Shown one piece after another: positions 1-64,000 of a stretch of 64,000 nt of DNA. The position numbers and the translations under genes were made by a program. Under the pieces are notes generated by a model. The model had not been told where the DNA came from. It saw nothing but the letters and a program-made list of their open reading frames with translations, and searched no databases. Within the stretch, counting starts at the first letter, position 1. Every line of letters starts with the position of its first letter. The stretch covers positions 62,001-126,000 of the forward strand of contig NZ_KB894407.1 in assembly GCF_000374445.1 (NCBI RefSeq). Reading direction: 5' to 3'. Origin of the DNA: Actinokineospora enzanensis DSM 44649. GTDB lineage: Bacteria; Actinomycetota; Actinomycetes; Mycobacteriales; Pseudonocardiaceae.

Positions 1-789
1 GGCAACGCCGCGCTGGCCGCCGAGGTGGCCACGCGGACCGGTGTGTCCGGTGTCGCCCGCGTCTACACCGGCGCCTGCGTCGCGGCCTCCTCCGCGCTCG
101 CGGACGCGGCGACGATGATCGTGACCGGGCGTTGCGACCGGGTCCTGGTCGCCGCCGGGTACCTGGTGGAACCGGCCACGTTCGCCATGTTCGACGCGGG
201 CCGCGCACTGGCCCGCGATGGTCGGGTGCGGCCGTTCAGCGCGGGCAGGCAGGGCATGGTGCTCGGCGACGGTGTCGCGGCCGTGCTGCTGGAGTCCACA
301 TCGGTCGCCACCGGGCGGCCGCTGGCCCGGCTGGCGGGCTGGGCCCGGGGCGGCGACGCTTACCACGTGTGCAAGCCGAAACCCGACGGCACCGGGCTCG
401 CCAGGGCGATCGGCACCGCCCTGTCCCGTGCCGGGGTGACGGCCGCGGAAGTCGGCTACGTCAACGCGAACGGCACCGGAACGGAATTCAACGACGCCGC
501 CGAGGTCGCCGCACTGCGGCTGGTGGGGCTCGACTCGGTTCCGGTCAGCTCGACCAAGTCCACGCACGGACACGCGCTGGAGGCGTCCGGCCTGGTGGAG
601 TTCGTGGTCACCGCGCACGCCCTGCGCTCGGGCACGCTGCCGGTGAACTCGGGCTACCTGGGCGCGGATCCGGAGTGCGCGCTGGACCTGGTGATCGACC
701 AACCCCGGTTCACCCGACCGGATTACGCCCTGACGGTGAACGCGGCCTTCGGCGGGGCCAACACGGCGTTGTTGCTGGAGGCGGCATGA
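1..789 (+). CDS. Beta-ketoacyl synthase, 5'-truncated by the window edge
   Basis: Reading frame 1 is open from the first base, so the N-terminus lies outside the window. The fragment has the thiolase-fold ketosynthase pattern: a nucleophile region TGACVAASSAL with the Cys codon at nt 76-78, then VNANGTGTEFND, then KSTHGHALEASG, then a C-terminal FGGANTALLLE. Family members use Cys-His-His; here the first His (normally in HGTGT) is Asn (codon nt 469-471), while the second His (nt 571-573) is kept. Loss of this His is known in non-elongating ketosynthases of trans-AT systems, so this protein may transfer or gate acyl chains rather than condense them (inference). Its stop overlaps the next gene's start by 4 bases, which fits translational coupling to the CLF-like partner. 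Confidence 0.9.
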   Translation, partial: GNAALAAEVATRTGVSGVARVYTGACVAASSALADAATMIVTGRCDRVLVAAGYLVEPATFAMFDAGRALARDGRVRPFSAGRQGMVLGDGVAAVLLESTSVATGRPLARLAGWARGGDAYHVCKPKPDGTGLARAIGTALSRAGVTAAEVGYVNANGTGTEFNDAAEVAALRLVGLDSVPVSSTKSTHGHALEASGLVEFVVTAHALRSGTLPVNSGYLGADPECALDLVIDQPRFTRPDYALTVNAAFGGANTALLLEAA

Positions 790-1433
790 GCACCACCCTG
801 TCTCCCGGCGAATCCACCGCACAGGTCACCCCGGGTCCCCGGGCCGAAGCGATTCCGCTCGGGGCGGGGGCGAGTGCGCGGCTGGCCGTGGTCACCGTGC
901 CCACGGTGCCCACCGTGCCGACTGTGGACGACGGGCCGACCGTGCTTGCGAGCGCGCGGTGGCCGGAGTCCGATGAGGACACACTGCCCGCGATCGCCGG
1001 GTTCGTCGTGTCCACGTTCAACCCCTTGGTCGCCGAGGTCGCCGAACGCTGCCTCCGCGGCTACTACGGTGCACCGCCCGCCACGATCGGGCGGACCGCC
1101 GTCGTGCTGGCGAGCGTGCGCGGGGACGTCACGACCGCGGACACCGTGGCCGCGGCGCTCGCGGCGGGCAAACGGGTGCCGCCGTTGTTGTTCTTCCAGT
1201 CCAACCCCAACGCCGTGGTCGGGTATGTGACCTCGCGGTGGGGGATGACCGGTCCGGTGGTGTGCACCAGCCCCACCGGAGAACCGATGGCGGACGCCAT
1301 GGCGTCCGCCGGGCTGTTGTTCGCCGCGGACGAGGCGGACGCGGCGCTGGTGATCGTCGCCGAGCAGGCGAGCGGGGCAAGTGACAGCGACCGGGCGGCG
1401 GCCGTCCTGGTCACGGCGAGGGGACGGGCATGA
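786..1433 (+). CDS. Beta-ketoacyl synthase-like protein (chain-length-factor-like, N-terminal half only)
   Basis: This 215-residue protein has a low-complexity N-terminus with a TVPTVPTV repeat, followed by a half-size ketosynthase-like domain. The segment with FFQSNPNAVVGYVTSRWGM and TGPVVCTSP resembles the short Ketoacyl-synt_2 type N-domain proteins that partner ketosynthases in aryl-polyene and related type II systems. No Cys sits at the expected nucleophile position (PTGEPMADAM follows), so it is probably non-catalytic and a structural or chain-length partner. It starts with ATG overlapping the upstream stop and overlaps the AMP-ligase gene by 4 bases. The family call is from motif resemblance only. 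Confidence 0.7.
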   Translation: MSTTLSPGESTAQVTPGPRAEAIPLGAGASARLAVVTVPTVPTVPTVDDGPTVLASARWPESDEDTLPAIAGFVVSTFNPLVAEVAERCLRGYYGAPPATIGRTAVVLASVRGDVTTADTVAAALAAGKRVPPLLFFQSNPNAVVGYVTSRWGMTGPVVCTSPTGEPMADAMASAGLLFAADEADAALVIVAEQASGASDSDRAAAVLVTARGRA

Positions 1434-3037
1434 CCGCCAGCAACATCCGGGCCCGACTGGCCCGCGACCCCGACCTGGGCGCGGGCAACGTCCTGACCAC
1501 CCTGATGGGACTCGACTCCGGCCACGACCGGCCCGCGTTCACCTTCGACACCCCGGTGGAGCACATCCCCGCGTGGACCGCGCTCACCGTGCGGCAGCTG
1601 GACGAACGCGTCCGCGCCCGCGCCGCCGCGCTGCACGCGCTCGGCATCGGCAGGCGCGACCCGGTCGCGGTCACCGCCACCGGTGCCGCCGACAACATCC
1701 TCACCTTCCTCGCCCTGGCCCGGCTCGGTGCCATCCCCGCGCTGATCAACGCCAGGCTGGCGCCCGAGATCACCGCGCTGTACGTGACCAGGCTCAAGGC
1801 GGTCGGCGTGCTCGCCGACGCCGCCCGCCGGGAAGCACTGGCGCCGCACGGGCTCACGCTGCTCGCCCCGATCGAGGATCTCGGCGCGGCGAACCCGGAC
1901 GACGCTCCCGAGCCGTACCGGTTCTTCCGGGACGACCCGGTCGCGATCACGCACTCGTCCGGGACGACCGGTGTGCCGAAGGCCGTGTTGCACTCGCACG
2001 CCAGCCTCTACGCGGCCATCCACCACCGGCTGCGCATGCCCAAGGCACAGGGCACCGACCGCATCCTGTCGGTGCTGCCCGCCCCGCACGCGGCCACGCT
2101 CATCGCGCTCAACCTGGCGCTGTCCAGCGAGAGCGAGCTGCTGGCGATCTCCACCCAGACCGGCCCGGCGGTGGTCGACGCGATCGAGCGCTGGCGCCCG
2201 GCCTGCGTGCTCGGCTTCGCCGCCACCTGGTCGGAGATGGCCAAGACCGACCTGCGCGGCCGCGACCTTGACTCGGTGTCGCTATGGTGGAACACCGGCG
2301 ACTGCGCGCACGAGGCGCACATCCGCCGCCTCATCTCGCACGGCTACCGCACCGTGTCCACAAGGGAGGGACGGGTCCGCAGGCCGGGCTCGGCGTTCAT
2401 CGACGGCCTGGGCTCCAGCGAGATGGGCCACTCGCACTTCTTCATCACGCACACCACCGACACCGACCGCTACGGCCGTTGCATCGGCCGCGCGCACGCG
2501 TTCGCCGAGCCGGTGGTGCTCGACCCCGACGGCAACGAGCTGCCCGCCGGACAGGTGGGTGAGCTGGGCACGCGGTCGCCCACCCTGTCGCCGGGGTACT
2601 GGAACGACTCGGTGACGACCCACCGGACCAGGGTGCGCGGCTACTTTCTCACCGGCGACCTGGTCTACCGCGATGAGGAAGGCTACTTCTACCACGTCGA
2701 CCGCCTCGTCGACTCGGTGGACCTCGGCGGCGGCAAACGGCTGCACACCGCGCTGTCCGAGGAACGCGTGCTCAACGCCTGCCCCGACGTCGCCGACTGC
2801 ACCGTGGTCGCGGTCCGTACCGACGACGGCGTGGTCACCGACGTGCTGCTGCAACTCGACCCGGCCGCCGACCCCGGCGCCGACCGCGCGGAGGCGATCC
2901 GGACCGCGCTCGGCCCGGACGTGGCCGCGACCCTGCGGGAGATCGTCGTGGTCGACGAGGAGCGCATTCCGTTGGGTCCCACCGGGAAGGTCCGCAAGGT
3001 CGCCCTGCGGGAGCAGTACCTGCAGGCGGCGCGATGA
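1430..3037 (+). CDS. Acyl/aryl-AMP ligase (ANL superfamily)
   Basis: This 535-residue protein is an ATP-dependent adenylating enzyme that would activate a carboxylic acid as its acyl-AMP and load it on CoA or a carrier protein. The phosphate-binding motif THSSGTTGVPKAVLHSH lies near residues 172-188. The hinge region YHVDRLVDSVDLGGGK lies near 420-436. The C-terminal catalytic Lys is in GPTGKVRK near residue 520. The length is usual for the family. No carrier domain is fused, so a separate ACP is the likely partner. The neighbouring 4-hydroxymandelate synthase makes an aromatic acid a plausible substrate, but the sequence does not show specificity. It overlaps both neighbours by 4 bases. Confidence 0.88.
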   Translation: MTASNIRARLARDPDLGAGNVLTTLMGLDSGHDRPAFTFDTPVEHIPAWTALTVRQLDERVRARAAALHALGIGRRDPVAVTATGAADNILTFLALARLGAIPALINARLAPEITALYVTRLKAVGVLADAARREALAPHGLTLLAPIEDLGAANPDDAPEPYRFFRDDPVAITHSSGTTGVPKAVLHSHASLYAAIHHRLRMPKAQGTDRILSVLPAPHAATLIALNLALSSESELLAISTQTGPAVVDAIERWRPACVLGFAATWSEMAKTDLRGRDLDSVSLWWNTGDCAHEAHIRRLISHGYRTVSTREGRVRRPGSAFIDGLGSSEMGHSHFFITHTTDTDRYGRCIGRAHAFAEPVVLDPDGNELPAGQVGELGTRSPTLSPGYWNDSVTTHRTRVRGYFLTGDLVYRDEEGYFYHVDRLVDSVDLGGGKRLHTALSEERVLNACPDVADCTVVAVRTDDGVVTDVLLQLDPAADPGADRAEAIRTALGPDVAATLREIVVVDEERIPLGPTGKVRKVALREQYLQAAR

Positions 3038-4302
3038 GACCCGCCGCCGCGATCACCGGCATCGGCCTGGTCACGCCGCTGGGCCGCAAGCCGGGCGACG
3101 TGTTCGACGCGCTGTGCGTCGGACGGTCGGGCCTGGTCACCCCGCCAGCGGGACACCCGCTGGCCGGGCTGCTGGACGTCGCGGGCATCGCGCCGGACAT
3201 CGACCCGACCGAGGTGCTCGACGCCAAGCAGGCCCGCGCGGTCGACCGGTTCGTGCTGTTCGCCCTGGCCGCCGCCGACGACGCGCTGGCCGACGCGCGG
3301 ATCACCGTGGGCACCGACGTCGACCCAGAACGGGTCGCGGTCGTCGTGTCCTCCGGCGGTGCGGGCCTGGAGACCTACGAGCAGTACGCGGCGCTGCGGC
3401 GGGCGAGCGGCCGGGCGAAGGTCAGCCCGTATCTACTGCCCGGGATGCTGTCGAACATGGCGGCCGCGCGGATCGCCATCAAGCACGGCATCCGCGGCTA
3501 CAGCTCGGCCATCGCCACCGCCTGCGCGGCGGGCGCGCAGTCCATCGCGGAGGGACTGCGGCTCATCCGCGGCGGCGAGGCGGATGTGGTGGTGTGCGGG
3601 GGAAGCGACACGGCCCTGCACCCGACGGTGGCCGCCGCGTTCGCCAATGCCTGGGCGCTGGCGCGGAAGTGGGCCGACCCGACCGCCGCGAGCAGGCCGT
3701 TCGACAAGCGGCGCAACGGTTTCGTGCTCGGCGAGGGTGCGGGCGTGCTGGTGCTGGAACGCGCCGAGTTCGCCGACGCCCGCGGCGCCGCGGGCTACGC
3801 GAGCCTGAGCGGCTGGGGCATGACCACCGACGCGCACCACCCGACGACCCCGCGTCCGGACGGCGCGGGCGCGATCGCCTCGATGCGCCGGGCGATCACC
3901 GATGCCGGACTGGCACCGTCCGATGTAGACTATGTGAACGCGCACGGCACCTCGACGCCGCTCGGCGACGCCGCCGAAGCCGTCGCCGTCCGGTCCGTGT
4001 TCGGCGCCGACACCCCGGCGGTCAGCTCGATCAAGGCCCTGACCGGGCACATGCTCGGCGGTTCCGGCGCGGTGGAGGCCGCGGTCACCGCCCTGTCGGT
4101 CACGGCGAATCTCTTACCCCCCACGCACAACCTGGACGACCCGGACCCGGAGTGCGCGCTCGACCACGTGCGCGGCGCGGCCCGACCGGGACCCGTCCGC
4201 GCCGCCCTGTCGAACTCGTTCGCCTTCGGCGGCCACAACGTCAGCCTGCTCATCGGCGCGCCAGGCACCCGACTGACCCGTACCACCACCCCGGCGGCGT
4301 AA
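3034..4302 (+). CDS. Beta-ketoacyl-ACP synthase II-type ketosynthase
   Basis: This is a complete 422-residue FabF/KAS II-type condensing enzyme with an intact Cys-His-His triad: ATACAAGAQS (Cys near residue 164), VNAHGTSTPLGD (His near 304) and KALTGHMLGGSG (His near 339). The C-terminal FAFGGHNVSLL is also typical. It would perform decarboxylative Claisen condensation on carrier-protein-bound chains. Unlike the partial ketosynthase upstream, it keeps every catalytic residue, so it is the likely elongating enzyme of this operon. Its ATG overlaps the AMP-ligase stop by 4 bases; a 31-base gap follows. Confidence 0.92.
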   Translation: MRPAAAITGIGLVTPLGRKPGDVFDALCVGRSGLVTPPAGHPLAGLLDVAGIAPDIDPTEVLDAKQARAVDRFVLFALAAADDALADARITVGTDVDPERVAVVVSSGGAGLETYEQYAALRRASGRAKVSPYLLPGMLSNMAAARIAIKHGIRGYSSAIATACAAGAQSIAEGLRLIRGGEADVVVCGGSDTALHPTVAAAFANAWALARKWADPTAASRPFDKRRNGFVLGEGAGVLVLERAEFADARGAAGYASLSGWGMTTDAHHPTTPRPDGAGAIASMRRAITDAGLAPSDVDYVNAHGTSTPLGDAAEAVAVRSVFGADTPAVSSIKALTGHMLGGSGAVEAAVTALSVTANLLPPTHNLDDPDPECALDHVRGAARPGPVRAALSNSFAFGGHNVSLLIGAPGTRLTRTTTPAA

Positions 4303-4333
4303 CCGCCAACCACCGGCATCCCAGAGGTCCACA

Positions 4334-5362
4334 ATGCACGTTCACGCGATTGACCACGTCGAGTTCTACGTCGGCGACGCCGACGCGGTGTCCGCCAGGC
4401 TGCGCGCCGAGTACGGCTTCCGGCTGCACGGGCACCTGCGCGAGCACCCCGGCGCCCGCTCGGTGCTGCTCAGCCAGGGCGACATCCGGCTGGTGGTGAC
4501 CTCCGCCCTGGACGACTCGCACCCGGCCGCGGGCTACGTCGTGGAGCACGGCGACGGCCTGGCCACCATCGCACTGTCCACCGACGACCCGGCGGCCGCG
4601 CTGGCCGAGGCGGTCACCCGCGGCGCGGTCGTGACCGACGGCCGGGTCGGTGGCTTCGGCGATGTCGGGCATGTCTTCGTCCGGCCCGGCGAGCTGTTCG
4701 CGGGTGCGGACGTGTCCGAAGCGGGGAAGGACACGGCTGAGGACACCTTGTCCCTTTTGGACGCGATCGACCATGTGGCGGCGGTGGTCGGCGGCGGCGA
4801 GCTGGACCCGACGGTCGACTACTACGAGAACGTGCTGGGCTTCAAGCAGATCTTCGAGGAGCGCATCGAGATCGGCGGCCAGGCGATGAACTCCAAGGTG
4901 GTGCAGAGCATCTCCAAGGAGGTCACGCTGACCCTGTTCGAGCCGGACACCGACGCCGAGCCCGGCCAGATCGACGACTTCCTGGCCGCCCACCACGGTT
5001 CCGGCGTGCAGCACCTGGCGTTCCGCACCGACGACATCGCCACCGCGGTCCGTACCCTGTCCGACCGCGGCGTCACCTTCCTGACCACCCCGGCAGGCTA
5101 CTACGACGCCCTCGCCGAGCGGGTCGACCACGTCGCCGTGCCGATCCCGACGCTGCGCGAGCTCAACGTGCTGGTCGACCAGGACAACGAGGGCGAGTTG
5201 TTCCAGATCTTCACCCAGACCACCCACCCCCGCCGGACCATCTTCTTCGAGCTCATCGAGCGCCTTGGCGCGCTCACCTTCGGCAGCGCCAACATCAAGG
5301 CGCTGTACCAGGCCGTCGAGCGCGAGCGGACCCGGGCCAAGGCAGAGGAGCCCGCCCAGTGA
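4334..5362 (+). CDS. hmaS: 4-hydroxymandelate synthase (HPPD superfamily dioxygenase)
   Basis: This 342-residue non-heme Fe(II) dioxygenase would convert 4-hydroxyphenylpyruvate and O2 to 4-hydroxymandelate. The C-terminal half carries the 2-His-1-Glu metal site: DAIDHVAAVV (His near 147), GVQHLAF (His near 228) and IFFELIERLGA (Glu near 305). I call HmaS rather than HPPD because the segment AMNSKVVQSISKEVTLTLFE, followed by PGQIDDFL and later FGSANIKALYQAVERER, follows glycopeptide-cluster HmaS proteins closely. The later hydroxyphenylglycine enzymes (HmO, HpgT) are not in the window, so the mandelate or a derivative may be the direct building block. HPPD remains the alternative. It has a GAGG-like RBS, and its TGA overlaps the next GTG. 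Confidence 0.87.
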   Translation: MHVHAIDHVEFYVGDADAVSARLRAEYGFRLHGHLREHPGARSVLLSQGDIRLVVTSALDDSHPAAGYVVEHGDGLATIALSTDDPAAALAEAVTRGAVVTDGRVGGFGDVGHVFVRPGELFAGADVSEAGKDTAEDTLSLLDAIDHVAAVVGGGELDPTVDYYENVLGFKQIFEERIEIGGQAMNSKVVQSISKEVTLTLFEPDTDAEPGQIDDFLAAHHGSGVQHLAFRTDDIATAVRTLSDRGVTFLTTPAGYYDALAERVDHVAVPIPTLRELNVLVDQDNEGELFQIFTQTTHPRRTIFFELIERLGALTFGSANIKALYQAVERERTRAKAEEPAQ

Positions 5363-6264
5363 CCGTCACCGACCAGTTCGTCCTCACCGAGGCCGAGCAC
5401 GCGCTGTTACCCACCGACGCCGAGGTCGCCGAGTACGCCGCCCGCGGCTGGTACCTGTCGCGCAAGCTGTTCACCGACGACGAGATCGACGCGTTGCAGG
5501 AGGCGACCGAGCGGTTCTACGCGGGCCACCGTGACCGCCGCTTACCGTTGCGCCCGCCGAACCTGGCGTACTGGACCCCGGAGAAGGGGGATGTCCAGCG
5601 GCACAACGACTACGTGCACTACGAGAGCGACGAGATCGCCGCGATCCTGCGCAAGCCGCTGCTCGGCGCGGTCGCGGCGCGGCTGGCGCGGGCGGACGAG
5701 ATCCGGATCTGGCAGAGCACCCTGATCTACAAGCCGCCGCGCCCGGAGGAGGAGTCCAACCAGGTCCCCTGGCACATGGACCGGCACTACTGGCAGACCT
5801 GTACGTCCGAGCGCATGCTGACCGCGTTCCTGCCGTTCCACGACTGCGACGTCCGCATGGGCACGATCACCATGGTCGACGGCAGTCACGCCTGGGGCGA
5901 GATCCCCGGCGACGACTCGACGCGGCACTTCGCCCAGCGGGACCGGGCGGAGCTGGAGGACCTGCTGGCGGCCAACGCGGCGCACAACGGGGCGAGCGTG
6001 TCGAAGATCCCGATGAACATCCCCAAGGGGCACGTGAGCTTCCACCACTGCAAGACCTACCACGGCAGCGGCGCGAACCTGGCGGACCTGCCGCGACGGG
6101 CGATCTCGCTGCACCTGCAGGACGGGGACAACCGGTTCCGGCCGTACCTGAAGTCGGACGGCACACCCGTTTTCTACAACCATGACGTGCTGGTCCGTCG
6201 AAACGACGATGGCCTGCCCGACTACACCGACCCCACCTACTGCCCGGTGCTCTGGCGCACCTGA
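5359..6264 (+). CDS. Phytanoyl-CoA dioxygenase (PhyH) family oxygenase
   Basis: This 301-residue Fe(II)/2-oxoglutarate-type oxygenase has the metal motif HxD in PWHMDRHYW (His near 139, Asp near 141) and a distal His in KTYHGSG (near 235), followed by RRAISLHL with the likely cosubstrate Arg. PhyH enzymes in secondary metabolism hydroxylate, halogenate or rearrange small molecules; the HxD here indicates hydroxylase-type chemistry, not halogenase (which lacks the Asp). The GTG start overlaps the hmaS stop, so the two are probably cotranslated and the substrate may be a mandelate- or tyrosine-derived unit (inference). It is the last gene of the operon and is followed by a hairpin at 6302-6327. 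Confidence 0.88.
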   Translation: MTVTDQFVLTEAEHALLPTDAEVAEYAARGWYLSRKLFTDDEIDALQEATERFYAGHRDRRLPLRPPNLAYWTPEKGDVQRHNDYVHYESDEIAAILRKPLLGAVAARLARADEIRIWQSTLIYKPPRPEEESNQVPWHMDRHYWQTCTSERMLTAFLPFHDCDVRMGTITMVDGSHAWGEIPGDDSTRHFAQRDRAELEDLLAANAAHNGASVSKIPMNIPKGHVSFHHCKTYHGSGANLADLPRRAISLHLQDGDNRFRPYLKSDGTPVFYNHDVLVRRNDDGLPDYTDPTYCPVLWRT

Positions 6265-6301
6265 TCCATATCTGATCCGGACCTGATCCGAAAACGGAAG
6301 A

Positions 6302-6327
6302 GCCCGGCGCCCCAGCGGCGTCCGGGC
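6302..6327 (+). terminator. Hairpin terminator after the PhyH gene
   Basis: GCCCGGCGCC pairs with GGCGTCCGGGC, leaving one bulged T and a short CAGC-type loop, 38 bases after the PhyH stop. There is no long T run, as is common in actinomycetes. Confidence 0.6.
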
Positions 6328-6405
6328 CATTTCCGCTACCCATTTCTTCCGCCGATTCCGACCACTTTCCAGACCCCGCCCACCCAGGGGGCTGACCCCG
6401 ATTAA

Positions 6406-6628
6406 GCCTAGTCCATTCGGCGGCTTGTCAAGAGGGGGTGGTCGGGGTCTGTGGATGATTCCGGCCGGTTGTGGATAACCCGGCGCGGCTCCCCACGGCC
6501 GGGTGAACCTCAGCCGGGCGATCCCGCGATCATGCCCCTGACCTGCTGATCCAGGTTGTCCACAACCACCCGGAACCATCCACACCCCCAGGCCACCCCC
6601 TCTTGACAAGCCGCAAGATCCACTAGGC
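6406..6628. repeat. Long imperfect inverted repeat (75-nt arms) between convergent operons
   Basis: The left arm 6406-6480 and right arm 6554-6628 are reverse complements over 75 ungapped positions, with about 62 matches by hand count; the spacer is 73 bases. A perfect core (GCGGCTTGTCAAGAGGGGG and its complement) sits in each arm. Weaker pairing with small gaps continues outward to about 6372 and 6666. Each arm ends inside with a DnaA-box-like word: TTATCCACA (complement, 6470-6478) and TTGTCCACA (6556-6564). No ORF spans it, so it could be a MITE-like element or a large bidirectional terminator or structural element. This also accounts for most of the 6265-6740 gap. Confidence 0.8.
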
Positions 6629-6740
6629 TGTAAAGGGGTCGTCCCCCCGGGATGGGCGGGGGTCTGTGTGGGTGGCGGTCGTGGAGATCGACTTCGGGGT
6701 TCCGGGGCGGTGGGGGTGCGCTGAGCAGGGAGAACGTAGG

Positions 6741-6778
6741 AAACGGGCCCCCGACCCGAGGAGGTCGAGGGCCCGTTT
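6741..6778 (-). terminator. Hairpin terminator after the ABC exporter operon
   Basis: AAACGGGCCC (6741-6750) and GGGCCCGTTT (6769-6778) are perfect complements and are extended inward by CCGACC/GGTCG pairing. It lies 13 bases beyond the permease stop on the minus strand, with a short T run on that strand. Confidence 0.8.
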
Positions 6779-6791
6779 GGCGGGGTAAGGA

Positions 6792-7556
6792 TCACCGCAC
6801 CTGGCGGGCGAACATCCTCGTGGCCCACGTGACCGTCAGGGCCGCCAGCGCGACCACCACGATCATGCCGATCCACACCGCCGAGTCCCCGGGGTTGCCG
6901 GTGAACAGCGCCCGGGTCCCGTTCGTCGTCCAGTAGATCGGGTTCCACTCGGCGATCGTCACCAGCCACCCCGGCGCCAGCGTCAGCGGCAGCAGCACGC
7001 CGGAGAGCAGCGACAACGGCTGCGAAACGCTGTTGATCAACGGGCCGAGCGCGGCGGGCGAGGGGATCAGCATCGCCATCGCGTACGACAGCGCGCACGC
7101 CATCAGGGCCATCAACGCGAGCATCACGTAGGCCAGCAGCAGCCAGCCGATATGCACCGTCAGGCCGAACGGCAGCGCCACCAGGGTGATCACCACCGCC
7201 TGCCCCATCAGCGTCGTGACCTCGGAGAACGCCCGGCCCAGGATGAGCGCGACCCGGTTGACCGGGGTCACCCTGGACCGCTCGATCACCCCCGACCGCA
7301 GCTCCGCCAGCAGGCCGAACCCGGCGAAGAAGCCGCTGAGCAGCACCAACACCACCAGCAGACCCGGCACATAGATCCGGTACGCGTCCGCGTAGGTCTG
7401 CGCGCCCGTCGGGGCCAGGGCCTGCTTGAGCAGGGGGGCGAACAGCACCAGGTACGCGATGGGCTGCACGAAACCGATCACCAACCGGGCCGGGGTGCGC
7501 CAGACCAGCAGCATCTGGCGCTGGTAGACCAGCCACGTGTCACGGAGGAACTTCAT
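6792..7556 (-). CDS. ABC-2 type exporter permease (DrrB-like)
   Basis: This 254-residue integral membrane protein begins with the cytoplasmic segment MKFLRDTWLVYQRQMLLVWR, then has about six hydrophobic segments (for example LVLFAPLL, LLVVLVLLSGFFAGFGLLA, LALMALMACALSYAMAML). The length and layout match daunorubicin-resistance-type DrrB permeases. It would form the membrane channel of an ATP-driven exporter together with the ATPase encoded 12 bases upstream. Its place as last gene in an operon with a carrier protein and glycosyltransferase suggests export of, or self-resistance to, the cluster product. Confidence 0.9.
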   Translation of the reverse strand: MKFLRDTWLVYQRQMLLVWRTPARLVIGFVQPIAYLVLFAPLLKQALAPTGAQTYADAYRIYVPGLLVVLVLLSGFFAGFGLLAELRSGVIERSRVTPVNRVALILGRAFSEVTTLMGQAVVITLVALPFGLTVHIGWLLLAYVMLALMALMACALSYAMAMLIPSPAALGPLINSVSQPLSLLSGVLLPLTLAPGWLVTIAEWNPIYWTTNGTRALFTGNPGDSAVWIGMIVVVALAALTVTWATRMFARQVR

Positions 7557-7568
7557 GTCCGGGGTCTC

Positions 7569-8522
7569 CTACTTGTCCCGCAGCGAGCGGCCGGTCTTGA
7601 TCAGGAACACATCGTCGAGGCTGGGCCGGTGCAGCTCGACGGTGTCGAAGGTGATCTCGCCGCCGTCCAGGGCGCGCATGATCTGCGGCATGGCGGTGGT
7701 GCCGTCGTCGACGTAGAGCCGCAGGCCCTCCGGCGCGATCTCCAGTTTGCGCACGTAGTCGCGGCCGTCGAGCAGCTCGGCGGCGCGCGGGGCGGCGCCG
7801 TTCAGGCCGACGGTGACCACGTCACCGGCCACCCCGTGCTTGAGCTCGGTCGGCGTGCCGAGGGCGACGATCTCGCCGTGGTCGATGATCGCGATGCGGT
7901 CGCACAGCGCGTCGGCCTCCTCCAGGTAGTGCGTGGTGAGGAAGACGGTCATGCCGCCGTCGCGCAGCCGCCGGACCTCGTCCCACAGGTGGGCGCGGGA
8001 CTGCGGGTCCAGGCCGGTGGTGGGCTCGTCCAGGAACAGCACCTTGGGCTCGTGGATGATGCCCATGGCGATGTCGACCCGGCGCCGCTGGCCGCCGGAG
8101 TAGGTGCGGCACTGGCGGTCGGCGAACTCGGTCAGCTCGAACGCGGCCAGCGCCTTCTCGGTGCGCTCGACCGCCTCCGCCTTGTGGATGCCGTGCATTC
8201 GGGCCTGGAGCACCAGTTCCTCGCGCGCGGTCACCTCGTCCGTCGTCGTCCCGCCCTGCGGCACGTAGCCGACCCGTGCGCGCACGCCCGCCGGGTCTTT
8301 CCGCAGGTCGGCGCCCGCGATGACGGCGTCGCCGTCGTCCGGGTCGAGCAGTGTGCACAGGATGCGGGCGGTGGTGGTCTTGCCCGCGCCGTTCGGGCCG
8401 AGGAAGCCGAAGATCTCCCCCTCGGCCACCGACAGGTCGACGCCGCGGACGGCCTCGACGGTGCGGGTCTTGCGCCGTTTGCCCAGCGTGAAGGACTTGC
8501 GCAGTCCCTTGACCTCGATCAT
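7569..8522 (-). CDS. ABC exporter ATP-binding protein (DrrA-like)
   Basis: This 317-residue ATPase has Walker A GPNGAGKTTT near residue 45, signature YSGGQRRRVDIA, Walker B VLFLDEPTTGLD and a C-terminal extension of DrrA type containing FDTVELHRPSLDDVFL. It pairs with the adjacent permease. The ATG at 8522 overlaps the glycosyltransferase stop by 4 bases; an in-frame extension further upstream runs antisense to nothing useful and is not needed. Function as a drug or product exporter is inferred from family and context. Confidence 0.93.
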   Translation of the reverse strand: MIEVKGLRKSFTLGKRRKTRTVEAVRGVDLSVAEGEIFGFLGPNGAGKTTTARILCTLLDPDDGDAVIAGADLRKDPAGVRARVGYVPQGGTTTDEVTAREELVLQARMHGIHKAEAVERTEKALAAFELTEFADRQCRTYSGGQRRRVDIAMGIIHEPKVLFLDEPTTGLDPQSRAHLWDEVRRLRDGGMTVFLTTHYLEEADALCDRIAIIDHGEIVALGTPTELKHGVAGDVVTVGLNGAAPRAAELLDGRDYVRKLEIAPEGLRLYVDDGTTAMPQIMRALDGGEITFDTVELHRPSLDDVFLIKTGRSLRDK

Positions 8523-9688
8523 GACGTGCTCCTGCTCAGGCCGGTGCTGACCGGCTCCTCGGTGACCAGACCGGCGAGTGCCGCGGCCGCGGCGGCGGCG
8601 CCGCCCGCCTCGGCGAAGGACTCCCGGACGCGTGCGGCGGCGACCCGGTAGCCCGGACCGCCCAGTACCTCGGTGATCGCGGCGCGCAGCAGGCCCGCGT
8701 CGGCGCGGGCGAACCCCACCCGCACGCCCGCGCCCGCGGCGACCACCTGGTTGGCGTTGATCGGCTGGTCGTGCCGGATCGGCGCGACGACCAGCGGGAC
8801 CCCGTGCGCCAGCGACTCGCACACGGTGTTCAGACCGCCGTGCGTGACGACCAGGTCCATCCGCGGCAGCAGGTCCAACATCGGGACCCGGGGCAGCGCG
8901 ATCAGGTGTCCGGGCAGGTCGGGCAGGTTCTCGGCGACGAACACCGCCTGCACGTCCAGCGGCGTCAGTGCCGCGACCGCCTCGCTCAGGAACCGCTCGG
9001 ACACGTCGTCGGCGAGGGTGCCGACCGAGACCAGCACGTGCGGCCGGTCGGGGTCGAGCCACTCCCACGGGAAGTCCGGCTGGTTGGGGCGCTCGGCCAG
9101 CATCGGCCCGACGAACCGGAACCGGTCCGGGAATCCGGAACCGGCCAGCGCGGCGGTGGTGCTGGCGAGTACGAGATGGGGGGAGAACCGCAGGTCGAGG
9201 TACTCGTCGGCCGGGAGTCCCGCTTTGTCCCACAGATGTTGCACGCGCCCGGTGAGCCAGGCGTGCACCCGCGGCAGGTCGGTGAGCGGCTCGCCGAGGT
9301 CCATGGTCGAGCAGGCCAGGGTCGCCCAGGTCAGGCCCAGCCGGTGGGCGGCGATCGCGCCCGCGGGGGAGTGCTGGTCGACCACCAGCACGTCCGGCCG
9401 GAACTCGGTCGCGGCGCGTTCCACCGCGGGCAGGCTGAACTTGGCGAACGGGACGATGAACCGGTCCCAGACCGACCGGATGGCGGCCAGGCCGTGGTCG
9501 GACTGCGGGCGGTGCAGCCGCGTGCCGGTGGGGAAGACCAGGGCGTTCTCGCCCAACAGCGGGCGCAGGTGCATCTCCGGGCCGACGTAGGCGACCTCGT
9601 GACCGGCCCGGAGCAACGCCTGGCCCACGCCGTGCGCGGGGTTGACGTGCCCGGCGAGCGGCGGGACGACGAACAGGAACCGGCTCAT
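8519..9688 (-). CDS. MGT-type glycosyltransferase (GT1, GT-B fold)
   Basis: This 389-residue protein starts RFLFVVPPLAGHVNPAHGVG, typical of macrolide/UDP-glycosyltransferases. The C-terminal sugar-nucleotide binding region has LVSVGTLADD, then VVTHGGLNTVCESLAHGVPL and APIRHDQPINANQV. It would transfer a sugar from an NDP donor to the cluster product or a carrier-bound intermediate. No deoxysugar genes are visible in the window, so the sugar may be a primary-metabolism one (inference). The ATG overlaps the upstream ACP stop by 4 bases, and its stop overlaps the ATPase start. Confidence 0.9.
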   Translation of the reverse strand: MSRFLFVVPPLAGHVNPAHGVGQALLRAGHEVAYVGPEMHLRPLLGENALVFPTGTRLHRPQSDHGLAAIRSVWDRFIVPFAKFSLPAVERAATEFRPDVLVVDQHSPAGAIAAHRLGLTWATLACSTMDLGEPLTDLPRVHAWLTGRVQHLWDKAGLPADEYLDLRFSPHLVLASTTAALAGSGFPDRFRFVGPMLAERPNQPDFPWEWLDPDRPHVLVSVGTLADDVSERFLSEAVAALTPLDVQAVFVAENLPDLPGHLIALPRVPMLDLLPRMDLVVTHGGLNTVCESLAHGVPLVVAPIRHDQPINANQVVAAGAGVRVGFARADAGLLRAAITEVLGGPGYRVAAARVRESFAEAGGAAAAAAALAGLVTEEPVSTGLSRSTS

Positions 9689-9960
9689 GCGGACACCGTC
9701 GAGCGGTCGGCCACGTACTCCACGACCTGCCCCACGGTGAATCCGATGATCTCGTCGAGCCCCAGCCCGCGCACGTGCCCGGCCAGGTCCACCGCCGGGC
9801 CGAACCGCCGGGCCAGCGCCGCGCTCGCGGCGGTCAGATCCAGGCTGTCGAACCGCAGATCGCCCTCCAGGGTGGCATTCGGCGTAATTTCCGGCGGGCA
9901 TCCGCCGCACGGGCCGACCACCTCTCGGAGTATTCCGGCGATCTCTTCGAAAAGCGCCAT
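9685..9960 (-). CDS. Acyl carrier protein
   Basis: This 91-residue acidic protein has the phosphopantetheine attachment context GDLRFDSLDL (Ser near residue 41), helix II LTAASAALARRFG and helix III VGQVVEYVADR. The ATG at 9960 has a GGAGG RBS seven bases upstream. A Cys-containing stretch, GPCGGCPPEI, before helix I is unusual for ACPs. It is the first gene of the minus-strand operon and lies back to back with the condensation-protein operon. It would carry an acyl or aminoacyl unit after activation by the Sfp-type transferase at 13640. Confidence 0.87.
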   Translation of the reverse strand: MALFEEIAGILREVVGPCGGCPPEITPNATLEGDLRFDSLDLTAASAALARRFGPAVDLAGHVRGLGLDEIIGFTVGQVVEYVADRSTVSA

Positions 9961-10072
9961 CGCGCGACCTCCACAACACCGGTTGCGCGCCAAGGTACCG
10001 CACCGCCCGCACCCCGTCACGAACAATCTCGGCGAACCGGTGGTCGGATGAAAGAGGGTGCCGAGTGGAGTA

Positions 10073-10102
10073 TTGACACTCCCGTTTCGCGCTGCCGACA
10101 AT
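10073..10102 (+). promoter_or_regulatory. Sigma-70-type promoter for the 10140-18584 operon
   Basis: TTGACA (10073-10078) is a perfect -35 box; GACAAT (10097-10102) follows after 18 bases as a -10 box. The start codon at 10140 has a GGGGAG RBS. The divergent ACP operon starts at 9960, so the 179-base gap serves both directions. Confidence 0.6.
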
Positions 10103-10139
10103 GCCCCGGAGACCTACATTCCGGCGGGGAGACAGCAGC

Positions 10140-11504
10140 ATGACGGACAGGATCCTCGTCGATTTCCGCGGCCCCGGCTCGGGCGTCGGCGAGCTGACCT
10201 GGGGACAGCGCACCGTGTGGCGGGTGGTGGTCAAGACCGGCCGCTCGGAGACCATGGGCGGCGTCGTTCCGCTGCCCGCGGGGTCCACGGTGGACGACTC
10301 GGTCGCCGTGCTGCGCTACGTGATGGGCAGGCACCAGTCCCTGCGCACCCGGCTCAGCTTCGACGGCGCGGACGGCGGACCCCGGCAGCGGGTGTCCGAG
10401 TCCGGGCAGATCGCCCTGGAGGTGGTGGACGCCGGGATCGACGACCCGGCCGAGGTGGCCGAGCAGGTCCGGCGCCGCTACGCGGACACCGACTTCGACT
10501 ACGAGCACGAGTGGCCGGTGCGGATGGCCGTCGTGGTCGCAGGCGCCGACCGGGCCGCGACGCACTCGGTGGCGGTGTACAACCACCTGGCCATCGACGC
10601 GCACGGGATGGAGGCCATGATCGCCGATCTGTCCACTATGGACCACAAGACCGGCGGGCCGACCATGCCGCTGGACTGCACCCAGCCGTTGGAGCTGGCC
10701 GAGCAGCAGCGCAAGCCCAACGTGCTGCGCAACAGCGAGGCCGCGCTGCGCTACTGGGAGCGGGTCCTGCGCGCCGTCGCGCCAAGACGGGTCGACGGTG
10801 AGTCGGACGACCGGCGCGAACCGCGCTGGGGCACCCTGTCGCTGGAGTCGCCCGCCGCGCTGCTGGCCACCCAGGCCATCGCCGCCCGGCTGGGCACCGA
10901 CACCTCGCCCGTGCTCCTCGCAGGCTACGCGTCCGCGCTGGCCCGCACGGTCGGCAACAACCCGGTCGTGCTCCAGATCGCGGTCAACAACCGGTTCCGG
11001 CAGTCCCTGCTCGGCTCGGTGAGCACGATGGCGCAGACCTGCCCGCTCATGGTCGACCTGGCCGAGGTGCCGTTCGACGAAGCCGTGCACCGCGCCCGGC
11101 AGGCCACCATGGTCACCTACAAGTACGCCTACTACGACCCGGAGCGGCGTGCCGCCATGGTCGAGGCGGTGGCCGCGGACCTGGGCGGCCCGGTCGAGAT
11201 GGACACCTACTTCAACGACCGTCGCCCGCCCGGCCGCGAGGAGCGCTTCCTGGTCGCGCCGGAGCCGGAGGAGATCCTGGCCGCGCGCGAACGGACCACC
11301 CACGAGTGGGTGAGCTGGACCGATGTGGACAACCCGTTGCTCTATCTGGACGTCGACGAGGAGCCCGCCGCGGTCCGCTTCAGCCTCACCGCCGACACCC
11401 ACCGGGTGGCGCCCGCCGACGCGCTCGGGCTGCTCACCGAGGTGGAGACCGTCCTGGTCGCCGCGGCGCTGGACCCGGCGGCCACCACCGGCGTGTCGGC
11501 ATGA
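10140..11504 (+). CDS. Stand-alone condensation-domain-like protein 1
   Basis: This 454-residue protein has the NRPS condensation/acyltransferase fold signature without any fused adenylation or carrier domain. The HHxxxDG region reads YNHLAIDAHGMEAM: the second (catalytic) His and the Asp are kept, while the first His is Asn. N-terminal LTWGQRTVWR and later TYFNDRRPP recur in the paralogues at 17157 and 47960. It may catalyse amide or ester formation between carrier-bound units, for example from the SerRS-like ligase's carrier protein. It is the first gene of the operon, and its stop overlaps the KAS III ATG by 4 bases. Confidence 0.85.
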   Translation: MTDRILVDFRGPGSGVGELTWGQRTVWRVVVKTGRSETMGGVVPLPAGSTVDDSVAVLRYVMGRHQSLRTRLSFDGADGGPRQRVSESGQIALEVVDAGIDDPAEVAEQVRRRYADTDFDYEHEWPVRMAVVVAGADRAATHSVAVYNHLAIDAHGMEAMIADLSTMDHKTGGPTMPLDCTQPLELAEQQRKPNVLRNSEAALRYWERVLRAVAPRRVDGESDDRREPRWGTLSLESPAALLATQAIAARLGTDTSPVLLAGYASALARTVGNNPVVLQIAVNNRFRQSLLGSVSTMAQTCPLMVDLAEVPFDEAVHRARQATMVTYKYAYYDPERRAAMVEAVAADLGGPVEMDTYFNDRRPPGREERFLVAPEPEEILAARERTTHEWVSWTDVDNPLLYLDVDEEPAAVRFSLTADTHRVAPADALGLLTEVETVLVAAALDPAATTGVSA

Positions 11505-12433
11505 CCGCGCTGGCCGAGGTCTCGACGTACCTGCCGCCCGATCTCGTCCCGTTGGAGGAGCTCGCCGACCGGGTCGGCCTGACCGAACGCCAGGTGCGCC
11601 TGTTCCGCCGTTTCCACGGCCTGGACAGGATCTGCCTGGACCGCGACGGCACCGTGCTGGACCTGCTGCTGGCGGCCGCTTCCGGCCTGGAAACCTTGCG
11701 CGGCAACGAACACCGCGTGCGGTACGTGATCTACGCGCGCGGGATGCCCGCCGCCGTGCCATACCCGTACGACCCGCTGCGGGAGCTGTGCGGGAAGCTC
11801 GGCCTCGACCACGCGCTGTCGTTCACCGTCACCCACCAGGCGTGTGCCACCGGGTTGCTGGCGATCGACGTGGCGGGCCGGATGCTGGCCGACGACCCCG
11901 ATCCGGACGCGCTGGCGCTGGTGGTGTCGGGGGAGAAGACGTTCACCCCGGACGCCATGCTGGTCCCGGAGACGGCCGTCTTCGGCGAGGGCGCCGCCGC
12001 CGCGCTGATCAGCGCGGACGGCCCACGCGACCGTCTGGTCTCCTACACCACCAGCATCCGCGGCGACTTCGACGGCAGGCTGGTCGTCGACCCGACACTG
12101 GCCCTCCGCTTCCAGAACGAGTACCCGGCGCTGCTGTCCGAGGTGCTGCTGGCCGCGGTGGAACGGTCCGGGACGCCGCTGGCCGAGATGGCGGTCCTGT
12201 TGCCGCACAACGTGAACGCGGTCTCCTGGCGGCGGGTGGCCAAACGCATCGGCTACCCGGTGGAGCGGGTGGTGCTGGACAACGTGCCGGTCACCGGGCA
12301 CAGCTTCGCCGCCGACCCGTTCCTCAACTACCGCACCGCCCTGGACCGGGGGCTGCTGCGGCCGGGGGACCGGTACCTGGTGGGCGCCGCGGGACTGGGC
12401 GCCACGTTCTCCGCGATGGTCTTCGAGCACTAG
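11501..12433 (+). CDS. KAS III-like ketoacyl synthase with altered third catalytic residue
   Basis: This 310-residue thiolase-fold enzyme resembles FabH/KAS III. The nucleophile lies in THQACATGLLAID (Cys near residue 111) and the His in LPHNVNAVSW (near 237). Where FabH has the GNTSAAS Asn, this protein reads TGHSFAADPFLNYRTAL, so the third triad residue appears to be His. Such departures occur in KAS III relatives that act as acyltransferases or use unusual substrates. GAAGLGATFSAMVFEH closes the fold. It would prime a chain or transfer an acyl unit onto the ACP encoded next. Confidence 0.87.
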   Translation: MTALAEVSTYLPPDLVPLEELADRVGLTERQVRLFRRFHGLDRICLDRDGTVLDLLLAAASGLETLRGNEHRVRYVIYARGMPAAVPYPYDPLRELCGKLGLDHALSFTVTHQACATGLLAIDVAGRMLADDPDPDALALVVSGEKTFTPDAMLVPETAVFGEGAAAALISADGPRDRLVSYTTSIRGDFDGRLVVDPTLALRFQNEYPALLSEVLLAAVERSGTPLAEMAVLLPHNVNAVSWRRVAKRIGYPVERVVLDNVPVTGHSFAADPFLNYRTALDRGLLRPGDRYLVGAAGLGATFSAMVFEH

Positions 12434-12450
12434 TTCTGATGGGAGGACCC

Positions 12451-12765
12451 GTGGGGTCTGTGGAGATAGTCGAGTCCGATGTCACAGCCGAGACCGCCGA
12501 TGTCACCGCGTTGCGGGACAGGGTGACCGCGAGCATGAGCGAGCTGCTGCCGCGCGTGCTCAAGCGGGACGTCCCGGAACTGAACGCGGACACGACGCTG
12601 TTCGCCGGGCTCGGCCTGAGCTCGGCCAGCACCCTGGAGCTGCTGCTGGAGCTGGAGGACGAGCTGGAGATCCAGATCGACGTCGAGGAGATCGACCAGG
12701 GCGACCTGGAGACCGTCGGCACCCTGGCCCGCTACATCGCCACGCACACCGTCGCGGACGAGTGA
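12451..12765 (+). CDS. Acyl/aminoacyl carrier protein
   Basis: This is a small acidic carrier protein of about 104 residues with LFAGLGLSSASTLELLLELE, in which the usual DSL is SSA; the attached Ser is one of this pair. Helix II LELLLELEDELEIQI and the closing VGTLARYIATH are typical. The GTG at 12451 has GGGAGG just upstream; an ATG at 12439 in the same frame is the alternative. It lies two genes before the transferase that would pantetheinylate it and near the SerRS-like ligase, whose family charges carrier proteins with small amino acids, so it is the best candidate partner. Confidence 0.85.
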   Translation: MGSVEIVESDVTAETADVTALRDRVTASMSELLPRVLKRDVPELNADTTLFAGLGLSSASTLELLLELEDELEIQIDVEEIDQGDLETVGTLARYIATHTVADE

Positions 12766-13643
12766 TGTTCGGCTCCGGCCCGCCCGGCGCGCCCGCCCCA
12801 CCGGCCCGGTTGGTCGGCGCGCTGTCCCGGGTGTTCGACGAGACCTCGCCGACCGCGCTGGACCCGGCGCTGCGCCCGTTCCTGGCGGACCTGGTCCGCC
12901 CGTACGGGACGGCGCTGCGCGAGGACCTGCTGGCCGCGGGCGTCGGGCACTCGTTCGGCGAGATGGCCGAGCGGCTGCTGCCCGCGGTCGTGGGCCCGGA
13001 CGAGCCGGTGGACCTGCTGATCGTTGCGTTCGCCATGCACGACCTGAGACTGGGCCGTGCCACCGCGTGCTACCTGAGCGACCGGTGTCCGGGCAAGCCC
13101 AACGCGTTCGCCGTGTGCGACCAGGGCTCGGGCGCGGCGTTCACCGCGTTGCGACTGGCCGGGTCCTATCTGGGCACACCGGACTGCTCGCGGGCGCTGG
13201 TGTTCGTGGTGGAACAGTCCGCTTTGCACTACGAACCGCTCGCGCCCGCGCCGATACCCGACCGGCACACCGCTGTCGTGTTACGCCTGGAGTCCGGTTC
13301 GGACGGTGCGCCGGTCGCCGGTCGTCAGCACACCGGGGTGGACGCCAAGCGGCTGCCTGGCCTGTTATTGGCGGAGATCGGCCGGGTGTCCGGCGATCGC
13401 GAGGACGTCACGGTCGTCGGCTCGGCCCGGTTGGCCGCCGCCGCGCCCGGCCTGGTCGACGTCGTGACCGACGCCGGTCAGCCCTATACCGGGATCTGGG
13501 CGGACCTGGCCGGGCGCGCCGACGGGCTGGTCGTGCTCGCCGACCACGAGCCGTCGCACGGTCTGCTTTGTCTATCCACAGTGGACTTCAAGAGTGCTGC
13601 GAAATCCACTATGGACGCGGATCCGGTCGGGGTGGCAGCATGA
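12765..13643 (+). CDS. KAS III/thiolase-like partner protein
   Basis: This protein of about 292 residues shows weak thiolase-fold features: LLIVAFAMHDLRLGRATACYLSDR, then NAFAVCDQGSGAAFTALRLA with a possible nucleophilic Cys near residue 120, then ALVFVVEQSALHY. The C-terminal half lacks the His and Asn motifs of a normal KAS III. It may be a degenerate partner of the KAS III at 11501, or an acyltransferase. I use the ATG at 12765, which overlaps the ACP stop (TGATG); a GTG at 12762 is equally in frame. Its stop overlaps the transferase start by 4 bases. The assignment is tentative. Confidence 0.72.
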   Translation: MFGSGPPGAPAPPARLVGALSRVFDETSPTALDPALRPFLADLVRPYGTALREDLLAAGVGHSFGEMAERLLPAVVGPDEPVDLLIVAFAMHDLRLGRATACYLSDRCPGKPNAFAVCDQGSGAAFTALRLAGSYLGTPDCSRALVFVVEQSALHYEPLAPAPIPDRHTAVVLRLESGSDGAPVAGRQHTGVDAKRLPGLLLAEIGRVSGDREDVTVVGSARLAAAAPGLVDVVTDAGQPYTGIWADLAGRADGLVVLADHEPSHGLLCLSTVDFKSAAKSTMDADPVGVAA

Positions 13644-14311
13644 GCGAGGCCGACACCGTGTGCGTCTGGCTGGTCGACTCGGCGCTGCCCCCGGTGCTGA
13701 TGAGCGAGCTGGCAGCCTCCCTGGACGAGGGCGAGCGGCGCCGCGCGGACGAGATGGACCCGCTGCGGCGGCGGGAGTTCGTGGCCGCGCACGGGGCCGC
13801 GCGGCTGCTCACCGGTCGGGTGCTCGGCATGGCGCCCGACCGGGTCCGCTGGCGGATCGGCAGGCACGGCAAGCCCGAGGTCGACGGGCTGCGGGTGAGC
13901 CTGTCCCGCTCGTCCGGGCTGGCCATGTTCGCCTGCACCGCCCGCCGCGCGATCGGCGTCGACCTGCAGCGGGTCGACGAAGGCCTGGACGTCGGCCGCA
14001 CCGCCGACCGCTACTACCCGGCCGACGAGGCCAGGCACGTGGCCGACTGCCCGCCGCACGAGCGGCCCACCCGTTTCACCGGGCTGCTCACCCGCAAGGA
14101 GGCGTGCGTGAAGGCCGCGGGCGGGCGGCTGTTCCCCGGGCTGCGGCTGCCGGTGCACGGGCGGGCGGTGGTCCGCCAGGCCGACGGCCCTTACCGGGTG
14201 CGGGACCTGCCCGCGCCCACCGGCTACGCGGCCGCGGTCGCGCTGGCCGGGATCGACGACTACCGGGTCCGCGCGCACCGCTGGCCCGACGAAGGAGTAC
14301 GACCATGGTGA
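13640..14311 (+). CDS. 4'-phosphopantetheinyl transferase (Sfp type)
   Basis: This 223-residue protein carries the Sfp/AcpT signatures: RREFVAAHGAARLLTGRVLG at the N-terminal half, IGVDLQRVDE (magnesium-binding Asp, near residues 110-120) and LLTRKEACVKAAGG (near 150-163). It transfers phosphopantetheine from CoA to the Ser of carrier proteins, here presumably the two ACPs of this cluster. A dedicated transferase within the operon supports a carrier-protein-dependent pathway. It overlaps the upstream stop by 4 bases and the downstream SerRS-like start by 7. Confidence 0.92.
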   Translation: MSEADTVCVWLVDSALPPVLMSELAASLDEGERRRADEMDPLRRREFVAAHGAARLLTGRVLGMAPDRVRWRIGRHGKPEVDGLRVSLSRSSGLAMFACTARRAIGVDLQRVDEGLDVGRTADRYYPADEARHVADCPPHERPTRFTGLLTRKEACVKAAGGRLFPGLRLPVHGRAVVRQADGPYRVRDLPAPTGYAAAVALAGIDDYRVRAHRWPDEGVRPW

Positions 14312-15186
14312 ACCTCGGCGAGACGGACCTCCCGCTCGGCACCGGCGTCCCCGGGGTCTACCTGTCCCCGCCCGGGTTCGAGCGGGTGATCGACCTGTTG
14401 CGCTCGGGTGTCGCCGCGCTGGCCGCGGACGAGCCGTTCCAGCGCCTGGTGATCCCGCCGGTGATCTCCCGGCAGACCATCGAGCGCGCCGGGTACGTGC
14501 AGGCGTTCCCGAACCTGCTCGGCACCGTGCACGGCTACGGCGGCACTCCCAGCGGTTGGGCCCGGCTCAAGCCGCTGGTCGAGGAGGGCGGCGAGTGGTA
14601 CGCGCAGCAGCAGATCGGTGACCTGGTGCTGCTGCCCGCCGCCTGCTACCCCGTCTACGCCACGCTCGCCGACCGGACTCTCGACGAGCCTGCGAAGGTG
14701 TCCGTGGAGGCGTCCTGCTTCCGGCAGGAGGCGACCAGCGAACCGGGACGGCTGCGCTCGTTCCGGATGCTGGAGCTGGTCACCGTGGCCACCGACGAGG
14801 ACTGTCTCAAGTGGCGGGCCGCGCGGCTGGAACAGGTGGAGGGCTGGTTCACCGAGCTGGGCCTGGCGGTGTCGGTGGAGGTCGCCGACGACCCGTTCTT
14901 CGGTCCCGGCCGCAAGGTCTACCAGGCGGCGCAACGCATGCAGGAGCTCAAGTGGGAGCTGCGCGTGCCGCTGGCGGACGGCACGGTCCAGGCCGTGGCC
15001 TCGGCCAACTACCACAAGGAACACTTCGGCGAGACCTTCGGCATCACCGCGGGCGGCGCCCCCGCGCACACCTCATGTGTCGCGTTCGGACTCGAACGAC
15101 TGGCCATGGCGCTGATCAACCGGCACGGCAAGGACTCCACGCGGTGGCCCGGCGACGTGCTGGCCGCGCTCGGGGGCGCCCGATGA
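14305..15186 (+). CDS. Amino acid:[carrier protein] ligase (truncated SerRS-like class II synthetase)
   Basis: This 293-residue protein is a class II aminoacyl-tRNA synthetase catalytic core with no N-terminal tRNA-binding arm. Motif 2 is visible as EASCFRQEATSEPGRLRSFR and motif 3 as SCVAFGLERLAMAL. Cys114, a Glu near 157 and Cys258 match the Cys-Glu-Cys zinc arrangement of archaeal-type SerRS and of amino acid:carrier-protein ligases, which adenylate Gly or Ala and load it on a dedicated carrier protein instead of tRNA. With an ACP and a phosphopantetheinyl transferase next door, loading an amino acid onto the 12451 ACP is the best reading. The ATG at 14305 has an AAGGAG RBS. The amino acid cannot be told by eye. 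Confidence 0.85.
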   Translation: MVNLGETDLPLGTGVPGVYLSPPGFERVIDLLRSGVAALAADEPFQRLVIPPVISRQTIERAGYVQAFPNLLGTVHGYGGTPSGWARLKPLVEEGGEWYAQQQIGDLVLLPAACYPVYATLADRTLDEPAKVSVEASCFRQEATSEPGRLRSFRMLELVTVATDEDCLKWRAARLEQVEGWFTELGLAVSVEVADDPFFGPGRKVYQAAQRMQELKWELRVPLADGTVQAVASANYHKEHFGETFGITAGGAPAHTSCVAFGLERLAMALINRHGKDSTRWPGDVLAALGGAR

Positions 15187-16157
15187 CCGCGCCGGACAGC
15201 GTCGCGCTGTACCGGATGATCCGGTTCATCCGGCGGTTCGAGGAACGGTCGGTCGACCTGGTCAAGTCCGGGGAGATCGTCAGCGGGGTGCACCCGTGCA
15301 TCGGCCAGGAGGCCGTGTCCGCCGGGGCCTGCGCGACCCTGGAACCCGACGACATCGTGCTGTCCAGCCACCGCGGCCACGGGCATCTGCTGGCCAAGGG
15401 CTGCGACCCGGCCAGGGTGATGGCCGAGATGGCCGGGCGCGTCACCGGGATCGACAAGGGGCGCGGCGGCTCGTTCCATCCCTCGGACTTCTCCGCGAAC
15501 GTCTACAACGCGACCGGTACGGTGGGACACGGTTCCGGCATCGCGGCCGGGATCGCCTGGGCGGCGGTGAAAGCCGGGAAGTCCACTGTGGTCATGAGCT
15601 TCTTCGGCGACGGCGCGGTCACCCAGGGTGCGCTGCTGGAGGGCTTCAACCTGGCCGGGCTGTGGAACCTGCCGGTGGTCTATATTTGCGAGAACAACGG
15701 ATACGCCACGACACTTCCCGTTCAGACCGCGGTTTCCGGTACGATCACAGGGCGCGGCGAGGCGTTCGGCATCCCGTCCTCCACAGTGGATGGACAGGAC
15801 GCGGAGACCGTCTTCGCGGCGGTGTCCGAGGCGGTCGAGCGCGCTCGCTCCGGTGGCGGTCCCTCGCTGCTGGAGATGCGCACCTACCGCTACCACGGGC
15901 ACCACACGTTCGAGCTCAAGACCCGGCTGAAGTACCGGGAGCAGGCCGAGATCGACGAGTGGCGGCTGCGCGACCCGCTCGACATCCAGGCCGCCCGGGT
16001 GGCCGCGGACGTCCGCGCGCGCATCGACGACGAGGTGGAGCGCGAGCTGGACGAGGTCGTCCGGTTCGCGGTCGAGAGCCCGCGGCCGGACCCGGCCGAC
16101 GCCACCGACCACATGTACGCCGACGGGTTCCGACCCCGCGCGGGCGTCTCGCTGTAG
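15183..16157 (+). CDS. Thiamine-diphosphate E1 alpha subunit (pyruvate/2-oxoacid dehydrogenase-like)
   Basis: This 324-residue protein has the ThDP motif GDGAVTQGALLEG...ENN (near residues 142-173), plus SSHRGHGHLLAKG and GRGGSFHPSD as in PDH/acetoin dehydrogenase E1 alpha chains, and TYRYHGHH near 235. It would decarboxylate a 2-oxoacid or cleave a ketose with the beta subunit. No E2 or E3 gene is in the window. In quinocarcin and naphthyridinomycin pathways E1-like proteins feed a two-carbon glycolyl unit to an ACP, which is a plausible role here (inference). The ATG overlaps the ligase stop by 4 bases. Confidence 0.9.
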   Translation: MTAPDSVALYRMIRFIRRFEERSVDLVKSGEIVSGVHPCIGQEAVSAGACATLEPDDIVLSSHRGHGHLLAKGCDPARVMAEMAGRVTGIDKGRGGSFHPSDFSANVYNATGTVGHGSGIAAGIAWAAVKAGKSTVVMSFFGDGAVTQGALLEGFNLAGLWNLPVVYICENNGYATTLPVQTAVSGTITGRGEAFGIPSSTVDGQDAETVFAAVSEAVERARSGGGPSLLEMRTYRYHGHHTFELKTRLKYREQAEIDEWRLRDPLDIQAARVAADVRARIDDEVERELDEVVRFAVESPRPDPADATDHMYADGFRPRAGVSL

Positions 16158-16185
16158 CACTCCGCACACGGGGAAAGGGGGAGGA

Positions 16186-17163
16186 ATGCCCAAGCTGTCC
16201 TACCTGAAGGCGCTCAACCGCGCCCTCGGCGACGAGATGACCCGGGACGAGTCGGTCTTCGTCCTCGGCGAGGACATGAACTTCGCGCTCACCAACGTGA
16301 CCGCCGGGTTCCTGGACCGCTTCGGCCCCGACCGGGTGGTGGAGGTGCCGCTCACCGAGCAGGGCTTCACCAACTTCGCCACCGGCGCGGCGCTGGCCGG
16401 TCGCCGTCCCGTGGTGGAGTTCCAGATCCCGTTCCTGTTGCTGCTGGTGTTCGAGCAGATCACCAACCAGGCCAACAAGTTCCTGCTGATGAGCGGCGGC
16501 CAGCGCAGCGTCCCGGTCACCTACCTGATGCCCGCCGCGGGCTGGCGGCCCGGGTGGGGCGCGCAGCACTCCGACCAGCCGTACAGCCTGTTCGCGCACA
16601 TGGGCGTGAAGACCGTGCTGCCCGCCACCCCCACCGACGCCTACGGACTGTTGACCACGGCCATCCGCGACGACGACCCGGTGGTGTTCTTCGGGCCGCT
16701 GGCGTCGCTGACCGTGCGCGAGGACGTCGACTACGCCGATCTCGGACCGATCCCGCTGGGTTCCGGCCGGGTGCACCGGGCCGGAACCGACGTCACGGTC
16801 GTGGCGTTGGGCCACCTGGTGCACGAGGCGCTCGCGGTGGCGGACGAGCTGGCCGCCGAGGCGTCGATCGAGGTGTGGGACCCGCGGTCGGTGTACCCGT
16901 TCGACTGGACCGGGCTGGCCGAGTCGGTGGCGCGCACCGGGCGGCTGGTCGTGTTCGACGACTCCAACCGGTCCTGCGGCATGGGCGCGGAGATCCTGGC
17001 CACGGCGGCGGAGGAGATGCGGCTGACCGCGCCGCCGCGCCGGGTGACCAGACCGGACGGGGCGATAGTGGGCGCCGTCCCGGAACTGGACGTGGTGTTG
17101 CAGCCGACCCGGGCGCAGCTGGCGGAAGCCGTGCGCGCGGTGCTCAAGAGCCCCGGATGGTGA
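16186..17163 (+). CDS. Thiamine-diphosphate E1 beta subunit (transketolase-like)
   Basis: This 325-residue partner of the E1 alpha chain begins SYLKALNRALGDEM, with FVLGEDM, then the conserved PLTEQGFTNFATGAALAG and FEQITNQANKF. The C-terminal transketolase domain has DVTVVALGHLVHEAL and later EVWDPRSVYPFDW and VVFDDSNRSCGMGAEI. A strong RBS (GGGGGAGG) precedes the ATG after a 28-base gap. The pair forms the active site at the subunit interface. Its position between the amino acid ligase and a condensation protein argues for a biosynthetic role rather than central metabolism. Confidence 0.9.
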   Translation: MPKLSYLKALNRALGDEMTRDESVFVLGEDMNFALTNVTAGFLDRFGPDRVVEVPLTEQGFTNFATGAALAGRRPVVEFQIPFLLLLVFEQITNQANKFLLMSGGQRSVPVTYLMPAAGWRPGWGAQHSDQPYSLFAHMGVKTVLPATPTDAYGLLTTAIRDDDPVVFFGPLASLTVREDVDYADLGPIPLGSGRVHRAGTDVTVVALGHLVHEALAVADELAAEASIEVWDPRSVYPFDWTGLAESVARTGRLVVFDDSNRSCGMGAEILATAAEEMRLTAPPRRVTRPDGAIVGAVPELDVVLQPTRAQLAEAVRAVLKSPGW

Positions 17164-18584
17164 GCCCCGTCCCCGACCCGGTCGAGCGCGTGTCCGTCCC
17201 GTTCCACGGCCGGGGTTCGGGTGAGGCCGAGCTGACCTGGGGACAGATCGGGATCTGGCAGGCGATCGAGCGGTCCGGCGAGTCCCGGACCATGGGCGGG
17301 ACGACGGCCCTGCCGCCCGGGATCGAGGTGGAATCGGTCGCGGGCGTGCTGGGCGCGCTGGTGGGACGGCACCAGGCGTTGCGGACCCGGCTGGTGCTCA
17401 CGCCGGGACGGCCCCGGCAGCGGGTGTCGACCTCGGGCGAGCTGACGCTGGAGGTCTTCGAGTCGTCGTCGCCCGCGGCCGTCGCGGCGGCCGTGCAGGA
17501 GCGGTACGCGTCGGTGCCGTTCGACTACGAGCACGAGTGGCCGGTGCGGGCGGCCGTGGTCCGGCGGGACGGCGTGTCGACCCACATGGTCGTGGTGTAT
17601 CTGCACCTGTCGCTGGACGCGGGCGGGCTGGAGGTGCTGATCGGCGAACTGGGACAGGACCCGGCGACCCTGCCGCCGGTCACGGCCGTGCAACCGCTGG
17701 AACAGGCGCGGTCCCAGCGGGAACCGGCGGCGTTGCGGCAGTCGGCGAACTCGTTGCGATATCTGGAACACGTGTTGCGAACCGTCTCACCCCTGCGTTT
17801 CGGGCCGCCCCGGGAGGACCGGGATCCCACTTTCCGGATGGTCCGGTTCCGCTCGCCCGCCACCCGGCTGGCCGTGGACGCGATCGCTCGCCGGGCCGGG
17901 ATCAGCACCTCCCCGGTGCTGCTGGCGTGCTTCGCGGTGGCGCTGGCGCGGGCCGGGGCGAGCAATCCGGTGATGGCGATGCTGATGGTGAGCAACCGGT
18001 TCCGGCCGGGCTTCGCCGACTCGGTGAGCACGATCGTGCAGATCAGCCCCTACCTGATCGACGTGGCCGACGTGACGCTGGGTGAGGCCGTGGCGCGGGC
18101 CGCGCGCAGCACCATGAACGCCTACAAGCACGCCTACTACGACCCGGACGCGCAGGACGAGGTGGTCGACCGGGTGATCGCCTCGCGCGGCGAGGCGGTG
18201 GACTTCTCCTGCTTCTACAACGACCGCCGCAAGTCCGATCGCGCGCCTGCCGTGGGTCTTGACCCGACGGTGGCGGAGCTGGCGTCCGCTGTGGACCGGT
18301 CCGAAGTGCACTGGGAAGACGAGCCGGGGATGCCTCGGCAGAAGCTGTACCTGCACGTCGACAACACAGTCGACCCGCTGGGCGATCCTGCGATCGAGTT
18401 CACCATGTCGGTGGACACCCGTTACTTCACCGCGGACGAGACCGAGGCCGTGGTGCGCGGCTTCGAGTCGGTCGCGGTGAGCACCGCCCTCGACCCCGAC
18501 ACGCCCACCGGCGTGTGGGTCGAGACCAGGTTCCCGGCGACCGCCGGAGCCGGGGCGGACACTGGCGAGGGAGGTGCTCCATGA
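17157..18584 (+). CDS. Stand-alone condensation-domain-like protein 2
   Basis: This 475-residue paralogue of the 10140 protein has N-terminal RGSGEAELTWGQIGIWQAIE, a core motif YLHLSLDAGGLEVLI (second His and Asp kept, first His replaced by Leu) and CFYNDRRKS. It shares VSNRFRPGFADSVSTI with NNRFRQSLLGSVSTM of protein 1. Like that protein it is free-standing. Two such proteins in one operon suggest two bond-forming steps, or one active enzyme with a partner. The start is ATG 17157, or GTG 17160, which overlaps the E1 beta stop. It is the last sizeable gene of the operon. Confidence 0.85.
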   Translation: MVSPVPDPVERVSVPFHGRGSGEAELTWGQIGIWQAIERSGESRTMGGTTALPPGIEVESVAGVLGALVGRHQALRTRLVLTPGRPRQRVSTSGELTLEVFESSSPAAVAAAVQERYASVPFDYEHEWPVRAAVVRRDGVSTHMVVVYLHLSLDAGGLEVLIGELGQDPATLPPVTAVQPLEQARSQREPAALRQSANSLRYLEHVLRTVSPLRFGPPREDRDPTFRMVRFRSPATRLAVDAIARRAGISTSPVLLACFAVALARAGASNPVMAMLMVSNRFRPGFADSVSTIVQISPYLIDVADVTLGEAVARAARSTMNAYKHAYYDPDAQDEVVDRVIASRGEAVDFSCFYNDRRKSDRAPAVGLDPTVAELASAVDRSEVHWEDEPGMPRQKLYLHVDNTVDPLGDPAIEFTMSVDTRYFTADETEAVVRGFESVAVSTALDPDTPTGVWVETRFPATAGAGADTGEGGAP

Positions 18585-18598
18585 TCGAGATCAAGTGA
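18581..18598 (+). other. Five-codon open frame overlapping the condensation protein stop
   Basis: ATG at 18581 overlaps the preceding TGA and opens MIEIK followed by TGA. The DrrA-like ATPase of this cluster starts MIEVK, so this may be the leftover start of a deleted ATPase gene; chance is equally possible. Confidence 0.25.
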
Positions 18599-18644
18599 CC
18601 TCCGCGGTAGCGCGGAGCAACCTCCACGCATCGGGACAGACGGA

Positions 18645-18676
18645 GCGCGGGGGTCGGGACGACCCGGCCCCCGCGC
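18645..18676 (+). terminator. Strong hairpin after the 10140-18584 operon
   Basis: GCGCGGGGGTCGGG and CCCGGCCCCCGCGC pair over 14 bases with one G-T wobble and an ACGA loop. A smaller perfect stem (CTCCGCG/CGCGGAG) precedes it at 18600-18617. It separates the condensation operon from the flavoprotein gene. Confidence 0.75.
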
Positions 18677-18698
18677 CCCCTTACCACCGGGAAGTGGC

Positions 18699-20522
18699 AT
18701 GCACGGGTTCCCCGCCGTCCACGAGGTCTGCGTCGTCGGCGCGGGCCCGCGCGGCCTGAGCGTGGTGGAGCGGCTCTGCGCCAACGCGACCGGGCCGCTG
18801 GTGATCCACCTGGTCGACCCGTACGCCGGGCGGGGGAGTCGGGTGTGGTCGGTCGACCAGCCGGGTTCGCTGCTGATGAACACCATCGCCTGCCAGGTGT
18901 CGATGTTCACCGACGCGAGCGTGGCGTGCACGGGGCCGATCGTGCCGGGTCCGTCGCTGTACGAGTGGGCGCAGGGGGTCACCGATCCCCGGTTCGAGGC
19001 CGAGGCGCGCTCGTTGACACCGAACTCGTACCCGACGCGGGCGTTCTACGGGCATTACCTGGACTGGGTGCTCGACCGGGTGTGTCGGACGGCGCCCGCG
19101 GGGGTGTCCGTGCGGGTGCACCGGCGGACGGCGGTGGAGCTGGTCGAGGCGCCGGACGGCGGCCAGGCCGTGCTGCTGGACGACGGATCCGCTGTGGATG
19201 GTCTGGCGGCGGTGGTCCTGGCGCAGGGGCATGTGCAGATGCCGTTGGGTGCGGGGGAGCGGGTGCTCGCGGATCTCGCGGTGGCGCAGGGGCTGTGGTA
19301 CTGGGGTCCGGGGAACCCGGCGGAGATGAACCTGGGCGCGCTGATGCCCGCGGAGCCGGTGGCGGTGCGCGGGTTGGGGCTGGCGTTCTTCGACGTGTTG
19401 ACGTTGTTGACGGTGGATCGGGGCGGGCGGTTCGCCCGTCGATCCGATGGTTCGCTGGCCTATGTACCGTCCGGTCGGGAGCCGTCGATCGTGGCCGGTT
19501 CACGGCGTGGGGTGCCGTATCACGCGCGGGGCGAGAACGAGAAGGGCGCGTTCGGACGGCATGAGCCGCGTTTCCTGACCCCCTCGGTGATCGAGTCGCT
19601 GCGTTCCCGGCCCGCGGTGTCGTTCCGGGACGACATCTGGCCGTTGATCGCCCGCGAGGTGGAGCTGGTCTATTACACAGCGCTCGTGGGTGCTGAACCT
19701 GCTGCGCGGTTCATGGCGGGAGAAGTGGAACTCCCGGTTCCTCGGTGGGACTGGTCGACTATCGCCTGTCCGCACGAGGGCCGCCGGTTCGATTCCCCGG
19801 CCTCCTTCGATTCCTGGCTGTTGGATCTGCTGCGCGCGGATGTGGTGCGCGCGTATGGCGGGAATGTCGGCGATCCGGTCAAGGCCGCGCTGGATGTCCT
19901 GCGCGACCTGCGCAACGAGATCCGGTTGGCGGTCGACCACGGCGGCGTGACCGGCTCGTCCTATCGGTCCGATCTGGACGGTTGGTACACGCCGCTCAAC
20001 GCCTTCCTGTCCATCGGGCCACCGGCGAGTCGGGTGGCCGAGCTGGTGGCGTTGATCGAGGCGGGCGTGGTGCGGATCGTCGGTCCCGGGATGCGGGTCG
20101 TGGTGGGGGATGGCGGGTTCGAGGTGAGCTCGCCGGTGGTGGCGGGCTCGGCGGTGGTGACCGAGGCGTTGATCGAGGCCCGGCTGCCCGAGGTCGACAT
20201 CCGGCGCACCGGCGACCCGTTGCTCACCCGCCTGCGCGAGTCCGGCGACTGCGCTCCTTATCGGCTCGCGGATCCGGACGGTCCGGTGGAGACCGGCGGC
20301 CTGGCGATCACCGAACGGCCGTACCACCTGCTCGACGCGGCGGGGCGGGCCCATCCCCGGCGGTTCGCGTTCGGCGTGCCCACGGAGTCGGTCCACTGGG
20401 TCACGGCGGCGGGGATCCGGCCCGGGGTGAACTCGGTGATCCTGGCCGACGCGGACGCGATCGCCCGCGCTTCGCTGGCGGTTCCGGCGGTCACGCGCGC
20501 CGTCGTGGGCCGACCGGCTTGA
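18699..20522 (+). CDS. FAD/NAD(P)-binding monooxygenase, likely CreE-type (aspartate to nitrosuccinate)
   Basis: This 607-residue flavoprotein has the dinucleotide motif CVVGAGPRGLSVVERL at residues 10-25, then VWSVDQPGSLLMNTIACQVS, GPSLYEWAQG and NSYPTRAFYGHYLDWV. These stretches resemble CreE/FzmM flavoproteins, which oxidise the amine of L-aspartate to nitrosuccinate; that comparison is from memory of the family. The key support is the neighbour: a fumarase-superfamily lyase that fits CreD, the second enzyme. If right, the pair supplies nitrous acid for N-N bond formation or diazotisation. The general FAD/NAD(P)-binding family is broad, so the specific call needs a tree. It is separated from the upstream operon by a hairpin. 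Confidence 0.75.
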   Translation: MHGFPAVHEVCVVGAGPRGLSVVERLCANATGPLVIHLVDPYAGRGSRVWSVDQPGSLLMNTIACQVSMFTDASVACTGPIVPGPSLYEWAQGVTDPRFEAEARSLTPNSYPTRAFYGHYLDWVLDRVCRTAPAGVSVRVHRRTAVELVEAPDGGQAVLLDDGSAVDGLAAVVLAQGHVQMPLGAGERVLADLAVAQGLWYWGPGNPAEMNLGALMPAEPVAVRGLGLAFFDVLTLLTVDRGGRFARRSDGSLAYVPSGREPSIVAGSRRGVPYHARGENEKGAFGRHEPRFLTPSVIESLRSRPAVSFRDDIWPLIAREVELVYYTALVGAEPAARFMAGEVELPVPRWDWSTIACPHEGRRFDSPASFDSWLLDLLRADVVRAYGGNVGDPVKAALDVLRDLRNEIRLAVDHGGVTGSSYRSDLDGWYTPLNAFLSIGPPASRVAELVALIEAGVVRIVGPGMRVVVGDGGFEVSSPVVAGSAVVTEALIEARLPEVDIRRTGDPLLTRLRESGDCAPYRLADPDGPVETGGLAITERPYHLLDAAGRAHPRRFAFGVPTESVHWVTAAGIRPGVNSVILADADAIARASLAVPAVTRAVVGRPA

Positions 20523-20627
20523 GCGTTTCGCCACACGGTCGACGTGGACCGCTCACGGCAGGCAGACCCGTTGGTAGCCACTAGGATGAGCAGCGGGATT
20601 GATCGACGATCGGTGTGAGGGAGACTC

Positions 20628-21959
20628 GTGGTCGGGACGGACAGTGGGCTGTTGGCGCCGGTGTGGGCTGGGACCGAGGTGTCCGAGATCGTGACCGACG
20701 AGGCCTGGGTCGTCGCGATGGTCGAGGTCGAGGTCGCGCTTGCTCGGGCGCAGGCGGAGCTGGGAGTGATCCCGGCGGAGGCCGCCGCCGCGATCGGTGA
20801 AGCGGTCGCCGAGCTTGATGTCGTCGACTTGGCGGTGAAAGCCCGGGGCGGGGCGAACCCGGTGGTGGCGTTCGTGACCGCGTTCACCGCGTGCGTGCCC
20901 GGCGAGGCCGCCGAGTACGTGCACCGGGGCAGCACGAGCCAGGACATCCTGGACTCGGCCGCCATGCTCATCACCTCGCGCGCTTTCGCCCTCATCGACC
21001 GCGACCTCGTCAACACCGCCGAAGCCCTGGCCCGGCTCGCCGACCGGTACCGGGACGCGGTGATGGCCGGGCGGACCCTCACCCAGCACGCCGTCCCGGT
21101 CACCTTCGGGCTCAAGGCGGCGGGCTGGCTCACCCTCGTGGTCGACGCTCTGTCCCGGCTGCGCGCGGTGGTGTTGCCCGCCCAGCTCGGTGGGGCGGCG
21201 GGCACCTTGGCGTCCTATGTGGAGTACTCCGGCGATCCCGGCCACGGGCCCCGGCTCAGCGCCGAGTTCGCTCGGCGGCTCGGGCTGGTGGAGGCTGTCG
21301 TTCCCTGGCACGCGTTGCGCACGCCGTATGCCGACATCGGGGGTGTGTGCTCGATCATCACCGGGGCGTTGGGCAAGATCGCGCTCGACGTGCAGGGCAT
21401 GTCCCGCACCGAGGTCGCCGAGGTGGTCGAACCCTCCGCCGAGGGGCGGGGCGTGTCGTCGGCGATGCCGCAGAAGCGCAACCCGGTCCTGGCCACCCTC
21501 GTCATGTCCGCTGCCCGCCAGGTCCCCCTCCAGGCGACGATCCTCACCCAGTCCATGATCGCCGAGGACGAGCGCGCGCCGGGCGCTTGGCACGCGGAGT
21601 GGCAGCCGCTCCGCGAGATTCTCCGTCTGACCGGTGGGGCTGCGGCCACGGCCGCCGAACTGGCGGCGGGCCTGGAGGTCTTCCCCGATCGCCTCCGCGA
21701 GAACCTGGCCATCACCGGTGGCACGATCGTCTCCGAACGGCTCAACGTCGCTCTCGCGCCGGTGTTGGGGAAGGCCGAGGCCAAGAAGCTTCTCGGCAGG
21801 CTTTCTCGTGAACCCGACTTCGCCGAGGCTCTGCGCGCTGCCCCCGAACTGTCCTCGGTGGACGTCGACGCGCTGCTCGATCCGGCGGGCTACCTCGGGG
21901 CGACCGATGCGCTCATCGAGCGTGCCCTTGCCTACCATCGTGAGGTCGTTGGCCACTAG
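20628..21959 (+). CDS. Fumarase/aspartase-superfamily lyase, likely CreD-type nitrosuccinate lyase
   Basis: This 443-residue lyase has the superfamily signature SSAMPQKRNPV near residue 280 and HRGSTSQDILDSA near residue 98, and is closest by eye to 3-carboxy-cis,cis-muconate cycloisomerase/adenylosuccinate lyase-type proteins. CreD enzymes are usually annotated that way; they eliminate nitrous acid from nitrosuccinate, giving fumarate. No protocatechuate (pca) genes are nearby, which argues against a catabolic role. The GTG start at 20628 has a GAGGGAG RBS. The 105-base gap from the flavoprotein allows either read-through or its own promoter. It is convergent with the acetyltransferase. Confidence 0.78.
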   Translation: MVGTDSGLLAPVWAGTEVSEIVTDEAWVVAMVEVEVALARAQAELGVIPAEAAAAIGEAVAELDVVDLAVKARGGANPVVAFVTAFTACVPGEAAEYVHRGSTSQDILDSAAMLITSRAFALIDRDLVNTAEALARLADRYRDAVMAGRTLTQHAVPVTFGLKAAGWLTLVVDALSRLRAVVLPAQLGGAAGTLASYVEYSGDPGHGPRLSAEFARRLGLVEAVVPWHALRTPYADIGGVCSIITGALGKIALDVQGMSRTEVAEVVEPSAEGRGVSSAMPQKRNPVLATLVMSAARQVPLQATILTQSMIAEDERAPGAWHAEWQPLREILRLTGGAAATAAELAAGLEVFPDRLRENLAITGGTIVSERLNVALAPVLGKAEAKKLLGRLSREPDFAEALRAAPELSSVDVDALLDPAGYLGATDALIERALAYHREVVGH

Positions 21960-22000
21960 GGTCCCTCCCGCCTCGATCGCGTCCTGCCTGGGGCGCACCA

Positions 22001-23176
22001 CTAGATATACGTGCCGCACCACGGTGTCGTCTCCGTGGCGAACAGGCGGTCGGCGGTGGCCAGGACGTCGCGGTGGACGGTGATGTGGCCGGTGGCGGCC
22101 AGGGCGGAGGGACGGGCGCCGCCCAGGTAGAGGGCCGCGAGGGTGTCGACGGCCATGGTCAGGTGGGCGGGCTCGGTGGTGCGGCACGCGCCCGCCCGGC
22201 TGATCAGGTAGTGGCCGGAGTTGGCGGGCAGCAGCGGGTCCCGTACGTCGATCACCACCGGGTTCTCGCCGTGGTAGCCGCGGATCGCCAGGGCGGCGGG
22301 GACGTCGACGAGGCGGAGCCAGAGTTCGGGGCGGACGCGGTCGGTCCGGCAGGCCCGAAGGTCCGGGCAGAGCCATCGGATCGGCTCGTCCAGCGGGCGG
22401 GCCCGGAGGATCACCTGGTCCACGAGCGGGACGGCCAGCAGGTACCGGGTCAGGCCTGCCCAGCCCGGGGCGGAGGCGCTGTGCAGGTCCGCCACGTCCA
22501 GGACGGTCCGGTCCGCCTGTGCTTGCACGGAATACAGTGCGAACGCGTCCTCGCTCGATGCTCCGGAGTGGACGGCCAGGAGCAGTCGCGGGTCGGATCG
22601 GGCGGTCAGGCGGTACAGGGCGGCGAGGTGGTCGGGGCGGTCGACCATGCCCGGACGGGTGCGCATGCGCCGATACAGCTCGGGTACCGACTCCGCGTCC
22701 GTTTCCAGTTCGCTGATCCGGACCCGGCCTGCCGCGTTGGCGGTAGCCTGTGGACTGTCCACTTCGATGTCCCGGCACCACGTCGCGATGCCGAAGCCGA
22801 GACGCCGATACAGGGTGTCCGCGCTCGACCGCAGGATCACCACGGGTTCGACGACCGACCGCAGGAGATCTCCGAGCAGTTCGGTGGCAACACCCCGCCG
22901 CGTGTGGGTCGGGTGCACCGCCATCCGTCCGACGGCGCGAGCCGGGAGTCGGCCGCCGGGGACATGGACGTGGTTGGGTGTGCTGTGGCAGGTGCCGACC
23001 AGCTCGCCGCCGGTGTACGCGCCCAGTGTGCCGTCCGGGTCGATGGTGCCCGCGAGCACCGACCACTCCTCGTCGCCGGTCGGTGGACCGTGTGTGGCCA
23101 ACCGGAACAGGTCGACGGATCGGCGGTGCTCCTCGGTGGGGACCGGGCGCACGGACACCGGCTCTCGCTCGCTCAT
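22001..23176 (-). CDS. Eis-like GNAT N-acetyltransferase
   Basis: This 391-residue protein has the Eis layout: an N-terminal GNAT domain with acetyl-CoA loop RMAVHPTHTRRGVATELL (near residues 85-102), a second GNAT-like domain, and a C-terminal sterol-carrier-like region ending in TPWCGTYI, whose free C-terminus acts as base in Eis. Eis proteins acetylate amines on aminoglycosides, peptides or lysines. It lies downstream of the lanthipeptide precursor in the same orientation, separated by a hairpin. It could modify the lanthipeptide, give resistance, or be unrelated. Confidence 0.87.
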   Translation of the reverse strand: MSEREPVSVRPVPTEEHRRSVDLFRLATHGPPTGDEEWSVLAGTIDPDGTLGAYTGGELVGTCHSTPNHVHVPGGRLPARAVGRMAVHPTHTRRGVATELLGDLLRSVVEPVVILRSSADTLYRRLGFGIATWCRDIEVDSPQATANAAGRVRISELETDAESVPELYRRMRTRPGMVDRPDHLAALYRLTARSDPRLLLAVHSGASSEDAFALYSVQAQADRTVLDVADLHSASAPGWAGLTRYLLAVPLVDQVILRARPLDEPIRWLCPDLRACRTDRVRPELWLRLVDVPAALAIRGYHGENPVVIDVRDPLLPANSGHYLISRAGACRTTEPAHLTMAVDTLAALYLGGARPSALAATGHITVHRDVLATADRLFATETTPWCGTYI

Positions 23177-23210
23177 ACGGCACTCCAGCGGTGACGGGGT
23201 CGCGGCGGGT

Positions 23211-23241
23211 GGTCGTGGCCGACGGTGCGTCGGCCACGACC
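23211..23241 (-). terminator. 13-bp perfect hairpin between the precursor peptide and acetyltransferase genes
   Basis: GGTCGTGGCCGAC (23211-23223) and GTCGGCCACGACC (23229-23241) are exact complements with a 5-base loop, seven bases past the precursor stop. It would end or attenuate transcription before the acetyltransferase, or protect the precursor mRNA 3' end. Confidence 0.7.
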
Positions 23242-23247
23242 GTCAGG

Positions 23248-23379
23248 TCACTCCGCGATCGGGGCGAAGAGGGTCTTGCCGGAGGTGCAGCGCACGCTGA
23301 CACCGCTGGTGGCCAGCAGTCCCAGCTCCTCGTCGGCGTTCTCGACGGGCAGGTTCTGCAGGTCCAGGATCTCGTTCAT
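23248..23379 (-). CDS. lanA: Class III lanthipeptide precursor peptide
   Basis: This 43-residue peptide starts MNEILDLQNLPVE; ILDLQ-L is the leader motif that class III LanKC synthetases recognise. After an acidic stretch (ENADEELG) comes GLLATSGVSVRCTSGKTL, which contains S-G-V-S-V-R-C, the exact SxxSxxC arrangement that forms labionin or lanthionine rings, with further Thr and Ser residues. It has one Cys only and ends FAPIAE. The ATG at 23379 has an AAGGAG RBS. It lies 30 bases after the MFS exporter gene and downstream of LanKC in the same orientation; precursors more often come first. The leader cleavage site is not evident, though after DEELG or in LLATSG is plausible. Confidence 0.87.
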   Translation of the reverse strand: MNEILDLQNLPVENADEELGLLATSGVSVRCTSGKTLFAPIAE

Positions 23380-23409
23380 CGTCGTTCTCCTTGTCCTCTC
23401 GTGCTCCGG

Positions 23410-24600
23410 TCATCCGTTGACCGGACATCTCCGGGGCCGCGCGCCGAACGCGGCGAACCCGGCCAGCAGCAGGCCGAAGCCCAGGACCACGACCTCGGCG
23501 GGCAACCGGTCCAGCAGGAACGCGCCGACCAGCGGCCCGAGCGCGGGCACCACCTGCGGCACGACCTGGTAGACCAGCTGCACGCGGCCGGTCAGTGCGG
23601 GCGGCGTGACCCGCAGCAGGGTCGTCTGGGTCACCGTCTGGGCGGGTGGGCCGCCCAGACCGCAGATCCCGATCAGGGCGCAGACCCACGCGACGTCGCC
23701 GAGCGCGACCGGCAGTGACAACACCGCCGCGGCCCAGACGACGGTCACGCCCAGTACCAGGGTGCGGGCGGGTACGCGCCGGACCGCGGGACCGGTGAGG
23801 GCCGAGCCCGCCAGGTTCGCCAGTGCACCGACCGCCAGCACCACGCCGGTCTGCGCGCCCCGACCCTGGTCCTGGAACACCGCCAGCAGCACCAGCACCA
23901 CGCCGCCGAACACGAAGTTGCCGACGACCGCCGCGCTCACCAGGTATCTCGGCAGCGGCGCGGTCCACAGGAACCGCCACCCGGCCACTGCCTCCCCGGG
24001 CCGGATCCGGTCCGGTCGCGATTCGCGGGCCAGGCGCAGGGGTGCCACGCACGCCGCCGACACCAGGAAGGACACGGTGTCGAGCAGGAACGGCAACGGC
24101 GGTGACCACGCGTAGCAGGCCGCGCCGACCAGTGGCCCGACGATGCTCGCCACCGCGAACCGCGCCTGGTTGACCGACAGCGCGGCGGTCAGCCGGTCCG
24201 GGGGCACGACCTGTCGGAACGCGGCCGTGCTCGCCGCCGCGAACACCACTCCCAGCGCGCTGGTGACCGCCGCGGTGCCGAACAACGCCGCCGGTCCGAG
24301 CCGGTGCGCCCATACCATCCAGACCAGCAGCCCGGACACCGCCGCGCGCGCCAGGTCCGCGACGACCATGACCGGCCGCGGGCCGAGCCGGTCGATCACC
24401 AGCCCGGCCGCGGGCACGACCGCGACCGCGGCCGCCGCCTCGACGAAGGTGGTCAGCCCGACGGCCGACGCGCTGTGCAGCTCACCGAGCACCACCAGCG
24501 GCAGCGCCACCATCGACGCCAGGGAACCGACGGTGGACAGCGCCTGGGCCAGCCAGAGCCGCAGATACCCGCGGTCGCGGTAGTGGGTGAGGACGCCCAT
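23410..24600 (-). CDS. MFS efflux transporter
   Basis: This 396-residue membrane protein has about 12 hydrophobic segments and an MFS loop motif IDRLGPRPVMVVADLAR near residues 69-85. The N-terminus RGYLRLWLAQALSTVGSLAS is typical of the MFS drug/enterobactin-exporter-like subfamily. It starts three bases after the LanKC stop and ends 30 bases before the precursor gene, so it is almost certainly in the lanthipeptide operon and probably exports the peptide. Class III clusters more often use ABC exporters, which makes this a variant. Confidence 0.88.
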   Translation of the reverse strand: MGVLTHYRDRGYLRLWLAQALSTVGSLASMVALPLVVLGELHSASAVGLTTFVEAAAAVAVVPAAGLVIDRLGPRPVMVVADLARAAVSGLLVWMVWAHRLGPAALFGTAAVTSALGVVFAAASTAAFRQVVPPDRLTAALSVNQARFAVASIVGPLVGAACYAWSPPLPFLLDTVSFLVSAACVAPLRLARESRPDRIRPGEAVAGWRFLWTAPLPRYLVSAAVVGNFVFGGVVLVLLAVFQDQGRGAQTGVVLAVGALANLAGSALTGPAVRRVPARTLVLGVTVVWAAAVLSLPVALGDVAWVCALIGICGLGGPPAQTVTQTTLLRVTPPALTGRVQLVYQVVPQVVPALGPLVGAFLLDRLPAEVVVLGFGLLLAGFAAFGARPRRCPVNG

Positions 24601-24603
24601 CGC

Positions 24604-27351
24604 TCACCCGACCGCGGGCAGGCCGATGGCGTCGGACAACGCCGTGGTCGCGCTGGTCTGCTCGGGCGAGGTCCTCGGACCGCCCCGCCTGCCCCGCGCC
24701 GGGTCGGTCGCACCTCGCACCGTGACCGGTGCGTCGGGTACGGGCGCCGGTCCGCGCGGTGCGGGTGTGTTTGGCGTGCGACGGGCCCGCGTGGCCGTGT
24801 GCAGGGCGAGTAGGACGCCCGCGGAACCCGTGGCGAGGTCCATCGACAGGCGCAGCAGCCAGCGCCCGGGAAACGCGATGCCCTGCCGGTGGCGCACGGC
24901 CTGCCAGCTCAGCCTGCGGATGTGCGGGGCGGTCACATGCGACCCGGGGCAGGCGACGGCCAGGGCGGTGAGCAGCCCGGCCCGGCCGAGGAAGAGCCCG
25001 GGTTCCACGGTCAGCGGCGCTCGGCACGCGGCGAGGATGCCCGCGTGCACCTCGGACCACGGGCCGCTCGGGCGGTGGCGCAGGTACCGCCCGAGCGGTT
25101 CGAGCAGGCCGGCGCCGCCCACCGCGAGGTGGCCCAGGGCCAGCGTGCCGTCGGTGAGCACCACGTCGCCGCGGTCGGTCCGGCGGCTGCCCGCCAGGTC
25201 CGCGGCCAGGGCCCGGCCCGCGAGGTCGAGCAGGGCCGGGTCGGCGGTGTCGTCGTGCCGCCGCAGGCAGAACACCGCGACACCGGTCCAGCCGGGCATC
25301 AGACCCGCCCGTGCGGCGCCCGGTCCGCGTTTCGCGGGACTGTGCCTGCCTGTCCCGTGTCGTTCCGGGAGCTGCGGTGGCGGCGCGGTCGCCGGATCGG
25401 TGCCGGGCGGGAGGTGGAGACCACTCCCCGGGGTGGTCGAGCGGGTGACGACGCGATCGGTGACGGCGTCCAGCGCGTCACGCCAGTAGGTGTCGGCGGT
25501 GCGTGCGGCGAAGTACCGCAGGGCGAGGCCGATACCGGGCAGTCCGCCGAACAGGCCGGGCGTCTCCGGGTCGGGCAACTCGACCAGTCGCCGCATGATG
25601 CGGTATGCGTCGTCCTCCCTGCCCAGCGCGTGCAGGACCACGGCGGCGCCGTGCATGCCGTTGTACAGCCCGGCCTGCGGCTCCGCGCGGTGCACCGCGG
25701 CGGCCAGCCAGTCGACGTGGTCCTCGGGCACCGGTTGCCCGGTCGTGTGCAGCGCGTACAAGACGCCTGCCGCGCCGTGGGCGAGGTTGTAGCCGCCGTC
25801 GCGCAGACCGGCGGGATCCCCCGGGTACAGCCGGTCGAGGCGGTGTGGGGTCGCGGAGGCGAGGATCGACTCCGCCACCGCGTCGCGAGCGTCGGCGGAG
25901 TCGCCCGCGAACAGTTCCGCGGTGCGGGGGCGGGGGCACGGTGTGGTCCGTCGGTCGGCCGGACGCCGCAGACCTGTCCGGATCTCGGCGATCAGGTCGG
26001 CCGGGACCGGGAAGAGTTCGGCGACCGCGTCGACCAGTTCGTCCACCTTGTCCGGAGCCAGATCCAGCATGGGGGTCAGCGGGAGGAAGATCGCCAACCG
26101 GAGGCAGTTCAGCGCGTACCGGTCCCGTTCCGGACCGGCGAGCGCGTGCGCCGCGACGAACCCGGGCGCGCCGATGGTCGGCGCGGGTTGGCTGTCCGGC
26201 CGGTAGGCGATCTCGAAGTCCACCAACGCGACCCGGCCGTCCGGCCGCACGATCACGTTGCCCGGGTGCAGGTCGGCGAACACGTAACCGCGCTCGTGCA
26301 ACCGGTCCAGGGCCTGTTCCACCCCGGCCAGCACGGCCAGCGCGGACTCGGTGTACGCGGCGACCGCGGCGGCGTCCGGACTCCCGCCGGTCAGCGGGTT
26401 GCGGGTGGCGATGAAGGACAGCAGCGTCTCTCCATCGATGTACTCCTCGGCCAGGAACTCGTGTTCCCACCGGCGGAAGCGGCCCAGGTTGCCGGGCACG
26501 AAGTCCAGATCGGACAGTTCGGCGAGCACGCGGGCCTCGTGCCGCAGCCGGGCCACCGCGTCCCGGCCCGTCGCGTCCAGTCCGGCGTGCGGCCGTGCCT
26601 CGCGCAACACCACCCGGTCCCGCGGGTCCGTGCCCCGGGCCAGGTAGACGCCGCCCCCGTTGGAGAAATGCAGTGCCTTCTCGACCGCGTAGGGGATCCC
26701 GTTCCCGTTCCGTTCCGCCATCGCGATCCGGTCGGTGATGAACTCGGGCGGGCGCACCCAGTCGGGCACGGTGAACCCGGGGCCGCGCACGTCCGGGACG
26801 AGCGTCCCGTCCGGTCGACGGATCGCGGGGACCCGGTGCCCCTGCTCGTCGGTGCAGTACATCATGCGGAAACCGCCGAACCGCAGGAACAACGGCCCGC
26901 GACCCCACCGCAGATCGCTGAGGATGTACGGCCCCGGGCGGGTGCCGAGCAGGACGGAAAGTTCGGCCAGCGTGCGGCGCAACTCGTCCGCCCGCGGGTA
27001 GACGGTGATCAGTTTCCCGCTGCCGCCGCGCGGCGCGTACTTGCTGTTCGCCAGCAGGTGCGTGCGCGGCGAAACGAGGAACTTGACGGCGATCCGCCCG
27101 GACAGGCAGTGCCCGGTGACGAGGTCGATGACCTCCTCGGCCTGGCCCGCGGTCACCGAGACGTGCAGTTTCCACCCCTGCTCGGGCAGCTCGTGCCCGT
27201 CCGGGGTGAGGTAGACCCAATGACCGTCGGATTCCCGGGTCCAGCCGTCGGGCAGCGGTCGTTCCGCCGCGCCGAAGCGCGGGTCGGGACCGGCCGACGG
27301 GTGGTCGTAGAAGTCCGGATCGGCCTGGCAGTACTGGAGGTAGTCGTCCAC
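24604..27351 (-). CDS. lanKC: Class III lanthionine synthetase LanKC
   Basis: This 915-residue trifunctional enzyme has an N-terminal lyase-like region starting DDYLQYCQADPDFYDHPS, a Ser/Thr kinase-like domain with FADLHPGNVIV (HRD-like, near 360) and LVDFEIAYRP (DFG-like, near 377), and a C-terminal LanC-like cyclase (about 540-915) with LYNGMHGAAVVLHAL and PGWTGVAVF. The Cys-Cys-His zinc ligands of class IV LanL cyclases are not visible, which supports class III. It phosphorylates, eliminates and cyclises Ser/Thr and Cys in the precursor at 23248. The GTG at 27351 is chosen because the homologous N-terminus begins there; an open frame further upstream is non-homologous. Confidence 0.93.
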   Translation of the reverse strand: MDDYLQYCQADPDFYDHPSAGPDPRFGAAERPLPDGWTRESDGHWVYLTPDGHELPEQGWKLHVSVTAGQAEEVIDLVTGHCLSGRIAVKFLVSPRTHLLANSKYAPRGGSGKLITVYPRADELRRTLAELSVLLGTRPGPYILSDLRWGRGPLFLRFGGFRMMYCTDEQGHRVPAIRRPDGTLVPDVRGPGFTVPDWVRPPEFITDRIAMAERNGNGIPYAVEKALHFSNGGGVYLARGTDPRDRVVLREARPHAGLDATGRDAVARLRHEARVLAELSDLDFVPGNLGRFRRWEHEFLAEEYIDGETLLSFIATRNPLTGGSPDAAAVAAYTESALAVLAGVEQALDRLHERGYVFADLHPGNVIVRPDGRVALVDFEIAYRPDSQPAPTIGAPGFVAAHALAGPERDRYALNCLRLAIFLPLTPMLDLAPDKVDELVDAVAELFPVPADLIAEIRTGLRRPADRRTTPCPRPRTAELFAGDSADARDAVAESILASATPHRLDRLYPGDPAGLRDGGYNLAHGAAGVLYALHTTGQPVPEDHVDWLAAAVHRAEPQAGLYNGMHGAAVVLHALGREDDAYRIMRRLVELPDPETPGLFGGLPGIGLALRYFAARTADTYWRDALDAVTDRVVTRSTTPGSGLHLPPGTDPATAPPPQLPERHGTGRHSPAKRGPGAARAGLMPGWTGVAVFCLRRHDDTADPALLDLAGRALAADLAGSRRTDRGDVVLTDGTLALGHLAVGGAGLLEPLGRYLRHRPSGPWSEVHAGILAACRAPLTVEPGLFLGRAGLLTALAVACPGSHVTAPHIRRLSWQAVRHRQGIAFPGRWLLRLSMDLATGSAGVLLALHTATRARRTPNTPAPRGPAPVPDAPVTVRGATDPARGRRGGPRTSPEQTSATTALSDAIGLPAVG

Positions 27352-27493
27352 GGGGCCACTTGTCCTGGTTCGGATCGAGACCTGATGGGGGAGTGGCGCC
27401 GACTTTATGGCCGTGTGACGGGGAATCCGCGTCCCGCGGCCAGTGGCAGGCATGTTCATGCCAAGGTGCGGCAAAGCTGGGAATACCGGGACC

Positions 27494-27533
27494 GGGCGGG
27501 ACAGGGCGGGACAGGGCGTGGGACCACTACACT
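27494..27533 (+). promoter_or_regulatory. Putative leaderless-type promoter with 10-bp direct repeats before the SARP gene
   Basis: GGGCGGGACA occurs twice in tandem (27494-27503, 27504-27513) and begins a third time. TACACT (27528-27533) is a -10-like box eight bases before the GTG. The repeats cover the -35 zone and could be an operator. The gap also serves the divergent lanKC gene. Confidence 0.45.
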
Positions 27534-27541
27534 CGTACAGC

Positions 27542-30322
27542 GTGCGCTTCGTCCTGTTGGGGCCCATCCGAGCGTGGCGGGGCGAGGTCGAGGCGGACCT
27601 GGGACCACCCACCCGGCGGGCCGTGCTCGCCGTCCTGCTGGCCCACGCCGGGACCCCGGTCCCGCTGGACCGGATCATCGACATACTCTGGGCCGATGAC
27701 CCGCCGGACAGCGCGGCCAACATCGTGCACCGGCACATCGGCCACCTGCGCCGTCTGGTCTCGCCGGAGCAGGCCCTCACCGGCGGGGCGGGCGGCTACC
27801 TGCTGCCGGTCGACGCGGAAACCCTCGACCTGGTGCGGTTCCGCGAATGCGGCGCGGCGGCGACGGCGGCCACCGACCAAGGCGCGGCCTGGGACCACCT
27901 CGCCGAGGCGCTCGCCCTGTGCCAGGGGCCGACCGTCGCGGGTGTCCCGGCCCGGGTCCGGACCCACCCCGTGTTCACCGCGATCGACCAGGAGCGGCTC
28001 GCCGTCCTGCGCCGGGCCGCGGACACCGCGCTCGCCGCGGGCCACCCGGACCGGGTCCTGCGCGCGCTGACCGCCGCCGGGGCCGAGCACCCGCTGGACG
28101 AGGCGGTGCAGGCCGGGCTGGTCCGGGTGCTGGCGGCGACCGGGCGGCAGGCCGAGGCGCTGTCCACCTACCAGGCCGTGCGTGCCCGCCTGGCCGACGA
28201 GCTGGGCGTGGACCCCGGGCCGGACCTGCGCGCCGCGCACGCCCAGGTGCTCGACCAGACCGTGCCCACCCCGACGCCCGTGGCCGCCCGGCCCGCGTTC
28301 GGCCCCGCCCAGCTGCCCACGGACCTGCCGACGTTCACCGGTCGCGCGGTCGAGCTGGCGCGGATCCGGGAACTGGCGGCGGGGGAGGGGATCGGGGTGC
28401 TGATCACCGTCATCAGCGGCATGGCGGGGGTGGGCAAGAGCACCCTGGCCGTGCGCGCCGCGCACACGCTCGCCGCTCGGTTCCCGGACGGGCAGCTCTA
28501 CCTCGACCTGCGCGGCTTCGACCGCACCGGCGCGGTGGTGTCCACGGGCGAGGCGATCCGCACCCTGCTGGAGACGCTGGGCGTGCCGCCGTCGGACATC
28601 CCGGTCGGCACCGACGCGCAGACCGCGCGCTACCGCGCCCTGCTCGCGGGCCGCCGGGCGGTGGTGGTGCTGGACAACGCGGGGGACGCCGAGCAGGTCC
28701 GCCCGCTGCTGCCCGGTTCGCCCGGCTGCCTGGTCCTGGTGACCAGCCGGGACCGGCTGCGCGGACTGGTCGCCACGCACGGCGCCCAGTCGATCACCCT
28801 GGCCGTGCCCGGCCCGGCCGATGCCCGGGAGTCGTTGCGCCGCAGGCTCGGCGCGGCCAGGGTGGCCGCCGAGCCCGGCGCGGTCGGCGAGATCCTGGAC
28901 CGGTGCGGGCGGTTGCCGCTGGCGTTGGCGGTGGTCGCGGCCCGCGCGGCCACCCACCCGGGCTTCTCCCTCGCCACCATCGCCGCCGAGCTGCGGCGGA
29001 GCGCGGGCAGCCTGGACGCGTTCACCGACACCGACCCGGTGGCCGACGCGCGGGCGGTGTTCTCCTGGTCCTACCGGGTGCTGAGCCCGCAGGCGGCTCG
29101 CCTGTTCCGGTTGCTCCCGGGACATCCCGGGACAGCCGCGTCGGTGGCCGCTGTCGCCAGCCTCGCGGGTGTCGGTCCAGGCGCGGCGCGGACCCTGCTG
29201 CGCGAACTGGGCGACAACCATCTGGTCGAGGAATCCGCGCCGGACAGCCACACCTGCCACGATCTGCTGCGCGCCTACGCCGCCGAGCTCGCCGCCACGC
29301 ACGACCCGGCAGCCGCGCTCGCGGACGCCCGCCGTCGACTCGACGACCACTACCTGCACTCCGCGGAGGCGGCCGCCACGACCCTGCACCCCTACCGGGA
29401 ACGTCTCCTGCCGTCGACCGAACCCGCCGACGGCGTCGTGCTCGCCGACGTCGCCGACCATGACGCGGCCGAGTCCTGGCTGCGCGAACAGCGCGCGGTG
29501 CTGGTGGCGATCGTCGAACGCGCGGCGCACGAGGGGTCCGGCGACCACGGCTGGCGGTTGGCCCGCGCGCTGGAGCTGTTCCTCGATCGCCTGGGCAGCA
29601 GGCAGGACCAGCTGACCGTGCACCGCGCGGCGCTGGCGATCGCGGATCGGCTCGGCGAACCGTTGCGGCTGGCCGACGCCCATCGGGCGGTCGGGTTCGC
29701 GCTGCTGCGGGTGGACCGCCATGACGAGGCCGGGCACCACCTCGACCAGGCCCTGCGCCGGTTCGGCGACCTCGGTCACCACGCGGGCCGGGCCCGCACC
29801 CGACGAGCGCTGGCCTTCCAGGCCAACATCCTCGGCGACCACGCCGCCGCCCTGGCCCACTACGATCACGCGCTGGCCGACTACGACGCGACGGCGAGCA
29901 GCGCGGGCAGGGCCCGGGTGCTCAACGAGATCGGCTGGACGGACGTGCTGCTCGGCGACCACGCCCGCGCGCTGACCCGGTGCCGGGAGTCGCTCGGGCT
30001 GCACCGACGGACCGGCGACCGCAACGGCGAGGCCGCCGCGCTGGACAGCCTCGGGTACGCCTACCACCACCTGGGCCGCCACGAGCGGGCGATCGACTGC
30101 TACCGGCGCGCGGCGCACATCTATCGGGAGATCAGCGACCGCTTCCTGGAGGCCGACACGCTCGCGCACCTCGGCGACAGCCAGGACGCCAGCGGCGACC
30201 GGGACGCGGCCGGGATGGCGTGGCAGGAGGCGTTGCGGTTGCTGGAGATGTTGCGCCATCCCGGGACGGAACGCCTGCGCGACAAGCTGGACCGACTCCG
30301 GGTGGTCGCGCGCCGCGCCTGA
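27542..30322 (+). CDS. AfsR/SARP-family transcriptional regulator (wHTH-BTAD-NB-ARC-TPR)
   Basis: This 926-residue regulator has an OmpR-like winged helix (residues 1-90, FVLLGPIRAWRG and RRAVLAVLLA), a bacterial transcriptional activation domain (about 95-240, ending ADELGVDPGPDLRAAHAQVL), an NB-ARC NTPase with Walker A GMAGVGKSTLA near 294 and Walker B VVVLDNAGDAEQV, then TPR-type repeats to the end (for example SLGYAYHHLGRHERAIDCYR). SARPs activate antibiotic clusters through direct repeats. It is divergent from lanKC by 190 bases and is the likely cluster activator. I use GTG 27542; upstream in-frame codons lack homology. Confidence 0.9.
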   Translation: MRFVLLGPIRAWRGEVEADLGPPTRRAVLAVLLAHAGTPVPLDRIIDILWADDPPDSAANIVHRHIGHLRRLVSPEQALTGGAGGYLLPVDAETLDLVRFRECGAAATAATDQGAAWDHLAEALALCQGPTVAGVPARVRTHPVFTAIDQERLAVLRRAADTALAAGHPDRVLRALTAAGAEHPLDEAVQAGLVRVLAATGRQAEALSTYQAVRARLADELGVDPGPDLRAAHAQVLDQTVPTPTPVAARPAFGPAQLPTDLPTFTGRAVELARIRELAAGEGIGVLITVISGMAGVGKSTLAVRAAHTLAARFPDGQLYLDLRGFDRTGAVVSTGEAIRTLLETLGVPPSDIPVGTDAQTARYRALLAGRRAVVVLDNAGDAEQVRPLLPGSPGCLVLVTSRDRLRGLVATHGAQSITLAVPGPADARESLRRRLGAARVAAEPGAVGEILDRCGRLPLALAVVAARAATHPGFSLATIAAELRRSAGSLDAFTDTDPVADARAVFSWSYRVLSPQAARLFRLLPGHPGTAASVAAVASLAGVGPGAARTLLRELGDNHLVEESAPDSHTCHDLLRAYAAELAATHDPAAALADARRRLDDHYLHSAEAAATTLHPYRERLLPSTEPADGVVLADVADHDAAESWLREQRAVLVAIVERAAHEGSGDHGWRLARALELFLDRLGSRQDQLTVHRAALAIADRLGEPLRLADAHRAVGFALLRVDRHDEAGHHLDQALRRFGDLGHHAGRARTRRALAFQANILGDHAAALAHYDHALADYDATASSAGRARVLNEIGWTDVLLGDHARALTRCRESLGLHRRTGDRNGEAAALDSLGYAYHHLGRHERAIDCYRRAAHIYREISDRFLEADTLAHLGDSQDASGDRDAAGMAWQEALRLLEMLRHPGTERLRDKLDRLRVVARRA

Positions 30323-30376
30323 CGCGGGCACGAAACAGGCACCGGATGGTCACCACCGCTGCCTAGCGTCGTCCCC

Positions 30377-31063
30377 GTGTCGATCGAACCGCCGCTCGAT
30401 GTGGCCGCCGCGCTGGACATCCTCGCCGGGACCGACCGGTGCACGGCGCTGCTGCCGCACTTCCACGGCCCGCTGCTGCGCGCCGTCGGGCGGACCCTCA
30501 CCCGCGTCACGGCCCGGGGCGGTCACACCGATGTGATCTACCCGAACGAGATGTACCGACACCCGCCGTGGCTGGCACTGGCCCGCGCGCAGGCACGGAC
30601 CGGTACGGCCGTGCTGGTCTCCGGAACACCGTTCCCGCCGTTGCTGATCGGCCCCGGCATCGCGGTGCTGACCGATCGCGGCGCGAGCAGGCCGGAGCTG
30701 TTCCGGGACATCGGACTCACGTCCACATTGGACCTGTTCGTCCGGGCCGTGCGCGGGCGTGCGGTGGAACTGGGTGGGTTCGATGTCCACAACGGACTGG
30801 CCGAGCGTGAGGCCGAACTGCTCGCGCTGCTCGGCGGTGGCCTCACGGACGCGGCCGCAGGCAAGCGGATGGGGTACTCGGCGCGCACCGTGGCCAGGGT
30901 GATGGCCGACATCATGACCCGCCTTGACGCGGCCAGCCGGTTCGAGGCAGGCGTCCGCGCCGCCCGGCTCGGCTGGCTGCCCCCGGGCGGCGCGTACCGA
31001 GACGTCCCGAAGACCGGGATGCCGGGGAGAACCAGGAAAGGATCATCATGCACAAGGGTGTGA
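30377..31063 (+). CDS. LuxR-type HTH transcriptional regulator
   Basis: This 228-residue protein has an N-terminal region of unknown fold (about 1-140, with TALLPHFHGPLLRAVGR) and a C-terminal LuxR-like HTH: LAEREAELLALLGGGLTDAAAG, then MGYSARTVARVMADIMTRLDA. There is no receiver Asp motif, so it is not a classical response regulator. Its 3' end overlaps the serine protease start by 16 bases, so the protease gene is translationally linked to it. The GTG at 30377 follows the SARP stop by 54 bases, so the three genes may be one transcript. Confidence 0.82.
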   Translation: MSIEPPLDVAAALDILAGTDRCTALLPHFHGPLLRAVGRTLTRVTARGGHTDVIYPNEMYRHPPWLALARAQARTGTAVLVSGTPFPPLLIGPGIAVLTDRGASRPELFRDIGLTSTLDLFVRAVRGRAVELGGFDVHNGLAEREAELLALLGGGLTDAAAGKRMGYSARTVARVMADIMTRLDAASRFEAGVRAARLGWLPPGGAYRDVPKTGMPGRTRKGSSCTRV

Positions 31064-32097
31064 AGGCACTCGCGATAGGGGTGGTACTGGCCGCGGGGGC
31101 GACCGCCGCGGCGGCCATGTCGTCGCCCGCCACCGCGGCCGACCAGGCGGTCGTGTACCGGGACGACGAGGACGCCGCCGCGGTCCGGGCCTACTGGACC
31201 CCGGAACGCATGCGCCAGGCCATCGACCTGGACCGGCCGGGGACCGCGGCCCTGCCCGGCGGTCCCCGGCTCGCGGGTGGCCCGGATCGGGGGCCCGGCA
31301 CGACCGGCGGTCCGGACTGGGAGCCGCGTACGGCAGGCGGTCCAGGCGGGAGTCCCGCCGCGATCGGGAACGCTGTGAACGCTCGCCCGGCAGGCGGCCC
31401 GGACTGGGCACCCGGCGCGGCCGAACCCGTCGCGTATGCCGGATCGAACGCGGGCCGCGCGGTGGCCGCCGCCGATCGGCGGGTGGGTCGGATGTTCGCC
31501 GTCTACGCCAACCAGCCCTTCACCTGCACGGCCGCCGGCGTGCCCGCCGCGGCGGGCAAGGGTGGTCTGATCGTGACCGCCGCGCACTGCGTGAAGCAGC
31601 CGAACGGGTTCGCCACCCGTGTCCTGTACCTGCCCGGCTTCGAGAACGGCAGTGGCCAGTCGGGCACGTTCGTCGGCAGCACCTACACCATCGACTCCGG
31701 CTTCACCCCGGTGTTCCCGGGTTCCCCGGTCGGAGCTTTCGACATGGCGTTCGTGTCCGTGGGACCCAACGAGTCCGGCAAGCGGCTGAGCGAGGTCGGC
31801 GGCGAGTTCCAGGTCGCGTTCGACCACGCCAAGACCGGGCTGGGCACGGCCGTGCACTACTCGGGCGACACCCAGACCTCGTGCCTGGGGATCATCACGC
31901 CGTCCTCGATCCCGACGAACTGGGTCACCACCTGCCCGGGGGCGTCCGGCTCCAGCGGTGGGGCGCTGGTCCAGGAGAACATCGACGGAATACCCACCAT
32001 CGTGGGCGTCATCGGCGGGGCCGACGCGGTCCGGATGGAAGGGCACTTCTTCGAGGCCAGGTCCCGCGGTCTCTACCTGTACGCGCGCACCCTGTAG
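31048..32097 (+). CDS. Secreted S1-family (trypsin/V8-like) serine protease
   Basis: This 349-residue protein has a signal peptide (KGVKALAIGVVLAAGATAAAA, cleavage near residue 31 at ATAA-DQ), then a Gly/Pro-rich linker with GGPDxxP-type repeats (about 70-125), then a chymotrypsin-fold domain: LIVTAAHCV (His near 181), FDMAFVSVG (Asp near 232) and GASGSSGGALV (Ser303). The RBS AGGAAAGGA precedes the ATG. Its place beside the lanthipeptide genes raises leader-peptide removal as a possible job, since class III clusters usually lack a dedicated protease; a general exoprotease is equally likely. Confidence 0.88.
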   Translation: MHKGVKALAIGVVLAAGATAAAAMSSPATAADQAVVYRDDEDAAAVRAYWTPERMRQAIDLDRPGTAALPGGPRLAGGPDRGPGTTGGPDWEPRTAGGPGGSPAAIGNAVNARPAGGPDWAPGAAEPVAYAGSNAGRAVAAADRRVGRMFAVYANQPFTCTAAGVPAAAGKGGLIVTAAHCVKQPNGFATRVLYLPGFENGSGQSGTFVGSTYTIDSGFTPVFPGSPVGAFDMAFVSVGPNESGKRLSEVGGEFQVAFDHAKTGLGTAVHYSGDTQTSCLGIITPSSIPTNWVTTCPGASGSSGGALVQENIDGIPTIVGVIGGADAVRMEGHFFEARSRGLYLYARTL

Positions 32098-32105
32098 CGC
32101 GCCCG

Positions 32106-32133
32106 GGGCTCCCCGGCCGCGGTCGGGGAGCCC
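32106..32133. terminator. Bidirectional hairpin between protease and NACHT genes
   Basis: GGGCTCCCCG and CGGGGAGCCC pair perfectly over 10 bases with an 8-base loop, placed between the stops of two convergent genes. Confidence 0.75.
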
Positions 32134-34871
32134 TACCAGCCCGCCAGCCGGTCGCGCAGGTGCTCGGGTAGGGCCCCGACGGCCCGGCGCACCCGGTCGA
32201 TGTCGGTCTCGGTGGCGGTCGGCGGCGGCGCGGGCAGCCGGGCCGGGTCGGTGTGCGTGCCGACGAGCAGGCCCGCCAGCCAGGCCAGGGTGGACTCGGC
32301 CCAGTGCTCGCGGTCGATGATCAGCTCGCCGGTCACGGCCAGGCCGAGGCAGAGCACCCGGGCGTGGACGGGGCGCATACCGAGGTTGGCCAGGCTCAGG
32401 TCGGCGTAGCCATCGGTCATCTGCCAGTGCGCGCCGAACAGGCCCTGGATGGTCAGCTCCTCGGTCACCGTGAAGTGGCCGAGGGTCGCCCGCCAGGAGT
32501 CCGGGTCGAGGCTCTCCCACAGCGACAGCGTCGACCGCCACGCCCGCAGCGCCTCGGCCGGTGTGCCGCCGAACATGTCCATCAGCGTCAGGTCGGAGCC
32601 GTTGAACACGACCAGCAACGTGGCCAGGTTGGCCAGGTACACGACCGGGGCGCGTACCAGGTCCGGGGCCGTCGGCCGGTAGTCGTTCGGTGCGCGGTGG
32701 CGGGTGCGGTAGGTGCGGATCAGCGCCGTGAGGGTCCGCCGCACGTGGTCCTGTTCGGCCGCGGGCAACTGCTCGAAGTACTCCTCGGCGAAGTCGACGA
32801 CGGGTTGCCGGGTGGACCACACCTGGTGCGAGAGCAGCGTGTACAGGCGGGTGTCGTCCTCGGGGTCGGTCGCCCGCAGCGTGTCCACCCCGTAGCGGGC
32901 GACCAGGTACTCGCCGAAGGTGGCGTGCAGGAACTCGTAGGCGCGGTGCGGGGTCCGGGCCAGCACGGCCTCCGCCGCGTGGATGAAGAAAAACCGGCCG
33001 AGTACCCGGTCCCTGGGGTCCCCGCTCTGTCCGATGAGGACGGACAGGTCGGCGCGCAGGTCGTCCTCGCGAACGTACTGCGCGCGCCGGTTGAACATGG
33101 CCAGCGCGGCCACCGCCAGTCGTTCCCGCTGCTCGGCGACGGCCGAGCGCCGGTCCTCGGCGCGTGCCGGGCGCCGCTTGCCGACCTCGCGCCTGGTGAA
33201 GTCGTCGAAGACGCGTTCGTACAGGGCGAACCGGGACAGGTCGGCGTCCAGCGCGGGCGCGGCCGGGTCGGCCGCGTGCAGGGCCAGCATCAGCAACAAC
33301 AGCGGCAGCCGGGTGAGGTTGTGGTGCAACAGCGCCTCGTCCCGGGACAGCGGCCGCACCCGCCCGGCGTCGATGCCCGCCCGGTTGGCCGACACCCACC
33401 GCGTCAGCCACTCCGCGACCTGGGCCTCGTCGAAGTCCTCCAGCTTGACCACGACGGCCTGCTCGGGCACCTCGATCCGGTCGGCCACCAGCGTCCGGGA
33501 CGTCACCACGACCACCACCGGCCGTTCCTGTTCCAGTTCCACCCGTTGGAACTCGACGACCTCACGCAGATAGTCGCTCCGGTCCTCGCCGGTGGCCTGC
33601 AACAGCTCGTCCAGTCCGTCGAGCAGGACGACCCGGATCGTGTCGGTGCTCCGGTCGGCCAGCCGCGCCCACGGGATCTCCTGGTGCGTGGTGTGCAGCA
33701 GCGCCTGCCGCACCTGGGTGACGATCGGTGCGTCGGCGGCCACCTCGCGCAGCGGGACGTGCACCACGGTGTAGGAGTCGGCGGGCAGCCGGGCGGCGAT
33801 CACCCTGGTCAGCATGGACTTGCCCGCGCCGGGGTGGCCGAGCACGAGCAGCGGCGCCCGGGTGGCCCGCCACGACCTGACGTGTGCACAGAGCGCCAGG
33901 TAGAGATTCCGCCGGACCGGTCGGGTCAGCCACCAGTCCTCGTCGGCCAGGCGCGGATCCGGCGCGCCGTGCGAGGTCCGGTAGTGCGGTTCGACGAAGG
34001 CGGCGTCCACGGTCGGGAAGGTGACCCATTGATGTTGCGGTTCGCCCGGGAGCACGAGATGGGACAGCCGCGCCCGATTGGCCCGCCGCAACGCGATGAG
34101 CGCCTCGTCCTGGTCGGCCGCGCCCGGCTCGGTGAGCAGACGTTCCAGCCGGTCGAGTGCCCCGCCGTGGCTGTCCAGCACGCCACGCAACTCGCCCATC
34201 AGCTCGACCACCACGGCCCGGGTGCCTGCGTGATCGCCGAGCTGCGACCAGACGTAGAACTCCGGGACCTCGCTCGCCAACCGCAGGAAGTAGGACTCGT
34301 AGCGGCGTTCGACCCGCCGCGCGAACTCCCGGCCGGTCATCCCGACGGGGACGCCGATCCCGTCGAACAGCCCGCGGGCCCATTCCCGCACCCAGCCCAG
34401 GTTCTCCGTGAATCCACGAGTGGCGTCGAGCGGCTGGATATCCGAATGGTAAAGCCCGTGGAATATCACCCCCGCCGAGACCGTCAGTCGATCGGGCCGC
34501 GCCTCGATCGCCGAGCGCACGCCGGGGCCGAGATTCTCCTCCAGAATCTCCAGGAAAGCCGCCGCCACGATCACCCCGTGCGCGGCCTCGACCAATTCCC
34601 GCCGTTCCCGCCCACGGCTTCTCGACACCCGCCGGGACAGGCCGGACACCAGGTCCCGCAACAACCCCATGGCCTGGTTCTTCTGATCCACCCACCCCCA
34701 CACCAGCGCGAACACCACCACCGGCGGCGCTGTCGCAGGCAACGCCGCCAACCCGACCCCGGCCGCGAGAATGGCGGCACCGAACGCCCGATCGAGCCGT
34801 TCGAGCGCCCTTCCATCATGGTGCCCGAGAATCCGCAGCGCGGCGGAGAAAGTCGGCCGATGATCCCGCAT
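32133..34871 (-). CDS. NACHT-domain STAND NTPase, copy 1
   Basis: This 912-residue protein has an N-terminal helical region with a long hydrophobic stretch (AAILAAGVGLAALPATAPPV, FALVWGW; about 20-55), a middle helical part, then a NACHT NTPase with Walker A LGHPGAGKSMLT near 345 and Walker B VVLLDGLDELL near 412, and a C-terminal winged-helix/helical region (FFFIHAAEAVLARTPHRAYEFLHATFGEYL). It is a close paralogue of the 35013 gene. Actinobacterial NACHT proteins act as signal-sensing switches, some in antiphage defence. I use the ATG at 34871 because it matches the paralogue's start and sits seven bases after TACAGT; an in-frame start at 34964 lacks similarity. Confidence 0.85.
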   Translation of the reverse strand: MRDHRPTFSAALRILGHHDGRALERLDRAFGAAILAAGVGLAALPATAPPVVVFALVWGWVDQKNQAMGLLRDLVSGLSRRVSRSRGRERRELVEAAHGVIVAAAFLEILEENLGPGVRSAIEARPDRLTVSAGVIFHGLYHSDIQPLDATRGFTENLGWVREWARGLFDGIGVPVGMTGREFARRVERRYESYFLRLASEVPEFYVWSQLGDHAGTRAVVVELMGELRGVLDSHGGALDRLERLLTEPGAADQDEALIALRRANRARLSHLVLPGEPQHQWVTFPTVDAAFVEPHYRTSHGAPDPRLADEDWWLTRPVRRNLYLALCAHVRSWRATRAPLLVLGHPGAGKSMLTRVIAARLPADSYTVVHVPLREVAADAPIVTQVRQALLHTTHQEIPWARLADRSTDTIRVVLLDGLDELLQATGEDRSDYLREVVEFQRVELEQERPVVVVVTSRTLVADRIEVPEQAVVVKLEDFDEAQVAEWLTRWVSANRAGIDAGRVRPLSRDEALLHHNLTRLPLLLLMLALHAADPAAPALDADLSRFALYERVFDDFTRREVGKRRPARAEDRRSAVAEQRERLAVAALAMFNRRAQYVREDDLRADLSVLIGQSGDPRDRVLGRFFFIHAAEAVLARTPHRAYEFLHATFGEYLVARYGVDTLRATDPEDDTRLYTLLSHQVWSTRQPVVDFAEEYFEQLPAAEQDHVRRTLTALIRTYRTRHRAPNDYRPTAPDLVRAPVVYLANLATLLVVFNGSDLTLMDMFGGTPAEALRAWRSTLSLWESLDPDSWRATLGHFTVTEELTIQGLFGAHWQMTDGYADLSLANLGMRPVHARVLCLGLAVTGELIIDREHWAESTLAWLAGLLVGTHTDPARLPAPPPTATETDIDRVRRAVGALPEHLRDRLAGW

Positions 34872-34884
34872 CCACTGAACTGTA
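34872..34884 (-). promoter_or_regulatory. Leaderless-type -10 box for NACHT copy 1
   Basis: On the minus strand TACAGT (34884-34879) is followed by exactly seven bases and then ATG. This is the usual spacing of actinobacterial leaderless transcripts. The same word and spacing precede copy 2. Confidence 0.55.
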
Positions 34885-35012
34885 GCCGGCGACGGACAGT
34901 GAAGATCGTCGGGCAGCACTGGAACCGCTCCCGATTGCCGACCTGTCGAAGAATCGCGACCCATGACACGGGAAAGGACGCTCGGTTCGCCCGCCGAGTC
35001 GTCTGGACGTCT

Positions 35013-37793
35013 TCAGCGGCAGTGTCCAGGCTCATCGTCGGGCGCGGGTGGGCTGAGACGCTCATAAATCGCGTCGGGCAGGTCCTCGATGGCCCGGGCG
35101 ACCCGGTCGGCGTCCTCGGGGGACGCGGTCGGTGGCGGCATCGGCAATCCGGAGGTACCGGAATGGAGACCCGCTCGCAGGCCCGCGATCCAAGCCAGGG
35201 CCGAGTCGACCCAGTGCTGCTGGTCGTCGACCACCTGACCCGTCACGGCCAGCCCGAGACCGAGCAGGCGGGCTCGCTCGCGGCGCAGGCCGACATTGGC
35301 CAGGCTGAGGTCCGCGTAGCCCTCGGTCATCTGCCAGCGGGCACCGAACAACCCCCGCACGGCCAGGTCCTCCGTCACCGTGAACTGCCCGAGCACCGTC
35401 CGCCACGAGCCCTCCTCCAGGCTCTCCCATAGCGACAGCGTCGACCGCCACGTCCGCAGGGCCGCCGTGGGCGTCCCGCCGAACACTTCCGTCAGGGTCA
35501 GGGTGTCGCTGAACGCGACCAACAGGGTCATCAGGTTCACCGAGTACACGGCCGTGGCACGGACGAAGTCCGGCTTGGTGGGCCGGTACCTGCCTGGAGT
35601 GCGGACGCGCGTGCGGTATGTGCGGATCAACTCCACCAGGGTGAGCCGCGTGAGGGTTCGCTCGTCCTCGGGCAGCTGCTCGAAATACTCCCCGGCGAAG
35701 TCCACAACGGGTTGTCGAGTGGCCCACACCTGGTGCGAGAGCAGTGCGTGCAACCGCTCGTCGTCATCGGCCGACATGACGCGCAGGACATCCAGCACGT
35801 ACCGGGCGGCGAGGTAGTCGCCGAAGGTGGTGTGCAGGAACTCGTATGCGCGTCGGGTCGTCCCCACGAGCGCCTCGGCGGTGTGCACGAAGAAGAACCG
35901 GCCGAGCACGCGCTTGCCAGGGTCCACCGGCTCGCCGACCAGGACGTCGAGGTCGTCGCGCACCGCGTCCTCGTGGATGTACTGGGTGCCCCGGTTGACC
36001 ATGGCCAGCGCGGCCACCGCGAGCCGGGCCAGCTGCGCGGCGACCTCCGATGCCACGGTCCGGCCGGGCGGGATCCGTCCCTTGTGCACCTCGCGCCGGG
36101 TGAAGTTGTCGAGGACCTGCTCGTAGAGCGCGGACTTCGACAGCTCGGCGCCGAGCGGGGGCGTGCCCGGGTCGGCTGCGTGCAGGGCGAGCATCAGCAG
36201 CAACAGCGGTAGTCGGGCCAGATCGTGGTGGACCACGGCCTCGTTCTCGGTCAGCCCGCGCACCCGCCCCGCGGCGATCGACGCTCGGTTGGCCTCCGCC
36301 CACCGCGCCAGCCAGGCCGCGATCTGAGCTTGGTCGAAGTCCTCCAGTTTGACCACGACCGAGCGAACCGGGATGGCGACCCGGTCGGCCAGCAGGGTCC
36401 GCGAGGTCACGATGACCACCACCGGACGCTCCTGCTCGTGCTCGACCCGCTGGAACCGCTCGATCTCGTGCAGGTAGTCGACTCGGTCGTGCCCCGACGC
36501 CTGTAACAGTTCGTCCAAGCCGTCGAGCAGCACGACCCGGATCGTGTCCGCGCTGTCCTCGGCCAGCCGTGCCCACGGGATGTCGGAGTTCGTGGCGTGC
36601 AGCAGCGCCTGCTGGATCTGCGTGGCGATCGGCGCGTCCGCGGCCACTACTCGCAGCGGTACCCGGACCACGGTGTAGGACTCGGTGGGCAACCGGGCCG
36701 CGATCACTTTCGTCAGCAACGACTTCCCGGCACCCGGGTGCCCGAGTATCAGCAGCGGGGTCCGGGCGGCCTCCGGCATGGTGATGTGCCCGACGAGCAT
36801 GAGGTCGAGGTCGTCGCGCACCGGATGGTCGCGCCACCAGTCCTCGTCCGCCGGTCGGAAATCCCGTGACCACAGGGCGGTCCGGTAACGCGGTCGGATG
36901 AAGGCCCGGTCGACGGTGGGGAACACGATGCCCGCGCCGTAGTGCTCCGGGTCCGCGGGCACGACCGGGCGCGTCAGCAGGGCGCGATTGGCCCGCTGCA
37001 GGGCGGCGAGCGAGCCGGTCGTGTCGTCGAGGTCGGGAACCGCGAGCAGGCGTTCCAGGCGGTCCAGCGCCCCGCCCTGGGAGTCCAGCCGGTCGCGCAG
37101 TTCGGCCGCGATGTCGGTGATCGCCGCCCGGGTCGTGGCGTGTTCGCCCAGCAGGGACCAGATCAGGAACTCGGGGACTTCCCGCGCCAGGACCAGGTAG
37201 TGCGTCTGGTAGCGGTCCAGGACCCGCTTCGCGAACGGCGGGTCCTCAGGCGTCGTGTCGAGTCCGGCGAACATGGTGAACATGTCGAGGGCGTGCTCGA
37301 CCCACTCCTCGATCGGCTGGAGATTCTCGCGAAAGCCCCGCCGCACATCGGGGGCGGGGATCTCGGAACGGTACAGCTGGCGGAACGTGGTCTCGCTGCT
37401 GAGCAACAGCTGCTCGCGTCGTTTCTCGACGGCTGCCCTGGCTTTCCGGCCGATGGTCTCCGCCAGCACCTCAAGGAAGGCCGCGACCACGATCACGCTG
37501 TGCGCGGCCTCGATCAGGTCGCGTCGTTCCCGCCCCCGGGTCCGCCCCAACCGGCGGGACAGTCCCGAGACGAGGTCCCGCAACAAGGCCACGGCCTGGT
37601 TCTTCTGGTCCACCCAGCCCCACACCAATGCGAACATCACCAGCGGCGGCGCCGTCGCCGGAACGGTCGCCAACCCGACGCCTGCGGCGAGGATGGTCGC
37701 GCCGAGGGCCTGATCAAGCCGTTCGAGCAGTCTCGACTCGTGTTTGCCCAGGATCCGCAACGCGGTGGAGAACGTCAGAGGTGGACCTGCCAC
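35013..37793 (-). CDS. NACHT-domain STAND NTPase, copy 2
   Basis: This 926-residue paralogue of the 32133 protein is colinear throughout: FSTALRILGKHESRLLERLD, the hydrophobic ATILAAGVGLATVPATAPP, then DLVSGLSRRLGRTRGRERR, Walker A LGHPGAGKSLLTK near 349, Walker B RVVLLDGLDELLQ and FFFVHTAEALVGTTRRAYEF. The start at GTG 37793 is chosen from the TACAGT-N7 promoter rule shared with copy 1; GTG 37802 is three codons longer. The two genes are in tandem with 141 bases between them and separate promoters, consistent with duplication and possible diversification of the sensor region. Confidence 0.85.
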   Translation of the reverse strand: MAGPPLTFSTALRILGKHESRLLERLDQALGATILAAGVGLATVPATAPPLVMFALVWGWVDQKNQAVALLRDLVSGLSRRLGRTRGRERRDLIEAAHSVIVVAAFLEVLAETIGRKARAAVEKRREQLLLSSETTFRQLYRSEIPAPDVRRGFRENLQPIEEWVEHALDMFTMFAGLDTTPEDPPFAKRVLDRYQTHYLVLAREVPEFLIWSLLGEHATTRAAITDIAAELRDRLDSQGGALDRLERLLAVPDLDDTTGSLAALQRANRALLTRPVVPADPEHYGAGIVFPTVDRAFIRPRYRTALWSRDFRPADEDWWRDHPVRDDLDLMLVGHITMPEAARTPLLILGHPGAGKSLLTKVIAARLPTESYTVVRVPLRVVAADAPIATQIQQALLHATNSDIPWARLAEDSADTIRVVLLDGLDELLQASGHDRVDYLHEIERFQRVEHEQERPVVVIVTSRTLLADRVAIPVRSVVVKLEDFDQAQIAAWLARWAEANRASIAAGRVRGLTENEAVVHHDLARLPLLLLMLALHAADPGTPPLGAELSKSALYEQVLDNFTRREVHKGRIPPGRTVASEVAAQLARLAVAALAMVNRGTQYIHEDAVRDDLDVLVGEPVDPGKRVLGRFFFVHTAEALVGTTRRAYEFLHTTFGDYLAARYVLDVLRVMSADDDERLHALLSHQVWATRQPVVDFAGEYFEQLPEDERTLTRLTLVELIRTYRTRVRTPGRYRPTKPDFVRATAVYSVNLMTLLVAFSDTLTLTEVFGGTPTAALRTWRSTLSLWESLEEGSWRTVLGQFTVTEDLAVRGLFGARWQMTEGYADLSLANVGLRRERARLLGLGLAVTGQVVDDQQHWVDSALAWIAGLRAGLHSGTSGLPMPPPTASPEDADRVARAIEDLPDAIYERLSPPAPDDEPGHCR

Positions 37794-37806
37794 TCCGTAC
37801 ACTGTA
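37794..37806 (-). promoter_or_regulatory. Leaderless-type -10 box for NACHT copy 2
   Basis: On the minus strand TACAGT (37806-37801) is followed by seven bases and then GTG (37793). It matches copy 1 in word and spacing; no clear -35 box is seen in either. Confidence 0.5.
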
Positions 37807-37872
37807 GTGCTCGTTCAGCCGATCCCGGCGGACCACAACGGCGACTACGTGCACCGGATTCGTACGGTGTCG

Positions 37873-37955
37873 ATCCCACTCCACCCGTACCCCCACCACC
37901 CCTACCCCCACTCCACCCCTTACCCCTCAACCTGACTACCCCCAACTTGCCCACT
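37873..37955 (-). repeat. G-rich tract with quadruplex potential upstream of NACHT copy 2
   Basis: The plus strand is almost pure pyrimidine-A with at least eight runs of three to five C (CCACCC, GTACCCCCACC, CCCTACCCCC, CCTTACCCCT, CTACCCCCAAC). The minus strand, which is the coding strand for the NACHT gene, is therefore a series of G runs with short loops, enough for one or two G-quadruplexes. It lies about 70-150 bases upstream of the start. Confidence 0.6.
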
Positions 37956-37957
37956 AT

Positions 37958-38050
37958 GCGGGATCGCGCCGGTCTCTTCCCACCCGATCGCGTTCGGCCC
38001 CCGGGCCGCACGTGATCGGGTGGGAAGAGACCGGCTGAAGGCGATCCCGC
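37958..38050. repeat. 93-bp inverted repeat (22+10 bp perfect stem)
   Basis: The left arm 37958-37989 and right arm 38014-38050 pair perfectly over 22 bases around a 24-base centre. The pairing resumes for 10 more bases (GCGGGATCGC with GCGATCCCGC) after a 5-base TGAAG bulge on the right. The centre itself holds a CGGCCC/GGGCCG palindrome. It lies between the TAXI operon end and the NACHT promoter region and may be a terminator or a protein-binding cruciform. Confidence 0.8.
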
Positions 38051-38051
38051 C

Positions 38052-38070
38052 GCCTCGGCGAAGCCGAGGC
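38052..38070 (-). terminator. Hairpin terminator of the TAXI/two-component operon
   Basis: GCCTCGGC and GCCGAGGC pair over 8 bases with a 3-base GAA loop, four bases past the TAXI stop on the minus strand. Confidence 0.7.
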
Positions 38071-38074
38071 CGAG

Positions 38075-38998
38075 TTACCGCAGTTCGCGGTAGGCCGCCG
38101 CGGCCGCCGGGTGCAGGGGGATCGGGGCGGTGTCGATCAGCGAGCGGACGTCCAGGTACTGGGTGCCCAGGGCCTGTTGTGGGACGAGGTGGGTGGCGCG
38201 TTCCACCAGGACCCGGACCACCGTGCGGATCACCGGGTCGGGCAGGCCGGGGGCGGGGACCAGCATGTTCGGCACGCCCACCGTGGTCATCTCGGTGGTG
38301 TCCCGGTATGTCCCGGGAGGGATGGTGACCGCGTCGTAGACCGGGCCGTGGGCGGCGCGCAGGCCGGGGACGAATGCGCCGAGGTCCAGGAGGCGGATGC
38401 CGGTTTCGGCGTCCAGGCCGGTCAGGGCCGGGGTGGGCAGGCCGCCGGACCAGAGGAGGGCGCGGACGCGGCCGTCGCGTAGGGCGGTGACGGCGTCGGC
38501 GAGGGGGTGGTGGTCGACGGCGACGGAGACGTTCGCGGTGGTCAGGAGGCGGTCGCCGAAGAGGGCCGCGCCGGAGCCCGCGGCGCCGACCGAGACCGGC
38601 TGGCCCGCGAGTTCGGGCAGGGCGTGGATCGGGCTGTCGGCGCGTACGACGAGTTGCATGTAGTTCTCGTAGACCCGGCCCAGCGCGGTCAGCGGGAGGG
38701 GCTGGGGGAACGGGGTGGCGCCCGCGCGGGCGGCGGCGAGGGTGTCGGCGAGGACGAGGGCGAGGTCGGCCCGGCCGGTGGCGACCTGCTCGACGTTCAT
38801 GACGCTGCCGAGCGTCTCCACCACCTCGGTGCGGGTGGCCGGGTCGGCCGCGTTCACCTCCGCCGCGAGCAGGCGGGCGAACTCGACGTAGAAGCCGCCC
38901 GACTCGCCCGCCGCGACGCGCACGGTCCTGGTCGGGGTGGTGTAGGCGCAGCCCGCGGTGGCCAGGGCGGCGAGCAGGAACAGGCGTCGGGTGATCAT
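38075..38998 (-). CDS. TAXI-family solute-binding lipoprotein (TRAP-type)
   Basis: This 307-residue protein has a lipoprotein signal (ITRRLFLLAALATAGC, with lipid-modified Cys17). The mature part has VRVAAGESGGFYVEFARLLA and a TRAP-TAXI binding fold with ADLALVLADTLAAAR and MQLVVRADSPIHALPELAGQ. TAXI proteins bind small carboxylates such as glutamate or other dicarboxylates. No TRAP membrane subunits are nearby. Instead the gene overlaps a histidine kinase stop by 4 bases, which suggests the lipoprotein is an extracellular sensor feeding the kinase (inference). Confidence 0.88.
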   Translation of the reverse strand: MITRRLFLLAALATAGCAYTTPTRTVRVAAGESGGFYVEFARLLAAEVNAADPATRTEVVETLGSVMNVEQVATGRADLALVLADTLAAARAGATPFPQPLPLTALGRVYENYMQLVVRADSPIHALPELAGQPVSVGAAGSGAALFGDRLLTTANVSVAVDHHPLADAVTALRDGRVRALLWSGGLPTPALTGLDAETGIRLLDLGAFVPGLRAAHGPVYDAVTIPPGTYRDTTEMTTVGVPNMLVPAPGLPDPVIRTVVRVLVERATHLVPQQALGTQYLDVRSLIDTAPIPLHPAAAAAYRELR

Positions 38999-40359
38999 GC
39001 GCGGGCTCCCGGGAGGTCGATGGTGACCGCCAGGCCGCGCGGCTCGCGGCGGGTGATCAGCAGGCCGCCGTCGTGCGCGGTGCTCAGCCGTTCGGCGATC
39101 GCCAGGCCCAGGCCGGTGCCGGTGGTGCCGTTGCCCGCGCGCCAGAAGCGTTCGGTGAGCCGGGGCAGGTCGTGTTCCGGGACGCCCGGACCGTCGTCGT
39201 GCACGATGATCTCGCCGCGGTCGCCCGCGCGCCGGGTGGTGATCGTGACCGTGCCACCGGGGGCGTACTTGATGGCGTTGTCCAGCAGCACGTCCAGGAT
39301 CTGCGCCAGGTCCGAGTCCGGGCAGGCCACCGCGGCGGGCGCGCAGTCCTCCACGATGGACACATCGGCCCGGTCGGCCGCGCCGTACCAGGCGTCGACC
39401 CGTTCCCTGGCCACGGTCGCCGCGTCGCATCCCGTCCCGGAACGGGTCCCGGCGACGAGTTCCGTCGCCACCGTGTCGGCCGATGCCAGCGTCATCAGCG
39501 CGTCCAGCAGCGATTCCAGCCGTTCCAGTTCGGCGACCATCGACGAGTACGTCTCCCGTGCGCTCCCGGGCACCCGGTCGGCCAGCAGGTCCATTCGCAA
39601 CCGCAACGCCGCCAACGGGTTCCGCAACTGGTGGGACGTGTCCGCAACAAGCGCGCGCTGCCGTTGCGCCGACTCGGCCACGGCGTCCGACATCCGGTTG
39701 AACGACGTCGCCAACCCGCGCAGCTCCGGTGGTCCCAGTTCGGGGGAGACGTGCGTGCCCACGCTCGGGCCGCCGCCGACCGCCCGCACGCCGCGTTCCA
39801 GTTCCGCGACGGGACGCAACACCCAGCGGGACAACAGCAACGCCAACGCAACAAACGCAACAGCCGCGCCCAGCACGCCCAGCAGCACGAACGACCACCG
39901 CGTCCCGACATCGGCCGCTGCCCGGTCCACGGCGGAACGCAACGCGACAGCCCCGGTGACCCTTGTCCCACTCCCGACCGGTCGGGCGAACAACACCTCG
40001 CCCGACGACCACGGCCGGATGTCCGGCGGCACCTCGGCGGGCTGGTTGCGCAACGCCGCGTCCAACGCCGCCCGCACCGCCGGTTCGTCGGCCCGCATCC
40101 CGGACTCCAGCACCGGCGAGCGCCGCGCGTCCACGACCACCACCGCGTCGCCGTAGAGGTCCACGTGCGCGCGGACCTCGGCCCACAATCGATCCCGGCT
40201 CGTGCCCGCCAGCTCGGCGAACCGGTCCAGGTCGGCGGTCCGGCTGATCACGAACCGCTGGGTGCGCTCCGCCGACGTGCTGTGCAGCAACGGGAACGCG
40301 AACCCGGCCAGCGCCGCCAGCGACAGTCCGAGCAGCACCAGCAGCAGGCGCCTGCGCAC
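38995..40359 (-). CDS. Sensor histidine kinase
   Basis: This 454-residue membrane kinase has an N-terminal transmembrane segment (LLLVLLGLSLAALAGFAFPLL), an extracytoplasmic domain of about 110 residues, a second transmembrane segment (FVLLGVLGAAVAFVALALLL), HAMP, then H-box DTSHQLRNPLAALRLRMD (His near 240), N-box LDVLLDNAIKYAP and G-boxes DDGPGVP and GTGLGLAIAERL. It autophosphorylates and passes phosphate to the response regulator encoded three bases upstream. The GTG start at 40359 is adjacent to the regulator stop. Confidence 0.92.
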   Translation of the reverse strand: MRRRLLLVLLGLSLAALAGFAFPLLHSTSAERTQRFVISRTADLDRFAELAGTSRDRLWAEVRAHVDLYGDAVVVVDARRSPVLESGMRADEPAVRAALDAALRNQPAEVPPDIRPWSSGEVLFARPVGSGTRVTGAVALRSAVDRAAADVGTRWSFVLLGVLGAAVAFVALALLLSRWVLRPVAELERGVRAVGGGPSVGTHVSPELGPPELRGLATSFNRMSDAVAESAQRQRALVADTSHQLRNPLAALRLRMDLLADRVPGSARETYSSMVAELERLESLLDALMTLASADTVATELVAGTRSGTGCDAATVARERVDAWYGAADRADVSIVEDCAPAAVACPDSDLAQILDVLLDNAIKYAPGGTVTITTRRAGDRGEIIVHDDGPGVPEHDLPRLTERFWRAGNGTTGTGLGLAIAERLSTAHDGGLLITRREPRGLAVTIDLPGARA

Positions 40360-40362
40360 GGG

Positions 40363-41022
40363 TCAGCCCTCCAGGCGGTAGCCGAAACCGCGGATCGTGC
40401 GCACCAGCCCCGGCCTGCCCAGCTTCGCCCGCAACTGTGCCATGTGCACGTCCAGCGACCGCGACACCGCCAGGTACGCGTCGCCCCACACCTCGTCCAA
40501 GAGCTGTTGCCTGCTGACCGCCACCCCGAGGTGACGCGCCAGCACCGCGAGGATGTCGAACTCCAGCCGGGTCAACGCGACCACCGCGCCGCTCGCGGTC
40601 ACCGCGCGCGCGTCCAGGTCCACCACCACGTCGGCGACGGTCACCACCCCGGGCCGCCCGGCCGTGCCCGCGCGGGCCCGCCGGGTGACGGCCTCCACGC
40701 GGGCCAGCAGCTCGATCAGCCGCACGGGTTTGACCAGGTAGTCATCGGCGCCCAGGCGCAGGCCGCGCACCACGCTGCGCTCGTCGCCGCGCGCGGTCAG
40801 CACCACCACCGGGGTCGGGGCGACCTTGCGCAGCCTGCGCAGCACGTCCAGGCCGTCGATGTCGGGCAGGCCGAGATCGAGCAGCACCACGTCGGCGTCC
40901 CGGTGCCGGATCAGCGCGTCCGCGCCCCGGGTCACCCGGCACACCGGGTAGCCGTGCGCGGCGAGCACCTCGCCGACCGCGCCCGCGACCCCGTCGTCGT
41001 CCTCGACCAGCAGCACACGCAT
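40363..41022 (-). CDS. OmpR/PhoB-family response regulator
   Basis: This 219-residue regulator has receiver acidic residues VEDDDG, phospho-acceptor in DVVLLDLGLPDIDGL (Asp near 51), TARGDE and a Lys in VKPVRLIELL, then a C-terminal winged helix with LTRLEFDILAVLARH and SRSLDVHMAQLRAKLG, ending in RTIRGFGYRLEG. It is the partner of the downstream kinase. Likely targets are this operon and the flanking transporter, judging by proximity only. Confidence 0.93.
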   Translation of the reverse strand: MRVLLVEDDDGVAGAVGEVLAAHGYPVCRVTRGADALIRHRDADVVLLDLGLPDIDGLDVLRRLRKVAPTPVVVLTARGDERSVVRGLRLGADDYLVKPVRLIELLARVEAVTRRARAGTAGRPGVVTVADVVVDLDARAVTASGAVVALTRLEFDILAVLARHLGVAVSRQQLLDEVWGDAYLAVSRSLDVHMAQLRAKLGRPGLVRTIRGFGYRLEG

Positions 41023-41024
41023 GG

Positions 41025-42314
41025 TTAGTCCCGGTCTTCGAGCGGGGAGTCGTGCGACGTCTCGGTCATGACGAAGTAGACCACGAGGGACACCAGCACA
41101 CAGCCCGCAACGTAGTAGTAGAAGAGGGATTCATGTCCGGCTTGTTTCAACCACAGGGCGATGTACTCGGCCGTGCCGCCGAAGATGGCGACGGTGAGCG
41201 CATACGGTAGACCGACGCCGAGCGCGCGCACCCGTGCCGGGAACAGTTCCGCCTTCACCACCGCGTTGATGGAGGTGTAGCCGGTGACGACTATCAGCGC
41301 GCCCAGCATGAGCAGGAACGCGAGCACCGGTTCGCGTGTACCCGCGAGCAGTGTCAACAGCGGCACGGTGACCAGGGTGCCGAGAACGCCGAATCCCAGG
41401 AGCAGCGGCCTGCGCCCGATCCGGTCCGACAGCGCGCCCGCGATCGGTTGCAGGATCACGAACACGACCAGGGCCAGGAAGTTGATCCAGGCGACGGTGC
41501 TCTTCGGGATGTGGCTGGTGTTGACCATGAACTTCTGCAAGTAGGTCGTATAGGTGTAGAACGCGACCGTGCCGCCGAGGGTGAGGCCCACGACCAGCAG
41601 GCACGAGCGCGGGTGCCGCATGAGCGCCTTGAGCGTGCCGCGCGCCGCGTTCGTCTTCTCGGCCTCGAAGCTGGGGGACTCGTCCATCGTGCGCCGCAGG
41701 TACATCACGATGATCGCCCCGGTCGCGCCGACGAGGAACGCGATCCGCCAGCCCCAGCTCTCCATCTGGGCGGTGGTCAACAGGTTCTGCAACACGATCT
41801 GCAACGCCAACGCGACAAGCTGACCGGCGGTGAGCGTCACGTACTGGAAGCTGGAGTAGAAGCCGCGCCGCCCGGTCGAGGCCATCTCGGAGAGGTAGGT
41901 GGCGGAGGTGGCGTACTCGCCGCCGACGGAGAGGCCTTGCAACAGCCGTGCCAACACGAGCAATACGGGTGCGGATACTCCGATCGTCCCGTAGCCCGGG
42001 GTCAGGGCAATGAGCAGCGACCCGAACGCCATGAGCGTCACCGACAGCGTGAGCGCCGTCCGCCTGCCGAACCGGTCCGCGAACCGGCCCAACAGCCACC
42101 CGCCGATCGGCCGCATCAGGAACCCCACCGCGAACACGGCGGCGGTGTTGAGCCACTGTGCGGTCTGGTCGCCGTTGGGGAAGAAGGTGGCCGCGAAGTA
42201 CACCGAGAAGGCGGTGTAGGCGTACCAGTCGTACCACTCGATGAGGTTCCCGATCGACCCCTTGGCGATGTTCGCCACCACCCGCCGCTCGCGGGCGTCC
42301 GCCAGGACAGCCAT
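41025..42314 (-). CDS. MFS metabolite:H+ symporter (MHS family, alpha-ketoglutarate permease-like)
   Basis: This 429-residue protein has about 12 transmembrane segments. The N-terminal motif GNLIEWYDWYAYTAFSVYFA is typical of KgtP/ShiA-type MHS symporters, with the MFS loop GRFADRFGRRTALTLS and RLLQGLSVGGEYATSATYL. It imports a dicarboxylate-like metabolite with protons. The ATG at 42314 has a GGAGGAG RBS. It is the first gene of the minus-strand unit containing the two-component system and TAXI protein, which suggests that uptake and sensing of one carboxylate are linked. Confidence 0.9.
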   Translation of the reverse strand: MAVLADARERRVVANIAKGSIGNLIEWYDWYAYTAFSVYFAATFFPNGDQTAQWLNTAAVFAVGFLMRPIGGWLLGRFADRFGRRTALTLSVTLMAFGSLLIALTPGYGTIGVSAPVLLVLARLLQGLSVGGEYATSATYLSEMASTGRRGFYSSFQYVTLTAGQLVALALQIVLQNLLTTAQMESWGWRIAFLVGATGAIIVMYLRRTMDESPSFEAEKTNAARGTLKALMRHPRSCLLVVGLTLGGTVAFYTYTTYLQKFMVNTSHIPKSTVAWINFLALVVFVILQPIAGALSDRIGRRPLLLGFGVLGTLVTVPLLTLLAGTREPVLAFLLMLGALIVVTGYTSINAVVKAELFPARVRALGVGLPYALTVAIFGGTAEYIALWLKQAGHESLFYYYVAGCVLVSLVVYFVMTETSHDSPLEDRD

Positions 42315-42475
42315 TGCGCTCCTCCGATCGTCGGTGATCGGAACCACAGTGCGGGCGGTGTCGGCTGGGTCACAAGACGTGGCGACGCAACCTAACATTC
42401 CCTTAGGGATGCCGGACGTGGTCGGCGGCCGGATTGCCCCGGAACCCGCCGCGCGCCTGGCACGTTGCTCCGATC

Positions 42476-42976
42476 GTGCTGATCACTTCGCGCCACTGGG
42501 GGCACGCGGCGGCGACCTGGTGCACCGTCTTCGCCCTCCTGCACCTCTACTGGGCCCTCGGCGGCTCTCTGGGTCTCGCCGTCTCGGCAGGCCCGACCCT
42601 CGCTGCCAACCGGCCGACGTGGTTCGTCCTGGCGGGTCTCTGGGGCGTGGCCGCATTGCTGCTCTTGGGCGCGGTGTTCACTCTCGCTCTGTCCCACTGG
42701 CGCCCTCGGGGTTATCTCCGCCGCGCGGCCACATTGCTCGGCTACCTGATCGGCGGATTGCTCCTGCTCCGGGGAGTGCTGATCGAACTGGCACTCGCCA
42801 CCAACCTGGGCGGCGTCGCGACGGAGACGGGTCCGGCACAAACCCGGTGGAGCCTCTACCTCTGGAACCCCTGGTTCATCCTCGGCGGCGCCCTCATCCT
42901 CCTGGCCACCCGCCACTTCACCCGTTTCGCCGCCAACCGAGATCCGACCGGGCAGCTGTGCGATCACCCCGGTTGA
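42476..42976 (+). CDS. DUF3995-type small membrane protein
   Basis: This protein of about 166 residues has four hydrophobic segments (AATWCTVFALLHLYWALGG, WFVLAGLWGVAALLLLGAVF, LIGGLLLLRGVLIELALATN, NPWFILGGALILLA). The conserved HLYWALGGS and LYLWNPWFILGG match DUF3995, of unknown function. The GTG at 42476 is the likeliest start; an in-frame TTG lies at 42434. It is divergent from the MHS transporter with about 160 bases between them and convergent with the small protein at 43029. Confidence 0.75.
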   Translation: MLITSRHWGHAAATWCTVFALLHLYWALGGSLGLAVSAGPTLAANRPTWFVLAGLWGVAALLLLGAVFTLALSHWRPRGYLRRAATLLGYLIGGLLLLRGVLIELALATNLGGVATETGPAQTRWSLYLWNPWFILGGALILLATRHFTRFAANRDPTGQLCDHPG

Positions 42977-43016
42977 CGCGCGACACGGCATCGGGATGTT
43001 CGCGCGTCGACCGGGG
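42967..43016. terminator. Bidirectional hairpin between DUF3995 and the 71-residue protein
   Basis: CCCCGGTTGACGCGCG and CGCGCGTCGACCGGGG pair over 16 bases with one wobble. The left arm overlaps the DUF3995 stop codon. Confidence 0.7.
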
Positions 43017-43028
43017 TGCGTCGGGGAG

Positions 43029-43244
43029 TCAGCTCGCCTGGCCGCGCAGGTACTCCTGTTCGGCTTGCGCGAGTTCGGCCAAGGCTTTCTCGCCGGTGCC
43101 GATGAGCTCGCGCAGGGCACCGCCCTCGATGATCAGCGTGCTGCCGTCCTGCGATGTGCCGAAAGTGAACTCGACGTCATCGACATTATTGATCTTGTAC
43201 GAGATGTCGCAGCCGGAGCCGATCGTGGTGTAGACGTCGACCAT
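43029..43244 (-). CDS. Hypothetical small protein, 71 residues
   Basis: The frame from ATG 43244 encodes MVDVYTTIGSGCDISYKINN, then VEFTFGTSQDGSTLIIEGG and an amphipathic, Glu/Ala-rich C-terminal helix (LIGTGEKALAELAQAEQEYL). The N-terminal part looks like a small beta structure; no family is recognised. A TTG at 43259 would add five residues. Base composition is a little lower in GC than its neighbours. Small proteins of this kind are often found divergent from XRE regulators, as here; a DUF397-like role has been considered but its signature is absent. Confidence 0.6.
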   Translation of the reverse strand: MVDVYTTIGSGCDISYKINNVDDVEFTFGTSQDGSTLIIEGGALRELIGTGEKALAELAQAEQEYLRGQAS

Positions 43245-43554
43245 GGGGTTTTGCAACAAGGCTGGCCTCTCTGTGGTTCGGAGGATGTAGCGGAATGTCG
43301 TGGTAACGCGAACGATCCAAGTCGACAGGGTCGGCCAAGTCGAGTCTCGTCCCGTATCGCGCCCGCTACGTTCGCCGTGCTGACCTGCTTGTTTCCCGCG
43401 ATCGGATCACTCGAAAGGGCTATGGGCGCGGCCATTTTCCATCAGTTCGGGTGCGGTTTGTCGAAAGCATCACAAAAGCATCGTTTGTGCGGCACGTCCT
43501 CGGTTGCCTTGTCTGCTGCCCATTCATCGGTTGCGATGTGCCACACTGGGCCGC
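43245..43554. other. Intergenic region, no gene seen
   Basis: 310 bases between the divergent small protein and the XRE regulator. GC is visibly lower than around it. CACACT (43543-43548 region) lies about seven bases before the GTG at 43555 and could be a weak leaderless-type -10 box. Nothing else is recognised. Confidence 0.4.
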
Positions 43555-44739
43555 GTGTCCGCAGGTAAGAGCAGGCTGGCTCAGGTGCGCTCGGCGAATG
43601 GCTACACACAAGAGAAACTCGCCAGGGCCCTGGGAGTGACCCGGTTGACCGTCCAGCGGTGGGAACACGGTCGGTTCTCGCCGCGTCCCGACCTGCGCCT
43701 CAGGACGGCAGCACTGCTCAAGGTCGGCCCGGATGAGGTGGGCGGTTGGTTCACGCAGGCGGCTGAGGCACACGTGCCGACGTCAGCCCCGTCACCCTCC
43801 GCGCCGGGGCCTGAAACGCTGTCACGACTACGTGCGGTGATCTTCGGTGGTGGGGCGCGGCCTGCCGACATGGCGTCGGTTGATTCGGGGAAGGCTGTCC
43901 TGCGGGCGCATCGGCTCTACCAGCATGCCGACTACGACGGAGTCTGCCGGATCCTGCCGGGCGTCATCGCCGGGTTCGACGAACGATCGACCGGTGCGGC
44001 ACGGCGAGCGGCGGGCTATATCGCGGCGGCCAAGCTCGCGACAAAGGTCGGCGATACTCATCTGGCCTGGGTGACCGCCGACCGCGCGCATCGGGCGGCG
44101 TGCGAGGTCGGGAATCCGGCGTTGATCGGCGTCGCCCGGTATCAGGTTGCCGCCGCGTTGCATCGCAGCGGCAACACCGACCACGCCCAAGCTGTCGCCG
44201 CCGAGGCAGCTGACGACCTTGCCCGCAACGTCGAGAAACATCCGCACAACGTCTCGGCGCGTGGTGCGCTGGTATTGCTGTCGGCGGTCATGTTCGCGCG
44301 CAGCGGTGCGACGAGCACGGCCCAGGCATTGCTGGCCGAGGCGCGAGCATTGGCCGAGGAACTGCGGGTCGACGCGAACCACCTGTGGACCGGTTTCGGC
44401 CCGACCAACGTCGCCATCCATGAACTGTCCGTCGCCGCGCAGTCGGGCAGTGTCGAGCACGCGCGGTCCCTCGGGGCGGTGATCGACACGGATCGGATGC
44501 CCGCCGTGCTGGTCGGTCGACGTGCGCAGGTCCACCTCGACCTCGGCCGGACGGCGGTCACGGCGCGGGATGACTCGGTTGCGGTGCTGCACCTGCTCGA
44601 AGCGGAACGGGTCGCAAACCAGGCTGTGTCTCGCAACATCGTCGCCCGGGGGTTGATCGGCACTCTGTTGTCCCGGGAACAGCATGGCACCACTCCCGGT
44701 CTCCGGGCGCTGGCCCGTCGTGCTGGGGTGGAGGCATGA
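43555..44739 (+). CDS. XRE-family transcriptional regulator with TPR-like domain
   Basis: This 394-residue protein has an N-terminal Cro/CI-type HTH: LAQVRSANGYTQEKLARALG, then VTRLTVQRWEHGRFSPRPDL. A helical-repeat region follows (AAGYIAAAKLATKVGDTHLAWV, VLLSAVMFARSGATSTAQALLA) of the type common in actinobacterial XRE proteins. It overlaps the flavoprotein gene by 4 bases; such XRE-flavoprotein pairs recur in Streptomyces and relatives. The GTG at 43555 is chosen because the HTH begins nine residues later. Confidence 0.85.
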   Translation: MSAGKSRLAQVRSANGYTQEKLARALGVTRLTVQRWEHGRFSPRPDLRLRTAALLKVGPDEVGGWFTQAAEAHVPTSAPSPSAPGPETLSRLRAVIFGGGARPADMASVDSGKAVLRAHRLYQHADYDGVCRILPGVIAGFDERSTGAARRAAGYIAAAKLATKVGDTHLAWVTADRAHRAACEVGNPALIGVARYQVAAALHRSGNTDHAQAVAAEAADDLARNVEKHPHNVSARGALVLLSAVMFARSGATSTAQALLAEARALAEELRVDANHLWTGFGPTNVAIHELSVAAQSGSVEHARSLGAVIDTDRMPAVLVGRRAQVHLDLGRTAVTARDDSVAVLHLLEAERVANQAVSRNIVARGLIGTLLSREQHGTTPGLRALARRAGVEA

Positions 44740-45248
44740 TGCTCTACCTGGTCGCCTGTGCCGCGCCGCCGGTCCGCGACTTGACCACGGCCGTCAATCT
44801 GTTGCGAGAACGCGAATGGGACGTGTGCGTCGTCCCCACACCGACCGCGTCCACCTGGATCGATTGCGGCGTACTCGCCGACCTGACCGGCCATCCGGTG
44901 CACAGCGCGCTCCGGCACCCGGACGACACCGCGAGCCTGCCGAGGGCCGACGCGGTGCTCGTGGTGCCCGCGACCTTCAACACGATCAACAAGTGGGTCA
45001 CGGGCATCTCGGACACCTTCGCCCTCGGGATCCTCAACGAGTCGATCGGCCTCGGCCTACCCGTCCACGTCGCCCCCTATGCCAAGGCAACCCTCGCCGC
45101 GCATCCAGGCTTCGGCGAAAACCTCGCCAAGCTCGCCAGCTGGGGCGTGACCGTGTTGCCCAACGAACTCATCCGCCCCCCGACCAAAGGCCAACCCTTC
45201 CTCTGGCAGCGGTTGATGGACGCACTTCCCGTCGGGGCGGGTGGCTAG
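44736..45248 (+). CDS. Flavoprotein (PPC decarboxylase/HFCD family)
   Basis: This 170-residue Rossmann-like flavoprotein has LYLVACAAPPVRDLTTAVNLL at the N-terminus and the family core VVPATFNTINKWVTGISDTFA (near residues 76-96), which resembles the FMN-binding PATANT motif of phosphopantothenoylcysteine decarboxylases. The catalytic His of true Cys decarboxylases is not evident. It pairs with the XRE regulator through a 4-base overlap; the function of these pairs is unknown. Confidence 0.85.
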   Translation: MMLYLVACAAPPVRDLTTAVNLLREREWDVCVVPTPTASTWIDCGVLADLTGHPVHSALRHPDDTASLPRADAVLVVPATFNTINKWVTGISDTFALGILNESIGLGLPVHVAPYAKATLAAHPGFGENLAKLASWGVTVLPNELIRPPTKGQPFLWQRLMDALPVGAGG

Positions 45249-45268
45249 CAGCGACACGCTACTAGTGG
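45249..45268. repeat. 20-bp direct repeat, copy A
   Basis: CAGCGACACGCTACTAGTGG is identical to 47939-47958. Copy A includes the stop codon of the LAL gene; copy B lies just after the stop of the condensation gene. Confidence 0.85.
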
Positions 45269-47853
45269 GGTCGGGCGGCCAGGCGTTGGGCTACGCCGAT
45301 GCGGGATTTGACGCCGAGTTTGGTGAAGACTCGGGCCAGGTGGCCTTCCACCGTTTTCCGGCTCAGGTACAACCGGGTGGCCACTTCGCGGTTGGTGAGG
45401 CCTGCGGCGACGAGTTCGGCGATTTCCAGTTCGCGGCCGGACAACGCCTCCACGCTGCCCAGGGGGCGGCGGGGGCGGGGGGCTCGGGCGCCCAGGCGGG
45501 CCTCGGTGGTGCGGATGCGGATCGAGAGCCAGGCGGCGGAGCAGGCCAGGTAGGCCTCCTTGGCTCGGCCCAGTTCGGCGCGGGCGGCGGTCAGTTCGCC
45601 CAGGCCTGCCAGGTGTTCGGCCAACAACTCGCGGACTCGGGCCATGCGTAGCGGTGTGCCGCGCAAGGCGAGTCGGGCAGCGTCGCGGGCGGCGGGGAGT
45701 TCGTCGAGTCGGGCCAGGACCAGGGAGCGGGCGTGGTGGGCGTGCGGGGCTCCGCCGGATCGGGAGACGGCGTCGTCGGCGATGGGCAGGGCCTCGTCCT
45801 CGCGGCCGGACTCGGCTAAGCCGACGGCCAGGTGGGCGGCCCACCGCGACCGGGCACCGCCGGAAGCGCCCGCCAGGTCCGAGCCCACCCGCCGACGGAC
45901 ATGGTCGACGCAGGCCGAAGCATCGCCCGTCGCCAGCAGACATTCCGCCACCGTCAGCCCGACTCGCTCGATCAGCCAGGCCGACCGAGGCTCCGGCAGC
46001 GAGGCCAACGCCTCCTCCGGCCCCATCTGCCACAGCACCGCGGGCAAGCCTGCCGTCGCGGCCAGCGAGACCAACTCGGGACTTCCCAGCTCCCGGGCGA
46101 CCCGTGCCCCCTCGTCCGCGCTCACCCGCGCGCGATCCAGGTGCCCGGACCGGACCGCGAGCGCCGCGTCCGCCGCCAGCAGGGTCGGCAACGTCGACCG
46201 GCGTCCGGTGGCACGGGCGAAATCCAAGCCCCGCCGCAGATGTCGCCCGGCGTCCGACAGGCGATCGGATTCCAGCTCCAGCCACCCCAGCGCCGACAGG
46301 TGATCGCCGACCGACGCGTCCGGCAACCCGTCCACCAACCGCACCACCGCGCCCAGGTCCGGTGTGTCCGTGCCGCCCCGCACGGCCCCGAGCGCGCCGA
46401 GTACGTGGCCCGCGACCTCGTCGCCCTCGACCACCGCCTGCCGCGCCAGTCGTACGCACTCGCCGGTCTCGCCGGTCAACAACGCCACCGTCGCCCGCTC
46501 GGCCGCCAGGCCGCGAACCGGTTCCCGTTCCAGCAAAGCCTTCGCCTCGGCGTACCGCCCCAGCAACCGTTCCGTCCGCGCGCACGCCCGCACGGCATCC
46601 ACTCTGCTCTGTCGCTTGTGGACCAATGGTTGCGTCGGCGCCTCGTCCACCATGGCCGGACCGGTCTCGACCATCGGTCGGCGCGGGTCGCCGTCGACCG
46701 CGTACGGGACGTCGAGGGCCAGGGCGGTGTGCAGGACGTCGCGGGCGCGGGGCAGGTCGCCGCACAGGCTGAGGGCGCGGCCGAGCAGGGGCAGCAGCTC
46801 GCCGACGCGGTCGTCCGGGAGGACCTCGACCGCCCGGCCGACCCAGGCCGCCGCGGTGGCGGGGGCGGTCTCCAGGACGGCCGCCGCGCCCGCCGCGAGG
46901 GTCTCGGCGGTCTCGATGTCGCCGTAGCCCGCCGTGCGGGCGGCGTGGAAGGCGCGCAGCGGGAGAGGGCCGCCGTGGGCGCGCAGGTACTCGCCTGCGC
47001 GGCGGTGGCCGAGGGTGCGCCAGCGCACGCCCGCGGCCTGGTAGGTGGCGGCGCGGACCAGCGGGTGGCGGAACGCCAGGCGGGAGCCGTGTGCCGTGAC
47101 CAGGCCATACGCCACGAGTTCGTCCAACGCGCGCAGTGTCACCGACTCCGGCAGGCCCGCCACGCGCACCACGAGTTCGACGTCGGCGGGTGTTCCGGCG
47201 GTCGCCACCGCGAACGCGACCTCGCGCACCGCCTCCGGCAGTCGGTCCAGCTCGTCCGTCGCGACCGCGAGCACGTGGTCCGGCAGCGGGGTCTCGCCGA
47301 GCCTGCGCGGGTCGGTGATCGCGGACAGCACCTCGGTCCCGACCCGGCCCAGCGCGCGCAGGAACAGCGGGTTGCCCGCGCTCGCCGCCACCAACAGGGC
47401 CGCCTGATGGGTGGGCACGCCCGGCACGTCGGCCGGACCCAGCGGGCCGAGCGGCAGCCGGGTCACCGGCCACGGCGAGCGGGCCAGCGCGGCGGGCAGC
47501 CACAGGCAGCCGTCGCGGTAGGCGACGGCCAGCAGCACGGGTGCCGGGGGAGGGGCGCGCAGTACACCGTCCAGTCCGCTGGCGCCGTGCGCGTCGTCGA
47601 CGGCGAGCACCGCGCCGGGAAGGTCGGTGGTCCGTTCATTCCACTGTCGAGACACTTCGGGGAAAAGTACTGGGATACCCCGCGAATCGGCCAGGGCGGC
47701 CAGTTCGGACAGCAGCCGGGTTTTCCCGATTCCCGGTTCACCGTGGATCGCGACGATCCCGGGTCGGCCTGCCGCGAGCGCGTCGAGTGACCGCCGCAGC
47801 GCGGAAAGTTCCTGCTCGCGACCGGTCAGACGCTCGCGGGTGGGCTCTCCCAT
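45262..47853 (-). CDS. LAL-family LuxR regulator with AAA ATPase domain
   Basis: This 863-residue regulator has Walker A IHGEPGIGKTRLLSE near residue 37, Walker B VLAVDDAHG near 90, a long helical-repeat middle and a C-terminal LuxR HTH (ALSGRELEIAELVAAGLTNRE, then SRKTVEGHLARVFTKLGVKS; about residues 798-850). LALs are large pathway-specific activators, often in polyketide or NRPS clusters. It follows condensation protein 3 in the same orientation after 106 bases, so the two may form one unit. Confidence 0.9.
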   Translation of the reverse strand: MGEPTRERLTGREQELSALRRSLDALAAGRPGIVAIHGEPGIGKTRLLSELAALADSRGIPVLFPEVSRQWNERTTDLPGAVLAVDDAHGASGLDGVLRAPPPAPVLLAVAYRDGCLWLPAALARSPWPVTRLPLGPLGPADVPGVPTHQAALLVAASAGNPLFLRALGRVGTEVLSAITDPRRLGETPLPDHVLAVATDELDRLPEAVREVAFAVATAGTPADVELVVRVAGLPESVTLRALDELVAYGLVTAHGSRLAFRHPLVRAATYQAAGVRWRTLGHRRAGEYLRAHGGPLPLRAFHAARTAGYGDIETAETLAAGAAAVLETAPATAAAWVGRAVEVLPDDRVGELLPLLGRALSLCGDLPRARDVLHTALALDVPYAVDGDPRRPMVETGPAMVDEAPTQPLVHKRQSRVDAVRACARTERLLGRYAEAKALLEREPVRGLAAERATVALLTGETGECVRLARQAVVEGDEVAGHVLGALGAVRGGTDTPDLGAVVRLVDGLPDASVGDHLSALGWLELESDRLSDAGRHLRRGLDFARATGRRSTLPTLLAADAALAVRSGHLDRARVSADEGARVARELGSPELVSLAATAGLPAVLWQMGPEEALASLPEPRSAWLIERVGLTVAECLLATGDASACVDHVRRRVGSDLAGASGGARSRWAAHLAVGLAESGREDEALPIADDAVSRSGGAPHAHHARSLVLARLDELPAARDAARLALRGTPLRMARVRELLAEHLAGLGELTAARAELGRAKEAYLACSAAWLSIRIRTTEARLGARAPRPRRPLGSVEALSGRELEIAELVAAGLTNREVATRLYLSRKTVEGHLARVFTKLGVKSRIGVAQRLAARPH

Positions 47854-47938
47854 CCGGACCCCCTGATTCGCGATCGAATGACGGGAATCGCCTGGGTGCG
47901 ATTGTCGAGGACAGGTTACCGGCTTCCGCGCAAACCGT

Positions 47939-47958
47939 CAGCGACACGCTACTAGTGG
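47939..47958. repeat. 20-bp direct repeat, copy B
   Basis: Identical to 45249-45268; located one base beyond the stop of condensation protein 3 and 86 bases before the LAL start on the minus strand. Confidence 0.85.
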
Positions 47959-47959
47959 C

Positions 47960-49645
47960 CTATCGGCCACTCCCTTCGGCCCGGATTGATCCGTCAGTGT
48001 CGTGGACCACATAGTGATGCGGCGCGAGCACGGCCGGGTGCCGGGGCAGCCGCGCCAGCATGGCCGCGTGCAGCCGTTCGGGGGTGCAGTCGGCGGCCAC
48101 GTGCGCCACGATCCGACCGTCCTGGATGTCCACCCGCGCCCGCGCAGGCTCGGGCAGCTCGTTGAGCACCTGGTCCAGCAGCGCCCGCACGGCACCGGTG
48201 TCCACCCAGGACGAGTCGATGACCTGCCAGCGCTCGTCCCGCTCGACCGGCGCGAACCCGGTCAGCGTCGCCACGTCGCGCAGCCGCACGTCCCCGGTCG
48301 CCGCCGTCACCAGCAGGCGCTCCACGGCCAGCAGGATCCCGTCCACGTCCGGGAAGCGCGCGGTGTCCGCGTGCAGCCGCAGGTCGGCCTCGGCCTCGCC
48401 GACGCCGCCCAGGGTGAGCAGGAACGCGGTGGGCAGGATCCGGTCGGGCATCGGCTCCAGCCGGGTGTCGGCGAGCGCGGCCACCGCGTCCTCCGGCGCG
48501 TCCTCGGCGGCCCGGGTCCCGGCCGCGCCCAGGTCGTTGAACACCGCGTCGCGGTGGAAGTGGCTGCCCCGGTCGTGGCCGACGGCGCTGATGACCTCCC
48601 ACAGCTGCACCGAGTCGAACTGGGCGTAGCGGTAGGCGTTGATCGTGGTCGCCTGCACCTGCCGCACCAGGTCGTCGAACAGCGCGTCGTCGTCCAGGGT
48701 GAACGGCACCAGCGCGTCCTGGGCCAGCGGGCCCACGTACTCCCGCCAGGCCGAGCGGAACCGGTTGCCGCAGATCGACACCATCGTCCCGGCCGGGGTC
48801 GCGGTGTACACGCCGAGCAGGGCGGCGGTGGCGGCCAGCACGACGGTGGAGTGGCTGGCGCCGGTGCGGCCCGCGAGCGTGCGCAGCGCGGACGCGACGG
48901 CGGTGGAGACCATCCGCCGTTCCACCTGTCCCGGGACGCCGCGCGGGTGCGGCGGGAGCGCGCACATCGCCTGCGGGACCTGGCGCAACCGGGTGTCCCA
49001 GTACTTGAGCGCGGACCGGGTGCGCCGCCTGCCGACCTCGGACTGCTCCCACTCGGCCTGGTCCAGCGGTTGGTGGCCGCGTTCCTCGGCCAAGTCGTCG
49101 CGGCCGTCGAGCAGGGCGCGCAGCTGCTCGCCGACGATCGCCGCCCCGGCCGCGTCCACCGCGGCGTGGCAGAACAGCAGCACGATCACGATCGGTGCGG
49201 CGTGCTCGGTCACCGCCAGCACCCGCAGCGGCAGCCCGTCCACCACGTCGAAGGGGACCGCGATCTGCCGCCACACCAGCTCGCCGATGAACGGCAGCCG
49301 CTCCCCGACGACCTCGTGCAGCTGCAGCTCGATCTCGCCGTCGACCTGCACCGATTGGACTGGACCATCGGGTCCGTCCAGCTCGAACCGGGTGCGCAGG
49401 GCCTCGTGCCGGGCCACCAGCACGCCGAGCGCGCCGATCACCTCGGCCAGCGTGTGCCCGGCGCGCAGCTCGATGAACACCGGCAGCACGTCCGAGCGGT
49501 CGCCGTCGGAGCCGAGCCAGCGCAGCACGTTGTGCTGCCCGAGGGTGACCGGTCCGCGCGCGCCGCGGGAGCCGCGGAAGCGGATCGGCAGTGTGGACAG
49601 TGGACGGTCGGCCACCCGGGGCGTCGACGACGGCGGCGCGGTCAT
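47960..49645 (-). CDS. Stand-alone condensation-domain-like protein 3
   Basis: This 561-residue protein has RGARGPVTLGQHNVLRWLG near the N-terminus and the core LLFCHAAVDAAGAAIV (catalytic-position His and Asp kept, first His replaced by Cys), with ICGNRFRSAWREYVGPLAQD and AVFNDLGAAG matching paralogues 1 and 2. The C-terminal ~100 residues (WQVIDSSWVDTGAVRALLDQ onward) are an extension absent from the other two. The ATG at 49645 with a GAGGGAG RBS is preferred over a start five codons upstream. No carrier protein or adenylating enzyme is adjacent, so the role is unclear. Confidence 0.83.
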   Translation of the reverse strand: MTAPPSSTPRVADRPLSTLPIRFRGSRGARGPVTLGQHNVLRWLGSDGDRSDVLPVFIELRAGHTLAEVIGALGVLVARHEALRTRFELDGPDGPVQSVQVDGEIELQLHEVVGERLPFIGELVWRQIAVPFDVVDGLPLRVLAVTEHAAPIVIVLLFCHAAVDAAGAAIVGEQLRALLDGRDDLAEERGHQPLDQAEWEQSEVGRRRTRSALKYWDTRLRQVPQAMCALPPHPRGVPGQVERRMVSTAVASALRTLAGRTGASHSTVVLAATAALLGVYTATPAGTMVSICGNRFRSAWREYVGPLAQDALVPFTLDDDALFDDLVRQVQATTINAYRYAQFDSVQLWEVISAVGHDRGSHFHRDAVFNDLGAAGTRAAEDAPEDAVAALADTRLEPMPDRILPTAFLLTLGGVGEAEADLRLHADTARFPDVDGILLAVERLLVTAATGDVRLRDVATLTGFAPVERDERWQVIDSSWVDTGAVRALLDQVLNELPEPARARVDIQDGRIVAHVAADCTPERLHAAMLARLPRHPAVLAPHHYVVHDTDGSIRAEGSGR

Positions 49646-49917
49646 GGCGGTCTCCCTCACGGTCCGGCGATGATCTCGGTTGGACCCTAGGCAGCCACCC
49701 GGCGTCGAGCATGGGGGAAAACCCTCAAAAACTGGGAATCGTCAGCCCGGTCCGGGGGCTGGACGCGGGGCGGGCGGCGTGTCCAGAGGCGCAAGTCCCC
49801 GGGGAGTCGTTGCCGGTCGCCGGGACCCGGGCCGCCCGGTCTGGACCACTTGGCCGCGGTCGGGTGTCGGGTCGCGTGTCCACGGTGTGGGAACGCCGGG
49901 TAGCGTGGGCGATTCCA

Positions 49918-50033
49918 GTGGTTTGTCGCCGGGGCGGGTTGGTGCCGTACCAGCTGTCGCCACGGTGTTTGTCGCTGTGGTGTTTGTCGCTTTAGCGGTT
50001 GTCGTCGTGGTTGTCGCAATGATGGTTTGTCCT
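49918..50033 (+). repeat. Array of TTGTCG words upstream of the pentapeptide-repeat gene
   Basis: TTGTCG or a one-base variant starts at 49923, 49954, 49969, 49984, 49999, 50011 and 50027; four of these are spaced exactly 15 bases. It lies within a 404-base gap (49646-50049) between divergent genes in which no ORF is supported. Confidence 0.5.
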
Positions 50034-50049
50034 GGTCGGAGGGGAACGG

Positions 50050-50946
50050 GTGACCGAGTTTGATCCGTTCGCCGAGCTGCGGGCCGACTGCGCGCGGTGT
50101 TTCGCGCTCTGCTGCGTGGTTCCCGCGTTCGCCGCCTCGGCCGACTTCGCCATCGACAAGCCCGCGGGGACGCCGTGCCCGAACCTGCTGGCCGACCACC
50201 GTTGCGGCGTGCACGACTCGCTTCGCGACCGCGGTTTCGCAGGCTGTACGGTCTACGACTGCTTCGGCGCGGGCCAGAAGGTCGCCCAGGACACGCTCGG
50301 CGGGCGGCCGTCACCGCGGGCGCGCGAGGTGTTCCCGGTCATGCGGGACCTGCACGAACTTCTTTACTACCTGACCGAGGCCGCCACTCTGGACGCCGCG
50401 CGACCGATCCACGCCGATCTGCGTGCCGCGCTCGCCGAGACCGAACGGCTGACCGGCGGCACCGTCGACGATCTCGCGCGGCTGGATGTGACCGAGCACC
50501 GCGAGGCCGTGAACTCCCTGTTGCGTCAGGCCAGCGAACTGGCACGTGCGGATATCGGACAGAAGGTCGATCGCCGAGGCGCCCTGCTGATCGGCGCGGA
50601 CCTGCGCGGTGCCAAGCTGCGCGGCGCGAGCCTGCGCGGCGCCGTGCTCCTCGGCGCGGACTTGCGGAACGCGGACCTGAACCGAGCCGACCTCACCGGC
50701 GCGGACTTGCGGAACGCCCGGCTCGACGGCGCGGACCTGGCCACCGCACTGTTCCTCACCCAGTCCCAAGTGGACTCCGCGCGCGGCGGCCAGGACACCC
50801 GCCTGCCCGAGCGGCTGCGCCTGCCCGCGCACTGGCTCACGCGCCCGGCACGAACCGCCGCGGACCGATCAGCGCCGCGACGCCGGTCAACAGGTAGCCC
50901 GCGACCGGGCCGAACGCGCCGATACCGAGGTCGTGCAGGGAGCTGA
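50050..50946 (+). CDS. Pentapeptide-repeat protein with N-terminal Cys-rich region
   Basis: This 298-residue protein opens with DCARCFALCC and further Cys residues (CPNLLADHRCGVHD, GCTVYDCFG), suggesting a metal-binding module (residues 14-80). From about 180 it has A(D/N)LxxAxL pentapeptide repeats: GALLIGADLRGAKLRGASL, GADLRNADLNRADLTGADL. Such repeats form a right-handed beta-helix, in some cases a DNA mimic. The last ~35 residues are basic, low-complexity and antisense to the neighbouring membrane-protein gene. The GTG has a GGAGGGG RBS. Confidence 0.85.
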   Translation: MTEFDPFAELRADCARCFALCCVVPAFAASADFAIDKPAGTPCPNLLADHRCGVHDSLRDRGFAGCTVYDCFGAGQKVAQDTLGGRPSPRAREVFPVMRDLHELLYYLTEAATLDAARPIHADLRAALAETERLTGGTVDDLARLDVTEHREAVNSLLRQASELARADIGQKVDRRGALLIGADLRGAKLRGASLRGAVLLGADLRNADLNRADLTGADLRNARLDGADLATALFLTQSQVDSARGGQDTRLPERLRLPAHWLTRPARTAADRSAPRRRSTGSPRPGRTRRYRGRAGS

Positions 50947-51934
50947 AACCGCCCACCAGGTCGCTCAGCGCCACCACGTGCAGCACCGACAGTCCGATCA
51001 GCACCAGACCCGCCACCCGGCGGAACATCGTCACCGCCGACTTGAGCACGAACACCACCACGACCGCCGCCGCCACGGCCGCCAGTGCCACCACCACATC
51101 CCGGGTGGTGAAGTGCTTGTCGACGCCGAACATGCCGGTCACCGGGGCCAGGCCGTAGCGCAGCAGCAGATAGCCCACGCCGATGATCGCCAGGCCCGCC
51201 CAGACCACCTTCATCGCCACCGACTCCAGCACCGCCGCGAACGTCAGCAGCAGACCCAGGATCACCAGCGGGTAGCTGAACAACAGCAGGTACCAGTCGG
51301 CGAACCCGCGCGGCTGCCCGTCGGACAGCGCGTCCCACAGCTGCATGAGCGAGCGAGGGTCACCGCCCTGCGCGACCCAGGGCAGCACGGTGAGGCTGAG
51401 GACCTGCACGACGGTGCCGAGCAATGCCAGCACCAACCCGATACCGGGCACACGGAAGCCGCCACCGCCGCCGGAATCGCGATACTCCTCGGGAACCTGG
51501 GGGCGCACGTCCTGCGTGGACCGAGCGGGGGCCGCGCGCGGACGCTCCGGCTCCGGCCGATAGGGCTCACTGCCACGACCGGGCTGACCGTACTGCTCGG
51601 GAGCGCGGCTGTACTGCTCGGAACCACGGTCCGGGCCCCGGTTGCACTGCCCGGCCGCGCGCGGGTCCGTCCCGTACTGACCCTGTTGTCCGCCGTACGG
51701 ATCCTGCCGGTACTGACCCTGGTTGTATTGCCCTTGGCCGTACGGGTCGTAGGCATCCTGACCGTACGGGTTTTCCCGGTAGTCGCCGTGCTCGCCCTGC
51801 TCGCCGTACGGCGCCTCGTACGGCCGCGTGTGGCCGTACTGCCGCGGTTCGCCCCCGCCCTGGTCAGGACGCCCCTGCTGCGGGTCGCGGGCACGCGGAT
51901 CGCGCGGGTCACGGCGGTACGGCGGTTGCGACAT
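50837..51934 (-). CDS. Membrane protein with long Tyr/Gln/Pro-rich N-terminal tail
   Basis: This 365-residue protein has a disordered cytoplasmic tail (about 1-155) rich in PYRR, QYGQ, YGQGQYNQGQYRQDPYGG-type repeats, then five or six transmembrane segments (IGLVLALLGTVVQVLSLTVLP, YLLLFSYPLVILGLLLTFAAV, VVWAGLAIIGVGYLLLRYGL, VVVALAAVAAAVVVVFVLKS, VAGLVLIGLSVLHVVALSDL). Function is unknown. The ATG at 51934 is chosen because the tail repeats start there. Its 3' end overlaps the pentapeptide gene by 110 bases on opposite strands. Confidence 0.8.
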   Translation of the reverse strand: MSQPPYRRDPRDPRARDPQQGRPDQGGGEPRQYGHTRPYEAPYGEQGEHGDYRENPYGQDAYDPYGQGQYNQGQYRQDPYGGQQGQYGTDPRAAGQCNRGPDRGSEQYSRAPEQYGQPGRGSEPYRPEPERPRAAPARSTQDVRPQVPEEYRDSGGGGGFRVPGIGLVLALLGTVVQVLSLTVLPWVAQGGDPRSLMQLWDALSDGQPRGFADWYLLLFSYPLVILGLLLTFAAVLESVAMKVVWAGLAIIGVGYLLLRYGLAPVTGMFGVDKHFTTRDVVVALAAVAAAVVVVFVLKSAVTMFRRVAGLVLIGLSVLHVVALSDLVGGFSSLHDLGIGAFGPVAGYLLTGVAALIGPRRFVPGA

Positions 51935-52040
51935 GACCGCACCGTACAAGCCCGGGGCGGTCCCGCACAGTCCACTCGCCACCGATCGGCTCACGCGTTC
52001 GGGTGGCCCCCGGCGCGCCGCCGACCAGGGCGACACCGGC

Positions 52041-52844
52041 ATGATGGGCGGTGTGTCGGAATCCCCGGTGGCGTCCCTGCGGGCGGTCGCGGCCACCCGC
52101 TATGTGACGCCGCTGCGCGAGGGCGGCTCGCTGCCCGGTCTGGTCGAGGCCGACGACCTGGGCATGTACGTGCTGAAGTTCCGCGGCGCCGGCCAGGGCC
52201 TCAAGGCGCTGGCCGCCGAGGTCGTCGTCGGCGAGCTGGCGCGTGCCCTCGGCCTGCGGGTGCCCGAGCTGGTGCTGGTCGATCTCGACCCCGATCTCGG
52301 CCGGGCCGAGCCGGACGAGGAGGTGCAGGGGCTGCTGCGCGCCAGCGGCGGCCGCAACCTCGGCTCCGACTACCTGCCCGGCTCCTTCGACTTCACCCCG
52401 GCCGTGCGCGATCCCGGCCCGGACCTGGCCGCCCGGGTGCTGTGGCTGGACGCGGTGACGCTCAACGTCGACCGCAGCTGGCGCAACCCGAACCTGCTGC
52501 TGTGGCACCGCGACGTGTGGCTGATCGACCACGGCGCCGCGCTGTACTTCCACCACCGCTTCGCGCCCGGCTGGGCGCCCGCCGCGACCTACCGCTGGGA
52601 TCCGGCCGACCACGTCATGCTGCGCGCGGCGGGCCCGGTCGACGCCGCGCACGCGGAGCTGTCCGCGCGCGTGCCCGAGGCGGTCGACCGCGCGCTGTGG
52701 CTGGTCCCGGACGAGTGGCTGGACCCGGTGTTCGAGACGCCCGACGCGGCCCGCGCGGCCTACCGGGCCTACTTCGACGCCCGGCTGGCGGACGCGCCGC
52801 GCTGGCTGGCGGAGGTGGAGGCGGCCCGTGTCGCACGTGTTTGA
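52041..52844 (+). CDS. HipA-like kinase domain protein (HipA_2 type)
   Basis: This protein of about 267 residues has VTPLREGGSLPGLVEADDLG then MYVLKFRGAGQGLKALAAEVV (Lys of the nucleotide-binding strand), TLNVDRSWRNPNLLLW (catalytic-loop-like D..N) and VWLIDHGAALYFHH (DFG-like Asp). It is shorter than toxin HipA and lacks an adjacent HipB; its partner is the DUF3037 protein, encoded with a 17-base overlap. This pairing is widespread in actinobacteria but uncharacterised. Start candidates are ATG 52041, ATG 52044 and GTG 52053. Confidence 0.82.
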   Translation: MMGGVSESPVASLRAVAATRYVTPLREGGSLPGLVEADDLGMYVLKFRGAGQGLKALAAEVVVGELARALGLRVPELVLVDLDPDLGRAEPDEEVQGLLRASGGRNLGSDYLPGSFDFTPAVRDPGPDLAARVLWLDAVTLNVDRSWRNPNLLLWHRDVWLIDHGAALYFHHRFAPGWAPAATYRWDPADHVMLRAAGPVDAAHAELSARVPEAVDRALWLVPDEWLDPVFETPDAARAAYRAYFDARLADAPRWLAEVEAARVARV

Positions 52845-53223
52845 GTACGCGCTGCTGCGCGCCGTCCCGCGGCAGGACCGCGGCGAGGCGCTCAACGTCG
52901 GCGTCCTGCTCTACTGCAAGGACCTGGACTACCTGGGCTGCCGCACGCACGTCGACCGCGGCAGGCTGCTGGCCCTGGACCCGGCGCTGGACCTGGACGT
53001 GCTCGCGGACACCCTGGCCGTGCTCGACGGCGCCTGTGCGGGCGGCGACGGCCGCGCCCCGGTGTCCGCCATCCCGATCGGGCAGCGGTTCCGCTGGCTG
53101 ACCGCGCCGCGCAGCACCCTGGTCCAGACCTCGCCGACGCACCCCGGCCTCACCGCGGACCCCGGCGCCGACCTCGACCGCCTGTTCCGCGCCCTCGTGT
53201 TGCCGCCCGACCAGCCCGGATAA
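52828..53223 (+). CDS. DUF3037 protein
   Basis: This 131-residue protein begins SHVFEYALLRAVPRQDRGEALNVGVLL, the hallmark of DUF3037, and ends DRLFRALVLPPDQPG. The GTG start overlaps the HipA-like gene by 17 bases, so the two are cotranslated. Function is unknown; it may be a regulatory or substrate partner of the kinase-fold protein. Confidence 0.88.
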   Translation: MSHVFEYALLRAVPRQDRGEALNVGVLLYCKDLDYLGCRTHVDRGRLLALDPALDLDVLADTLAVLDGACAGGDGRAPVSAIPIGQRFRWLTAPRSTLVQTSPTHPGLTADPGADLDRLFRALVLPPDQPG

Positions 53224-53434
53224 GCCGGACCCCGGTACAGATGACCCGCGGGCGCGGGCCATTCCGGCCGCCTTTCCCGAACACGACCGCACGACGACCG
53301 GGCAGATTCTTTGCACCGCACGGAAAACCGACCACCCGGCCGGTGATCCTTTCGGTCACGAGATCACGCGGATGACGGGACGATCAGGCCAATTAGCCGG
53401 CAAATGGACCGGGTTTCCCGCCGACCGTGCCCGG

Positions 53435-53440
53435 TACGGT
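53435..53440 (+). promoter_or_regulatory. Leaderless-type -10 box for the MocR gene
   Basis: TACGGT is followed by exactly seven bases and then ATG 53448, and no Shine-Dalgarno sequence precedes the ATG. No good -35 box is seen. Confidence 0.45.
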
Positions 53441-53447
53441 CGAGCCC

Positions 53448-54917
53448 ATGGACCGCCTCGCCGAAGCCGACCGCCTGGTGGAACTCCTGGGGGAGTGGAC
53501 GACCGCGAGCGGGCCGCTGTACCGGAAGCTGGCGGGCGCCGTCGCCCGCGGCATCGAGGTGGGCGATCTCATCGCGGGCGACCGCCTGCCCTCCGAGCGT
53601 GACCTGGCCAAGCTGCTCATGGTCAGCCGCGCCACCGTGGTCGCCGCCTACGACGAGCTGCGCGGCAAGGGCCTGGTCGACAGCGTGCGCGGCAGCGGCA
53701 CCCGGGTCAGCGGCCGCCGCGCGCCAAGCGACCACGGCCGCCGCGGTCGAGCAGGCACCGGCCGCGACCCGCGCGGGTGGGCCGCCGGGCCCGCACCGAT
53801 GATCTCGCTGGCGCTGGCCACCGAACCGGCCGTGCCCGAGCTGGCCGAGGCGTACCGCGCCATGGACGACGCCGACCTGGCCGAGCTCATGGGCGACGTC
53901 GGCTACCATCCGCGCGGCTACCCGCCGCTGCGCGCCGCCGTCGCCGACTACTACTCCGCCGCCCGCCTGCCCACCGACCCCGACCAGGTGCTGATCACCA
54001 CCGGCGCCCAGCAGGTGATCGGCCTGGTCGCGCAGATGTACCTGCGGCCGGGCAGCACGGTCGTGGTCGAGTCGCCGAGCTGGCCGGGCTGCCTGGACGT
54101 GTTCCGCGCGGCCGGGGCGCGCCTGGTCGCCGTGCCGATGGACCGCGAGGGCGTGCGCGCCGACCGGCTGGCCGCCGCGTTCGCCGAGGAACGGCCCGTG
54201 CTGGCGTACCTGATGCCGACCTTCCACAACCCCACCGGCACCCTGATGTCCGAGGAGCGCCGCCGCCAGGTGGCCGAGCTGGCCGCCCGGCACAACGTGC
54301 CGGTGCTGGAGGACAACGCCTACAGCGGGTTCCTCGGCCGGACCCCGGATCCCGCGCCGCCGCCGCTGGCCGCGTTCGCGCACGGCAACGCCGAGGTGCT
54401 CACGGTCGGCTCGATGGCGAAGTCGGTGTGGGGCGGGCTGCGGATCGGCTGGGTGCGCGGCCCGGCGGCCATCGTGGAACGCCTCGCCCGCTACAAGGTG
54501 CGCGCCGACCTGGGCAGCCCGGTCCTGGACCAGGCGCTGTCGGCCCGGCTGCTGCCGCGCCTGGACAAGATCGCCACCGCCCGCGGCGAGGTGCTCCGCG
54601 CCCGCCTGGACCACCTGCGCGCGCTGCTTGCCACGCACCTGCCCGGCTGGCGGTGGACCGAGCCGCACGGCGGGTCCGGGCTGTGGGTCGCGCTGCCCGG
54701 CACCAGCGCGCAGACCTTCGCCCAGGTCGCGTTGCGGCACGGGGTGGAGGCGGTGCCCGGCTCGGCCACCGACCCGACCGGCGCGCACGACAACTACCTG
54801 CGGCTGCCGGTCACCTTCCGCACCGAGACGATCACCGAGCTGGTGCACCGGCTCGCCCGCGCCTGGGCGGACCTGCAACGGCACGGACCGGCCGAGCCGT
54901 CCCGCCCGGTCGTCTGA
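53448..54917 (+). CDS. MocR-type regulator (GntR HTH fused to PLP aminotransferase domain)
   Basis: This 489-residue protein has a GntR winged helix (LYRKLAGAVARGIEVGDLIAG, LPSERDLAKLL, ATVVAAYDELRGKGLV; residues 25-95), a linker, and an aminotransferase fold I domain with TTGAQQVIGLVAQMYLRPG, MPTFHNPTGTLMS and GSMAKSVWGGLRIGWVRG, in which the Lys would bind PLP. MocR proteins respond to PLP or amino-acid ligands and often act on a divergent gene; here the upstream gene is in the same direction, so the target is unknown. It is convergent with the chitinase. Confidence 0.92.
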   Translation: MDRLAEADRLVELLGEWTTASGPLYRKLAGAVARGIEVGDLIAGDRLPSERDLAKLLMVSRATVVAAYDELRGKGLVDSVRGSGTRVSGRRAPSDHGRRGRAGTGRDPRGWAAGPAPMISLALATEPAVPELAEAYRAMDDADLAELMGDVGYHPRGYPPLRAAVADYYSAARLPTDPDQVLITTGAQQVIGLVAQMYLRPGSTVVVESPSWPGCLDVFRAAGARLVAVPMDREGVRADRLAAAFAEERPVLAYLMPTFHNPTGTLMSEERRRQVAELAARHNVPVLEDNAYSGFLGRTPDPAPPPLAAFAHGNAEVLTVGSMAKSVWGGLRIGWVRGPAAIVERLARYKVRADLGSPVLDQALSARLLPRLDKIATARGEVLRARLDHLRALLATHLPGWRWTEPHGGSGLWVALPGTSAQTFAQVALRHGVEAVPGSATDPTGAHDNYLRLPVTFRTETITELVHRLARAWADLQRHGPAEPSRPVV

Positions 54918-54930
54918 GCGGAGCGGGGGT

Positions 54931-54969
54931 GTGGCCGGGCGCCACCCCGCGCGGACGGCGCCCGGCCAC
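54931..54969. terminator. Bidirectional hairpin between MocR and chitinase genes
   Basis: GTGGCCGGGCGCC and GGCGCCCGGCCAC are exact 13-base complements around a 13-base loop, lying between two convergent stop codons. Confidence 0.8.
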
Positions 54970-54979
54970 GATCATGGGG

Positions 54980-56032
54980 TCACCGGCCCTGCAGGGCCTT
55001 GACGTTGCGGCCGAAGCTGAAGCCCTTCGAGCCGTCCCAGTTGAACGACCAGTCCATCAGGCCCTTCACCTGGCCGCCCACGCTCTTCCACGCCTGCGAG
55101 ACCAGCGACGGGCTCATGTAGCCGCCACCCGCGCCCGGCTGCGCGGGCAGGCCGGGGACCTGCTTGTCGTAGGGCACCTTGATGGTGGTGCCCTGGATGG
55201 TCAGACCGCTGTTGAGACAGTCGGTCTGCACCTTGAAACCCTGCACGGTCGCGGCCTGGTAGGAGTCGCCGTGGCAGCCGTACATGCTGCCGTTGTAGTA
55301 CTGCATGTTCAGCCACCAGAGGCGGCCGTTGTCCACGTACTTCTTGATGATCGGCAGGTAGGCGCCCCAGATCGAGCCGTAGGTGACGCTGCCGCCGGTG
55401 ACGTACGCGGTCTCCGGGGCCATCGTGAGACCGAAGTCGGACGGCATCTGGCCCAGCACGCCGTCGATGATGCGCACCAGGTTGGCCTGCGAGGTGGACA
55501 GCTGGGTGATCTTGCCGCCCGCGGTCAGGCCGGTCTCGATGTCGATGTCGATACCGTCGAAGTTGTACTTCTTCAGGATCGGCACCACGGTGGCGACGAA
55601 CTTGTCCGCCACGGTGGCCGAGTTCAGGTCGATGCCCGCCGCCGCGCCGCCGATGGACATCAGGATCGTCGCGCCCGCGTCCTTCGCCGCGCACATCTGC
55701 TCCGGCGTGGACACCTTGACGGTGCTGTCCATTCCGTCTTCCCAGAGCACCGTGCCGTCGCCGCGGATCACCGGGAACGCGGCGTTGATCACGTTGTAAC
55801 CGTTCTGCGCGATCCGGGAATCATTGATCGGCACCCAGCCGAACGGCGGGTGCACGCCATTCGAGGAACCGTCCCAGTTCTCCCAATAGCCCTGTAACAC
55901 CTTGCCGGTCGGCCGTGACTTCACCGCACAGGTGTCCCCGGCGGGCGCCGCCTCGGCGGCGGACACCGACAACGGAACACCCAACGCGAGCGCCAGCACG
56001 GCGCCGAGCAAACGCGACCCCCGACGAGTCAT
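54980..56032 (-). CDS. Secreted GH18 chitinase
   Basis: This 350-residue protein has a signal peptide (LLGAVLALALGVPLSVSAAEA, cleavage near residue 29) and a single glycoside hydrolase 18 barrel: GKVLQGYWENWDG, then ILMSIGGAAAG, then the catalytic DxxDxDxE as FDGIDIDIETG (acid Glu near 162), then MAPETAYV and LMDWSFNWDG. It hydrolyses chitin outside the cell. No carbohydrate-binding module is fused, unlike many actinomycete chitinases. A GGGAGAG RBS precedes the ATG. The upstream 160 bases show no chitinase-type direct repeat that I recognise. Confidence 0.93.
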   Translation of the reverse strand: MTRRGSRLLGAVLALALGVPLSVSAAEAAPAGDTCAVKSRPTGKVLQGYWENWDGSSNGVHPPFGWVPINDSRIAQNGYNVINAAFPVIRGDGTVLWEDGMDSTVKVSTPEQMCAAKDAGATILMSIGGAAAGIDLNSATVADKFVATVVPILKKYNFDGIDIDIETGLTAGGKITQLSTSQANLVRIIDGVLGQMPSDFGLTMAPETAYVTGGSVTYGSIWGAYLPIIKKYVDNGRLWWLNMQYYNGSMYGCHGDSYQAATVQGFKVQTDCLNSGLTIQGTTIKVPYDKQVPGLPAQPGAGGGYMSPSLVSQAWKSVGGQVKGLMDWSFNWDGSKGFSFGRNVKALQGR

Positions 56033-56192
56033 GTGCTCTCCCGAATCTCCCTGTGATCACATCGTGGTAACAGTCGAACACCGGCCGACGGCGAAGTCCA
56101 TGAATCGCGGTTGCCATATCGGTCGTCGAGTATTCCGCTGGCTGAACGGACCCCGAATGGCCCGCCGCGCGGCGGCTTGAGAGGATCGGGGG

Positions 56193-58019
56193 GTGCCGAA
56201 CCCGACCCCGCGACCCGTCCCCGACCAGTCCGACCAGGTCCCCGGCAAGCCCGCCGTCCCCGCCCAGCGCACCCCGCGCGTCCGCGTCGCCCAGGACCTG
56301 GCCGACCAGATCCGGGCCCAGCGGGCACACGCGCAACGGGTTCAGGCCCAGTTGTCCGACGCATCGTCTGAAGGTCCGGTGTCCGAAGCCCAACAGCCTG
56401 GCCCCCAGCGGTCCGAGGCCCCCCGCGCCCCCGAGCCGACCGTGTCCCTGCACCGCACGGAGGCACCCCCCGACCCCGGCACCCGCCGCGCCACCCAGCC
56501 CACGGTGTCCCTGACGCGCTCGGCCGCCCGGCCCGGCGACGAGTCCGGCCTGCCACGGTCCGGCACCGACGTGTCGGGAAGCACCCGGCCCGGCGGTGAC
56601 ATGGCCCGGTTCGGTACCGACGATCCGGGGAACGCCCAGGTCGGCGAGGTCGACGGCCTGTCCGCCCTGCCCGGGGGAGATGTCCGTTCCGTCGAGAACG
56701 GGCGTCCCGACGATGCCCGATTGCCGGGGAATGTCCGGACATCCGGGAACTCCGTCCCCTCCGGGAACGTCCAGCCAGGTGTGAACGCGCAGCCCGCAGG
56801 GAACGTCGTCCCGCCCGCCGGAAACGCCCCCTCCGGCGAGGACAGCCTCCGCCCGAGCCCGGTGCCGCGCCCGGTCACCCGCCCACGGCTGCTGCCGGAC
56901 CCGGAAGCGGAGCCGCACGCGCTGTTCAACCCGCCTGCCGACCCCACGGTCCGCTTCTCGCCGATCCGCCACGGCTCAGGCCCCGCGCTCACTCCCGGCA
57001 CCGCGTCCCCGACCACTCCCGAGGCGTCGGCCCCGAGCTCTGCTGCGCCACCTTCCACCAACCCCACGGCGCCGCACGCCGCTGACCCGATGGCGCCGCA
57101 CGGCTCCGGTCCCGCGGCACCTCCCGGTGTCGCGGCTCCGCATGCTTCCGGCTTCGCCCCGCCACACGCTCCCGACCCCGGTGCACCGCGCACCCCGGGC
57201 CCAGACGGGGCTCCCATCGACGGGACTGCCGCGTCCGACCCCACCGCATCGTTCGGGACCGGACCGGTTTCGGCGTCCGGGACACCTGGCACTCCACCGG
57301 CGCCGTCGGGGACCGCAGGTTCGCAGGATGCCGGGTTCGCACCCTCCGCCTTCCCGGGCACGCCGCCTCCGGGACTCGACACCCCGAACACGGTTGCCCC
57401 CACCCAGCCCGCGGCCGGTTCTGCCCCGCACGCCACGCCCGGGTTCGCGTTCGGGGCCAGGACCAGCGCCGGACCCATCGCGGCAGAAGGCGCGGCACCC
57501 GGGGACGGCGTGAGCCCCGCCGCACCGCCGTCGGGCCCGGCCACCGACGCCCGGGTGTCTCGCGGTCCGGTTCCACCCGCCTGCCACGCGGGCGCCCCGC
57601 ACCTGCCCCCGGCAGCGGCCCCCCGGACACCTGCGCAGCCCCTGCCGGGCTCCGCGACCGAGCCGACCGCCCGCTTCGCCCCCGTGTCCCCGGCCCCCAC
57701 CCCGATGCCCCGCTCGGCCCCGCGCCCGCCGCAGCCCCACTCGATTCCACCCGGCGAGATCTCGAACCCGCGCCCGCCGCAGCCCCACCCGATCCCGCCC
57801 GGCGAGATCTCGACCCCGCGACCGGGCACCACCCCCCTCCCTGCAGGTGGCCAGCCCGCCCCGACGGCCCCCATCCCCGGCGGCCCGATCCCGGCCGACC
57901 CCGCCCCCGACGCCCCGACCAAGCCCGCGACGAAGGCAAGCTCGGCCAGGCCGAAGTCGTTCCTCCGCCGCATGGCCCGCAAGATCGTCGGCCCCAGCCT
58001 CCTGCAACGCCGCGAGTAG
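56193..58019 (+). CDS. Hypothetical Pro/Ala-rich, largely disordered protein
   Basis: This 608-residue frame has a short helical N-terminal part (VRVAQDLADQIRAQRAHAQRVQAQLSD), a very long Pro/Ser/Gly/Ala-rich low-complexity body, and a basic C-terminal tail (SSARPKSFLRRMARKIVGPSLLQRR). Recurrent TVSL, TVRFSP and TARFAPV short motifs are spaced through it. A 48-bp tandem duplication lies at 57721-57816. GC3 bias and the RBS (GAGAGG) favour this frame over a long antisense one. No domain is recognised; a DivIVA-like or scaffold role is only a guess. Confidence 0.62.
   Translation: MPNPTPRPVPDQSDQVPGKPAVPAQRTPRVRVAQDLADQIRAQRAHAQRVQAQLSDASSEGPVSEAQQPGPQRSEAPRAPEPTVSLHRTEAPPDPGTRRATQPTVSLTRSAARPGDESGLPRSGTDVSGSTRPGGDMARFGTDDPGNAQVGEVDGLSALPGGDVRSVENGRPDDARLPGNVRTSGNSVPSGNVQPGVNAQPAGNVVPPAGNAPSGEDSLRPSPVPRPVTRPRLLPDPEAEPHALFNPPADPTVRFSPIRHGSGPALTPGTASPTTPEASAPSSAAPPSTNPTAPHAADPMAPHGSGPAAPPGVAAPHASGFAPPHAPDPGAPRTPGPDGAPIDGTAASDPTASFGTGPVSASGTPGTPPAPSGTAGSQDAGFAPSAFPGTPPPGLDTPNTVAPTQPAAGSAPHATPGFAFGARTSAGPIAAEGAAPGDGVSPAAPPSGPATDARVSRGPVPPACHAGAPHLPPAAAPRTPAQPLPGSATEPTARFAPVSPAPTPMPRSAPRPPQPHSIPPGEISNPRPPQPHPIPPGEISTPRPGTTPLPAGGQPAPTAPIPGGPIPADPAPDAPTKPATKASSARPKSFLRRMARKIVGPSLLQRRE
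57721..57816 (+). repeat. Tandem 48-bp duplication in the Pro-rich gene
   Basis: Two adjacent 48-base units (57721-57768 and 57769-57816) differ at a few bases only and encode two copies of RPPQPHxIPPGEISxP. Confidence 0.75.
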
Positions 58020-58028
58020 CCCAGCCTT

Positions 58029-58074
58029 CCGAAGGCCGAGTCGTCCACAGCCCACCGGCCGACTCGGCCTTCGG
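58029..58074 (+). terminator. Hairpin terminator after the Pro-rich gene
   Basis: CCGAAGGCCGAGTCG and CGACTCGGCCTTCGG are exact 15-base complements around a 16-base loop, nine bases past the stop codon. Confidence 0.8.
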
Positions 58075-58408
58075 CTTGTCCGGTCCCGGGCACGGGGCCG
58101 CGAGTTGTCCACAGGTAGGCCCACGGCGCCATCCCGAGCCTGTTCGCCCCGGTAGACTCGAACTCGGGGGATCCCCGGAAGTTATCCACATCCAGGCGAG
58201 TCATCCCCAGGTTCGGCGAGGGCCTTGACAACGCCGGATGAGGTCCCGGCGGTCCTCGACAGATGCCTGGTGCAACTCCAGGAATACGCCACGGTGGATG
58301 AACTCCAGCCGAGAAGAAGGCTGCGGCACCGTAATGGATTGTTCCCGTCGTCGATTCTCGATTCGGGCTACGATGGCCTTGGGAGAGGTATTTTCGGAGG
58401 GGAACGGC
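58075..58408. other. Intergenic region with two DnaA-box-like words
   Basis: 334 bases without a supported gene. TTGTCCACA lies at 58105-58113 and TTATCCACA at 58182-58190, the same two words found in the 6406-6628 inverted repeat. No AT-rich unwinding region or dnaA/dnaN gene accompanies them. Confidence 0.4.
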
Positions 58409-59176
58409 GTGGTGCGGACAGGCATGGGGAATGACCCGGTCGGGCAGCGGATCGCGCTGGTCACCGGGGCGAACAAGGGGATCGGGTTCGAGGTGGCGGC
58501 GCAGCTCGCCGAGCTGGGGATCACCGTGGTTGTCACTGCCCGCGACGATGCCAGGAGGCAGGACGCGGCGGCCAGGTTGCGGGAGAAGGGCGGGCAGGTG
58601 CACGAGGTCGCCTTGGACGTGACCGATTCGTCGACCGTCGAGGCCGCCGCGCGCTATGTCGACGAACGGTTGGGCAGGCTCGACATCCTGGTCAACAACG
58701 CCGGTATCGGCGGCGACGTCGCCGCCCAACGGCCGAGCAGCGCCGATCTGGACATGGTGCGGAAAGTGTTCGACACCAACTACTTCGGCGTCATCGCGGT
58801 CACCAACGCGATGCTGCCGCTGCTGCGCCGGTCGGCAGCGCCCAGGATCGTCAACGTGACCAGCGGGCTCGGGTCGCTCACCAACCAGGCCGACCAGGAC
58901 CACTACCTGGTGAACGTCCCGGCCATGGCCGGTTACCCACCCGCCAAGACCGCGCTGAACGCGCTGACCGTCCAGTACGCCAAGGAGCTGCGCGCCGACG
59001 GCATCCTGGTCAACGCGATCGACCCGGGCGGCTGCGACACCGACTTCACGCGCGGCCGGTTCACCGTCCAGCGCACCGCCGCCCAGGGAGCCGCCGTCGC
59101 CGTGCGGCTGGCCACCATTCCCGCCGACGGTCCGACCGGCGGCTACTTCAACGAATCCGGCACAGTCGCCTGGTAG
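58409..59176 (+). CDS. Short-chain dehydrogenase/reductase (carbonyl-reductase-like)
   Basis: This 255-residue Rossmann oxidoreductase has the cofactor motif VTGANKGIGFE near the N-terminus, DILVNNAGIGGD, a catalytic Ser in IVNVTSGLGSL and YPPAKTALN holding the YxxxK pair. The NKGIG motif and layout match carbonyl reductase-like SDRs that use NADPH. GTG 58409 has a GGAGGGG RBS six bases upstream; ATG 58424 is the alternative. It stands alone between a terminator and the STAND gene; the substrate is unknown. Confidence 0.88.
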   Translation: MVRTGMGNDPVGQRIALVTGANKGIGFEVAAQLAELGITVVVTARDDARRQDAAARLREKGGQVHEVALDVTDSSTVEAAARYVDERLGRLDILVNNAGIGGDVAAQRPSSADLDMVRKVFDTNYFGVIAVTNAMLPLLRRSAAPRIVNVTSGLGSLTNQADQDHYLVNVPAMAGYPPAKTALNALTVQYAKELRADGILVNAIDPGGCDTDFTRGRFTVQRTAAQGAAVAVRLATIPADGPTGGYFNESGTVAW

Positions 59177-59233
59177 AGAATCAGCCCGGCGAGCCTGCAG
59201 GCGGCCGCCGGGGGTTGGTTCGATGATGGGGCG

Positions 59234-62200
59234 GTGGGAGAGAACTCGGGTGAGGTGCACGGGGACCTGACCCGGATCGGCTCGGTGTACGGAGACCTGT
59301 ACGTCGGTGGGGCAGCGCCCGCGCGTAGCCACTATCTCAAACAGGTGGAACGGTTGGCGCCGCCCGAGCTGGTGGGCCGCGCGGCGGAGATCGCCCAGCT
59401 CACGGACTTCTGTAGGTCGGGCGGCGGGTATCTGTGGTTGCGGGCCCCGGCATGGTCGGGCAAGTCGGCGCTGCTGTCGTCGTTCGTGTTGGAGCCGCCT
59501 GACGGGGTGGTGGTGGTTTCGTTCTTCATCACCGCGAACCTGGCTCGACAGGCGGACCGGCGGGCGTTCGTGGACAGCGTGCTGGAGCAGCTCTGCGCGC
59601 TCCTCGGACGGCCGTTTCCGCACCACAGCCCGGAGACCAACCGGGAAGCGCACCTGTTGGGCCTGTTGGCGGAGGCGGCCCGGCTGGTCCGCGATCGTGG
59701 CGAGCATTTCGCGCTGGTGGTGGACGGGCTGGACGAGGATCTCGGGGTCGACGGCGGCCACGACGCCCACAGCATCGCCGCTCTCCTGCCCGTGGATCCG
59801 CCTGCCGGGATGCGGGTGATCGTCGCCGGTCGGCCCGCGCCGCCGCTTCCGGTCGATCTTCCGGAGCACCATCCCCTGCGCGGGGATTCGGTCGTCTTCC
59901 CCCTCACCCCGTCCGAGAAGGGCAAGGCCGTGCGCGCCTCCATGGAACGCGATCTCAAACGACTGCTCACCGGTACAGCTGTCGAGCGAGACCTGTTGGG
60001 GCTGGTCACGGCTGCCGGCGGTGGTCTCGGCACGGCAGACCTGGCCGCATTGACGGACTGCTCGGTGTGGGAGGTGGAGGACCGCCTGGAGACGGTCGCG
60101 GGCCGCAGTTTCACCCGCCTACCCGGGGTCGGTGGCGACTCGCCCGACGTGCTCGTGCTGGCCCATGAGCGCCTGTTGGTCACCGCCCGTCGCATGCTCC
60201 ACGGCAAGCTGGCTCCCTACCACGAACGCCTGCACACCTGGGCTGACGACCACGCTGCCCGAGGCTGGCCATCCGACACTCCGGAGTTCCTGTTTCGCGG
60301 CTACTTCGCCCTGCTCACCGCGATCGGTGACCATGCCCGAATGGTCCGACTGGCCACAGATCCCGCGAGACACCGCTGGTTGCTCCGGACTACCTATACG
60401 GACAGCGCTGCCCTCGCCGAGATCGCCGCTACTCAGGCGGTTCTGCGTGGCGTTCCGGACCTCGCCAACCTTGCCCGGCTGGCGGTACACCGAGCCGCCC
60501 TGTTACGGCCGAACAACCGGTTCCCGACGAACCTGGCCGCCGCGTGGGCGATGGCGGGTCAGACCGAACGCGCCGAGGAGATGGCCGGTCTCTTCGTGTG
60601 GCCGCCCGAGCAGATCGATTCGCTGCTCGCCACCCAGCGTGCCGTGCGCGATCTCGGGGAGACCGAGCGAGCGGACAGATTGCTTGCCCAGGCCGAGGCG
60701 GCATGTGCGAGGGTTCATCAGTTCTTCGGCGGCAGGCCGATCGCGCTTGTCGCCGCAGAGTATGAGCGGCTCGGCGAGTGCTCGGCGGCCGAGCGGGTGT
60801 CCGGGCTCGGTGCGAACGAGTTCGAGAGGATTCGGGCCCTCACCGTGCGAGCCGGGGCGACTGTCGCGACGGATCGGGCGTGGGAGCTGATCGCTCGTGC
60901 GGAGGCGGTGACGAGTGTCGAGCAGTGGCCCAGTCGGGCGCTCGCCGACCTCGCGACAGTGGTCCACGGTCTTGGTGAACCTGTGCGAGCCACGGATCTT
61001 TTGGCTGCGGCCGAGTCGAACCACGGTTGGACCGGTGCCCTGAAAAGCCCAGGACATGCCGACCTGCTGACTGCGGCCGGGTTCGAGGTCGATGGCATCC
61101 TTGCTCCGATCGACGCGGACTATATCGCCGAATGCGCGGCGGAGGTGGGTGATGTCCAGCAGGCGGTCCGGCTCGCGGCCCAGGTCGACAAGAGCAATCG
61201 TGAACCGCTGATCGACAGGCTGGTCGAACGGATCGCTCGTCTCGACTCCGGTCGCGCCGAGGAACTCGCTCGTCCTACGGCAGATGGAGCGCGGTTGGGC
61301 GTCCGGCTGGCGATTGTGGCGGCGTCGGCCACCGGAACGCGTGCAACGGACCTGATAGCCGAGGCGGAGACCCTGGCCGGGGAGACTGTTGATCCCGTGC
61401 AGCGGAGTACCGCGTTCCTGGCTGTCGCGACTGCCTTGGCAGAAAAGGGTGACACGGGGCGGGCCGTGGAGATGGCACGCGACTACGCGCGCCCCGAAGC
61501 CGGGAACGCCGTAGTGCGTGTGGCCGCGCGGCTGCTGCGTGCCGGAGACGTCAAGGGTGGTACCGGGCTGCTCGAACTGGTGGAGGTGTTGACCAGGGGG
61601 CGTTACTCGGTCGAGGACGAGCGTCGGGCCGTGAAGTGGGTGCAGGCGATGGTGGACTTCGGTGACCTCGACCATGCCGAGCGGGCCGCCGCCGGGTTCG
61701 CCGACGCGACCGCGCGGTCCGCCGCTTGGGCGGTGATCGTGGAAGGTGCGGTCCGAAGAGGAGCACTCGATCTCGCGGAGCGCGCCTTGGCCGCTGTCGA
61801 GGACGAGGCCCTACGCAGGTGTCCGCGACTCGACTTGATTCGCGGTCGGCTTGCCGAGGGAGACCACGCGCGTGCAGCCGATCTCGCCGGTGCGGCGCCC
61901 GACCCCGAGCACGCGGCGGACGCATTGGCCGTGGTGGCTGCCGACTCGCGTCTTCCGGAGCACTTGGCCTTGGCCCGGCGGGCTGTCGACGCCGTGCCCG
62001 AACCGCATGTCCAGCGGCGGATACTTCTCGATCTCCTTGAGGCGGCGGCATCTTCGGGCCGTCGTACGGCTGTCGAAGATCTGGTGGGGGACCTCGACAG
62101 GGTCACTCAGGAGGGCCTGACTCGGTTGGAGACGCCTTCGCTCCGCCGGGGTGCCGCGCGATTCCTGGGGTTGCGCAGGTTCAGCTTGCGGAGCCTGCGC

Positions 62201-62461
62201 GAGATTGTGGAGACGATCGACAGTCATCGACGTGTGTCGATGAGCCCAACGGTGTCTCTGAACGTCTCGAAACGCGTGGTGCCTGTGGAACCACCTGCCC
62301 GGCGCACGGACACCGCCGGGCTGCCTGCGGATCAAGTCTTGGCTGTGGAGCTGGTCGAGCGGGACTGGCACTACGTGCTTGACGACCTGCTCGACCGGCA
62401 CCCGGAGATCTACCCCGTGATCCTGGCCGAAGTGGACAAGCTGTCAGCGGGCGTTGTGTAG
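59234..62461 (+). CDS. Large STAND-type NTPase with helical repeats
   Basis: This 1075-residue protein starts with a short beta-rich motif (GDLTRIGSVYGDLYVGG, the oligopeptide found at the front of some actinobacterial conflict-type NTPases), then LVGRAAEIAQL and Walker A APAWSGKSALLSS near residue 72, Walker B FALVVDGLDED near 160 and an arginine-sensor-like region VIVAGRP. From about 380 onward are degenerate TPR-like helical repeats (AWAMAGQTERAEEMAGLFVW, RAVEMARDYARPEAGNAVVR, ALDLAERALAAVEDEALRR). It probably senses a signal or partner through the repeats. Effector domains are not recognised. The GTG start is at 59234. It is convergent with the DUF6886 gene, overlapping by 18 bases. Confidence 0.8.
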   Translation: MGENSGEVHGDLTRIGSVYGDLYVGGAAPARSHYLKQVERLAPPELVGRAAEIAQLTDFCRSGGGYLWLRAPAWSGKSALLSSFVLEPPDGVVVVSFFITANLARQADRRAFVDSVLEQLCALLGRPFPHHSPETNREAHLLGLLAEAARLVRDRGEHFALVVDGLDEDLGVDGGHDAHSIAALLPVDPPAGMRVIVAGRPAPPLPVDLPEHHPLRGDSVVFPLTPSEKGKAVRASMERDLKRLLTGTAVERDLLGLVTAAGGGLGTADLAALTDCSVWEVEDRLETVAGRSFTRLPGVGGDSPDVLVLAHERLLVTARRMLHGKLAPYHERLHTWADDHAARGWPSDTPEFLFRGYFALLTAIGDHARMVRLATDPARHRWLLRTTYTDSAALAEIAATQAVLRGVPDLANLARLAVHRAALLRPNNRFPTNLAAAWAMAGQTERAEEMAGLFVWPPEQIDSLLATQRAVRDLGETERADRLLAQAEAACARVHQFFGGRPIALVAAEYERLGECSAAERVSGLGANEFERIRALTVRAGATVATDRAWELIARAEAVTSVEQWPSRALADLATVVHGLGEPVRATDLLAAAESNHGWTGALKSPGHADLLTAAGFEVDGILAPIDADYIAECAAEVGDVQQAVRLAAQVDKSNREPLIDRLVERIARLDSGRAEELARPTADGARLGVRLAIVAASATGTRATDLIAEAETLAGETVDPVQRSTAFLAVATALAEKGDTGRAVEMARDYARPEAGNAVVRVAARLLRAGDVKGGTGLLELVEVLTRGRYSVEDERRAVKWVQAMVDFGDLDHAERAAAGFADATARSAAWAVIVEGAVRRGALDLAERALAAVEDEALRRCPRLDLIRGRLAEGDHARAADLAGAAPDPEHAADALAVVAADSRLPEHLALARRAVDAVPEPHVQRRILLDLLEAAASSGRRTAVEDLVGDLDRVTQEGLTRLETPSLRRGAARFLGLRRFSLRSLREIVETIDSHRRVSMSPTVSLNVSKRVVPVEPPARRTDTAGLPADQVLAVELVERDWHYVLDDLLDRHPEIYPVILAEVDKLSAGVV

Positions 62462-62959
62462 TCGGATCCCGCTGAACTCCAGGGTGCTGGTCGTGACCGC
62501 CGCCCAGAACGCGTGGAGCTCCGGCAGGACCCGCAGCTGGATGCCCGCCTCGTCGTGCAATGCGAACAGGTCGCCGACCGGTTCGGCCGGGCCGAGCGGC
62601 TCGACCGTCTCCGTCGTCACCATCGCGTGTCCGACCGAGTGGAACGGCTCGGCGGGCAGCCGGTAGGCGTAGAGGCGCACGGTCCGGATCGCGTCGAGCC
62701 AGCCGTATTCGACCGCGTGGACGCGGGTGCCGCCGCCGGGGCCGATGATCCGGTCGTGGTCGTCGGGGCTGGTGGTCGGACCGACCCAGGCCATCGCCCG
62801 GGGGCATTCGCGGGGGAACCAGTAGTCGGGGCTGCGGGGGGAGCCGACGGCCCAGACGCGGGGTTCGGATTCCGCGGCGGTGACCGCGACGTGGGGGGAG
62901 AAGCGGGTGATGGTGGGGTCTTCGGAGAAATGCAGCACCTGGCCGGGGTCTGGACGCAT
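62444..62959 (-). CDS. DUF6886 family protein
   Basis: This 171-residue protein starts MRPDPGQVLHFSEDPTITRF and has VWAVGSPRSPDYWFPRECPRAM, ARxxxW-type conserved stretches, and GWLDAIRTVRLYAYRLP, matching the actinobacterial/firmicute DUF6886 pattern. The His and Glu residues suggest an enzyme-like pocket, but the function is unknown. The ATG at 62959 fits the family start better than an in-frame one at 62995. It lies 26 bases after the asparaginase stop, in the same direction. Confidence 0.82.
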   Translation of the reverse strand: MRPDPGQVLHFSEDPTITRFSPHVAVTAAESEPRVWAVGSPRSPDYWFPRECPRAMAWVGPTTSPDDHDRIIGPGGGTRVHAVEYGWLDAIRTVRLYAYRLPAEPFHSVGHAMVTTETVEPLGPAEPVGDLFALHDEAGIQLRVLPELHAFWAAVTTSTLEFSGIRLHNAR

Positions 62960-62985
62960 ACCCGAGGCTATGCCGGGCCTCGTTT

Positions 62986-63972
62986 CTATCGCCACCCATT
63001 CTGGCCGAAGGTGGCGCGGATGCGGTCGATGTCGTGTCCGGTGGCGAGCAGACGGTGGAGGAGGATGCGGGCCTTGAGCGGGTCCAGGAAGTGGGCGCTG
63101 ATCAGTCCGCGGTTCAACAGGTCCGATTCGGAGCCGGGGAATCCGTAGGTGCGGCTGAGCACCGACCCGGCCCCGGTGCGCGAGGCCAGTACGACAGGCA
63201 TGTTCGCGGCCAACTCGGTGAGCCTGTCCACGACGCCCACGGGCACGTGCCCGGCGCCGAACCCGGCGATCACGAGCCCGTCGAACTCGTGGGCCGCGCG
63301 GAGCGACGTGCCGGAATCCCCGAGCGTCATGGTGACCAGCCCGACGTCGACCGCCTTGCCGAGCGCCCCGACGACGGTCTTGCGACCGGTCTGGCCGTTC
63401 AGGAACCGGGGCTGCCCCTCGACCACGTATCCGAGCGGTCCGCCGTCGGCCGAGACGAAGGTGTGCCCGCTGGTCGAATGCGTCTTCCGCACTCGCGCGG
63501 CCGCATGGATCTCGTCGGCGAGCACCACCAGCACACCGTGCCCGGACGCCGTGGCGGCGGTCTGGATCGCGGCCAGCAGGTTCGCCGGACCGTCGGCACC
63601 GGCCTGGGCCGCGTTGCGCATCGCCCCGGTGACCACCACCGGCTCGGGTCGGGTGTGGCCGAGGTCGAGCAGGTAGGCGGTCTCCTCGATCGTGTCCGTC
63701 CCCTGCACGACCACCACCCCGGTCGCCCCACCCGCCAACCGCTCCTCGATCGCCTCCGCCAACGCGTCCACGTCCTCGAACGACACCGACGCCCCCGGCA
63801 CCCGCCGGAACTCCACCACCTCGATGTCGATCCCCGCCGCGGCCAACCCGGGCACCGCCGCCACCAACTCCGCCGCCGACAACGCCGGAACGGCCCCCGC
63901 GCCGGTCGCCGAACTCATCGAGATCGTGCCCCCGAGACCGAACACGACGACGTGGGGCGTGGAACCGGACAT
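62986..63972 (-). CDS. ansA: Type I/II L-asparaginase
   Basis: This 328-residue amidohydrolase converts L-asparagine to aspartate and ammonia. It has the first catalytic Thr in FGLGGTISM (near residue 17), and the second Thr and the Asp in VVQGTDTIEETAYLL (near 92). GAMRNAAQAGADGPANLLAA follows (near 120), with the Lys in ARVRKTHSTS. There is no signal peptide. ATG 63972 has a GGAGG RBS at eight bases; ATG 63978 and TTG 63987 are too close to it. The gene is complete at the window edge. Confidence 0.9.
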   Translation of the reverse strand: MSGSTPHVVVFGLGGTISMSSATGAGAVPALSAAELVAAVPGLAAAGIDIEVVEFRRVPGASVSFEDVDALAEAIEERLAGGATGVVVVQGTDTIEETAYLLDLGHTRPEPVVVTGAMRNAAQAGADGPANLLAAIQTAATASGHGVLVVLADEIHAAARVRKTHSTSGHTFVSADGGPLGYVVEGQPRFLNGQTGRKTVVGALGKAVDVGLVTMTLGDSGTSLRAAHEFDGLVIAGFGAGHVPVGVVDRLTELAANMPVVLASRTGAGSVLSRTYGFPGSESDLLNRGLISAHFLDPLKARILLHRLLATGHDIDRIRATFGQNGWR

Positions 63973-64000
63973 GAGCATGTCCTCCAATCGGCGGGTGATC

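Follow-up and report, generated by a model that had tools for sequence, protein, structure and literature searches.

The window, i.e., the whole stretch of 64,000 nucleotides from Actinokineospora enzanensis DSM 44649 that was analyzed, carries a CreE-type flavoprotein gene (18699-20522) and a CreD-type lyase gene (20628-21959) on the forward strand. The pair forms the end of a cluster of ~25.6 kb, scored as 23 genes from a hydroxy-acid oxidase to CreD. The genes for the FMN hydroxy-acid oxidase and an HpgT-like aminotransferase of the cluster are located left of the window, the latter just outside it, while the gene for a KS-like chain-length factor begins ~260 bp to the left and enters with its 3′ part (1-789, forward), in which the Cys is kept and one active-site His is replaced by Asn. 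It is followed on the forward strand by a Ketoacyl-synt_2 (PF13723) protein of 215 aa (786-1433; 28 bits, cut-off 25), a likely AvaA6-type ATP-dependent diazotase of the ANL family (1430-3037), a ketosynthase with Cys-His-His present (3034-4302), a 4-hydroxymandelate synthase (HmaS)-like dioxygenase (4334-5362), and a PhyH-type 2-oxoglutarate oxygenase (5359-6264; PF05721, 82.6 bits).

Three genes on the reverse strand come next: an ABC permease (6792-7556), named from its sequence beside a DrrA-type ATPase and kept in 7/7 genomes; the DrrA-type ABC ATPase itself (7569-8522; TIGR01188, 333 bits, cut-off 312); and a macrolide-type glycosyltransferase (8519-9688), which scores 160 bits with TIGR01426, below the cut-off of 260. 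The second operon, on the forward strand, opens with the stand-alone condensation protein C1 (10140-11504; PF00668, 52 bits) and a KAS III-like protein (11501-12433; PF08541, 49 bits), in which Cys and His are present and the usual Asn position appears to be His. These are succeeded by a carrier protein (12439-12765; PF00550, 40 bits), a conserved protein (12762-13643), a 4′-phosphopantetheinyl transferase (13640-14311; PF01648, 36 bits), and a SerRS-like amino acid:carrier-protein ligase of the Bll0957 family (14305-15186), which matches 4H2W with 204 bits and NF005479 with 281 bits, below the cut-off of 357. The alpha (15183-16157; PF00676, 227 bits) and beta (16186-17163; PF02779, PF02780) subunits of a ThDP-dependent E1 and the stand-alone condensation protein C2 (17157-18584; PF00668, 68 bits) complete the operon; HxxxD is present in both C1 and C2. 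Profile searches of the 12762-13643 protein gave no Pfam or NCBIfam match and its AlphaFold2 model is too weak (mean pLDDT 51); it is possibly an inactive KAS-like partner. The context given in the initial annotation, which had named the ligase, the condensation proteins, and the HmaS-like protein, is present. None of the papers listed by a literature search on amino acid:carrier-protein ligase clusters dealt with this arrangement.

The flavoprotein ORF encodes 607 aa with coding-type composition (GC3 0.88) and contains GPRGLSVVERL exactly. In the PDB search, its product matched one distinct sequence, 8CP2/8CP5 (E 5e-180), a characterized aspartate N-hydroxylase with which it shares 57% identity. 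The functional residues of the FAD, NADPH, and aspartate sites of that enzyme have been named (PMC10404684); all 11 are identical in the 18699-20522 protein and are kept in 7 orthologues. Of the 43 rows of a tree built from 40 of the 80 fetched loci, 42, including the protein and 8CP2, group together, and a same-genome paralogue of 31% identity stands apart; this clade is anchored by 8CP2 only, CreE and FzmM not being among the rows. By family assignment, which holds, the protein is a CreE-type L-aspartate N-hydroxylase (nitrosuccinate synthase).

The lyase ORF encodes 443 aa (GC3 0.89, coding-type), contains SSAMPQKRNPV exactly, and shares 59% identity with ScCreD. An alternative for this gene is that the lyase is PcaB-like or another catabolic fumarase-superfamily enzyme and the flavoprotein an unrelated monooxygenase. 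It draws on the TIGR02426 pcaB score of 348 bits, slightly below the cut-off of 355.75, and on the catalytic residues: all 20 examined positions are kept (the SSxMPxKRNP loop, R341, E49/H118, D125/H253), but 18/20 are common to PcaB 1Q5N, so that the active-site check proposed in the initial annotation came out positive and yet has no power against PcaB. Against it, the top NCBIfam model is NF052556 nitrosuccinate lyase (566.7 bits, short of the curated cut-off of 650), which leads the PcaB models (358 and 348 bits) by 208 bits; in the PDB search CreD 5XNY scores 425 bits, with PcaB next at 271. In a 65-row tree, the protein lies inside a 63-row clade with ScCreD (support 100/100), outside which both rows of the two-row outgroup, PcaB 1Q5N and 3C8T, are placed. 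Moreover, a search of the genome found no protein that passes the PcaB cut-off, and CreE and CreD adjoin in 7/7 genomes. Profile score, tree, and genome search led to rejection of the catabolic reading, which is regarded as highly improbable. The family assignment of 20628-21959 as a CreD-type nitrosuccinate lyase holds; the pair noticed in the initial annotation is confirmed in both ORFs and their motifs, and its CreE/CreD-type reading is supported, since the tree placement that the annotation had named as a possible refutation came out in favor of the pair. The two enzymes very probably make nitrite from aspartate.

The cluster behaves as a unit, since all 23 scored genes are unchanged in order and strand in 7/7 other Actinokineospora genomes compared, while none of the six genes scored immediately to the right of CreD (an Eis-like gene to 31048-32097) has a match in the fetched stretches of these 7 genomes. 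It is recognizable in 9/16 Actinokineospora genomes. A more divergent genome, G022, keeps both cluster halves together, diazotase included; no CreE/CreD match was found within the 40 kb fetched at its cluster, and elsewhere it has CreE relatives at only 44-45%; the pair is therefore not strictly obligatory.

The initial annotation had suggested looking left of position 1 for diazotase or N-N ligase genes; a diazotase-type ligase sits instead within the window, at 1430-3037. Its best NCBIfam model is NF058622 3-aminoavenalumate diazotase (461 bits, below the curated cut-off of 975), 289 bits ahead of the second-best family (172 bits), and the protein is likely an AvaA6-type, nitrite-using diazotase. 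In a midpoint-rooted tree of 39 rows, AvaA6 and CmaA6 themselves not among them, 15 rows from HmaS-bearing loci form one clade (100/100), sister to 8 ava/cma-like rows. Aromatic amines are the substrates of AvaA6 and CmaA6 (PMC10777205), a point that weighs against the alpha-amino substrate considered below for this branch. The match to AvaA6 raised 3,4-AHBA as a possible amine source. However, where 6/8 ava/cma-like loci have a 3,4-AHBA synthase homologue (PF01959-type), the pieces of the HmaS-type clade carry hydroxymandelate synthase; the homologue was found in 0/10 HmaS-type pieces, 0/25 composite pieces, and nowhere in the window, these counts referring to the PF01959-type homologue alone and not to its aldolase-type partner. 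Since a genome search showed that PF01959 is also lacking in 5/9 cluster-positive genomes, 3,4-AHBA was rejected as a necessary source. That this conserved cluster also encodes such a diazotase adds support to the N-N chemistry suggested earlier.

The L-4-hydroxyphenylglycine pathway consists of HmaS, Hmo, and HpgT, and the cluster likely encodes such a pathway. The top PDB match of the HmaS-like protein is 2R5V (PCZA361.1; 309 bits), ahead of HPPD-named chains at <=271. Against the hydroxy-acid oxidase, a double-length L-lactate oxidase chain reaches a score of 407, glycolate oxidase 309, and 4-hydroxymandelate oxidase 295. The best PDB match of the aminotransferase is a multiple-substrate aminotransferase, and it is likely HpgT-like by genomic association only: among 397 genomes, an HmaS homologue lies <=25 kb away in 59/80 copies of its homologues (<=5 kb in 16). 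The aminotransferase is inside the cluster in the 4 cluster-positive genomes lacking a second HmaS-type diazotase locus; in the 5 that have one, the sole aminotransferase match (E 1e-60 or better) is found there. None of the papers listed by the literature searches connects the nitrosuccinate pathway with genes for hydroxymandelate synthase or for hydroxyphenylglycine.

Based on these comparisons, we consider it probable that CreE and CreD are the nitrite-supply end of the conserved cluster, yielding nitrous acid with which the 1430-3037 ligase diazotizes an amine made by the cluster. By homology, CreE would convert L-aspartate to nitrosuccinate, from which CreD would release fumarate and nitrous acid; the ligase would then activate nitrite with ATP. 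The favored source of the amine would be L-4-hydroxyphenylglycine, formed by HmaS together with the FMN oxidase and HpgT-like aminotransferase encoded left of the window; the chance that the amine is indeed hydroxyphenylglycine-derived is put at somewhat under even. Before diazotization, it may be lengthened by the acyl ligase, ACPs, and KS/CLF, giving an alpha-amino-beta-keto thioester. The second operon may charge a carrier protein with a further amino acid, with C1 and C2 joining the pieces. A more specific scheme, speculative and rather unlikely as a whole, has KS/CLF extend carrier-bound L-4-hydroxyphenylglycine with malonate and the ANL diazotase act on an aliphatic benzylic alpha-amino ketone rather than an aromatic amine, the alpha-amino-beta-keto thioester being diazotized with CreE/CreD nitrite to an aryl alpha-diazo-ketone that can close with the active methylene to a 3-aryl-4-hydroxypyrazole, and the stand-alone condensation proteins then join this product to an amino acid that the tRNA-synthetase-like ligase has loaded. 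Altogether, the gene content points to an undescribed compound made through an N-N bond.

Two other readings deserve weight, each of which we regard as doubtful. The locus could comprise two adjacent clusters, one of the HmaS diazotase type that extends to 6264 and one for amino-acid loading and condensation that closes with CreE/CreD, with two products and shared nitrite. Consistent with this, those HmaS-type diazotase loci that possess a CreE themselves (4 Streptomyces also with CreD) lack a second-operon match in the fetched flanks, and genes related to the second half (ABC, GT, C, KAS III, E1) occur in other families with no diazotase match in the stretches fetched. Furthermore, in the trees neither the CreE nor the CreD of the window groups with its counterparts from the other HmaS-type loci; the nitrite supply was therefore recruited separately, which also weighs against the main interpretation. 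Conversely, both halves are kept side by side in unchanged order in the 7/7 genomes and in G022, and no separate CreE/CreD accompanies the left half in this cluster. It is about equally improbable that nitrite serves a diazotization-dependent deamination, as in avenalumic and p-coumaric acid, leaving a final product without an N-N bond. In favor of this are the sister relation of the diazotase to ava/cma-like loci and the removal of the diazo group in the ava and cma pathways (PMC10777205); an FMN-dependent oxidoreductase, cmaG, is described for the cma cluster, and the FMN oxidase here may be related to it. However, no cluster gene was recognized as an AvaA7-type reductase in comparisons whose queries did not include AvaA7 itself. 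Among possible products, penzonemycin was rejected because the 3-hydroxyanthranilate genes described for pzm were not seen here; crexazone and spinamycin were weighed and set aside.

A hydroxyphenylglycine-type module in place of the aromatic-amine module around one clade of nitrite-dependent diazotases predicts that enzymatic diazotization extends to a new class of substrates, and it offers a testable way of making diazo-ketones or pyrazoles that avoids hydrazine intermediates. The cluster is present in nine species with sequenced genomes, all from a single genus, which makes it possible to plan gene deletions and expression experiments.

The cremeomycin CreD and the Streptomyces sp. V2 aspartate N-hydroxylase are 59% and 57% identical to the enzymes described here, with the named functional residues kept, but differ in cluster context and presumed amine substrate. 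The ava/cma clusters share an acyl-ACP ligase, two ACPs, KS, CLF, an ATP-dependent diazotase, and CreE/CreD homologues, according to the genes listed in PMC10777205; in place of their 3,4-AHBA synthase (AvaH/AvaI), not found here, stand HmaS, the hydroxy-acid oxidase, and the HpgT-like aminotransferase, and the PhyH oxygenase and the second operon (amino acid:carrier-protein ligase, C proteins, KAS III-like protein, E1 pair) occur only here. With the L-4-hydroxyphenylglycine pathway, the cluster has in common that each of the three enzyme families is represented by a member or a likely member; it differs in that no modular NRPS gene is seen in it and that diazotization genes lie alongside. The dob cluster for 4-diazo-3-oxobutanoic acid offers a parallel in the extension of a carrier-bound, N-bearing acyl group by a ketosynthase to give a diazo-ketone, which is reported for dob and only proposed here; its N-N unit, however, derives from hydrazinoacetate and hydrazone oxidation, whereas nitrite and an ANL diazotase would provide it in the present cluster.

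The flavoprotein encoded at 18699–20522 and the lyase encoded at 20628–21959, both on the plus strand, carry the motifs GPRGLSVVERL and SSAMPQKRNPV, respectively, and a check of the sequence confirmed both reading frames as they had been quoted in the initial annotation. The genome spans 8.1 Mb, with the window at bases 62001–126000 of contig 5. The flavoprotein contains a Pfam FAD-NAD(P)-binding domain, and its single PDB match is 8CP2/8CP5 (E 5e-180), described in excerpts of PMC10404684 as the L-aspartate N-hydroxylase of Streptomyces sp. V2. It shares 57% identity with 8CP2, and the residues named in those excerpts around the cofactors, in the arginine cluster, and in the entry chamber are identical at 11 of 11 positions, as they are in all seven CreE orthologues checked. 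In a tree of 43 rows (the window, 8CP2, 40 of the 80 fetched CreE loci, and one same-genome paralogue), 42 rows including the window protein and 8CP2 group together and the 31% paralogue stands apart. By name, the nearest CreE relatives are from Actinokineospora. Of the 40 loci in the tree, 30 also contain a CreD match. The proposed membership of the CreE family is thus borne out by the identity to 8CP2, the conserved residues, and the grouping in the tree.

The lyase is matched best among NCBIfam models by nitrosuccinate lyase, at 566.7 bits and below the cut-off of 650, with the PcaB models at 358 and 348 bits; in the PDB ranking, CreD comes first with 425 bits and PcaB reaches 271 bits. The active-site alignment that had been recommended found all 20 positions taken from CreD mutagenesis and consensus in excerpts of PMC13411527 to be kept, but this is non-discriminating, since PcaB 1Q5N retains 18 and the fumarate lyase 3C8T 15 of the 20. 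The tree, unlike the residue test, does discriminate CreD from the outgroups: its 65 rows comprise 63 of CreD type, ScCreD and the window protein among them, that make up a single clade (100/100), and just two outgroup rows, both outside it; the 61 rows from loci were picked for nearness to a CreE. This position and the best profile sustain the CreD-family assignment. No protein in the genome exceeds the PcaB cut-off.

The initial annotation had proposed looking left of position 1 for a diazotase; the candidate, overlooked at that stage, lies inside the window. The AMP-ligase at 1430–3037 matches the 3-aminoavenalumate diazotase family NF058622 with 461 bits (cut-off 975), and the next family reaches 172 bits. 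It is surrounded by genes for an acyl ligase, two ACPs, a CLF-like protein, a Ketoacyl-synt_2 protein, a ketosynthase, a PhyH oxygenase, and a protein resembling hydroxymandelate synthase (HmaS), whose best PDB match is 2R5V. In a midpoint-rooted tree of 39 rows, built without AvaA6 and CmaA6 themselves (the diazotases of the avenalumic and p-coumaric acid clusters, ava and cma), the diazotases of 15 HmaS-bearing loci form one clade (100/100), comprising the window, seven same-genus composite clusters, three second loci in Actinokineospora, and four Streptomyces loci. Its sister consists of eight rows from ava/cma-like loci (both together 100/99), one of which, L054, resembles ava/cma in its diazotase only. 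A GriH-type 3,4-AHBA synthase is present in six of these eight loci but was not found in L054 or in L079, the piece of the latter ending early on that side; nor was one found in 10 HmaS-type pieces (seven loci), in 25 composite pieces, or in the window, and PF01959 had no match in five of the nine cluster-positive genomes.

An aminotransferase gene is located on contig 5 at 57023–58288, between a lipase-like gene and a hydroxy-acid oxidase gene. Across 397 genomes of the order, with near relatives counted separately, 59 of 80 copies of its homologues have an HmaS homologue no more than 25 kb away, and 16 have one no more than 5 kb away; both homologues occur in 61 genomes, with 70 holding the one and 67 the other. 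Where a cluster-positive genome lacks a second HmaS-type diazotase locus, as four do, the aminotransferase lies inside the composite cluster (one of the four has two further, weaker copies); in the other five, which have a second locus, the sole match is found at that locus. This distribution fits an HpgT role and hence a hydroxyphenylglycine supply shared between both loci. The assignment of the oxidase to the hydroxyphenylglycine route is less certain because the PDB chains of L-lactate oxidase (407, a double-length chain) and glycolate oxidase (309) outscore 4-hydroxymandelate oxidase (295). The HmaS-type loci of A. diospyrosa, A. globicatena, and A. inagensis (L032, L049, and L069) all contain CreE; no CreD match was found in their fetched 21.9 kb, and in these genomes CreD is present in the composite cluster. 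Taken with the distribution of the aminotransferase, this finding suggests mutual lending of parts between both kinds of cluster.

Of 16 Actinokineospora genomes, 9 (the window's included) have the second operon's E1-alpha gene, and the same nine contain a diazotase with an identity of 78% or more. In seven of the eight other cluster-positive genomes, the 23 genes scored are all present, with order and strand kept; they run from the FMN hydroxy-acid oxidase, which lies 3.6 kb to the left of the window, as far as CreD. For the next six genes scored to the right of CreD, three of them Eis-like, MFS, and RamC-like, the stretches from all seven relatives gave no match. A left-side gene (chitinase-like by eye) matches in all seven, as does the gene at 38995, on the opposite strand in one relative, so the cluster appears to occupy a single chromosomal position. 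The RamC-like lanthionine synthetase (24604–27780) matches PF25816 with 238 bits, and two long adjoining minus-strand genes (32133–34964 and 35013–37802) have a matching gene to the right of the cluster in four of the seven. Only in A. auranticolor among them are CreE and CreD set further apart, by about 0.8 kb of additional DNA (its locus L009, 11.8–12.6 kb). Left of the window, contig 5 carries a group of CRISPR-Cas type I-E-like genes at about 35100–43100 (from 13.1 kb in piece L006 to 1.1 kb in L007), whose translations were judged by eye to be Cas3-, Cas5-, Cas6-, and Cas7-like.

The ninth genome, G022, possesses the cluster including the diazotase, with no CreE/CreD match in the 40 kb fetched around it and CreE relatives of only 44–45% elsewhere, which counts against strict dependence of the cluster on the pair. 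Additionally, the CreE and CreD of the window group in the trees apart from those of other HmaS-type loci, and the pair thus appears to have been added to the diazotase part from a different origin.

The second operon encodes an amino acid:carrier-protein ligase that aligns with 4H2W over 278 residues, a carrier protein, two stand-alone condensation proteins with HxxxD (C1, 10140–11504; C2, 17157–18584), a KAS III-like protein, and an E1 pair. The KAS III-like protein (11501–12433) appears to have His at the usual Asn position and is near a conserved 293-residue protein without any family match (12762–13643); the two may be a PqsC/PqsB-like pair. Related clusters in three genomes (L122–L126 and L130 in G081, G032, and G088) combine an ABC transporter, a GT, condensation proteins, KAS III, an E1 pair, and KS/ACP, that of G032 also having a hydroxy-acid oxidase and an amino acid:carrier-protein ligase. 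No diazotase match was found in the fetched stretches; together, such non-modular assembly lines make up a broader family.

The observed gene content, order, conservation, and family membership form the basis of a proposed pathway. By family knowledge, CreE would convert aspartate to nitrosuccinate, CreD would cleave the latter to fumarate and nitrite, and the diazotase would activate nitrite with ATP and pass it to an amine; 4-hydroxyphenylpyruvate would yield 4-hydroxyphenylglycine via 4-hydroxymandelate and the keto acid. More tentatively, the acyl ligase may load hydroxyphenylglycine onto an ACP, where KS/CLF may add one malonate, none of the cluster's genes having been recognised as a ketoreductase; the resulting alpha-amino-ketone might then be diazotised. 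The second operon could add a carrier-bound amino acid. A known diazo-ketone of this general type is 4-diazo-3-oxobutanoic acid, whose diazo group, according to excerpts of PMC13061610, arises by hydrazone oxidation, whereas diazotisation of an amino-ketone is proposed here.

In open-licence literature, no paper was found with both nitrosuccinate and hydroxymandelate synthase; among the matches listed, none joins hydroxyphenylglycine with CreE, a diazotase, or the ANS pathway, and nothing joining these systems was found for Actinokineospora and diazo. A broader search likewise showed no such paper among its listed matches. The gene set around the diazotase is similar to that of ava and cma as presented in excerpts of PMC10777205, in which both have 3,4-AHBA synthase genes, whereas none were found in the cluster here. 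Nitrite supply, an ANL diazotase, and a type II PKS constitute a kind of system that is already known; its hydroxyphenylglycine-type version, joined to an operon of amino acid:carrier-protein ligase and condensation proteins, is undescribed as far as our searches show.
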